Shown here in pieces: positions 1 through 38,794 of a stretch of DNA of 38,794 nt. The first letter of the stretch is position 1. The number at the start of each line of letters is the position of its first letter. The notes beneath the pieces were generated by a model that was given only the letters and a program-made list of their open reading frames with translations, did not search any database and was not told the DNA's origin. Position numbers and translations under genes: made by a program. Location of the stretch: NCBI GenBank assembly GCA_027858915.1, contig JAQIBT010000098.1, positions 1 through 38,794 of the forward strand, given 5' to 3'. The stretch comes from Salinisphaera sp. (GTDB lineage: Bacteria; Pseudomonadota; Gammaproteobacteria; Nevskiales; Salinisphaeraceae).

Positions 1-471
1 GCCGGGGCGCTCGGTCTGCGCGGTCTTGAACGCCTTGCGCATGATCTCGGCCGTGGCCTCCGGCAGCAGGATCGTGCCGGTCCACTTCGTGATCGGCGCA
101 AACAAGGCTTCCAGGTCAATGACCTGATGCGATTCCTTGAAGAGACGGTTCAGCCCGGCCTGCGCGGTGAGCGCCACCACCGGATGACTGTCGAGCTGGG
201 CGTCGGCCATGCCAAGCGCCAGATTGATCGCCCCCGGGCCGAGCGTGGCCAGACAAACGCCGGCGCGCCCGGTAAGACGGCCGTACATATCGGCCATGAA
301 CGACGCGCCCTGTTCATGGCGGGTGGTAATGAAGCGGATGTTGGAATCGAGCAGGGCATCCAGTATGTGGATGTTCTCTTCGCCCGGAATGCCGAACACG
401 TATTCCACGCCTTCGTTTTCCAGACATTCAACCAGCAGTTGGGATACGTTTTTTGTGGATGACGCAGTCAC
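1..471 (-). CDS. Acetolactate synthase-like ThDP enzyme, N-terminal part (runs off window)
   Basis: The minus strand encodes 157 residues from a GTG at 471 to the window edge with no stop. The GTG is preceded by AAAGGA at good spacing; an in-frame ATG at 513 is possible but has no better ribosome site. The visible part is the N-terminal PYR domain of a thiamine-diphosphate enzyme: VFGIPGEENI, then RHEQGASFMADMYGRLTG with the conserved catalytic-type Glu, then LGPGAINLALGMADA. This is the pattern of acetolactate synthase large subunits, which condense pyruvate to 2-acetolactate for branched-chain amino acid or acetoin synthesis. The IPGEENIH variant resembles the single-subunit, AlsS-annotated group more than classical IlvB/IlvI, but related enzymes such as glyoxylate carboligase cannot be excluded from this fragment. 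Confidence 0.85.
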   Translation of the reverse strand, partial: MTASSTKNVSQLLVECLENEGVEYVFGIPGEENIHILDALLDSNIRFITTRHEQGASFMADMYGRLTGRAGVCLATLGPGAINLALGMADAQLDSHPVVALTAQAGLNRLFKESHQVIDLEALFAPITKWTGTILLPEATAEIMRKAFKTAQTERPG

Positions 472-922
472 GGCAGATCCTTTGCAATCGATACGATAAG
501 ACTCGCACATAAGTTGCCCGATTCGTCGAACTAACGCTATTTCAGCGAACGGCATGGGCTGCGTATTTGTCGACGCGTTGCACTTGCAAGTTGAATCTGC
601 CGTTCTCGCGACGGGAAAATCGGCGTCGACTGAAACCGCCCTGGCGGTCCTGATTCAGATGTCGTGAGGGAATCAAACGCTCGGAGCACGCACCGAGTTG
701 ACTGAGCAAATACTGTCGAGTCCGTGCCTGCCCGTCCGCCCATCTCTGGCTGTGAGATTGCGGTTTGCGGCGGAACTTTAGACGATGAAAACCCGGCAGA
801 TAAAGCGTGGTGTTTGTGATGCGATATTATCGCTGTATCGGTCGCGAAAACCCACGGATTCACGCCTCCGAACCGCCTTAACTTAACGCCATTCTGGTCT
901 GTCCCCAATTGATTTCCTCTAT
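472..922. other. Intergenic stretch without a convincing gene
   Basis: About 450 bases separate the acetolactate-synthase-like gene from the pilin terminator. The one long open frame here (537-908, minus) has no recognisable domain and no conserved-looking composition, so I do not call it. Visible structures are a short perfect inverted repeat, ACCGCC-CT-GGCGGT (635-648), and near 890-912 a minus-strand GGGGACAGACC word of the kind often seen beside REP-associated tyrosine transposase genes. Confidence 0.5.
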
Positions 923-950
923 AAAAAAGCCCTCCGGGGAGGGCTTTAAA
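923..950 (-). terminator. Rho-independent terminator of the pilin gene
   Basis: GCCCTCC (929-935) pairs with GGAGGGC (938-944). It is flanked by A6 on one side and TTT on the other, so on the minus strand a GC-rich hairpin is followed by TTTTTT. It lies about 75 bases downstream of the pilin stop codon in the direction of transcription. Confidence 0.85.
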
Positions 951-1022
951 GTCAAAGTACGGTAGAAACCGGGGTACGTCGCCTATTACGTCACTATAGT
1001 TCTGTTCTACTGTTATTGTTGC

Positions 1023-1496
1023 TTACTTTCCAGTACAGGATTGCGGCAGATACTTTTGTTTTATTGAGCTAGTGCACTTCCATTCGATGCTTGCACCGTT
1101 GTGGTCGGCGGCGGTGAACGTAATAGTGTTCGAACCAGTGCCGGAAGCTGTCGGTACGCCGACCGCCGGCGCTAAGCTATACACAAGAGTTGTTCCGTTG
1201 ATACCGGTAGCCGTCGGTGAATACGCTACGGCGCCAGTGACGTAGTCGTTATCGCCCGACGCTGTCAAATCGACACCTGCCGTCGCAGCAGCGGCGGTCG
1301 ATTGCGGTAGGGCGCCGTTCGTCGAATATATTTCTGAAAGCTTAGTTGTATCTCCAGAAGCTAACGACAACACATTGGTCACCTTCGCCCGAACGGTATA
1401 ATTCTGATACTGCGGAATAGCAATAGCCGCCAAAATACCAATGATCGCCACGACGATCATCAGCTCGATAAGCGTAAAGCCTTGTTGCTTTTTCAT
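1023..1496 (-). CDS. pilA: Type IVa major pilin precursor
   Basis: Encodes 157 residues. The start is the ATG at 1496; the longer open frame upstream has no pilin character. Residues 1-30 form a classical type III leader and pilin helix: short KKQQ leader, Gly at the cleavage site, then [18 protein letters not shown] with Glu at mature position 5. Prepilin peptidase would cut after the Gly and methylate the Phe. Two C-terminal cysteines (WKC and QSC) would form the disulfide-bounded D-region. The protein is the structural subunit of type IV pili used for twitching, adhesion or DNA uptake. It stands alone with its own terminator and a sigma-54 promoter, which separates it from the type II pseudopilins further along. 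No pilBCD assembly genes are in the window. Confidence 0.93.
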
Positions 1497-1552
1497 AGAA
1501 GGGTCCCCCAGAGTGCCTGAAATGGTCACGTCGAAAACTGACGTGCGATTCA

Positions 1553-1573
1553 CAAAGCAGCGTACGTGCCAAA
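1553..1573 (-). promoter_or_regulatory. Sigma-54 (-24/-12) promoter for the pilin gene
   Basis: Read on the minus strand the sequence is TTGGCACG, four bases, then CTGCTTT. The -24 GG (plus 1569-1570) and -12 GC (plus 1557-1558) have the required 12-base separation. Only one position of the TTGCW half differs from the RpoN consensus. Transcription would begin near 1545, giving a leader of about 50 bases. Known pilA genes of Pseudomonas and relatives are RpoN/PilSR dependent, which supports the call. Confidence 0.85.
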
Positions 1574-1664
1574 TAACAGATGTGCTTTTCGACAAGGGGT
1601 TAGCACAGGTGCTCGGCATCGCGACGAACGTCAAATGTCAACATGTGACGCAAAACGTCATAAA

Positions 1665-1883
1665 CTAGCGTCCGCGATAGGTGATGCGGCCCTTGCTGAG
1701 ATCGTAGGGGGTGATCTGCACGGTGACGGTATCGCCACGCAGGATACGGATATAGTGCTTGCGCATCTTGCCGGAGATATGAGCGGTCACGATATGGCCG
1801 TTTTCCAGCTTGACGCGAAAGGTGGTGTTCGGCAAGGTTTCCACAACCGTGCCGTCCATTTCGATATGGTCTTCTTTTGCCAT
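1665..1883 (-). CDS. infA: Translation initiation factor IF-1
   Basis: Encodes 72 residues, exactly the usual length of bacterial IF-1, with the S1/OB-fold pattern [20 protein letters not shown] at the start and [13 protein letters not shown] in the middle. IF-1 binds the 30S A site and helps IF-2 and IF-3 select initiator tRNA. A CAGGAG ribosome site lies three bases before the ATG. The gene is co-directional with the pilin gene downstream, but that gene has its own promoter, so the two are probably independent. Confidence 0.97.
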
Positions 1884-1993
1884 GGACTCCTGAGCTCTTG
1901 ATAGGCTTTACAACGGGCGTGAGTATGGGGTGTGCGGCGCTGTTATTCAATTGTGGTGTCGGCGCTGCTGCAAGTTGCGACCGTTCTGAGTAA

Positions 1994-2009
1994 GTAGTAA
2001 CGTAACTAC
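1994..2009. promoter_or_regulatory. Candidate operator of the Phd/PIN toxin-antitoxin pair
   Basis: A 16-base near-perfect palindrome (GTAGTAACGTAACTAC, 14 of 16 positions symmetric) lies 21 bases before the antitoxin start. Type II antitoxins of this family usually bind such palindromes to repress their own operon. The assignment rests on position and symmetry only. Confidence 0.5.
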
Positions 2010-2030
2010 AACCGAAGTGCGGAGAGACCA

Positions 2031-2288
2031 GTGACGATCACGACGTTTTCGAGTCGAGAGTTCAATCGCGATTGTAGCCGTGCAAAGAAAGCGGCATTGG
2101 AAGGCCCGGTGTTTATTACCGATCGTGGCCGGCCATCACATGTTTTGCTGACAGTTGGCGAGTATCAGCGGATCAGCGGCGAGCGGCTTTCGATCGTCGA
2201 CGCATTGGCTATGCGTGACGGATCGGAGTTCGAGTTCGAGCCGCCCAAGCTAGGTGATGGCTTGTATCGTGCTGCTGATCTTGACTGA
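2031..2288 (+). CDS. Phd/YefM-family antitoxin
   Basis: Encodes 85 residues from a GTG start with a GGAGAGA ribosome site. The N-terminus (TFSSREFNRDCSRAKKAA then GPVFITDRGRPSHVLL and VGEYQRI) is the DNA-binding fold of Phd/YefM prevent-host-death antitoxins. The C-terminal tail, rich in Glu, Phe and Pro (SEFEFEPPKL), is the part expected to wrap the toxin. It overlaps the toxin start in a TGATG, which implies translational coupling. It should neutralise the PIN nuclease and repress the operon with it. Confidence 0.88.
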   Translation: MTITTFSSREFNRDCSRAKKAALEGPVFITDRGRPSHVLLTVGEYQRISGERLSIVDALAMRDGSEFEFEPPKLGDGLYRAADLD

Positions 2289-2716
2289 TGTACTTGTTGG
2301 ATACGAACGTCATTTCGGAAGCTCGGAAGGCCCGGTCGGGTGCTGCGGATCGCCGTGTCGTGCGATGGTTGGAGCGAGCAACCGCAGGCTCGCTATTTGT
2401 CTCGGTGGTGTCTTTGCTGGAATTGGAGTTGGGCGTTCTTCGCATCGAGCGACGCGATTCAGCGCAAGGCGCTCGGTTACGACGCTGGCTGGAAGAGCAG
2501 GTGGTGGCTACGTTTTCCGATCGAATAATCTCCGTAGATGTGTTGGTTGCGCGCCAGACCGCGCGCTTGCACGTGCCCGATCCGCAACCGGAGCGTGACG
2601 CGCTGATTGCTGCGACAGCGATCGTACATGGCATGACGGTCGTGAGCCGGAATGTGGGCGACTTCGAACCGACCGGAGTGTCGCTCATCAATCCCTGGGA
2701 GACGGTTACCGATTAA
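2288..2716 (+). CDS. PIN-domain toxin (VapC/FitB type)
   Basis: Encodes 142 residues. It begins LLDTNVISEARK with the first acidic residue of the PIN active site; further acidic motifs are SLLELELGV, ERDALIAATA and NVGDFEPTG. It ends with the INPW tail typical of FitB-like toxins. PIN toxins are magnesium-dependent ribonucleases that cut tRNA, rRNA or mRNA when freed from the antitoxin. The ATG overlaps the antitoxin stop codon. All active-site acidic positions appear intact, so the module is probably functional. Target RNA cannot be predicted. Confidence 0.9.
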   Translation: MYLLDTNVISEARKARSGAADRRVVRWLERATAGSLFVSVVSLLELELGVLRIERRDSAQGARLRRWLEEQVVATFSDRIISVDVLVARQTARLHVPDPQPERDALIAATAIVHGMTVVSRNVGDFEPTGVSLINPWETVTD

Positions 2717-2904
2717 CCGGATTCGACGCTGACTCTCTACAGAGTCTTGCGATCGTGTCATGGGTTTGTGCCTCCTGGCACCACCTAAGCCGCCGATCAG
2801 CCGGCCGGCACGTCAGACTTCGATCGAGTGGCCATCGCTTTTCCGGCGCAGCGGCGTGTTGGTCCAGGGCATGGCAGTTCGCTGCTTGCTCATGATATCG
2901 GGCT

Positions 2905-3999
2905 TTACGGCTCGGCGAGCAGCGCGTCGAGCCAGTGGCCGTTGCGACTCGCCTTGGTATTCAGATAACGGGCGTTCTGTGGCGTCAGGCGGCCGTAGAT
3001 ACCGCTGCGGCGGGCAACTTCGATACCGCTCTGGTTGAGCGCATCGAGTTTGCTCGGGTTGTTGGTCAGCAGATCGATATGGGTGATATCGAGCTGCCCC
3101 AGCATGTCGAGTGCGACGTTATAGTTGCGTTCGTCCTCGCCGAACCCCAGCACTTGATCGGCGTCGATCGTATCCAGCCCTTCGTCCTGAAGATGGTAGG
3201 CGCGCATCTTGTTCGCCAGCCCGATGCCACGGCCTTCCTGTGCCAGATACAGCAGCACGCCGCCGCCGCGCCTGGCAATGGCAGCAACGCTGGCGCGCAG
3301 CTGCGGGCCGCAATCGCAGCGCAGGCTGCCGAACAGGTCGCCGGTGAGACAGGCAGAATGCAGACGCACGGGTACCGGGTCCGGCCACTGTGCGGCATTA
3401 CCGATCAGGATCGCGACGTGTTCACGCATGCCGTCGGCTTCACGAAAGATTACGAAGCGCGAATGTTCGGCGTGTTCGAGTGGCACATCGGCTTCGCTGA
3501 CGCGCTTCAGGCGGGCGCCGTCCCGACCATAGGCGGCGATATCGTCTGCTGTGACCGAGAGCCATTCCTGCTCTGCCACGCGCTGGTCGAGCGCCTGTGA
3601 TTGTTCGGCGCCGATCGCTACCGTCAGCGCGGCGGGAATCAGCAGCCCGCGTTGCATCAGGTGAACGGCTGCGCGATCGCCCGCGCCGGTGTCGGACTGG
3701 ATGCGTTGCGCCGACAGGTTCGCCGCCGGCGAGCAGGCCCAGCGAATGACGTCTTCTCGGCTGTCAGTGGCATCCAGCGGCAACCGGGCCTGCTCGTCGT
3801 CGACGTCGATGCCAAGCCGTGCCAGGCGGTGTCGCGTGAGAATCAGCTGCGGTTGACGACCGGTCAGTGCTGGCAGGCTGGCAAAAAGCTCGGAGGCGAG
3901 GTTTTCGATCGGTGCGACGAGTCTATCGCCTTCCGGACTGCGTACGATGACCGGCAGACCACGGCGCAGATCAAAAATAGACCGTTCAATATGCTGCAT
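2905..3999 (-). CDS. ribA: GTP cyclohydrolase II with degenerate N-terminal domain
   Basis: Encodes 364 residues. The C-terminal half (about 205-360) is a complete GTP cyclohydrolase II: HSACLTGDLFGSLRCDCG supplies the three zinc cysteines (C217, C228, C230), followed by YLAQEGRGIGLANKMRAY and LTNNPSKLDAL. The enzyme opens GTP to 2,5-diamino-6-ribosylamino-pyrimidinone phosphate, formate and pyrophosphate. The N-terminal 200 residues sit where bifunctional RibBA proteins carry DHBP synthase, but I see no RREREGDL-type catalytic motif, so this part looks non-catalytic. Such long RibA forms occur in alphaproteobacteria. It is divergent from the RibD-type reductase at 4101 and no other riboflavin genes are near, which suggests a specialised role, though ordinary riboflavin synthesis remains possible. 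Confidence 0.9.
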   Translation of the reverse strand: MQHIERSIFDLRRGLPVIVRSPEGDRLVAPIENLASELFASLPALTGRQPQLILTRHRLARLGIDVDDEQARLPLDATDSREDVIRWACSPAANLSAQRIQSDTGAGDRAAVHLMQRGLLIPAALTVAIGAEQSQALDQRVAEQEWLSVTADDIAAYGRDGARLKRVSEADVPLEHAEHSRFVIFREADGMREHVAILIGNAAQWPDPVPVRLHSACLTGDLFGSLRCDCGPQLRASVAAIARRGGGVLLYLAQEGRGIGLANKMRAYHLQDEGLDTIDADQVLGFGEDERNYNVALDMLGQLDITHIDLLTNNPSKLDALNQSGIEVARRSGIYGRLTPQNARYLNTKASRNGHWLDALLAEP

Positions 4000-4100
4000 T
4001 CATCTACTTCTTTGTTAACCACGCGCGACCAGCGGCGTCCGGGCTGGCGTGCTGACAAACCCCGGTACGAATCGGCTTCTGGCTGGTCGGAGATACCCAC

Positions 4101-4955
4101 ATGATGCCACCAATCGATGAACTCTACGCGTGGCAGATCGTTAGCGATGCACAGGCCATGTTCTCAACCGGGCCCGCGAGCGCCGGCGCCACGATTGCGC
4201 CGGGGCTGACGATCGCGCCCGATGGGCATTGGCAGGCGCAGGGCCAGGTGAGCGCCGAGGCCGCGCGGCTGTTCGATACGCTGCTGCCACTAGCGCTGGC
4301 CGGCCCATGCTGGACGATGGCGCAGCTCGGGCAGAGCATCGACGGTCGGATTGCCACCGAGAGCGGTCATTCGCACTACGTAACCGGCGAGCCAAGCCGT
4401 GTCCATCTGCATCGGCTGCGCGCGCTGGTCGATGCAGTGATCGTTGGCGCCGGCACGGTGGCCGCGGACGATCCGCAGCTGACGGTACGACACGCCGACG
4501 GGCGCAATCCGTTACGCGTGGTGGTCGATCCGTCGGCGCGGCTGGCGCTTGATCGCAAGGTATTCGCTGATCGCGCCGCGCCGACTCTGCATGTCGTGTG
4601 TGCGTCGGCCAAGTCGCCGCCCGGTGTCGAGCAGCTTCGAATGGATGCGCCCGCCGCCGGCATCGATCCCGCGGCGTTGCTGGCAGCGCTGGCCGAACGC
4701 GGCGTGCGGCGGGTACTGGTCGAAGGCGGCGGGGTGACCATCTCCCGTTTTCTGGCGGCGGATTGCCTGGATCGGCTGCATTCGGTGGTAGCGCCGCTGA
4801 TTATTGGCTCGGGCCGGCCGGCGATCAGCCTTGCGCCTATCGCGCATCTCGATGCAGCCCTGCGGCCACCGTGCCGTATTCATCCGATGGGCGAGGATGT
4901 GCTGTTCGATTTTGATCTGCGATCGGGGCCGGGCAGCCCCAGCACGTCGACGTGA
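4101..4955 (+). CDS. Stand-alone RibD C-terminal-type reductase
   Basis: Encodes 284 residues. From about residue 69 it matches the RibD_C/DHFR-like reductase fold: MAQLGQSIDGRIAT, then LRALVDAVIVGAGTVAADDP, NPLRVVVD, and VRRVLVEGGGVTISRF near the NADPH site. The family reduces the ribosyl side chain of GTP-derived pyrimidines. The deaminase domain of classical RibD is absent, replaced by an N-terminal segment of about 65 residues without recognisable motif. The gene diverges from the GTP cyclohydrolase II gene across 101 bases, so the two may share control. Its last 76 bases overlap the convergent methyltransferase gene. It probably acts on the product of the neighbouring cyclohydrolase; this is inference. 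Confidence 0.85.
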   Translation: MMPPIDELYAWQIVSDAQAMFSTGPASAGATIAPGLTIAPDGHWQAQGQVSAEAARLFDTLLPLALAGPCWTMAQLGQSIDGRIATESGHSHYVTGEPSRVHLHRLRALVDAVIVGAGTVAADDPQLTVRHADGRNPLRVVVDPSARLALDRKVFADRAAPTLHVVCASAKSPPGVEQLRMDAPAAGIDPAALLAALAERGVRRVLVEGGGVTISRFLAADCLDRLHSVVAPLIIGSGRPAISLAPIAHLDAALRPPCRIHPMGEDVLFDFDLRSGPGSPSTST

Positions 4956-5752
4956 CCGACCGACAAGACCAGCTCCCCGGCCGCCAGCGCGGTAGATCGG
5001 CGTGCGGCCCAGGCGTCGAAACGTCCGCTCGCCGACCCCGCGGCGGCTCGGGCCCAGCCGGCGAGCAGGAGGGCGGCCAACGGGGCATCGCTGCTGGCCA
5101 ATAGCCAGTGACTGGGCATGGCCGTGATCGAGTAGCCCTGCGCGGCCAGGGTGTTGATCAGCACGCGCGGCGCCTGCGTGCCCAGGGCCATGCCCAGGCC
5201 CTTGTGGCGTTGCTGATCGGCGGCCAGGCGGGTCAGGACCGTGGCATCGTCCGTATCCGCTGCGCCGTGAAAACCAATCTGGCCGTTGACGCTGATCGCA
5301 CACAGCAGCGCCGCTTGCTGCAGGCGACAGGCCGCAACCCATTGGCCGATCCAGTCGGCCGAGACCAGGTCGAGCAAGGCCGATGCGGTGACCAGATCGC
5401 AGCCGGCGATCGCCGGCGCCGGTGCATCAGCCAGATCGAACAAGCGCGTGTGGACGTCGCCCAGATGCGCGTGGCTATCCAGGGAAGTACGGGCTTCTTC
5501 CAGCAGGCCAGTATCCTGATCGAGCAGAATCCAGCGACTGCCAGCGGGCATGAACGGCGCCAGATAGCGGCCATTCGAGCCACGCCCGGCACCGATATCG
5601 ACAATGACGGGCGGTTGCGCAGGCCGAGGCCTGCACTGTAAGAGCCAGCGGGCAGCGGCCTGGGCCAGGCTGTGCGGGCGGCTGCGATGATCGACCGGCT
5701 CGCGCAGTCGCAGCCAGTCGCTGTCGAACACCGCACCGTCGATTGGCGTCAT
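4880..5752 (-). CDS. Class I SAM-dependent methyltransferase
   Basis: Encodes 290 residues. Motif I is VDIGAGRGSNGRYL at about 51-64, followed by an acidic strand end (WILLDQDTGLLEEA) and CDLVTASALLDLVSADW, the usual layout of a Rossmann-fold methyltransferase. Substrate is not apparent. It overlaps the upstream glycosyltransferase by four bases (ATGA) and is the third gene of a tightly coupled operon (pterin-synthase-like, glycosyltransferase, methyltransferase). Its C-terminal 25 residues are encoded antisense to the end of the reductase gene. I infer methylation of the small molecule made by the cluster or of its sugar. Confidence 0.8.
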   Translation of the reverse strand: MTPIDGAVFDSDWLRLREPVDHRSRPHSLAQAAARWLLQCRPRPAQPPVIVDIGAGRGSNGRYLAPFMPAGSRWILLDQDTGLLEEARTSLDSHAHLGDVHTRLFDLADAPAPAIAGCDLVTASALLDLVSADWIGQWVAACRLQQAALLCAISVNGQIGFHGAADTDDATVLTRLAADQQRHKGLGMALGTQAPRVLINTLAAQGYSITAMPSHWLLASSDAPLAALLLAGWARAAAGSASGRFDAWAARRSTALAAGELVLSVGHVDVLGLPGPDRRSKSNSTSSPIG

Positions 5753-6807
5753 GGTGCGGTACCTGACCGATCGAGCGCGCGGGCAAAACGCTGACTCGCC
5801 AGGCGCCAGTCGTCCAGCGTGTTGCGCGCGACGAGCGCGGCCTGGCGAGCACGATCATAGTGCCTGTGGTCGGTGAGCAGTGTGCGCAGCACGCCGGCGA
5901 GTGCAGCTGCGTCGCCCGGCGGCACGGCTGCGCCGGCGTCCGCAGGCAACGTATCGCCCAGCGCGCCGCCGGTGGTGGTGACAACTGGCAGACCGCGCGC
6001 GAGGGCTTCAGTCACCACCATGCCGTAGCCTTCGTAGAACGAGGGCAGTACGAACAGGTCGCTGTCATGATACGCGGCGCCGAGCGCGCTGGGCGACATC
6101 GGGCCGAGGAGTCTGATTCGCTCTGTCAGGCCGTGGTTGACCATGGCTTGTTGGACGGCCGCGACATACGCCGGATCGCGGTCGAGCGCGCCGATGCAGT
6201 CGCAGTGCCAGTCCAGTTCGGCCAGTTCGGCCAGCGCCTCGACCAGTATGGCCTGGCCCTTGCGCGGAATAAGCGTGGCGACGCATAGAAGACGGCCAGG
6301 TGGCCACTGGGCGGCCGCAGGTGCCGCGGGCTCCACGCCGGGCAGCACCACGTCGATACGTGACGGCGCGACACCGTAGTCCTGCAGGCGGCGCGCAGTG
6401 AAATGGCTGGTGACAATCACCTGCTCAACCTGGGCCAGGGCGGCGGTCTCGCGTTCGCGAAATGCGGCCGCGCGGCTTAAATCCAGGCCGTACTCGTCGG
6501 CCAGCGGATGATGGACCAGGGCCACCAGCCGCAGACGCTCTCGGTGTCTGGCGACGATCTCGCCGAGATCACCCAGCGCCAACCCATCGATCACGACCAG
6601 GCTGCGATCTGGCACCGCGGCAAGCGTTTGGTCCATCGCGCGTCGGGCGGTTTGGTCGGCCTCCGGGAACCGGCCGGCCAGGCCGATTATCTCTATCTGC
6701 CAGCCGAACTCGGCGATGCCGGCGGCGATCCGGGCGTCGTAGAGATAGCCGCCGGTATATTGCTCGGGATTGCCGGCCACGAGCAGCAGGGCCCGGCGCG
6801 TCCTCAC
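5749..6807 (-). CDS. Family 4 glycosyltransferase
   Basis: Encodes 352 residues with a GT-B fold. The N-terminal acceptor domain carries an early glycine loop (NPEQYTGGYLYDARI). The C-terminal nucleotide-sugar domain shows CVATLIPRKGQ, then VLPSFYEGYGMVVTEAL with the EX7E pair at about E259 and E267. GT4 enzymes are retaining transferases using UDP-, GDP- or ADP-sugars. No membrane segment or polysaccharide locus is present, and the gene is translationally coupled on both sides (4-base overlaps) to the pterin-synthase-like and methyltransferase genes. Glycosylation of a soluble small molecule is therefore more likely than envelope work. The sugar donor cannot be read from sequence. Confidence 0.87.
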   Translation of the reverse strand: MRTRRALLLVAGNPEQYTGGYLYDARIAAGIAEFGWQIEIIGLAGRFPEADQTARRAMDQTLAAVPDRSLVVIDGLALGDLGEIVARHRERLRLVALVHHPLADEYGLDLSRAAAFRERETAALAQVEQVIVTSHFTARRLQDYGVAPSRIDVVLPGVEPAAPAAAQWPPGRLLCVATLIPRKGQAILVEALAELAELDWHCDCIGALDRDPAYVAAVQQAMVNHGLTERIRLLGPMSPSALGAAYHDSDLFVLPSFYEGYGMVVTEALARGLPVVTTTGGALGDTLPADAGAAVPPGDAAALAGVLRTLLTDHRHYDRARQAALVARNTLDDWRLASQRFARALDRSGTAP

Positions 6808-7202
6808 AGATCGGCTTCGAAGCGGGCCCAGGCAATATGCGATTCCGACAGCGTGACCCCCAGCCGCGTGATGCCGCGGGCGCCGTCGCCAAGGCGTCCG
6901 TCGGCAATCGCGCCGGCCATGAGCTCGAATACCACGCCGGCCATGTATTCGGTGGTGGTGTTATGACCGGCCAGCGCTGGATCGTCGTCGAGATTATGCA
7001 AGGTGAACTGCCCCAGCATCTGTTTCAGCGCGTCTGCGGCTGCGCCGATATCGACCACCAGATCATCGCTGTCCAAGACTGCCCGGTAGAACGTGACGTC
7101 GACGATATAAGTCGCGCCGTGCAGCGCCTGGGCAGGGCCGAACGTCGGGCTGGAGAAACTATGGGCGATCATCATGTGATCGCGTACGGTCAGGCTGTAC
7201 AT
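6804..7202 (-). CDS. 6-pyruvoyl-tetrahydropterin synthase/QueD family protein, atypical active site
   Basis: Encodes 132 residues, the right length for the PTPS/QueD T-fold family. Recognisable are IAHSF (zinc His), LHGATYIVDVTF, VVDIGAAADALK, the TLHNLDD His and a late Glu in VTLSES. Compared with QueD and PTPS, the HGH zinc motif reads HGA, and the catalytic Cys expected just before it is Ala. An additional His in RDHMM might compensate for metal binding. The family converts dihydroneopterin triphosphate to 6-pyruvoyl- or 6-carboxy-tetrahydropterin; with these changes a different reaction is likely. No queC, queE or folE is nearby, so queuosine or biopterin synthesis is not supported. It is the first gene of the three-gene overlapping operon. 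Confidence 0.83.
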   Translation of the reverse strand: MYSLTVRDHMMIAHSFSSPTFGPAQALHGATYIVDVTFYRAVLDSDDLVVDIGAAADALKQMLGQFTLHNLDDDPALAGHNTTTEYMAGVVFELMAGAIADGRLGDGARGITRLGVTLSESHIAWARFEADL

Positions 7203-7244
7203 CCTTGTCTCACGGTCGCCGAAATTTTATCGAGATGCATGACT

Positions 7245-7499
7245 TCAGTAATGGTAACGAAGCTGAGCGATAAGGATCGATTCGTCGTCTATCTTATAGA
7301 TAACTCTGTCCGCTTCGTTTATTCGCCGTGACCAATAGCCAGACAAAGCGTGCTTAAGAGGTTCCGGTTTCCCGATGCCTTCGAATGGATCTCGGGCAAT
7401 ATCCTTGATAAGCGCATTTATACGCTTTAAAGCTTTTCGATCAGTTTTCTGCCAGTAGAGATAGTCCTCCCACGCCTGCTCAGAGAACACAAGCTTCAT
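7245..7499 (-). CDS. yoeB: YoeB/Txe-family ribosome-dependent mRNA interferase
   Basis: Encodes 84 residues, the same length as E. coli YoeB and strongly similar along its whole length (DYLYWQKTD, INALIKDI, GKPEPLKH, GYWSRRI, and the RYHY end). The known catalytic residues are all present: Glu in KPEPL, Arg in ADRVIY, and the terminal His-Tyr. The toxin cleaves mRNA in the ribosomal A site. It overlaps the antitoxin gene by four bases. The module sits between the pterin-synthase-like and dehydrogenase genes and is visibly less GC-rich than its neighbours, which suggests acquisition by transfer. Confidence 0.95.
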   Translation of the reverse strand: MKLVFSEQAWEDYLYWQKTDRKALKRINALIKDIARDPFEGIGKPEPLKHALSGYWSRRINEADRVIYKIDDESILIAQLRYHY

Positions 7500-7747
7500 T
7501 CGATTAGCTTGCGTTCGGTTCCTCGGCCTGCCTCAAGATCGTTGATCGCAGCCAATAAACGTCTTGTATTCTTCGGACTTCGAAGCAAGTACGCTGTCTC
7601 TTCCAACGCTGCGTAATCATCCATGGACATCATGACTACCGCTCCTTCGCCCTTTCGCGTGATCGCTACCGGCGCATGATCGTTGCACACCCTTTCCATG
7701 GTCTTCGCCAAGTTGCCGCGGGCGGATGTGTAGCTAATACTCTCCAT
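7496..7747 (-). CDS. yefM: YefM antitoxin
   Basis: Encodes 83 residues from the ATG at 7747; the open frame extends upstream, but through the operator and without family similarity. The N-terminus, MESISYTSARGNLAKTMERV, followed by APVAITRKGEGAVVMMSMDDY and ETAYLLRSPKN, is diagnostic of YefM. The C-terminal part (LLAAINDLEAG) is the toxin-binding tail. It binds YoeB and represses the operon through the palindrome just upstream. Confidence 0.95.
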   Translation of the reverse strand: MESISYTSARGNLAKTMERVCNDHAPVAITRKGEGAVVMMSMDDYAALEETAYLLRSPKNTRRLLAAINDLEAGRGTERKLIE

Positions 7748-7773
7748 GATTCTAACCTCAGTCCCTGTGCAGA

Positions 7774-7787
7774 ACACTGTACAGTGT
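7774..7787. promoter_or_regulatory. YefM operator palindrome
   Basis: ACACTGTACAGTGT is a perfect 14-base palindrome centred on TGTACA (7778-7783), 26 bases before the yefM start. A partial second copy (TGTACC, 7785-7790) adjoins it. The E. coli YefM-YoeB operator also has palindromes with a TGTACA core, so the match is specific to this antitoxin family. Confidence 0.85.
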
Positions 7788-7819
7788 ACCACCAGCCCAA
7801 TAGAGCGCTCCAGTTGATC

Positions 7820-8016
7820 GCCCAAAGCGCTGCCATGCTTCGGGTTCCCTCTGCGGCCTTCGGTCGCGCCGGCGGCAATTCACCCCTTGGGCGTAGCGCT
7901 GAGCAGCGGAGGCCGGAAGGGTTGAAGCAGCCGGGTGTTTGAGCGCAGCGAGTTCCGGCTGCGCCCTGGCTTGGGCAAGCAAGAGAAGTGACTCGCGCAG
8001 CAGCGCGAAACCCAAA
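7820..8016. repeat. Possible degraded intergenic repeat element
   Basis: The stretch between the yefM operator and the dehydrogenase stop codon has no gene. Read on the minus strand it begins GGGTTTCGCGCTGCTGCGCG followed by an AGTCACTTCTCTTGCTTGCC-like run. This resembles an interspersed sequence often seen between genes in beta- and gammaproteobacteria. The resemblance is from memory. Its presence next to the toxin-antitoxin genes suggests both arrived, or were tolerated, at the same insertion point. Confidence 0.4.
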
Positions 8017-8018
8017 GC

Positions 8019-8999
8019 CTAGTCGTAGACGATACGCTGGCACAGTGTGCTGTCGCGTGGGTCGGCCAGGCGCGCCATGACCGACGGTAGATCGTCGAAC
8101 CGGGCGTCGTCCGGCGCGATCAGTGCATCGAAGCGTGCATCGCCGAGCAGGGAGACGGCCAGTGCGAGTCGGCGAGCATGCGTCCAGCGTGCACGATGCG
8201 TCGGTGCCACCGTGCCGACCTGCGATGAGCGCAGGTCCAGACGCCGCGCATGAAACGCGCCGCCCAGCGGTACGTTGACCGGCCGATCGCCGTACCAGCT
8301 CATCTCCAGAACGGTTGCTTCAAAACCGGCCAGTGCCATGGCGGTTGTCAGCCCCGCGCCGCGGCCACTGGCGTGGATGACCAGATCGCGGTCGGTGCTG
8401 GCCTCCTCTGGTAAGGCAAAACCTGTTCCCAGGGCGCGCGCCAATGCCTGTTTGTTGGGATCGATATCCACCAGTTCCACATCTGCGCCGGCCAGGCTGG
8501 CGCACAGCGCAGCAGTCAGCGCGCCCAGCACGCCGGCACCGACAACGGTTACGCGATCGCCGATCGACGGCAAGCTATCCCAGCAGGCGTTGATTGCGGT
8601 TTCCATGTTGGCGGCCAGTACCGCGCGTTCGGCTGGCACCGAGGCCGGTATTGGCACCGCGGCGTCGGCCGGTACGACATACAACGTCTGGTGCGGATAC
8701 AGACAGAACACCTGCCGACCGATCCACTCGGCGGGCCCGTCTTCAACGATGCCCACGTTGGCATAGCCGTGTTTGACCGGGCCCGGCAAGCGGCCGGCCT
8801 GGAACGGCGCGCGCATGCGCTCATATTCGCTGGCCGGCACGTGGCCGCCGTAGACCAGCGTTTCGGTGCCGCGGCTGATCGCCGAATAGCGCGTACGTAC
8901 CAGCAGCTGATCGTCGGCAGGCAATTCCAGCGACTCGCTAGCGATATAGCTTCGGTTGGGCGGCGCAAGCCAGAGCGCACGGGTAGGAATCGACGCCAC
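8019..8999 (-). CDS. MDR-family (zinc-type) alcohol dehydrogenase-like protein
   Basis: Encodes 326 residues from a GTG start with a poor ribosome site; no better in-frame start is visible before an upstream stop. The N-terminal GroES-like part shows YSAISRGTETLVYGG and HGYANVGIVEDG, and the Rossmann domain has VTVVGAGVLGALTAAL at about 150-165 followed by an acidic VELVDID. The structural-zinc cysteine cluster of classical alcohol dehydrogenases is absent. The SRGTE pattern recalls the BchC-like branch that oxidises or reduces hydroxyethyl groups on tetrapyrroles. It lies upstream of the pterin-synthase-like operon, separated from it only by yefM-yoeB and a repeat-like stretch, and probably was its first gene. 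Likely role: oxidoreductase step on the cluster's product (inference). Confidence 0.82.
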   Translation of the reverse strand: MASIPTRALWLAPPNRSYIASESLELPADDQLLVRTRYSAISRGTETLVYGGHVPASEYERMRAPFQAGRLPGPVKHGYANVGIVEDGPAEWIGRQVFCLYPHQTLYVVPADAAVPIPASVPAERAVLAANMETAINACWDSLPSIGDRVTVVGAGVLGALTAALCASLAGADVELVDIDPNKQALARALGTGFALPEEASTDRDLVIHASGRGAGLTTAMALAGFEATVLEMSWYGDRPVNVPLGGAFHARRLDLRSSQVGTVAPTHRARWTHARRLALAVSLLGDARFDALIAPDDARFDDLPSVMARLADPRDSTLCQRIVYD

Positions 9000-9178
9000 G
9001 TGGCGGCTCTCGTTGAATTCTGCGGCCTACGATACATGGCTTGTTGGTCGTGAAGTCCGAGCGCCATGTCGCCTGGCAACCCAATGCACTATGCACTCAA
9101 CTGACAGAAGGTGTATGTTATTAAGCATGGATTCACACGGTAGCCTTAGGATTGTTACGGCTGCCAAGGGACGATATC

Positions 9179-10402
9179 GTGAAAAAACGTTTCCTGGAGC
9201 GATTGTTTACGCGTGGCACGCTGACTGTCCACTATGCCGGCGGACAGACCTTGTGCGTAGGCAGTGGGCAACCCGAAGCGCATGTCCATCTGCGCAATCG
9301 CAAGGTCGTCGCCCGGCTGTTTGCCAATCCGGAAATTGCGTTTGGCGACGCTTATATGGACGGCGACTGGTGGCCGGGCGAGGGCGGGTTGCAGGCAGTG
9401 TTCGCGCTGTACTTCGCCAATGCCGGCAACTTTGCGCAGGGCCGTGCGATGGCCGTTGCACGGCGTGCCGTACGCGGGATAGTCGAGCTCAACGGCAAGT
9501 GGCGATCAGAGCGCAACGTCCATCACCACTACGATATCGACAACGACCTGTTCCAGCATTTCCTCGACGAGGACATGCAGTATTCCTGTGCCTACTGGGA
9601 AACCCCCGATGCGACGCTGGAACAGGCACAACAGGCCAAGCTGCGGCATATAGCGCGCAAGCTCTGTCTGTCGTCGGGCCAGAAAGTGCTCGATATAGGC
9701 TGCGGCTGGGGCGGCATGGCGCTGTATCTGGCCCGCGAATACGATGTGGAAGTGACCGGCCTGACGTTATCCGACGACCAGCTCGCGCATGCCAAAAAGC
9801 GCGCCGAGGCGCATGGCCTGACCCGGCGAGTGCATTTTCTCAAGGAAGACTATCGCGACCATCAAGGCGAATATGACGCGATCGTAAGCGTGGGCATGTT
9901 CGAGCACGTTGGGCGTCCGCAGTTTCAGACTTATTTCGATCAGGTCGCACGGCTGCTCAAACCGGACGGCCGAAGCCTGATTCACACCATCGGTCGCAAC
10001 GCACCGCCGCCGCTGGATACCCGCGGATGGATCCGCAAACATATCTTTCCTGGTGGCTATGTGCCCTCGCTGTCGGAAATGACGCCCTGTATCGAGAAGA
10101 CCGGCATGGACGTCGCCGACATGGAGATCTGGCGGCTGCACTATGCGCGCACTCTGGCGGCCTGGAACCAGCGTTTCCAGGCGTGTCGAAGCATCTTTGC
10201 CGACAAGCTAGGCGAGCGCTTCTGCCGCATGTGGGAATTCTATCTGCTGGGCTGCGAGGCCAGTTTTCGCTACGGCGATTCGGTGGTGTTCCAGGTTCAG
10301 TTATCACATGCCAACGACGCCGTGCCTATTACGCGCGATTATCTCTACGGTGACCACGATTTGGGCGCCAGCAACCGCGACGCGCTGGACCAGACCGGTT
10401 GA
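9179..10402 (+). CDS. cfa: Cyclopropane-fatty-acyl-phospholipid synthase family methyltransferase
   Basis: Encodes 407 residues from the GTG at 9179, which has AAGGG eight bases upstream; a TTG at 9152 would add nine residues. An N-terminal lipid-binding region (TLTVHYAGG to about 110) is followed by HHYDIDNDLFQHFLDEDMQYS and the SAM site VLDIGCGWGGMALYLA at about 170-185, then HIFPGGYVPSLSEM. All are typical of CFA synthases, which add a methylene group from SAM to unsaturated acyl chains in membrane phospholipids. It diverges from the dehydrogenase gene across 179 bases. Linkage to the small-molecule cluster is possible but not required. Confidence 0.92.
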   Translation: MKKRFLERLFTRGTLTVHYAGGQTLCVGSGQPEAHVHLRNRKVVARLFANPEIAFGDAYMDGDWWPGEGGLQAVFALYFANAGNFAQGRAMAVARRAVRGIVELNGKWRSERNVHHHYDIDNDLFQHFLDEDMQYSCAYWETPDATLEQAQQAKLRHIARKLCLSSGQKVLDIGCGWGGMALYLAREYDVEVTGLTLSDDQLAHAKKRAEAHGLTRRVHFLKEDYRDHQGEYDAIVSVGMFEHVGRPQFQTYFDQVARLLKPDGRSLIHTIGRNAPPPLDTRGWIRKHIFPGGYVPSLSEMTPCIEKTGMDVADMEIWRLHYARTLAAWNQRFQACRSIFADKLGERFCRMWEFYLLGCEASFRYGDSVVFQVQLSHANDAVPITRDYLYGDHDLGASNRDALDQTG

Positions 10403-10479
10403 TTCGAGCCGAAGCGAACGGTTTCGGACATCCGCAGGCCCTGGAGCAACGCAGGGGGCGGGTGATATCTGGCCCGCTG

Positions 10480-11238
10480 CTACAGATGGCCGCGCTCGCG
10501 AATACGATGCCAGCCTTCGCTGTCTGCCGCCCCGAGTTGTTTCAGGATGTTCTTTAGACGGTCATCGGCGCCGGCTCGGGAGCGCAGTTGCAGATCGAGT
10601 GAATAAGCCTGTGCCTGGCCAAGGGTCGCATGGCCCTTGGCCGCCAGCGGCCCGGTACTGTCGACGATGCGGGCCCTGATACCGTTGGCGGTATGGTCGA
10701 GCGCGGTCTGTACGCGGCCGAGCTTCAGCGGTGGGTTGAGCAGTTCCCAGCGGCTGTTGGCCAGTGTGATCTGCCCTTTCAGTGCAGAGACGTTCAAGAC
10801 ATCGTCGAACTGGGCATTCTGTATATCGATCTGCACGCTGCCCGACAACGGCACGAACGTGTAGCCGGCAAGCTTTGCCAGCCAACCGACCGTGGCGTCA
10901 CCGGTGGCCTGGCTTACCCTGGTAGCGCCCGAGAGCAATGACCGGCTGACGTCTGCCGAGAAGCCGTCGAGATCGGAGTTGAAGCGTATATGCGCGCTGG
11001 CCTGGCCGATCAGCAGTGCGGCGGGGTGCAATGTCCACTGCACGTTGTCGACGCCGCCCGAAGGCGTCGATACATAGCTTGCCTGGCCGTGGAACAAGGT
11101 ACCAGTGACCCCGCCCAGCTTGACCGGCGTGCTGGACTCGAGCCAGCCGGCAGCGACCCGCGCCGGCAGGAAGGCCACCAGGCCAACAACGAACGCCAGC
11201 AGCCCGACGATGATATAGCGCAGATGCTTCCGGGTCAT
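10480..11238 (-). CDS. gspN: Type II secretion system protein N
   Basis: Encodes 252 residues from the ATG at 11238, overlapping the end of gspM by four bases. A single N-terminal membrane helix (YIIVGLLAFVVGLVAFLPA, about 8-26) is followed by a beta-rich periplasmic region with GGVTGTLFHGQA and VQWTLHPAALLIG, the recurring patterns of GspN. GspN is an inner-membrane accessory component whose role is not fully settled and which many systems lack. It is the last gene of the operon; no clear terminator follows. Confidence 0.9.
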   Translation of the reverse strand: MTRKHLRYIIVGLLAFVVGLVAFLPARVAAGWLESSTPVKLGGVTGTLFHGQASYVSTPSGGVDNVQWTLHPAALLIGQASAHIRFNSDLDGFSADVSRSLLSGATRVSQATGDATVGWLAKLAGYTFVPLSGSVQIDIQNAQFDDVLNVSALKGQITLANSRWELLNPPLKLGRVQTALDHTANGIRARIVDSTGPLAAKGHATLGQAQAYSLDLQLRSRAGADDRLKNILKQLGAADSEGWHRIRERGHL

Positions 11239-11741
11239 GCAGCGCCTCGCACCAGTGTCAGGCGCGCTTCGACCTGACCCGGCGTGTCGCCGTTGCGCGA
11301 GATTGTCATCTCCGTGGCGCTGATCCCGTAGTCGCTCTGCAAACTGCGTAGCCAGAACAGCAGCTGATTGAAGTTGGCTTTTTGCAGACTGACGATCGCC
11401 TTGTCGTTGTTGTCTGGCTGGATGTGACGGACGGCCTCGCCCAGCCCGTTGGAGCGGCTGGTGGCATCCACGATGCTCAATAGCGAATCGTTTTGGCCCT
11501 TGAGTGCGGTCTGCGTACCACTGGCCTGGAGCAGGCGCGCTTCGTCGCGAATTCCCAGCATCCAACGCGCCTGGTTGGTTTCGGCGGTGACCCGGGTTCG
11601 TGCGGTATTCAGCGCGCTGTTCAGGGGATGCCAGAGTGCGTAGTAGAACAGGGCGAACACGACGGCGATGGTGCCGGCAACGACCGCCAGCCGCTCGCGC
11701 GGCGCCAGGGTTTCGAACCATTGTCGAAGATTGTCGATCAT
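11235..11741 (-). CDS. gspM: Type II secretion system protein M
   Basis: Encodes 168 residues. The short cytoplasmic start (WFETLAPRERLAV) precedes a membrane helix at about 18-38 and a periplasmic ferredoxin-like domain. LAPRERL before the helix is the GspM signature. GspM pairs with GspL in the inner-membrane platform and helps connect the ATPase to the pseudopilus. Overlaps both neighbours by four bases. Confidence 0.92.
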   Translation of the reverse strand: MIDNLRQWFETLAPRERLAVVAGTIAVVFALFYYALWHPLNSALNTARTRVTAETNQARWMLGIRDEARLLQASGTQTALKGQNDSLLSIVDATSRSNGLGEAVRHIQPDNNDKAIVSLQKANFNQLLFWLRSLQSDYGISATEMTISRNGDTPGQVEARLTLVRGAA

Positions 11742-12949
11742 GACGAGGTTCCGGTGACGGCGGCTCGGATCTGTACCCCGGCGCTGCTGGCATCGGCGCT
11801 CTGGACCGATAGCTGGGTGCCTGTCTGCTGGGCAAAGCCGGCGCGCAGGGTTTCGACCGACTGCACGTTCTTGCCGTCGATCGACAGGTTGAGCTGACCG
11901 TTGCGGTATTGCAACGACTGCAGCCGCAGATCATCGCTCTGGCCGGTCACGGCGGCGGTTGCCTGCAGTAATGGGAAGATGCCGCCGGCCGAGGCGTTGC
12001 CGCGCAGCGCACGGATGCCCACCTCGGCCTGTACGCGCATGTCGTTGATGTTCTTGACGTTGGGAAACGCGTCGTGGAATGCCGTGAGGCTCTGTTGGTC
12101 GAGCCGAGCGATTTCATGATCGAGCTGATACAACTCAATGGCGCGCGCCGCGATCGCGATTACCAGCCAGGTCGCCGCCAGCCCTGCGGTGAGCATCAAT
12201 GGCCGCCACCAGGTCTGCATCTGCGATTGGCGCGCAAAACGGCCCTGGCGGAGGTTGATCGCCGATGAACGGGCGGCTGGCGCGCCGAGCAGCATCGCGA
12301 GGGTGCCGTCGACGCGATCGCGGTGAATCACATCCTCACGCTCAGGGGCGGTGGCCCAGGCGACATCAGCCAGCGTATCGGCCGCTGGTCGGGTGGTCGC
12401 GTGCAGCTGGATATGCAAGGGTGCGGGCTGGCTGGCCTCGGCCAGCGTTGGCCACAAGTCGGTGTCGCAGACGAAACCTGCGTGCAAACCAGTGCGTGCC
12501 AGCACCCGATCATCCATGGCCGCGACCTGCCAGCTGCCAGCATCCGGTGGCGGCAGCGCGAGCACGTCCGGTAGCATTTGTACGACGTCCAGACCGGCTT
12601 CATCGAAGGCGGCGCAGTAGTCGCGCATGCGATCGAGATCGATGACGGCCACCGCGGCGTCTTCGTGCGCTGGGGTCTTCGCAGCCAACGCGAAATGCAG
12701 CTGTTCGACCCGGCCGGCCAATTGATCCTCGAGTGCATAGCGGGCGGCCTGCAGACGTCGGCTTGCCTGGCGGATTGGCGGCAGTGCGACGTGCGTCAGC
12801 AGAATCTGTTCTCCCGGCAACAGAACCACGACTTCGTGCTCGCCGGCATAGCGCGCCGCATCGATGAGCGCGCCGCGCGATACGCCGCCGCTGTCGTCGA
12901 TCCACGCTGCCGTCGAGCCGTCGAAATAGAGCGTCAGGCGTTCTGCCAC
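11738..12949 (-). CDS. gspL: Type II secretion system protein L
   Basis: Encodes 403 residues from a GTG at 12949, preceded by CAGGAG at proper spacing; the longer frame upstream is not family-like. The N-terminal cytoplasmic domain (LTLYFDGSTAAWIDDSGG, then LLPGEQILLTHVALPP and ALEDQLA) is the actin-like fold that binds GspE. A membrane helix lies near residues 245-265 and a periplasmic domain follows. GspL recruits the GspE ATPase to the membrane with GspM. Confidence 0.93.
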   Translation of the reverse strand: MAERLTLYFDGSTAAWIDDSGGVSRGALIDAARYAGEHEVVVLLPGEQILLTHVALPPIRQASRRLQAARYALEDQLAGRVEQLHFALAAKTPAHEDAAVAVIDLDRMRDYCAAFDEAGLDVVQMLPDVLALPPPDAGSWQVAAMDDRVLARTGLHAGFVCDTDLWPTLAEASQPAPLHIQLHATTRPAADTLADVAWATAPEREDVIHRDRVDGTLAMLLGAPAARSSAINLRQGRFARQSQMQTWWRPLMLTAGLAATWLVIAIAARAIELYQLDHEIARLDQQSLTAFHDAFPNVKNINDMRVQAEVGIRALRGNASAGGIFPLLQATAAVTGQSDDLRLQSLQYRNGQLNLSIDGKNVQSVETLRAGFAQQTGTQLSVQSADASSAGVQIRAAVTGTSS

Positions 12950-13117
12950 TGGGACTCCTGTTGGTGGAACGAATTCTCTGCGATTTTTCGATTGGCAGAG
13001 TGCGGGCTCCAGCGTTGCAGGGCGCAGTCTAGCGTAGACGCGTTTCGCTGCACGGCGAATGACTGTATCGGCCGGCACGAGCACGAGAGCACCCGGATCG
13101 CTGCCTCGTTGCCGGGC

Positions 13118-14125
13118 TCAGTATGCATTGATGCTGTGACGAACCACTTCGGTCACGCCGTTGCCGGCGCGTCTGAGCACGCTGTAGAACTGGGTCTGCG
13201 AGGAGGCCACGTTGATCTGGGCGCTGATGAGAAAGTAATGGGTGCTCACCGCCAGCCGTGACGCGTTGATGTTCTGGCCGGCGAGCGGGCCGGCGGCCAG
13301 GAATTCATCCACACTCTTCCAGGGTTGCTTGTCGCGAATCGCCAGCAACTGGCTGCCGGTGCCGGCAGGCAGATCCCGAGCGAGGCTTTCCAGGACCGGC
13401 GCCGGCGCCGTATTGACGTTGATCGGCGTCGCCGTTGGCAGGGTGGTGACGTAGGGCAGCAGCGCGTTGTAGATCTGCGGTGTCATGCCGCGCACCATGT
13501 GCAGCTCGCTGGGACTCGCCATCAAGGCGTTGGCCGTCCGATAGGCCGGATTGAGGCCCAGGTAATAGTCGTCCTCGGCGCCGTCGGGCAGCGTCGGGTT
13601 GCTGTCGCTGTCTACCCAGTCCTTGGCGGAATCGGCGATGGTCTGGGCAGTGATCGCATCGGTGCCGGCGACCAGTTCGATCAGCCGCTGAAACTGGTCG
13701 ACAGGCGTGTACACAGCCTTGCCCGCGGCCGCGTCAGTCGCGGCACTGGCGCTGCTTGCGTTGGTGTCAGCCGCGTTGCCGCCGCTGCTTGCCAGCGCCA
13801 GATTGTTGATATTGAAACGCCCCTGCAGGTCGACCAGGCGACCACTGATGGAGCCGCCGTCGACCGGCAGATAATCGACGTTCTGTGCCCAGGCTTCATC
13901 CAGCGAATCAATCTTGGAATGCTGGGCGTCGAGACGCAGCTTGGCACCAATCCAGTTCTCGATCCCGATGCCGTACCACCAGGCCTGTTGGGAATTCCAG
14001 ATATTGCCCGAGCGGTGCAGGGCAATACTCATCTGCGAAACCATGGCGGTGGTGATGATCGCGGTCAGCGCCATGATCAGCATGGCCGTCAGCAGGGCGA
14101 CGCCGTGTTGTGATGTGCGTCTCAC
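13118..14125 (-). CDS. gspK: Type II secretion minor pseudopilin K
   Basis: Encodes 335 residues from a GTG start overlapping the end of gspJ. The leader RRTSQHG precedes VALLTAMLIMALTAIITTAM. The mature helix has no Glu at position 5, which is the known peculiarity of GspK. The large globular part contains the helix-hairpin-helix-like VNTAPAPVLESL and the catalogue of Gly/Asp motifs (DLQGRFNINNLAL) of the family. A low-complexity Ala/Ser/Asn insert lies at about 115-140. GspK caps the pseudopilus with I and J. Confidence 0.94.
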   Translation of the reverse strand: MRRTSQHGVALLTAMLIMALTAIITTAMVSQMSIALHRSGNIWNSQQAWWYGIGIENWIGAKLRLDAQHSKIDSLDEAWAQNVDYLPVDGGSISGRLVDLQGRFNINNLALASSGGNAADTNASSASAATDAAAGKAVYTPVDQFQRLIELVAGTDAITAQTIADSAKDWVDSDSNPTLPDGAEDDYYLGLNPAYRTANALMASPSELHMVRGMTPQIYNALLPYVTTLPTATPINVNTAPAPVLESLARDLPAGTGSQLLAIRDKQPWKSVDEFLAAGPLAGQNINASRLAVSTHYFLISAQINVASSQTQFYSVLRRAGNGVTEVVRHSINAY

Positions 14126-14838
14126 GAGCCCCCTCCAAGCGCCGGAATGCTGTTCAGGTTGCTGTTCGACGGCCGGCCGCCCGGGATCATGAACAACAGC
14201 CGGAGCTTGCCCCAGCTATCGGTATCGAGACGCAGTTCGATGGCCTGCGGGGGGTTGTAACCGGCGGCTCCCGCGCTCTGGCCGACGCTGGCGCTGCCTG
14301 GCGCAGCGGAGCCGAAATTGGCGCTCAAATTGGCGTTGGGCGGCCAGCGATCCTGCCAGCGGCCCTGACCGTCCAGATAGCGCCATTCCATGGATTCGAC
14401 GCCGCTGAGAAGAATGCGATCAACTGTCTTGCTGTCCTGGGCCTGGTCGAGCACGCGCCAGTAGCTGCGGACCAGTTGCTTTTTGCCGTTCAGCTGATAG
14501 TGCACCCGTTGCAGGGTGCTGCGGGTTTCGCCCAGCGGATTGCTCCAGCCGTCCCGGGTAAAAGTGATTCCCAGGTTCGGACTGCCGAGCAGCGCGGGTG
14601 CGCTATCGCCGAAGCGGTCGCGGACCGGACGGGCGACGATCTGCTCGACATCGCGCTGCAACCGCCAGGTGGCCATTTGCAGCGTCTTGCTGCGTTTGAG
14701 AGCGGCGTTGATCGAGTCGCGGGTGGATAGAACCGAGGACAGCCCGCCGTAGGCAATGCCGGCCATGACCGCGAACACTGCCATCGCTACCAGCAGCTCT
14801 ACCAGGGTAAAGCCGCGCTGTGCTCGACTCAGGTTCAT
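14122..14838 (-). CDS. gspJ: Type II secretion minor pseudopilin J
   Basis: Encodes 238 residues with leader NLSRAQRG and mature FTLVELLVAMAVFAVMAGIA, then LQRDVEQIVARPVRD, WRYLDGQGRWQDRWP and a C-terminal LRLLFMIPGG typical of GspJ. It forms the tip complex with I and K. There is an Ala/Gly/Ser-rich insertion near residues 175-195. Starts and ends in four-base overlaps. Confidence 0.94.
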   Translation of the reverse strand: MNLSRAQRGFTLVELLVAMAVFAVMAGIAYGGLSSVLSTRDSINAALKRSKTLQMATWRLQRDVEQIVARPVRDRFGDSAPALLGSPNLGITFTRDGWSNPLGETRSTLQRVHYQLNGKKQLVRSYWRVLDQAQDSKTVDRILLSGVESMEWRYLDGQGRWQDRWPPNANLSANFGSAAPGSASVGQSAGAAGYNPPQAIELRLDTDSWGKLRLLFMIPGGRPSNSNLNSIPALGGGS

Positions 14839-15362
14839 GAAGAACCGTCCGGACCGGCCGCAACGCCTTGCGTGCCCGTGCCGTTGCCGTCAAGCCCCGT
14901 CGTCCCGGTGGCCGGCGCGTTTTCGGCGCGCGGATGGCGCGTGATGAATCCGCTGATCAGCAGAATGGAGTTCGTGTCGGGTTTCCCACTCTGCGGATCG
15001 ACCGGATACACCCGCATATCGATACGCCGTACCTGGGGATCCGGCGAGCTCTTGATATCGGCTACCCAGTGCCATTTCGAGCGACCCATGGCGGTGTCGC
15101 CGTCTTTCTTGCCGACGCCCGGCCAGTCGGCCTGCAGCTGATATTCGACCAGTTGATCGCGCGCCACCCATTCGGCAACCGAGCGATCGCGGATATAAGT
15201 CGCGTAATCGGCGTTCTGGGCGCCAGCGCTGACAAAGGCAACCAGCGCGATCGCCAGCACGGCGAGTGCGATCAGCACCTCGATCAAGGTGAATCCGCCA
15301 GAGTGCTGGCGCCCGCAATGAGCGCGTCGGGAGGCCATTGTTCGCGGGCGTCTGTTGCTCAT
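14835..15362 (-). CDS. gspI: Type II secretion minor pseudopilin I
   Basis: Encodes 175 residues. The leader is unusually long (about 23 residues, with a possible internal Met start at residue 9), ending in HSGG, before FTLIEVLIALAVLAIALVAF. The rest (DRSVAEWVARDQL, then KWHWVADI and VRRIDMRVYPVD) matches GspI. The C-terminal 25 residues are a Gly/Thr-rich extension. GspI interacts with J and K at the pseudopilus tip. Confidence 0.93.
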   Translation of the reverse strand: MSNRRPRTMASRRAHCGRQHSGGFTLIEVLIALAVLAIALVAFVSAGAQNADYATYIRDRSVAEWVARDQLVEYQLQADWPGVGKKDGDTAMGRSKWHWVADIKSSPDPQVRRIDMRVYPVDPQSGKPDTNSILLISGFITRHPRAENAPATGTTGLDGNGTGTQGVAAGPDGSS

Positions 15363-15958
15363 TGATCGATCCGTTCAATACGGATATCGCCGTTCGTCTG
15401 GCCGACGATATCGAATCGATGCTTGACGTGCTTCGCCGAGACTTCCAGACGAAACGGTACGAGTTCGCCGCTCGAAAGAAACAGGGCGTCGGGCCTTGGT
15501 ACGGTTTGATTTGTGTTGTTGCCCGATGGGTTGGCTGCAGCAATGGGAGAAGAGGACAGCGTGAGATCCCCTGCGGCAGTGCTGCCGGTGTTGTTCTGAT
15601 TGCGTTTGTCGGTCGCTAGACGGTCGACGTGGATATCGTCATCCAACCGGCGTGGGCGCATGGGCGAGTCTGGATCGCCTATGAGTTTCCAGCCGGTCGG
15701 ACCCAGTGCGATGAACCGATAGCCATGGCCGGTGATCTGCAGGCCGATGGTCTTGCCGTAGAGAATGGCATCGTCGGCGGCTGCCTGGGTCAGGGCGAGC
15801 AGACGTTGGGACTCTGTATCCAATCGATCAGCGGGGCTGCTTGGATTGACCGACAGCGTCGCGAAGGTCAGCACCACCCCGATGATGACCATCACCACCA
15901 GGATTTCGATCAGCGTGAAACCGCGCTGCTGGCTCGCGCCTGATGCTCTCTCGCTCAC
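15359..15958 (-). CDS. gspH: Type II secretion minor pseudopilin H
   Basis: Encodes 199 residues from a GTG start. Leader SERASGASQQRG, mature FTLIEILVVMVIIGVVLTFA, followed by ESQRLLALTQAAADDAILYG and GYRFIALGPTGWKL, the usual GspH features. A Ser/Asn-rich insert at about 115-150 is longer than in most homologues. It joins the major pseudopilin to the tip complex. Confidence 0.93.
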   Translation of the reverse strand: MSERASGASQQRGFTLIEILVVMVIIGVVLTFATLSVNPSSPADRLDTESQRLLALTQAAADDAILYGKTIGLQITGHGYRFIALGPTGWKLIGDPDSPMRPRRLDDDIHVDRLATDKRNQNNTGSTAAGDLTLSSSPIAAANPSGNNTNQTVPRPDALFLSSGELVPFRLEVSAKHVKHRFDIVGQTNGDIRIERIDQ

Positions 15959-15966
15959 CTGCTAAA

Positions 15967-16431
15967 TCAGTTGTTGCCTTTGACGGTCCAGTTGCCGATG
16001 TCGGCGTCAGGCCCGTCGCCGCCTGGCTGGTTGTCGCGGCCAAGCGTGAAGATATCGATCGGGCCGTGCTGGCCAGGATTGCGGTAGTGATAGACATTGC
16101 CCCAGGGATCGGTGGGAAGCTGGTCCAGATAGCCGCCGGACTTCCAGTTGCGCGGTTCCGGCTGGCTGGTCGGCTTTTTTACCAGTGCCGCCAGACCCTG
16201 CTCGGTCGTGGGATAGCGATAGTTGTCCAGCCGATACAGCTTGAGCGCGCTGTCGATCGCCTGGATGTCCTGGCGCGCCTTGGCTTCGCGCGCCACGTCC
16301 GGCCGATCGATGATATTGGGCACGACGATAGCCGCCAGAATACCCAGAATCACGACCACGACCATGATTTCGATCAGGGTGAAGCCGCGTTGCCGCCTTG
16401 CCGTGCGCAGGGAAAGAGTGCCTGTGTTCAT
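15967..16431 (-). CDS. gspG: Type II secretion major pseudopilin G
   Basis: Encodes 154 residues. Leader ending QRG, mature FTLIEIMVVVVILGILAAIV, then IDSALKLYRLDNYRYPTTEQ, WKSGGYLDQLPTDPWGNVYH and a C-terminal Asp-rich loop (GGDGPDADIGNW) that carries the calcium site in this family. It is the main building block of the pseudopilus that pushes substrates through the secretin. Confidence 0.97.
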   Translation of the reverse strand: MNTGTLSLRTARRQRGFTLIEIMVVVVILGILAAIVVPNIIDRPDVAREAKARQDIQAIDSALKLYRLDNYRYPTTEQGLAALVKKPTSQPEPRNWKSGGYLDQLPTDPWGNVYHYRNPGQHGPIDIFTLGRDNQPGGDGPDADIGNWTVKGNN

Positions 16432-16456
16432 CGTGCCGCCTCCTTGGCGCCAGCCG

Positions 16457-17677
16457 TCATTTGACCAGCTGATTGAGATTGAATACCGGAAGCAGAATCG
16501 CCAGTACGATCAGCAGTACCACACCGCCCATAGCTAGAATGACGGCGGGACCGAGTATGCCCATCACGCCTTGGCGCAGTGTTTCCACCTCGCGCTCCTG
16601 GTGATCGGCGGCGCGCCCCAGCATCATGTCGAGCGCGCCGGACATCTCGCCGTTGGCGATCATATGTAGCGTGATCGCGGGGAAAAACCGCTCGCGGCCC
16701 AACGCCTTGTGGATGGCCTCGCCCTCGCGCACCCGCGTCGCCGCGCGTCGGATCGCATCCTGCATCGGCAGATTGGTCACGACGTCTGCGCCGATGATCA
16801 TGGCGTCCAGTGCGGGCACACCACTGCTGGTCAGGATCGACAGCGTACGCGTAAAGCGGGCTGTGTTCACGCCCCGCGCGAAGCGCCCGATCAGCGGTAT
16901 CCGCAGGACAAAGCCATGCCATCGGCGCCGGAAAGTCGGGCGTCGAAGGCCGTAGAGGAAGGCTACAATAAGGATGCCGACCACTACGCCGATCAACAGC
17001 CCCCAGCTGCGCAGGAAATCGCTGAGCGCGATCAGGCCGGTAGTCAGCGCCGGCAGCTGGGCGTGCACGCTGTTGAACACGTGCACCAGCTTGGGAACGA
17101 CCGTCGACAGCAGCGCGATCACGATACCAATGGAGACCACGGTCAGAAACGCTGGATAGATCAGCGCCGCCAGAATCTTCTGGCGCATGGCCTGTTGTTC
17201 CTCGACGTAGTCGGCCAGCCCGTTGAGCACTTCGTCGATTCGCCCCGAGGACTCGCCGGCTGCCGCGGTCGCCCGGTACAGCTCGTCGAAACTGTTGGGA
17301 AAGCCGGCCAGCGCATCGGCGAGCGTATTGCCCTCGACCACATGGGAGCGCACGCCGACGATGATTTTCTGTACCCGATCGCTGTCGGTCTGCTCGGCCA
17401 CTGCCTTCAGGGCTTCTTCCATCGGCAGGCCGGCATGGGCGAGGGTAGATAGCTGACGCGTGAACAGGGACAGCTCGGTCACGCTCATACCGCGCTGGAA
17501 CGAGAACAGGGATCTGCCTTTCCCGACCGCGCGTCGGTCGGCTACTTCGCGTACATCAATCGGGGTGAAGCCGCGCTCGCGCAGCTGAGCTCGGATGGCG
17601 CGTGCGGCATCGCCTTCCAGCACGCCTTTTTTCTGGCGGCCGCGTTGATCAAGCGCGGTGTATTCGAAGGCGCCCAC
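16457..17677 (-). CDS. gspF: Type II secretion inner-membrane protein F
   Basis: Encodes 406 residues, normal length, from a GTG start five bases after gspE. Two repeated T2SSF cytoplasmic domains are visible (LFTRQLSTLAHAGLPMEEAL and FTRTLSILTSSGVPALDAM), with membrane helices near 170-195, 225-245 and 375-400. It is the polytopic platform protein at the centre of the assembly machine. Confidence 0.96.
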   Translation of the reverse strand: MGAFEYTALDQRGRQKKGVLEGDAARAIRAQLRERGFTPIDVREVADRRAVGKGRSLFSFQRGMSVTELSLFTRQLSTLAHAGLPMEEALKAVAEQTDSDRVQKIIVGVRSHVVEGNTLADALAGFPNSFDELYRATAAAGESSGRIDEVLNGLADYVEEQQAMRQKILAALIYPAFLTVVSIGIVIALLSTVVPKLVHVFNSVHAQLPALTTGLIALSDFLRSWGLLIGVVVGILIVAFLYGLRRPTFRRRWHGFVLRIPLIGRFARGVNTARFTRTLSILTSSGVPALDAMIIGADVVTNLPMQDAIRRAATRVREGEAIHKALGRERFFPAITLHMIANGEMSGALDMMLGRAADHQEREVETLRQGVMGILGPAVILAMGGVVLLIVLAILLPVFNLNQLVK

Positions 17678-17682
17678 TTGGC

Positions 17683-19248
17683 TCAGCCCTCACGCGTCAC
17701 GCGCAGGACTTCTTCCAGTGTCGTGCGGCCGCGCAGCACGTTGGCGCGGCCATCGGCGCGGATGCTGGGAGTCGCCTTGCGAGCATGGGCTTCCAGTGCC
17801 TGCTCGGACACCTGCTCGTGAATCATGTTGCGCATTTCGTCGTCTATGACGACGAGCTCGTAGATACCGGTACGACCACGAAAGCCGCTGTGACCGCATT
17901 TTTCGCAACCACCAGGCTTGTGGAGTGTCGGCGGACTGTCCGGATCGGCCTTGAGCAGTTCGCACTCGCGCCGATCGGCGGTGTAGGGCACGCGACATTC
18001 GTTGCAAAGCGTGCGCACCAGGCGCTGCGCCATGATGCCGATCAGCGACGAGGACAACAGGAACGGTTCCACCCCCATATCGCGCAGGCGGGCGACCGCG
18101 CCCACCGCTGTATTGGTATGCAGGGTCGAGAGCACTAGATGTCCGGTCAGCGACGCCTGCACGGCAATATCCGCGGTTTCGAGATCGCGGATTTCGCCGA
18201 TCATGACGACGTCGGGATCCTGGCGCAGAATCGCGCGCAGACCGCGTGCGAAGCTCATGTCGACCTTGGAATTGACCTGGGTCTGGCCGATGCCGTCGAG
18301 GTAATACTCGATCGGATCCTCGACCGTCATGATATTGCGCGAACGATCGTTGATACGCGTGATGCCGGCATACAGCGTCGTGGTCTTGCCGGAACCGGTG
18401 GGCCCGGTGACCAGGATAATGCCGTGTGGCTTGTGGATCAGTTCGTCGATCGTATCCAGCGTGTCGGTGGGCATGCCCAGCTGTGGCAGATCCAGCCGAC
18501 CGGCCTGTTTGTCCAACAGACGCAGTACGACGCGCTCGCCGTTACCCGACGGGATGGTGGATACGCGCACGTCCACCGGACGGCCGGCGATACGTACCGA
18601 GATACGCCCATCCTGCGGAATACGTTTTTCGGCAATATCCAGCTTTGCCATTACCTTTACGCGCGAAATCAGGCGTGGGGCGAGCTGGCGCGGGGGATTG
18701 AGCACTTCACGCAGCACGCCGTCGACGCGGAAACGCACGGTCAGGCGTGCCTCGAACGGTTCGATATGGATATCGGAGGCGTTTTCCTTGATCGCTTCGG
18801 TGAGCAGCGCGTTGATCAGGCGGATAATCGGTGCGTCGTCGGAGGACTCCAGCAGATCGGCCGGCTCCGACAGGGCACGCGCGGCGTCGGTCAGGTCCAT
18901 ATCATCGTCCATGCCCTCGACGATCTGGGTCGACTCGGCGTCGCGCGCCTCGTAGTCGTTCTGCAGCATGGCATCGAAGGCGCTGGCCGCGACGCGCTGG
19001 ATGCGCAACTTGCGGCCGGTATGCCGGCGCACCTCGAGAATGGCGCCAGCGTTGAGTGGCTCTCGACAGATCACTTCAAGCGCGTCTGAGTGCGGATCCG
19101 CGACCAGCATCACGCCGTGCCGCTTGGCAAAGGCGAAGGGCAGCCGATCGATGCCGGGCGCGTGCGGTGCACGGTCCAGCTCGACCCGCTCGCCCAGCGG
19201 CGTATCGCCGATTGGTGCAAGACTCAGCTGTTCTGCGTTGTCACTCAT
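17683..19248 (-). CDS. gspE: Type II secretion ATPase E
   Basis: Encodes 521 residues with a GGAGG ribosome site. Walker [15 protein letters not shown] is at about 280-293; the Asp box region ([19 protein letters not shown]), Walker B ([12 protein letters not shown]) and His box ([14 protein letters not shown]) follow the family order. A zinc tetracysteine domain (CNECRVPY and [13 protein letters not shown]) lies near the C-terminus. GspE hydrolyses ATP in the cytoplasm to drive pseudopilus assembly. The N-terminal GspL-binding domain is present. Confidence 0.97.
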
Positions 19249-19272
19249 GAGACAGCCTCCGCTGCTGGTAGA

Positions 19273-21474
19273 CTACTGATTCGGCCCGAACTGATCGCCG
19301 CGACGTTTGCCACCATTCGATGGCGGCAAAGCGCCTTGGCCAGATTGCTGGTCGTTATCCGGATTATCGAATTTCTCGGAGGAATTTATCCCCCCTTCGA
19401 ACTTGTCCATGGGAGGCAGCTGCGGCCGACTCCGATTGCCCATCAGAGGAATGCTCTCCTTGCTCTGCCCCTGCTGCAGGTGGCGGATATATCTATATTT
19501 CTGGGCGCTGTAATAGTTGGCCTCGCCGTCACCCCGCAAAATCGTTGGCCGAATGAAGTTCAACAGATTGCGTTTGCTCTTCGACGTCGAGTTGTAACGG
19601 AACAGGGCGCCCAGAAGGGGAATACGACTTAGCACCGGCACTGCCTGACGTGTGACCTGCACGTTGTCGTCGATCAGGCCACCCAGCACCAGAATCTGGC
19701 CGTTCTGTATTTCGACGGCGGTATTGATCGAACGATTATTGGTGATCAGATCGACGCTGCTCTGTTGCTGCGTCTGCGCGGCGATGCTCGATATCTCCTG
19801 ATTGATGCTCAGCTGGATCGTATCCCCCGCACTGATCTGGGGCGTGAAGCTCAGCACGAGGCCGACATCCTTGCGCTGAACCGTATTGAACGGGTTCACA
19901 CCGTTGCCGCCCAACGAGCCGCCGTTGGTATAGCTGCCCGTCACGAACGGAACCTGCTTGCCGACCTTGATCTCGGCTTCTTCGTTATCGCGCGTGATCA
20001 GCGACGGGGTAGACAGAATATTGGTGTCTGTATCGCCAGACAGCGCGTTCAGGAGCAGGGCGAATTTCGTGCCACCGCTCGAAATGCTGCCCAGGCCGAT
20101 ATTGAGTCCTTGCTGGATCAGCCCCAGCGGTGTGCCATTCGCGGCAAGCTGCTTGATTGAACTGAGCGTGTTCGGATCCAGGATGCTGGCTGCTGTCGGG
20201 CCATTGTTGCGCAAGGAGGCCAGATTGACGCCGAGCTTGCGCGAGCGTGACAGGCTGACTTCTGCGATGATCGCCTCGACCAGCACCTGGCCACGACGGA
20301 TATCCAGTTTCTTGATGACTTTCTTGATACCGGCCATCTTGGTGGCCGGTGCCGTAACAATCAGCGCATTAGCGGCCGACTCGGCGATCACGCTGATGCC
20401 GTCCTTGCTGGCTTTCCCGGAAATGCCGGCGGTCGAGGTGGCGCTGTTGCGGTTGATGTTGCTGGATGAGCCAAAGCTGCTGCCACTACTGCCGCCACTG
20501 CTGTTGAAGCCATTGCTGTTGCCAAAACCGCTGCTGTTGTTGCTGATGCTGCGACGGCTGCCGCGACTGCTGCCCGAGGAATAACTCTGGCCGGTGGCAT
20601 AGGCCTGAAGCACCGGCGCCAACTCCTCGGCGTCGGCATAGTTGAGATAGAAAACCTGCGTGCCACCGCTGTTATCGCTCTTGGTGTCCATATCGGCGAT
20701 CACACCGCGCAGTCGCGCACGATCGTTGGCGTTGCCACTGATAATGACGCTGTTGGTACGCTCGTCCGGCACCACCGTATAGTCGACGTTCTTGCTGTTG
20801 CCCTGCAGCTTGTCAATTGCTTCGCTGACGTCTTTTGCGCTGGCATGTTGCAGATGAATGATCGTGGTTTTCTTGTTGCCGTTGGCATCAATGCGATGCA
20901 CGATTTTTGTCAGCCGCGCCACGTTTGCCTCGCGATCAGAGATGATCAGCGTATTGGAAGCAGCGTAGGCGGCCAGATGCCCGTACTGCGGCACCAGCGG
21001 CCGCAGAATCGGTACCAGCTGATCAGCGGGCACGTTGGTGACGTGGATCACCTTGGTGACGATGTCTTCGTCGGTATGCGTGCCGTTGCCACCGAAGCCG
21101 CCATCCTGCTTGGCGCTGATCTGCGGGATGATCTTGATTACCTCGCCCGAGGGCACGGCTGCATAACCGTGGACGTCAAGCACCGACAAGAAAGTCTGAT
21201 ACAGCTCGGCCGGCGTCATCGACTGATTCGACAGGACCGTCACGTTGCCCTTCACCCGCGGGTCGACCACGAAATTACGCCCGGTCACCTCACTGACCGT
21301 AGCGATCAGCGTCGTGATGTCGGCGTCCTTGAGATTGAGGGTGAACGAATCGTTGCTGCCCGACACGCCCGCAGGCGATTTCTGGGCAAGGGCGCTGGTC
21401 GCAAACAGGCAGCAGCCTGCCAGGACACCGGCCCGGAACAGGCGAGCCTGGAACAAACGAACGATGATGGTCAC
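19273..21474 (-). CDS. gspD: Type II secretion outer-membrane secretin D
   Basis: Encodes 733 residues from a GTG overlapping the gspC stop. A signal peptide (hydrophobic core AGVLAGCCLFATSALA) precedes N0 (FTLNLKDADITTLIATVSEV), N1-N3 repeats and the secretin core (VPFVTGSYTNGG, then PVLSRIPLLGALFRY). In the N3 region, about residues 296-350, there is a Ser/Gly/Asn-rich insert of some 55 residues. The C-terminal tail after the barrel is long and rich in Gly, Gln and Pro and could be where a pilotin binds, but no pilotin gene is here. Confidence 0.97.
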   Translation of the reverse strand: MTIIVRLFQARLFRAGVLAGCCLFATSALAQKSPAGVSGSNDSFTLNLKDADITTLIATVSEVTGRNFVVDPRVKGNVTVLSNQSMTPAELYQTFLSVLDVHGYAAVPSGEVIKIIPQISAKQDGGFGGNGTHTDEDIVTKVIHVTNVPADQLVPILRPLVPQYGHLAAYAASNTLIISDREANVARLTKIVHRIDANGNKKTTIIHLQHASAKDVSEAIDKLQGNSKNVDYTVVPDERTNSVIISGNANDRARLRGVIADMDTKSDNSGGTQVFYLNYADAEELAPVLQAYATGQSYSSGSSRGSRRSISNNSSGFGNSNGFNSSGGSSGSSFGSSSNINRNSATSTAGISGKASKDGISVIAESAANALIVTAPATKMAGIKKVIKKLDIRRGQVLVEAIIAEVSLSRSRKLGVNLASLRNNGPTAASILDPNTLSSIKQLAANGTPLGLIQQGLNIGLGSISSGGTKFALLLNALSGDTDTNILSTPSLITRDNEEAEIKVGKQVPFVTGSYTNGGSLGGNGVNPFNTVQRKDVGLVLSFTPQISAGDTIQLSINQEISSIAAQTQQQSSVDLITNNRSINTAVEIQNGQILVLGGLIDDNVQVTRQAVPVLSRIPLLGALFRYNSTSKSKRNLLNFIRPTILRGDGEANYYSAQKYRYIRHLQQGQSKESIPLMGNRSRPQLPPMDKFEGGINSSEKFDNPDNDQQSGQGALPPSNGGKRRGDQFGPNQ

Positions 21475-22331
21475 TGGAAATTCACCTCGACCGTTCGGGT
21501 CTTGCCGCCGCTCTCGAGCGTTACCGTGGCATGCGAGGCATTGGCCAGGTTCCCAAGCAGTCGGAGTGATGCCGCCGGGTCGTTCAGCGGCTTGCCATTG
21601 ATTGCTGTCACAAGCTCCCCACTTTTCAAACCCGCTTTCTTGAACAAGGACCTATCCGCCCCCGGATAGATTCGATAGCCGACGAGACTGCCGTTTTGCT
21701 CGGCCGGCTGCAAGCGGATGAAGCGGCGGGCGGCGCTTGGATCAGACAGGATCTTGCGGCGTGCATCGCCCAGGTCCTGGGCCAGCGCTTGGTTGAGCTG
21801 CGGCGTGCGCTTGATACCCGTCATGGCCTGAGCTTTTTTGACGCTCTCCAGCGTCAACATCTCGTAGTGCCCGCTGCGGTCCAGAATAACGCGGTTGGCG
21901 TAGACCTCGTAGAGTTTGACCCCTTTGATCACGGCCTGGCCAACGCGATAGCTGTCCTGTTTGCCCTGCGGGCCCTTGATCAACGCCCGTGACCGGTCGC
22001 CCTGCGAGTCCGACACGATGCCGGTGAGCGTAAGGTTGAGATGCGTCTCCGGCGCGTTGATCACTTTCGGCTTGGCGGCTGCCGCATCGGCCGCGCTCTG
22101 TTTGCCGAACAGATGCGCGCCGGCGATCGCGTCGATATCCAGCGTGTGGCTGCTGCCGGACCGGTCCGGTGCCGAACTGGCCATCGGCGCGATTGCGTTG
22201 GTCGGCGTCGGCCATACCAGCCAGAACAGACGCGCCGCGGCGAGCGCGACCAGCACCACGAGGATCAGGTTGGCGATATCGGGAGCACGCGCCAGCCAGC
22301 GCTGAGCGTCGCGGGAGAGTTCAACTGTCAT
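21471..22331 (-). CDS. gspC: Type II secretion system protein C
   Basis: Encodes 286 residues. A membrane helix at about 17-38 (IANLILVVLVALAAARLFWL) is followed by the homology region (IAGAHLFGKQ, then LNLTLTGIVSDSQGDRSRAL) that contacts the secretin, and a C-terminal PDZ-type domain (FKKAGLKSGELVTAINGKPL) thought to select substrates. It is the first gene of the gspC-N operon and diverges from gspA across 111 bases. Confidence 0.95.
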   Translation of the reverse strand: MTVELSRDAQRWLARAPDIANLILVVLVALAAARLFWLVWPTPTNAIAPMASSAPDRSGSSHTLDIDAIAGAHLFGKQSAADAAAAKPKVINAPETHLNLTLTGIVSDSQGDRSRALIKGPQGKQDSYRVGQAVIKGVKLYEVYANRVILDRSGHYEMLTLESVKKAQAMTGIKRTPQLNQALAQDLGDARRKILSDPSAARRFIRLQPAEQNGSLVGYRIYPGADRSLFKKAGLKSGELVTAINGKPLNDPAASLRLLGNLANASHATVTLESGGKTRTVEVNFQ

Positions 22332-22442
22332 TCGGCGGAGTCTAGTCCAGTAATGGGCGGCATCATATGACGATTAGCGCTACGTTTGCGGGCCTGTTCG
22401 CGCAGGTTAGACTGACGTGATCGGCGCGACGCTATTCGTTTC

Positions 22443-24344
22443 ATGTATCTGAGCTATTTCGGCTTTAAAGAATATCCGTTTTCGGTCACCCCCGATCCGG
22501 CGTTCCTCTATCTCAGCGCCAGTCATCGCGAAGCCCTGGGCCATTTGCTCTACGGTGCCGGGGAACACGGCGGATTCGTGGCCCTGACCGGTGAAGTGGG
22601 CACCGGCAAGACCACCCTGATCCGGGCGCTGGTGCATGACGATCTGCCGGATCTGCAGATTGCGCTGTGCTGGAATCCGCATCTGGGCACCAACGAGTTC
22701 GTGGCTACGGTATGCGACGAATTGGGGGTGACCTACGAGCCGGGCCAGCACGCTACGCTAAAAGCCCTGGTAGACCGCCTCAATGCGCATCTGCTGAAGA
22801 CCCATGCCGCCAACCGGCGCACCGTGCTGATTGTGGATGAAGCACAGAATCTGTCGCGTGACGTGCTCGAGCAGCTGCGCCTGCTGACCAACCTGGAAAC
22901 CCATAAGGAAAAACTGCTGCGAATCATTCTCGTCGGGCAGCCTGAGCTCACCGATCTGCTGGCGCGCCACGATCTGCGCCAGCTATCGCAACGGATCACC
23001 GCACGCTTCCATTTGCGGCCGCTGGGCCTGGCCGAGACCCGTGCTTATATTCAGCATCGGCTGGAATGCGCGCAGGGCCCGCAGCATCTGTTCTCCGGCA
23101 GCGCCGTGATGGCTGCGTGGCTGGTGACGCGGGGCGTGCCCCGACTCATCAACATGGTCTGCGAGCGCGCCCTGATGGGAGGTTATGCCCACGCGCGTTC
23201 GACGATCGGCCCGGCCACCGTGCTGAGGGCGGCTGCCGAAACGCTACCGCCGAGCCGCAGACGCCGATTGGCCGGCAGGTGGCGCCTGGCTGCGCCGGTC
23301 GCCGCCTTGGCGGTCGTTGTGACGGTGTCGGCGCTGGTGTGGCAGCCAGCCATGTCGCTGTCGGCAATTGACCGCTGGATTCCCTATCTCGGGCAGGCGG
23401 GGCATCCGGCGCTGGCCCATGAATCACCCAAAGCTGTTCACACGACCAACGACGAGGGTGGCGACTCTGACAAGAGCGATGCTGCCTCGCCTGCGAAAAC
23501 CGACGCCGCGCCCGACAAGAGGAGCAATACTCAGGCGGATAAGACAAGCCAGCCGCCAGTCGCCAGGAGCGTCAGATCGGCCGCCGGTGCCGGCGATTCA
23601 CCCAGTGGTTCAGCAAAAGCGCCTAAGAGCGCGAGCGACCAGGCCGTCGCTGGCCAGACCGCATCGGCGACCACCTCGGTATTGAGCGCCAGCGGCGGTG
23701 AAAGCACTAGCGCTGACGCGGCCGGGAGCAAATCAAAAAAGCCGCAGGAGGGAATCCCGAAAGGCAACGCGGACATCAATCAACTGTTGCGGTTATGGGG
23801 CGTGTTTGGCGCCCAGGTTCGGACCGACTGTGCGTCGCTGCACGTCGGTGATCTGCGTTGCCTGGCCGATAGCGGTGACTTCGCGACGCTCAAACGGTAC
23901 AACCGACCGGCGCTGCTCGTACTTCAGCGCGGAAATACCACACAGACCGTGCTGCTCAGCGCAATCAAGGGAGATACGGCGACGCTGATGGGCGCTCAGG
24001 GCACGCGCGAAGTCAAGCAGGCGCAACTGCTGAAATCCTGGACCGGCCGTTTTCAGGTGGTCTGGCGTTCCGACTCCAGAGTCGGGCTCATTCAGCCGGG
24101 CGCGGTAGGCGATGCCGTGGTCTGGCTGCGGCGTCGCTTGTTGCAGATAGACCACAAGAATCCGGATTCGCAGGTCGGAACGCCGTCGCCGGTCTACGAT
24201 GCGGCGTTGGAAAAACGCCTCAAGACTTTTCAACGCGCGCACGGACTGGCGGCCGATGGAATGGCTGGCCCGCGCACACAGATGATGCTCAATGGCGCCG
24301 TTCCTTCTCCGGGTTCGCCGTCGTTGCACGCCGTGAGTAAATAG
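22443..24344 (+). CDS. gspA: Type II secretion AAA ATPase GspA/ExeA
   Basis: Encodes 633 residues. Starts MYLSYFGFKEYPFSVTPDP, the ExeA signature. Walker A GEVGTGKTT is at about 50-58, Walker B VLIVDEAQNL at 128-137. A membrane helix follows near 283-301, then a long Ala/Ser/Lys linker (about 320-440), a degenerate C39-peptidase-like segment (CASLHVGDLRCLADSGDFAT) and a C-terminal peptidoglycan-binding domain (RLKTFQRAHGLAADGMAGPRT). With GspB it binds peptidoglycan and helps insert the secretin. Divergent from gspC, which supports a joint role. Confidence 0.93.
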   Translation: MYLSYFGFKEYPFSVTPDPAFLYLSASHREALGHLLYGAGEHGGFVALTGEVGTGKTTLIRALVHDDLPDLQIALCWNPHLGTNEFVATVCDELGVTYEPGQHATLKALVDRLNAHLLKTHAANRRTVLIVDEAQNLSRDVLEQLRLLTNLETHKEKLLRIILVGQPELTDLLARHDLRQLSQRITARFHLRPLGLAETRAYIQHRLECAQGPQHLFSGSAVMAAWLVTRGVPRLINMVCERALMGGYAHARSTIGPATVLRAAAETLPPSRRRRLAGRWRLAAPVAALAVVVTVSALVWQPAMSLSAIDRWIPYLGQAGHPALAHESPKAVHTTNDEGGDSDKSDAASPAKTDAAPDKRSNTQADKTSQPPVARSVRSAAGAGDSPSGSAKAPKSASDQAVAGQTASATTSVLSASGGESTSADAAGSKSKKPQEGIPKGNADINQLLRLWGVFGAQVRTDCASLHVGDLRCLADSGDFATLKRYNRPALLVLQRGNTTQTVLLSAIKGDTATLMGAQGTREVKQAQLLKSWTGRFQVVWRSDSRVGLIQPGAVGDAVVWLRRRLLQIDHKNPDSQVGTPSPVYDAALEKRLKTFQRAHGLAADGMAGPRTQMMLNGAVPSPGSPSLHAVSK

Positions 24345-24346
24345 TC

Positions 24347-25120
24347 GTGTCTTATCTCATCGACGCCCTCAAGAAAGCCGAGCGTGAGCGTCATGCGCGA
24401 CGTGACGGCAATTTGCGGCAGGCATCGGCAGAGGATGCTTCGCTGGGTGGTGGCCGCGGCCAACGATGGCTGGCCGCGATTGTCGTGCTGCTGGTGGCAA
24501 TCAATGGCGGCCTGATCTTCTATCTCTGGCATCCTGCGGAGCGCGAAAACAGTCTGCAAGGGTCGGATACAACGGCACAGGAATCCAGACCCGGAGTGGC
24601 TGGCGCCGCCGGGGCGTCGAATGCGGCCAGCAGTTCTCGAACGAGGGCCGCAGGGCCGGCTGCATCGGATAAGCCACCGTTGGCCAACGACCAGTCGTCG
24701 CACACGAGTGCAGCGGACGCGGCTGGGAATCCAGAGTCAGCTGATAGCCAGCTGGCAGCGCCCTCGCGCCCGCCTGGCGAATCGGACGCGGGATCGACTC
24801 GGTTTTCTGCCACGTCACAAAAAAACTCGAACGATCGCGGCGACGAAAACGCGCCGGAGAATGGCAATCAGCCAAGCGATGAGAGTCGCGACTCGAATCT
24901 CCTGGATCAGTCGCAGACTTCGGACGTGCCCGAGATTCGGATCAACGGCCAGCTGTTCAGCAGCGTGCCCGGGCGCAGTTTCATTCTGGTCAACGGGCGT
25001 CGATATCATGAAGGCCAGCGGCTTGCCGCCGGGCCGGCAGTGGAAAGTATCGGCCCAACCGGCGCGATCCTGCGCTACCACGGACAGCGTTATCACGTGT
25101 CCGGACCCGGAGGCGGCTGA
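24347..25120 (+). CDS. gspB: Type II secretion protein GspB
   Basis: Encodes 257 residues from a GTG start two bases after gspA. MSYLIDALKKAERER is the conserved cytoplasmic start, followed by a membrane helix (about 45-63). A long low-complexity periplasmic linker then leads to a C-terminal T2SSB domain (EIRINGQLFSSVPGRSFILV, then VESIGPTGAILRYHGQRYHV). It forms the GspAB complex that links peptidoglycan and secretin. It overlaps the next gene in a TGATG. Confidence 0.92.
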   Translation: MSYLIDALKKAERERHARRDGNLRQASAEDASLGGGRGQRWLAAIVVLLVAINGGLIFYLWHPAERENSLQGSDTTAQESRPGVAGAAGASNAASSSRTRAAGPAASDKPPLANDQSSHTSAADAAGNPESADSQLAAPSRPPGESDAGSTRFSATSQKNSNDRGDENAPENGNQPSDESRDSNLLDQSQTSDVPEIRINGQLFSSVPGRSFILVNGRRYHEGQRLAAGPAVESIGPTGAILRYHGQRYHVSGPGGG

Positions 25121-25728
25121 TGCGCGCGGCGTGGATGGCGGTGGTGGTGATGGTTGGCAGCCTGTTGGCTGGTTTCGTTGCGCCGGCCAGCGCCGCAGAC
25201 GCTGTCCGCTGCGCGGGGCATCTCGTGGAGCGGGGGGATCCGGCAATCGACGTGCGTCACTATTGCGGCGAACCGACCTTTGTCGACCCCTGGACGGGCA
25301 GCGGCGCGCTGGCCTATGGCGTGTCATTCGACATGGAAGCCTGGACCTACAACCGGGGACCGGGACGGCTGATACAGATAATTGTGTTCCGCAATGGCAA
25401 GGTCGAATCGATCGAGAACGCCGGTTACGGCTTCCAGCCCGGACAATCACAAATAGGCTGCTCTCGTGCCGGCGCGATTGCCGGCGGCATGAGTAAATAT
25501 CGGCTGCTGGTCTCTTGTGGCGAGCCGGATCAGCGCAGCGGCGGCTTTATTCTCAGCTCGCGATTTTCTGGCGGCGGGCAGGAATATTATCTCAGCCGCG
25601 GCATCTTCCCGGTTTACCGCGAAACCTGGATCTACAATTTCGGTGCCAGTCGTCTCCAGCGCGAGGTGACGCTGGAGAACGGGCGGGTTGTATCGGTGGA
25701 TACGCTGGGCCGTGGTTTCGACCGCTGA
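25120..25728 (+). CDS. Secreted protein with two DUF2845-type repeats
   Basis: Encodes 202 residues. A signal peptide (about 1-26, ending ASAADA) is followed by two similar units: VRCAGHLVERGDPAIDVRHYCGEP with WTYNRGPGRLIQIIVFRNGK, and IGCSRAGAIAGGMSKYRLLVSCGEPD with WIYNFGASRLQREVTLENGR. Each unit has a Cys pair, a CGEP motif and a beta-hairpin ending in G-Y/R-G-F. This is the DUF2845 pattern; function unknown. Translational coupling to gspB is the only functional clue and suggests a role linked to type II secretion or to the same envelope conditions. Confidence 0.82.
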   Translation: MRAAWMAVVVMVGSLLAGFVAPASAADAVRCAGHLVERGDPAIDVRHYCGEPTFVDPWTGSGALAYGVSFDMEAWTYNRGPGRLIQIIVFRNGKVESIENAGYGFQPGQSQIGCSRAGAIAGGMSKYRLLVSCGEPDQRSGGFILSSRFSGGGQEYYLSRGIFPVYRETWIYNFGASRLQREVTLENGRVVSVDTLGRGFDR

Positions 25729-25793
25729 GTTGGTGCCCAGCCGCAGGATGTGACAAGCGCAGTGATACAGGCCGAGGCTCGCCCGCGCCCAAA

Positions 25794-27764
25794 TCACTCT
25801 TCGAATAAGGTCGTCATCTCGGCGATTCGATCGAGCGTTTCGGGATTGGCTAATGCCTCGCGGTTGTCGACGCGGTCACCGCAGAGGATTCTCGATACCG
25901 CGATTTCGACTTTCTTGCCGCTGCGGGTATAAGGGATGGCGTCGAGCTGGACGATCCTGGCCGGAACATGGCGCGGGCTGGCGCCCTGGCGAATCCGGTC
26001 CTTGAGCCGGCGTTTCAGTTCTTCCGTCAGGCTGTGACCTTCATTCAGTACCACCATGAGAATCACGCGGACATCGCCGCTCCAGCGCTGGCCGACCACC
26101 AGGCTGTCGGCGATGTCCGGCACGGTCTCGACCTGGCGATAGATCTCGGCCGTGCCGATGCGTACGCCACCCGGGTTCAGGGTGGCATCAGAGCGGCCGA
26201 GAATCATCGCCTCGCCGGCGGCGTTGAAACGGATGGTGTCGCCGTGGGCCCAGACGCCGGGGAAGGTGTCGAAGTAGGCGGCCCGGTAGCGCGTCGCGTC
26301 GGGATCGTTCCAGAAACCGACCGGCATACAGGGCGCCGGCTGGGTGCAGACCAGTTCGCCGCGTTCGTCGATGATCTCCCGGCCCTCTTCATCGAATGCC
26401 TTGACGTCCATGCCCAGCTGCTTGCACTGGATCAGACCGCGCCGGACTGGCAGCAAGGGACAACCACCGACAAAGCAGGACACGATATCGGTACCGCCGG
26501 AGATCGACGCCAGAATCAGGTCGTTACCCACCTGCTCGTAGACATAGTCGAAATCCTCGGGCAGTAACGGTGAGCCGGTGGACAGCAGGAACCGCAGCGC
26601 ACCGAGATTGTGCTGCGTGCCCGGCGACAAGCCCGCGTTACGACAGCCGCCGAGGAATCGGGCACTGGTGCCGAAGTGAGTCACGCCCTCACGCTCGGCC
26701 AGGGCCCACAGCACATCCAGATCCGGATAGCCCGGCGAGCCGTCGAACAACACCAGCTTGGCACCCGTGACCAGGCCAGACACCAGCCAGTTCCACATCA
26801 TCCAGCCGGTGGTCGTGAAGTAGAACAGCGTGTCGTCACGCCCCAGATCGCAGTGGAGCATCAGCTCCTTGCTGTGCTGGAGCAGGGTGCCGCCGGCGCC
26901 GTGGACGATACACTTGGGCACGCCAGTCGTGCCCGAGGAGTAGAGAATATAGATCGGATGATCGAACGGCAGCTGCACAAACTCGGGCATGTGACCGCTG
27001 CCGCTTTCCAGAGCCTGTGCCCAGGGAGTGTATTTCGGGTCTGTTGGCGTATCGATATCCGAACGCATCGGAATGACCACCACGCGTTTGATGGAATCGA
27101 TACGCCGGCAGAGTTTGGCGGTCTGGTCGCTGCGATCAAACCGCTTGCCGTTGTACTGATAACCGTTGACGGTGATCAGGATCGACGGCTCGATCTGGCC
27201 GAATCGATCGAACACACCCTCGACGCCAAAGTCGGGGGAGGCCGATGACCACACAGCACCAATGCTGGTGGTGGCGAGCATTGCGATCAACGCTTCGGCA
27301 GTATTGCCGACTACAGCGGCTACCCGATCGCCCGAACCTATTCCCTCAGCAAGCAGAAACTTCTGGAACGCGCCGACCTGGCCTAGTAGATCGCCATAGC
27401 TCAACTGTCGCTGCTCGCGGCCTTCAGCGATCGCCGTCACTGCGATGTGGTCAGGGTCACCGTGCAGAGCTTCGCGCAGCAGATTCTCGGCGAAATTCAG
27501 GCGGGCGCCGGGGAACCACTGCGCGCCCGGCATGGCGCGATCGCCGATTACCCGTTCATAGGAGCGGCTGGCCTGAACTCCGGTGTAGTCCCAGATCGTG
27601 GCCCAGAACGTATCGATATGCGCAATTGACCAGCGGTGCAGCGCGGCGTAGTCGGCAAACGGCCCATGCCCAGCGGCGTGCAGCCAACCCATGTATTGCG
27701 CCATCTGGCTGTCGCTCAGATCATAAGCGCTCGGTTGTCGCAGTACGGGGGCTGTATCCGTCAT
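25794..27764 (-). CDS. Acetoacetate-CoA ligase
   Basis: Encodes 656 residues, the normal length for acetoacetyl-CoA synthetase. It has the ANL-family P-loop YSSGTTGVPKCIVHG, the TTTGWMMWNWLVSGL region, SGGTDIVSCFVGG in place of the acetate-enzyme motif, HGDTIRF and the C-terminal SGKKVEIAV lysine. The AARLNFAENLL-type entry (ARLNFAENLL) and SGGTDI distinguish it from acetyl-CoA synthetase. It activates acetoacetate with ATP for use of ketone bodies or polyhydroxybutyrate breakdown products. No other genes of that pathway are adjacent; it stands between the secretion genes and tRNA-Asn. Confidence 0.93.
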   Translation of the reverse strand: MTDTAPVLRQPSAYDLSDSQMAQYMGWLHAAGHGPFADYAALHRWSIAHIDTFWATIWDYTGVQASRSYERVIGDRAMPGAQWFPGARLNFAENLLREALHGDPDHIAVTAIAEGREQRQLSYGDLLGQVGAFQKFLLAEGIGSGDRVAAVVGNTAEALIAMLATTSIGAVWSSASPDFGVEGVFDRFGQIEPSILITVNGYQYNGKRFDRSDQTAKLCRRIDSIKRVVVIPMRSDIDTPTDPKYTPWAQALESGSGHMPEFVQLPFDHPIYILYSSGTTGVPKCIVHGAGGTLLQHSKELMLHCDLGRDDTLFYFTTTGWMMWNWLVSGLVTGAKLVLFDGSPGYPDLDVLWALAEREGVTHFGTSARFLGGCRNAGLSPGTQHNLGALRFLLSTGSPLLPEDFDYVYEQVGNDLILASISGGTDIVSCFVGGCPLLPVRRGLIQCKQLGMDVKAFDEEGREIIDERGELVCTQPAPCMPVGFWNDPDATRYRAAYFDTFPGVWAHGDTIRFNAAGEAMILGRSDATLNPGGVRIGTAEIYRQVETVPDIADSLVVGQRWSGDVRVILMVVLNEGHSLTEELKRRLKDRIRQGASPRHVPARIVQLDAIPYTRSGKKVEIAVSRILCGDRVDNREALANPETLDRIAEMTTLFEE

Positions 27765-27932
27765 GTCTAACTACCTCGTCATCGGCGGCGAGCTGTGTCG
27801 GACGTGGCCGAAAGCTCGAACAGGGAAGAACAAGAGGCAGACGGGCTCTTGCCGCTCTGCCGACTGACCCTACGAGGCAGTCTGGACGGGTAGTGACAGA
27901 AGGGAGGGCATCACAGCGCGATGCTGCGGAAA

Positions 27933-28008
27933 TGGCTCCCCGGGACGGGCTCGAACCGCCGACCTAGTGATTAACAGTCACCCGCTCTACCAACTGAGCT
28001 ACCGGGGA
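27933..28008 (-). tRNA. tRNA-Asn (GTT)
   Basis: The minus strand folds as a full cloverleaf of 76 bases including the encoded CCA. The acceptor stem TCCCCGG (28002-28008) pairs with CCGGGGA (27937-27943), the D-loop contains AGCTCAGTTGGTAGAGC, the anticodon loop CTGTTAA gives GTT, and the T-arm contains GGTTCGAGCC. Confidence 0.97.
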
Positions 28009-28230
28009 TCTGTCATACCCTTGGTTTTCGCCGCCAAGCAGCGAAGGCCGCGTATGCTATTGGAACGTGCCTGGATTGGCAAGCGGTTATTGTCGAAAAA
28101 TGGTTCTGTGCGGATACCGAGCGCGCGCATCCTGCCTCCGAGCGCTGGTCGAATTCGTATTGTCTGTCCTCAGCACCGGCATCGCGCGCTGATGCTTGTA
28201 TTCCAGCTGATTGAGCCAACCATCGTCACC

Positions 28231-30249
<2,019 letters not shown>

Positions 30250-30325
30250 TCAAATTTCTCTGGCTGCGTTCTCTAATGTTTATCCGCAGATTTCGTAGAT
30301 GGGCCAGATTGAAGACAAAAAACGG

Positions 30326-30354
30326 TTGCTACCGCAGTCGGGAATCGGTACCTT
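30326..30354 (+). promoter_or_regulatory. Candidate sigma-70 promoter of tRNA-Val
   Basis: TTGCTA (30326-30331) and TACCTT (30349-30354) are separated by 17 bases and end 12 bases before the mature tRNA. Each hexamer has two mismatches to consensus, so this is a position-supported guess. Confidence 0.4.
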
Positions 30355-30366
30355 AGCGGCCTCGAC

Positions 30367-30443
<77 letters not shown>

Positions 30444-30453
30444 CGCCCTTCGG

Positions 30454-30489
30454 AAAAGCCGCTACGGAAGCCCGGGCGGCTTTTCTTTT
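30454..30489 (+). terminator. Rho-independent terminator after tRNA-Val
   Basis: AAAAGCCGC (30454-30462) pairs with GCGGCTTTT (30476-30484), followed by TTTTCTTTT. It begins ten bases after the tRNA end and separates it from thrS. Confidence 0.85.
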
Positions 30490-30574
30490 ATCCGGTCGCT
30501 GCGTCCTCGCATTGGACGGCACGACTTGCATGCACGCGGCCTTTCGTATCGGCCGCCACTGAAAAGGAATAACA

Positions 30575-32482
30575 ATGCCTGCCATTACGCTGCCTGACGG
30601 AACCGTCAAAGCCTTTGATCATGCCGTCACCGGCATGCAGATCGCCGAATCGATCGGCGCCGGTCTGGCCAAGGCCACCCTGGCTGCGCGTATCGATGGC
30701 CAGTTGGCCGATGCCTCGGTTGCGATTGATCACGACGCCGAGGTGGCGCTGATCACCTCTCGCGACCGTGAAGGCGTGGACATCATTCGTCACTCCTGCG
30801 CGCATCTGCTGGGTCAGGCGCTGAAGACGATGTATCCGGATGTGAAGATGGCGATCGGGCCGGTCATTGAAGACGGCTTCTACTACGACATCGCCCTTGG
30901 AAAAACGCTGACGCCCGAGGATCTGGAAGCGATCGAGAAGCGAATGCACGAGCTGGCCAGGCACGATCACGAAGTGATCCGCAAGGTCGTGACGCGCCAA
31001 CAGGCCCTGGAAGCGTTCGAGGCGCGCAACGAGCCCTACAAGCAGGAAATCGTGCGCCAGATTCCGGACGGCGAAACCATTGCGCTGTATCACCACGACG
31101 ACTATGTCGATATGTGCAAGGGCCCGCACGTGCCCAACTCGCGGCATCTGCGTGCATTCAAACTGATGAGTCTGGCCGGCGCCTACTGGCGCGGCGACTC
31201 CGACAACGAAATGCTCACCCGTATCTACGGCACGGCCTGGGCAAACGAGAAAGATCTGAAGGCGCATCTTGCTTTCCTTGAGGAGGCCAAGAAGCGCGAT
31301 CATCGACTGATCGCCCGCAAGCAGGATCTCTTCCATATTCAGGAAGAAGCGCCGGGCATGATCTTCTGGCACGACCGCGGCTGGCAGATCTATCTGCAGA
31401 TCACCGATTATATCCGTGGCCGGCTGGATCGCGAAGGCTACAAGGAAGTTCATACGCCGTCGCTGATCGATCTGTCGCTGTGGGAGAAGTCCGGCCACGC
31501 CGAGAAATTCGCCGATGATATGTTCATCACCGGCTCGGAGGATCGCAAGTTCGCGGTCAAGCCGATGAACTGCCCGGCCCATGTCCAGATCTATAATCGT
31601 GGTCTGAAGAGCTATCGCGATCTGCCGCTGCGGCTGGCCGAGTTCGGCTCTTGTCATCGCAACGAAGCCTCGGGCACGCTGCATGGCCTGATGCGGGTGC
31701 GCGGCTTCGTTCAGGACGACGCACATATCTTCTGTACTGAAGCGCAGATCGGCGACGAGGTCGGCAAGTTCATCGACCTGTTGTACTCGGTCTATGCAGA
31801 CTTCGGCTTCGACGAGGTGCTGATCAAGCTCTCGACGCGTCCGGAGCAGCGCGTAGGCGCCGATGCTATCTGGGACAAGTCCGAAGCGGCCCTGCAGCGA
31901 TGCCTGGATGACAAGGGCCTGGGCTTCGAGCTGCAGCCGGGAGAGGGCGCTTTCTACGGCCCGAAGATCGAGTTCTCACTGCGTGACTGTCTCAATCGGG
32001 TCTGGCAGCTGGGAACCATGCAGCTTGATTTCTCGATGCCCGAGCGTCTGGGCGCGGAGTACGTGGACGAAAACGGCGATCGCCAGGTGCCGGTGATGCT
32101 GCACCGCGCGATTCTGGGTTCGCTCGAGCGATTCATCGGTATCCTGATCGAGCATCATGCCGGTTCGATGCCGGTCTGGCTCAGTCCGGTTCAGGCAGTG
32201 CTGCTGAATATCACCGACGCTCAGGCAGATTACGTCGCCGACGTACAGAAAACGCTGCGCGATGCCGGTCTGCGCGTGGAAGCGGACTTGAGAAACGAGA
32301 AGGTTGGCTACAAGATCAGGGAGCACACCATGGCGCGTGTGCCTTACCTGCTGGTCGCCGGTGATCGCGAAATGGAAGCCAGGACCGTGGCTGTACGTAC
32401 TCGCGAAGGTGAAGATCTGGGCGCGATGCCTGTTGCCGATTTCATCGAACGGGCCGTTTCACAGGTTCGACAAAGAAATTAA
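30575..32482 (+). CDS. thrS: Threonyl-tRNA synthetase
   Basis: Encodes 635 residues with an AAGGA ribosome site. An N-terminal TGS domain ([17 protein letters not shown]) is followed by the editing domain ([20 protein letters not shown] and GFYYDI), class II motifs and the zinc site ([35 protein letters not shown]), then an anticodon-binding domain. It charges tRNA-Thr in the cytoplasm and clears Ser-tRNA-Thr. First gene of the thrS-infC-rpmI-rplT block. Confidence 0.98.
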
Positions 32483-32503
32483 TCGTGCGCAGGTAGTAAC
32501 AGT

Positions 32504-32527
32504 GCGCGATTGCCTATATAATCGCGC
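32504..32527 (+). promoter_or_regulatory. Internal infC promoter with overlapping inverted repeat
   Basis: TATAAT (32517-32522) is a perfect -10 hexamer; the -35 region around 32494-32499 is poor. GCGCGATT (32504-32511) and AATCGCGC (32520-32527) form a perfect 8-base inverted repeat spanning the -10 box. The dyad could be an operator or an RNA hairpin at the 5' end. E. coli also has promoters between thrS and infC. Confidence 0.55.
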
Positions 32528-32590
32528 GCTTCGCATCGGCTATCCGATGGATAATCGAAGTGAAACCGTCCACGAAAGGAGGATGCTGCA

Positions 32591-33130
32591 ATCGCTGCTG
32601 CACAAAAAGATCGCCGAAATGACGCGATCACCGCTCGGGAAGTCCGTGTTATTGATCCCGAAGGCGAACAGGTTGGCGTCATGTCAATCGAAAACGCGCT
32701 GGCCAAAGCCGGCGAGTACGAGCTGGATCTGGTAGAGGTCTCGCCCAATGCGACGCCGCCGGTCACGCGCATCATGGATTACGGCAAGCATGTCTTCGAG
32801 AAGAAGAAGACACAGCAGGCCGGCAAGTCCAAGCAGAAGCAGACTCAGCTCAAGGAAGTGAAGTTCCGCCCGGGTACCGACAAGGGCGACTACAATATCA
32901 AGCTGCGAAAGCTGCGGGAATTCCTGGAAGACGGTGACAAGATCAAGATTACGCTGCGTTTTCGCGGGCGTGAGATGGCACATCAGGAACTCGGCATGGA
33001 GTTGATGGAGCGCGTTCAGGACGATTTGCATGAATTGGCGACCGTTGAACAGCATCCGGAAATGCAGGGTCGACTGATGACCATGGTGATGTCCCCGATC
33101 AAGGGCGTGCCCAAGACCAGCAAGAAGTAG
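32591..33130 (+). CDS. infC: Translation initiation factor IF-3, rare ATC start
   Basis: Encodes 179 residues if read from ATC at 32591, which lies eight bases after AAGGAGG. The first in-frame ATG (32681) would remove about 30 conserved residues ([17 protein letters not shown] is typical IF-3). The N-domain continues [19 protein letters not shown]; after a Lys-rich linker the C-domain reads [20 protein letters not shown] and [13 protein letters not shown]-3 blocks premature subunit joining and rejects non-canonical start codons. Its own gene usually begins with ATT or similar, which makes its expression self-limiting; the ATC here fits that logic. Confidence 0.95.
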
Positions 33131-33172
33131 CGACCGTTAGTCGGTTCAGATAGTCGAGTTAGAGAGAACCTT

Positions 33173-33370
33173 ATGCCCAAGATCAAGACCAACCGTGGCG
33201 CAGCCAAGCGGCTCAAGCGCACTGGCAGTGGCAAGCTCAAGCGTCATCGGGCGTTTGGTAACCACATCATGACCAAGAAGTCGCCGAAGCAGAAGCAGCG
33301 GCTGGCTACGAGTGTCGTGGTGGCCAAGTGTGATCAGCCGGGTATGGATCGCCTGATTCCCTACAAGTAG
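33173..33370 (+). CDS. rpmI: 50S ribosomal protein L35
   Basis: Encodes 65 residues, the standard length, with [20 protein letters not shown] at the start and the Lys/Arg-rich [18 protein letters not shown] centre of L35. A GAGAGAACC segment before the ATG serves as ribosome site. It lies 42 bases after infC and is expected to be co-transcribed with it and with rplT. Confidence 0.98.
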
Positions 33371-33481
33371 GGCGCATCCCCAAGTCGCTGCCTGCATAGC
33401 AGCCGGTCGGCCACGTATTTTAAGTAGCGCGCTGTGTAGCACGGCGGGTTTAATATTTGATTCACCACAGGAAACGCGAAA

Positions 33482-33838
33482 ATGGCAAGAGTCAGTCGCG
33501 GCGTGACGGCAAAAGCCCGCCACAAGAAAGTACTCAAGAAAGCCAAGGGTTATTACGGCGCACGTAGCCGGACATACCGCGTGGCACGTCAGGCGGTCTT
33601 CAAGGCCGGCCAGTATGCCTATCGTGATCGGCGCAATCGCAAGCGCGAATTCCGCGCGTTGTGGATCGTGCGGATCAGCGCAGGTGCGAAGGAACTTGGC
33701 ATCTCATACAGCGCCTTCATGAATGGCCTGAAGAAAGCTGGGATCGAACTGGATCGCAAGATCCTTGCCGATCTGGCTGTGCGCGACAAGACGACGTTTG
33801 CCGCCGTTGTCGAACAGGCCAAGGCCGCCCGCGGCTGA
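33482..33838 (+). CDS. rplT: 50S ribosomal protein L20
   Basis: Encodes 118 residues, the standard length. [20 protein letters not shown] begins the basic N-terminal extension; [17 protein letters not shown] and the C-terminal globular domain ([14 protein letters not shown]-like [19 protein letters not shown]) follow. L20 is needed early in 50S assembly and represses its own operon in E. coli by binding the rpmI leader. The 111-base gap before it is longer than in E. coli and contains a small hairpin (33387-33403). Confidence 0.98.
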
Positions 33839-33875
33839 TTGTTCGAGCGCGTTGCGCTCACAATTCGGTTCGATG

Positions 33876-33910
33876 AAAGGGAAAGGCCTGGGCCTTTCCC
33901 TTTTGTTTTT
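33876..33910 (+). terminator. Rho-independent terminator after rplT
   Basis: AAAGGGAAAGGCC (33876-33888) pairs with GGCCTTTCCCTTT (33891-33903) across a two-base loop, followed by TGTTTTT. It is a strong hairpin of 13 base pairs between rplT and pheS. No Phe-rich leader peptide like pheM overlaps it, so simple termination or read-through is more likely than pheM-type attenuation. Confidence 0.9.
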
Positions 33911-33933
33911 GTGCCTGGAACAACCATCAGTGA

Positions 33934-34989
<1,056 letters not shown>

Positions 34990-35025
34990 GGTTCGACGCA
35001 GATGACTGGATCAGAGGTGCTTTAG

Positions 35026-37434
35026 ATGAAAATCAGCGAGCAGTGGCTGCGCGAATGGGTCGATACGGACGCCGACGTGGAGACAATCGCCGAGCGTCTG
35101 ACAATGGCCGGCCTTGAGGTCGACTCGATCGAACCCGCGGGTCCGTCGTTGCAGGGCATTGTAGTTGGCGAGGTGCTGGCCTGTGACCCGCATCCGGATG
35201 CCGATCGGCTCAAGGTCTGCAGGGTGGATATCGGCGCCGAATCACTGGACATTGTTTGCGGTGCACCTAATGTTGCGGTCGGCTTGCGCGTGCCGGTGGC
35301 GACTGTGGGTACTCGGATGCCCGACGGTACGAAAATCAAGGCCGCCAGGCTGCGCGGCGTAGCCTCCAGCGGGATGCTCTGCAGCGCCTCCGAGCTCCAG
35401 TTGTCGAGCGAGTCGAACGGCCTCTGGCTGCTACCGCCAGACGCCCCGGTTGGCACGTCGCTGGCTGATTATCTCGGCCTTCCGGATCACATTCTCGAAG
35501 TCGATCTGACGCCCAACCGCGGCGACTGTCTGAGTGTCCGAGGGATTGCGCGCGAAGCAGCGGTGGCTTTTGACAGCAATCTGCGTGCGTTGGCGCCGCA
35601 GGCGATGACGGCCACCCTCGATATTCAGCCTGGCGTACGCATCACAGCCAAAGAGCGGTGTGCGGGTTACGCCGCGCAGCACGTCGGCGGATTGGCACCG
35701 ACCGCCGCCACGCCGGTCTGGATGCATGAACGTCTGCGTCGCTCCGGCGTTCGGGTGATCAACCTGCCGGTGGATATTGGCAACTACGTCATGCTCGAAA
35801 CCGGACAGCCGATGCATGCTTTCGACGCCGACAAACTGGCCGGTGATATTGTCGTACGGCTGGCAGGTGCGGGCGAGCGGATCGTCACCCTCGACGGTGA
35901 GACGGTCGAGCTGTCGGACTCTACGCTGGTGATTGCGGACGATGACGGCCCGGTCGCGATTGCCGGCATGATTGGTGGCCAGCGTACCGCGGTCGATGAC
36001 GGCACACGTAACGTGGTGTTTGAATCGGCCTGTTTCACGCCGGCGGCGGTCGCGGGGCAGGGGCGCCGATACAAGATACATACCGATGCGCTGCATCGTT
36101 TCGAGCGCGGCGTCGATCCCGAATTACACGAGTCGGCGTTGGCACAGGCGACGCGATTGCTGTGCGAGTTGGCTGGCGCTGACTGCGGTCCGGTCATTCA
36201 TGTGTCAGGACAGCCGGTGTTCGCCGAGCCGCGAACGATCGGACTCGACGCCGGACGCTTGGCGCGCCTGCTTGGCCAGGCCGTGGATCACGACGTCATC
36301 GAGCGCAGTCTGACCACGCTCGGCGCTAAGTGCTCCTCCAGTCAGTCTGGGCAATGGCAGGTTCAGCCGCCAAGCTGGCGCTATGATCTTGCGATCGAGG
36401 TCGATCTGATCGAAGAAGTCGCCCGCGTATACGGATACGATCGCCTGCAGGCTGAAGCAGCTGGCGTCGAGTTGCCGGCGCTTAGCAGCCAGAAGGCACT
36501 TTACGACCCGGATAGCGCAGCGGCTGTCCTTCGCCAGCGTGGTTATCACGAGGCCATTACCTTCAGTTTTGTTGAGCCAGAACTGCATGATGCTCTGACC
36601 GGCGTTGGCGACGCCGCGATTCGTCTGGATAATCCGATATCCGATCAGCTCGTCGACATGCGCCAGACCCTGTGGGCAGGACTGCTTCCTGCCTGGGCAT
36701 ACAACACGCGTCGTCAACAAACGCGTGTTCGGCTCTACGAGCAGGGCTTGCGATTCGTTCGCGACGAATCGTCCGAGCACGGCATCGCGCAGCGACCGAC
36801 GATCGCCGGCCTCGCTGCCGGCCCAGCCGAACCGGCGCATTGGGATCAAGCCGCCCGACCGCTGGATTTCTTTGATGTGCGCGGCGATGTCGAAGCGTTG
36901 TTCGCCGCTAATCGGTCTGCCCTGACGTTCGAGGCAGCCGAGCATCAGGCACTGCACCCCGGACGGTCGGCCCGTATATGTCTGGACGGCTGTCCTGTGG
37001 GATGGATCGGCCAGTTGGCGCCTGCTTTTGCGCGCCGTTACAAGGGTCAGGCATTGCCTTATTTGTTCGAGGTGGACGCCGACGCGATCGCCAGGCGTGC
37101 GCCCGTCCGTTACCAGACGCCGTCGGACCAGCCCCGGGTTCGACGCGATCTCGCCCTGCTGGTGCCTGAGGGCCAGTCGGCGCGGTCGCTGCTCGACGCT
37201 ATTCAGGGTTTGGGTGACGAATTGATCCAGTCGATCGATGTATTCGATGTATTCCGCGGGGAAGGAGTGGAGAGCGGATTCAAGAGCGTGGCTTTAAGCT
37301 TGATTTTCCAAGATAAAACGAGCACGCTTGACGACTCAAGGGTGGACTCAATAATTACGACCGTAACCGGCGCCCTGCGCTCGCGTTGCGGCGCGCGACT
37401 CAGGGGTGAGGAAAGTGGCGTTGACCAAGGCTGA
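35026..37434 (+). CDS. pheT: Phenylalanyl-tRNA synthetase beta subunit
   Basis: Encodes 802 residues, close to the usual 795. The order is an N-terminal tRNA-binding (EMAP-like) domain ([20 protein letters not shown]), B3/B4 editing domain ([20 protein letters not shown]), B5 ([20 protein letters not shown]), the catalytic-like core and a C-terminal anticodon-binding FDX-ACB domain ([16 protein letters not shown]). Supports tRNA-Phe binding and removal of Tyr. Its end overlaps the start of ihfA by 20 bases. Confidence 0.98.
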
Positions 37435-37714
37435 TTTGACTGTGGGGCTGTTTCAGCAGCTGGGTTTCAATAAGCGGGAATCCAAGGATTTTGTAGACGC
37501 GTTCTTCGAGGAAGTGCGCTCAACACTCGAAGAAGGCGACTACGTGAAATTGTCGGGATTCGGCAATTTCGAACTACGCGACAAGAATGAACGGCCGGGG
37601 CGTAATCCCAAGACCGGCGAAGAAATCCCGATCTCGGCGCGCCGCGTGGTGAGCTTCAAGCCCGGACAGAAAATGCGCGCCCGCGTTGAGTCACGCGTTG
37701 ACGCTGGCGGCTGA
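37415..37714 (+). CDS. ihfA: Integration host factor alpha subunit
   Basis: Encodes 99 residues from the GTG at 37415, matching the E. coli length; a GTG at 37406 would add three residues. [20 protein letters not shown] is the family start, and [20 protein letters not shown] with [20 protein letters not shown] is the DNA-bending arm with the intercalating Pro. With IHF beta it bends DNA and assists, among others, sigma-54 promoters such as that of the pilin gene here. It overlaps pheT and the following regulator, as in many gammaproteobacteria. Confidence 0.96.
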
Positions 37715-38057
37715 TACCCTTCCGCCGATTCCCGACAAGCGCTATTTCACGATTGGTGAAGTCAGCACTCTTTGTCAGGTGAAGTCTCACGTACTGCGGT
37801 ACTGGGAGCAGGAATTCCCGCAACTGAAGCCGATCAAGCGTCGAGGCAACCGACGTTACTACCAGCAGCACGATATTCTGATTGCAAGGAATATCCGGAC
37901 GCTGCTCTATGAGCAGGGCTTCACTATTCAGGGGGCACGCCTGCAACTGCGTGACAAAGGGCAGCAGCTCGCTGCGCTGCCGGCCATGTCGGCGGGCGAT
38001 TCCCTGACCGATATACGTCGCGAGTTGGAATCCATTGCCAGACGGCTTGAGCGCTGA
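37686..38057 (+). CDS. MerR-family transcriptional regulator
   Basis: Encodes 123 residues if started at the TTG at 37686, overlapping ihfA by 29 bases; a second TTG at 37698 is possible. [20 protein letters not shown] and [20 protein letters not shown] form the winged helix-turn-helix, followed by [20 protein letters not shown] and a helix rich in Arg and Glu. No metal- or ligand-binding Cys motif is present. Such short MerR proteins regularly follow ihfA in gammaproteobacteria; targets are not known to me. Confidence 0.9.
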
Positions 38058-38131
38058 GAGGAGCTGTTTGGAAAACTGGTTCGAAAATGGTTCGCGATGG
38101 GATGTGGTTCTGATACCATATCGCCTGTTGT

Positions 38132-38208
38132 CGGGGTATGGCGCAGCTTGGTAGCGCGTCTGCATGGGGTGCAGAAGGTCGTAGGTTCGAATCCTGCTAC
38201 CCCGACCA
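38132..38208 (+). tRNA. tRNA-Pro (GGG)
   Basis: A 77-base cloverleaf with encoded CCA. CGGGGTA (38132-38138) pairs with TACCCCG (38198-38204). The anticodon arm TCTGC-ATGGGGT-GCAGA gives anticodon GGG, and the T-arm contains AGGTTCGAATCCT. It lies 74 bases after the MerR gene. Confidence 0.97.
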
Positions 38209-38294
38209 TAAAATCAATAGGTTACAGGAATATTCGAGCATCTGGTTTCCAATATTTTTCGGAAAATAGTGGGAAAGTCATATTTGTCAGATGT

Positions 38295-38450
38295 TTGGCA
38301 AAGGTATTATGCAGAAGGGCCAAAGTGGCGTCCGGCATTTTCAGCCGTTCACCGTTTGGTGGCCTCACGGCCGAACGGCTGATCAAAGACGGTAAGGCCG
38401 AGGCCGTAAAAAGATATCTTGACCAGATCGCTGAAGGCGGTTACGCCTGA
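38295..38450 (+). pseudogene. Remnant of a small protein, probably partner of the RES gene
   Basis: The frame ending at 38450 has a conserved-looking C-terminus (GIFSRSPFGGLTAERLIKDG then AEAVKRYLDQIAEGGYA) but no credible start codon or ribosome site; a TTG at 38295 is the only option nearby, and the sequence upstream is AT-rich and unlike coding sequence. Its position directly before a RES-domain gene suggests an antitoxin or accessory partner that has lost its 5' part. Family not recognised with certainty. Confidence 0.45.
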
Positions 38451-38494
38451 TCGCCTCTGATGAGCGATAAGAGACAACTGACAGCTGGGTCCGA

Positions 38495-38683
38495 GTGAGT
38501 GACGCCAGTCGATCACTGACGAACCGTCTGCAGGGTGTCGTCTACTTGGCGCACAACCCGAAATGGTCATATAAGCTCACTTCTGGTGCCGGCGCAGCGC
38601 GCCACGGCGGAAGTTTCAACCCACCGAGAGTTGGAGCGCTTTACGCCCGCATGAGCTACAAAACAGCGTTTACCCAAGCGTAA
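38495..38683 (+). pseudogene. Truncated RES-domain toxin
   Basis: The frame opens at a GTG and encodes 62 residues: VVYLAHNPKWSYKLTSGAGA, ARHGGSFNPPRVGALYARMS, YKTAFTQA, then TAA. This is the N-terminal third of a RES domain, including the Arg-His-Gly-Gly and Asn-Pro part of the NAD-binding site. RES toxins (about 150-230 residues) degrade NAD+. The downstream catalytic region is missing: after the stop, only a Gln-Gly pair matches before similarity ends. The toxin is therefore expected to be inactive. It may have been broken by a stop mutation, a deletion or a joining event near 38684. Confidence 0.7.
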
Positions 38684-38741
38684 CAAGGATTGCTGTTAAC
38701 GCGCGCTGACCACTGCCAACCTGGGTATAGATCATTTCCAT
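38670..38741 (-). other. Short open frame with very strong ribosome site, possible gene-start fragment
   Basis: On the minus strand, AGGAGGGAGG stands six bases before an ATG at 38741 that opens only 24 codons (MEMIYTQVGSGQRALTAI and a few more) before a stop inside the RES remnant. The ribosome site is among the best in the window. It may be the 5' end of a gene cut off by the rearrangement that also truncated the RES gene, or chance. The peptide is not recognised. Confidence 0.3.
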
Positions 38742-38794
38742 GCAACACCTCCCTCCTCAGGTCGTGTTGCACACTGCAACCTTGAGACCAAGCC

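Follow-up and report, generated by a model that had tools for sequence, protein, structure and literature searches.

On balance, a cluster of six genes in Salinisphaera sp. appears to encode a dedicated pathway that leaves the riboflavin route ahead of the deamination step and ends in a pterin-type compound carrying a methyl group and a sugar. The cluster lies in a window of 38,794 nucleotides, the whole stretch of DNA analysed (contig JAQIBT010000098.1 of assembly GCA_027858915.1), and its genes are collected in Table 1. All six, together with the 4-base overlaps between the PTPS and GT4 genes and between the GT4 and methyltransferase genes, are present as a preliminary description of this DNA had read them. 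The YoeB/YefM pair, which separates the MDR and PTPS genes, is outside the pathway, and the gap that it occupies is found in none of the 14 other family loci compared. Toxin–antitoxin genes, which the preliminary description missed, occur both within and adjoining the Salinisphaera cluster. An Rfam scan detected only tRNAs (three in the window and one in the seven loci scanned of the 80 described below), so that it offers no riboswitch clue.

Table 1. Genes of the Salinisphaera cluster, with positions in the window
Feature	Position	Strand	Evidence
RibA, GTP cyclohydrolase II	2905..3999	-	PF00925; NCBIfam NF006456-like, below cut-off; single genome match
RibD_C-type pyrimidine reductase, no deaminase domain	4101..4955	+	PF01872; alignment to 2b3z and 2azn; residue survey
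Class I SAM-dependent methyltransferase, own family	4880..5752	-	Weak Pfam; model and structure match; 27-row alignment A2
GT4 glycosyltransferase; begins with GTG and overlaps each neighbour by 4 bases	5749..6807	-	PF13692/PF00534
PTPS-fold protein, SCO6650 family	6804..7202	-	PF01242; 3d7j match; 121-member survey
YoeB toxin (7245-7499) and YefM antitoxin (7496-7825), between MDR and PTPS	7245..7825	-	
Zinc-less MDR dehydrogenase, BchC-like, polyol-dehydrogenase fold	8019..8999	-	TIGR01202, under cut-off; model; structure matches; residues

The gene order MDR–PTPS–GT4–methyltransferase–reductase–RibA is common to all 14 other loci fetched from the family. The cluster PTPS was detected in 27 of 398 genomes sampled evenly across the host phylum, and in the 26 strong matches besides the window it is adjoined by MDR in every case and accompanied by GT4 in 24. 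A scan of species-level genomes confirmed at least 582 stretches encoding a relative, which extend as far as Gemmatimonadota, Acidobacteriota and Actinomycetota; the best 80 belong to at least four phyla. MDR, PTPS and GT4 occur together in all of these 80 loci, although they are the most similar ones and counts on them lean towards conservation. RibA was not found in 38 of the 80, some of them on cut contigs, and the other genes are retained there; the precursor in these loci would come from a housekeeping GTP cyclohydrolase II (GCHII) or be a different one. All six families are adjacent on one Agrobacterium and one Rhizobium plasmid, which bears out the similar alphaproteobacterial gene sets mentioned in the preliminary description. 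The neighbourhood survey that it proposed reveals co-occurrence across phyla, which favours a dedicated pathway. This co-occurrence already refutes a chance neighbourhood of unrelated genes, a reading that the loci without RibA could favour but that can practically be dismissed in view of the order kept in the family and of the MDR found beside every phylum-sampled match. The MDR tree (79 rows) leaves 20 forks open, is weakly supported close to its root, and does not settle the number of cluster transfers. Some metagenome bins may be misbinned, as Alcaligenaceae bins fall inside the Salinisphaera group and a Natrialbaceae contig inside Halomonas. Viral contigs gave six pattern matches to close relatives, none of which was confirmed.

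The genes that accompany the cluster in many hosts have a bearing on the fate of the product. It could be argued that the glycosylated GTP-derived ring is joined to a lipid by a CDP-alcohol phosphatidyltransferase and flipped by LPG_synthase_TM, and that YceI and cytochrome b561 take part in its transport or oxidation, yielding a lipid-linked or exported compound, perhaps a membrane redox cofactor. Among the 100 sequences compared, the transferase is present in 73, LPG_synthase_TM in 65-66 (depending on the query), YceI in 32 and cytochrome b561 in 7; the transferase and LPG_synthase_TM are both present in 52 of 73 adequately flanked loci and both missing in 15. However, a strong transferase match is absent from the Salinisphaera genome and from G005, G007 and G010, that is, from four of the 11 genomes of the genus searched. 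These genomes keep the cluster, so that lipid attachment by this transferase is not core, and as a core step it is ruled out for the Salinisphaera genome; the lipid-linked compound as a whole remains doubtful. Three further candidates were rejected: cytochrome b561 as a core gene, given its low count, sulfatase as a core gene (13 of 100 sequences), and a pathway role for cyclopropane synthase, which turned up in no more than 8 of 80 loci, three times as a weak match.

RibA belongs to the GCHII family (PF00925, 187.6 bits against a cut-off of 23.3) and is extended at its N-terminus by about 160 residues. It carries a Tyr at the position of E. coli Tyr105, which we take to be linked to full activity; this Tyr was found by pattern in 52 of 56 other cluster RibAs and by eye in three more, Ile standing in its place in L054. 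The preliminary description implied that RibA is a surplus copy, but a genome search identified it as the sole PF00925 match of the Salinisphaera genome, and ribBA is gone from the host rib operon. Outside the cluster, ribD, ribE and ribH are located on contig C16 and ribB on C138, and the presence of these genes elsewhere, which the description had wished to see checked, favours a dedicated pathway. Of 15 family genomes that bear the cluster, 7 have no GCHII besides its RibA, and ribB, ribD, ribE and ribH remain here; hence the cluster RibA is probably a true GCHII and, being the only one of this genome, probably serves riboflavin synthesis as well. The description would have seen a chance neighbourhood if RibA and the reductase were the only copies in the genome and complemented riboflavin auxotrophy; being the only copy holds for RibA and fails for the reductase, since another RibD_C is encoded. 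FolE is absent from the Salinisphaera genome, but FolE2 is present, so folate synthesis does not call for another pterin route, and the cluster was rejected as a folate supply.

A creatininase gene lies beside RibA in all 14 family loci, and in the Salinisphaera genome it is found on another contig (L155:8436-9296), its product sharing 68-72% identity with its five closest matches from beside clusters and 38% with one from outside a cluster. This partner of RibA was overlooked in the first reading. Across 68 wider loci, 36 have both RibA and creatininase, 22 neither, 7 creatininase only and 3 RibA only, an association (Fisher 5.5e-9) that is not corrected for kinship and omits the 12 of 80 loci with less than 7 kb downstream. 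When no flank cut is applied, creatininase accompanies 36 of 42 loci with RibA as against 5 of 38 without it. In a study of SCO6655, creatininase is said to be partnered with a crippled RibA; that role is not supported for the cluster because RibA keeps its Tyr, and no evident role is then left for the creatininase. According to one report (PMC9478397), BrbF (SMc02977) of Sinorhizobium meliloti is a creatininase-family formamidase that deformylates its substrate and serves riboflavin synthesis; its gene adjoins marR- and cobW-like genes, its distant homologue Metdi4691 failed to complement, and RibBA/BrbF modules are proposed for Sinorhizobium. The cluster-type protein resembles BrbF in its family and in its tie to GCHII-type chemistry, whereas the genomic setting differs, the BrbF gene lying outside such a cluster. 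By analogy with BrbF, which acts on AFRPP, it may deformylate an intermediate of the pathway.

The parallel extends to a reading in which the cluster is a second riboflavin or secreted-flavin supply module of the Sinorhizobium type, with PTPS, GT4 and methyltransferase acting on a flavin-type by-product. Both the formamidase precedent (PMC9478397) and the position of RibA as the only GCHII, with ribBA gone, agree with such a module. Nevertheless, it is quite improbable, as the rest of the cluster stays in the loci where RibA was not found, no ribE, ribH or ribB lies inside the cluster, and the RibD Lys is missing from the reductase.

The reductase (PF01872, 147.3 bits) consists of a RibD_C domain only and has Gln at the position of RibD Lys151/152. 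This position was readable in 83 of 86 cluster reductases, with 78 Gln, 3 His, 2 Ser and no Lys, while the host's own RibD carries Lys there. In PMC3631187, Lys at this position is described as favouring the deaminated substrate, Thr is found in fungal and Asn in archaeal reductases, and T35K switches the preference of the yeast enzyme to the deaminated substrate. The lack of the specificity Lys suggests, at the level of sequence, a branch off riboflavin synthesis in which the 2-amino group is retained. The best match among solved structures is 6p8c (E 3.5e-24). Like the archaeal and fungal reductases (2azn, 6p8c, Rib7), the cluster enzyme is a stand-alone RibD_C without this Lys; unlike them, it has Gln instead of Asn or Thr and about 70 additional N-terminal residues with no Pfam match. 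The cluster shares with the riboflavin pathway the RibA and RibD_C families and an early intermediate, but it differs in the missing deaminase domain, in the Gln, in the lack of RibE and RibH, and in the addition of PTPS, MDR, GT4 and methyltransferase.

The PTPS-fold protein (PF01242, 67.3 bits) matches 3d7j over positions 1-131 of 132 (E 8.3e-57), which places it in the same family as SCO6650, the Streptomyces coelicolor PTPS homologue solved in that structure. In all 121 members surveyed, Ala occupies the QueD-Cys column (reference: QueD-like L037), presumably that of the catalytic Cys of PTPS/QueD. Of the three His columns that we assume to bind zinc in these enzymes, His14 and His28 are retained and the third is Ala30, again in 121 of 121. 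Glu120, which we take to be the pterin-anchoring Glu, is likewise retained in 121 of 121. Judged by these residues, the SCO6650-family protein is neither QueD nor PTPS, so that the PTPS/QueD-like label given to it earlier stands for the fold and falls for the catalytic residues. A study of SCO6650 reportedly found zinc absent and no PTPS activity, with a pterin-type pocket retained. Five plasmid records call the protein 6-carboxytetrahydropterin synthase and four add a queuosine term, an annotation contradicted by the residues of the family. A 7-deazapurine or queuosine-like route based on a QueD homologue, which would agree with these names, is very improbable: besides the Ala columns, the QueD model scores 32.3 bits against a cut-off of 89.25, and QueC and QueE are not among the names given to conserved neighbours (neighbour lists rather than a dedicated search).

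The best NCBIfam model for the MDR dehydrogenase is TIGR01202 (BchC), yet its 48.7 bits lie far below the cut-off of 291.25; BchC oxidises a secondary alcohol. Structure matches of the predicted model (pLDDT 94.2) weakly suggest a polyol-type enzyme, 7 of the first 10 being polyol-type dehydrogenases by title, with Z of 31.6 to 28.9 over the best 50. Polyol dehydrogenases normally need zinc ligands. All 24 sequences have Ser at position 42, and the region corresponding by eye to the GHE motif, which we take to be the zinc-ligand motif region of polyol dehydrogenases, reads [HY]GY; the protein lacks the conserved zinc-ligand positions and does not qualify as a zinc polyol dehydrogenase of the sorbitol type.

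The proposed pathway would begin with RibA, converting GTP into 2,5-diamino-6-ribosylamino-4(3H)-pyrimidinone 5'-phosphate (DARoPP). The reductase would reduce DARoPP itself, retaining the 2-amino-4-oxo guanine-type ring, and the PTPS-fold protein, having kept the Glu and lost the catalytic residues, would bind this ring; family and residues support these three steps. The MDR may then oxidise a secondary side-chain alcohol, and a bond-making step in the PTPS fold, probably ring closure, may generate the pterin-type compound, with methyltransferase and GT4 completing a methylated glycoside. Counting against this scheme are the zinc-ligand positions missing from the MDR, the loci where RibA was not found, the Tyr kept by RibA, the failure of Metdi4691 to complement, and the presence of FolE2. 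The claim of a pathway to a methylated, glycosylated pyrimidine or pteridine thus holds as regards a dedicated gene set across phyla, while both product modifications are inferred from gene families only. Toxoflavin synthesis, too, combines a methyltransferase with enzymes resembling RibA and RibD; the parallel drawn earlier is loose, as the cluster lacks a deaminase and has PTPS, MDR and GT4 in addition.

A more specific version, which is rather unlikely, is a pterin route without GTP cyclohydrolase I, in which the reductase would reduce C1' of DARoPP, the MDR would oxidise C2' and the zinc-less PTPS fold would close the ring to a dihydroneopterin-type monophosphate, to be methylated, glycosylated and, in many hosts, lipid-joined as a membrane redox cofactor. 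If it were true, two redox steps would replace the Amadori rearrangement that takes place inside FolE alone. In the open literature (subscription papers being outside the scope), no report on the product of this gene set was found. If the dedicated pathway is real, the cyclohydrolase II product would have one more destination in addition to flavins and toxoflavin, and this lineage seems to owe its riboflavin supply to a RibA taken over from a different pathway.

The six-gene set is a unit and not a chance neighbourhood. The source genome (4.33 Mb, 169 contigs, 99.6% complete) carries it on contig C112, which is the window, and the six genes lie where the preliminary description had placed them; the 4-base overlaps joining PTPS, GT4 and methyltransferase are confirmed as GTGA and ATGA. 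A YefM-YoeB pair and a VapC-like PIN protein, both absent from that gene list, are also present, the latter occupying the RibA-side spot held by a creatininase in family relatives. The methyltransferase and reductase overlap tail to tail by about 72-76 bases, and this arrangement recurs in distant hosts (window 4880-4955; L035:13407-13479 and L159:9165-9236, loci elsewhere).

Features of the window in and around the cluster
Feature	Position	Strand	Remark
VapC-like PIN protein	2288-2716		adjoins RibA
RibA	2905-3999	-	
RibD_C reductase	4101-4955	+	
Methyltransferase	4880-5752	-	
GT4	5749-6807	-	
PTPS	6804-7202	-	
YefM-YoeB pair	7245-7825		between PTPS and MDR, inside the cluster
MDR	8019-8999	-	
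Type II secretion genes (GspF, GspE, GspD, GspB, AAA/peptidoglycan-binding protein)	16457-25120		beyond the cluster

PTPS relatives were found in 17 of 41 genomes (the window's own and 40 relatives), comprising all 14 of the genus, its own included, one of three other family members and two weak matches elsewhere in the order. The order MDR, PTPS, GT4, methyltransferase, reverse-strand reductase, RibA is kept in 14/14 strong loci besides the window. A species-level genome scan confirmed at least 582 PTPS relatives. Among the best 80 of these, MDR and GT4 each accompany every one; the methyltransferase does so 77 times, the reductase 72 times and RibA 42 times, some contigs being cut. Because these 80 are the most similar relatives, 398 genomes drawn evenly from the phylum were also searched; 47 have a PTPS match, strong in 27 with the window included, and the 26 other strong loci carry MDR (26/26) and GT4 (24/26). 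Three weak matches of this sample gave no match to the other eight profiles. The co-occurrence of the families across genomes, named in the preliminary description as a check on its proposed dedicated pathway to a methylated, glycosylated GTP-derived metabolite, thus holds.

Twenty plasmid records hold a PTPS relative, and gene content was examined in five. All six families are present on the Agrobacterium and Rhizobium plasmids; that of Streptomyces fungicidicus carries five of the six together with a creatininase, its incomplete gene table listing no reductase, and on those of Microbacterium and Thiodictyon the stretch holds the other five families but no RibA. In a Mycobacterium bin (L118:9074-10432), RibA and reductase matches share one 452-residue ORF, with the methyltransferase on the opposite strand.

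The cluster RibA is the only GTP cyclohydrolase II (GCHII) of the window's genome, so that the idea of a surplus copy fails there. The rib operon on contig C16 (L039, 290-3618) consists of ribH, ribE and ribD, assigned by Pfam, and the genes flanking it resemble nusB and nrdR on inspection by eye; it contains no ribBA, and ribB stands alone on contig C138. The rib operon of the related genome G012 retains a ribBA-type gene at the place empty of ribBA in L039 (by eye, with a GCHII match there). Such a loss of ribBA would leave riboflavin dependent on the cluster RibA. Of 15 family genomes that carry the cluster, 7 have its RibA as their sole GCHII; one of these consists of just one contig, and completeness is only 81% and 87% in two. 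Because of this sole occurrence, the enzyme most likely makes the true GCHII product, 2,5-diamino-6-ribosylamino-4(3H)-pyrimidinone 5'-phosphate (DARoPP). The family member G014 has a strong, long RibA match (C1:649938-650435) and no PTPS match, possibly a cluster remnant, and the cluster RibA of Halomonas halmophila (L054:14207-15400) has Ile at the E. coli Tyr105 position.

Unlike RibD, the cluster reductase has no deaminase domain. In RibD, preference for the deaminated pyrimidine is due to a Lys (Lys151 of Bacillus, Lys152 of E. coli); the equivalent residue is Thr in fungi and Asn in archaea, and yeast T35K shifts preference to the deaminated compound (PMC3631187). The cluster reductases likewise do without this Lys: among 83 readable sequences of 86, Gln occurs in 78, His in 3, Ser in 2 and Lys in none. 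The Gln of the window's reductase aligns on the RibD Lys of 2b3z, and the RibD of the same genome has Lys there. As both Lys and deaminase domain are missing, the 2-amino group is suggested to survive.

The PTPS-fold protein was rejected as a QueD or PTPS, since it scores 32.3 bits against the QueD model (cut-off 89.25) and its Cys and third zinc His columns are Ala. Its closest solved relative is SCO6650 (3d7j, E 8.3e-57). Among 121 members (the window, 14 family loci, the best 80 of at least 582 and 26 phylum-sample loci), both columns are Ala in 121, a further QueD His is replaced by Asn in 119, and Glu120, His14 and His28 are invariant. In QueD these columns hold the catalytic Cys, the zinc-binding His and the pterin-anchoring Glu; the latter recognises the 2-amino group. 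So strictly conserved an altered site points to selection for a different role.

Clustering and profile searches, with names from Pfam, revealed further genes in relatives: a creatininase-family gene adjoins RibA (14/14 family loci), a CDP-alcohol phosphatidyltransferase gene runs divergently from MDR, the methyltransferase is followed by an LPG_synthase_TM membrane protein, and YceI is a frequent addition. The window's genome has its creatininase on contig C123 instead (L155:8436-9296); its five best matches on the cluster side are 68-72% identical to it, and another genome's non-cluster creatininase 38%. Among 68 wider loci reaching at least 7 kb downstream, RibA and creatininase occur together in 36, neither in 22, creatininase alone in 7 and RibA alone in 3, all actinobacterial. 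The CDP-alcohol transferase is present in 73 of 100 sequences compared and LPG_synthase_TM in 65-66, which for many hosts points to attachment to a lipid or to export. The transferase is not core, since 4 of 11 genus genomes searched, the window's among them, gave no strong match.

The most likely route begins, judged from families and conserved residues, with RibA converting GTP to DARoPP, which the reductase turns into a 2-amino ribityl pyrimidine phosphate. By inference, MDR would then oxidise the side chain, the PTPS fold would carry out ring closure or another bond-making step, and methylation and glycosylation would come last. In the boldest version, C1' reduction and C2' oxidation would replace the Amadori rearrangement of FolE, giving a pterin without cyclohydrolase I. 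FolE was not found in the window's genome; because FolE2 is present, folate synthesis would not depend on this route. No published product was found in the literature searched. The six-gene set is a real, widely conserved pathway, and in the window's genome RibA most likely has a double duty, serving both riboflavin and the cluster.
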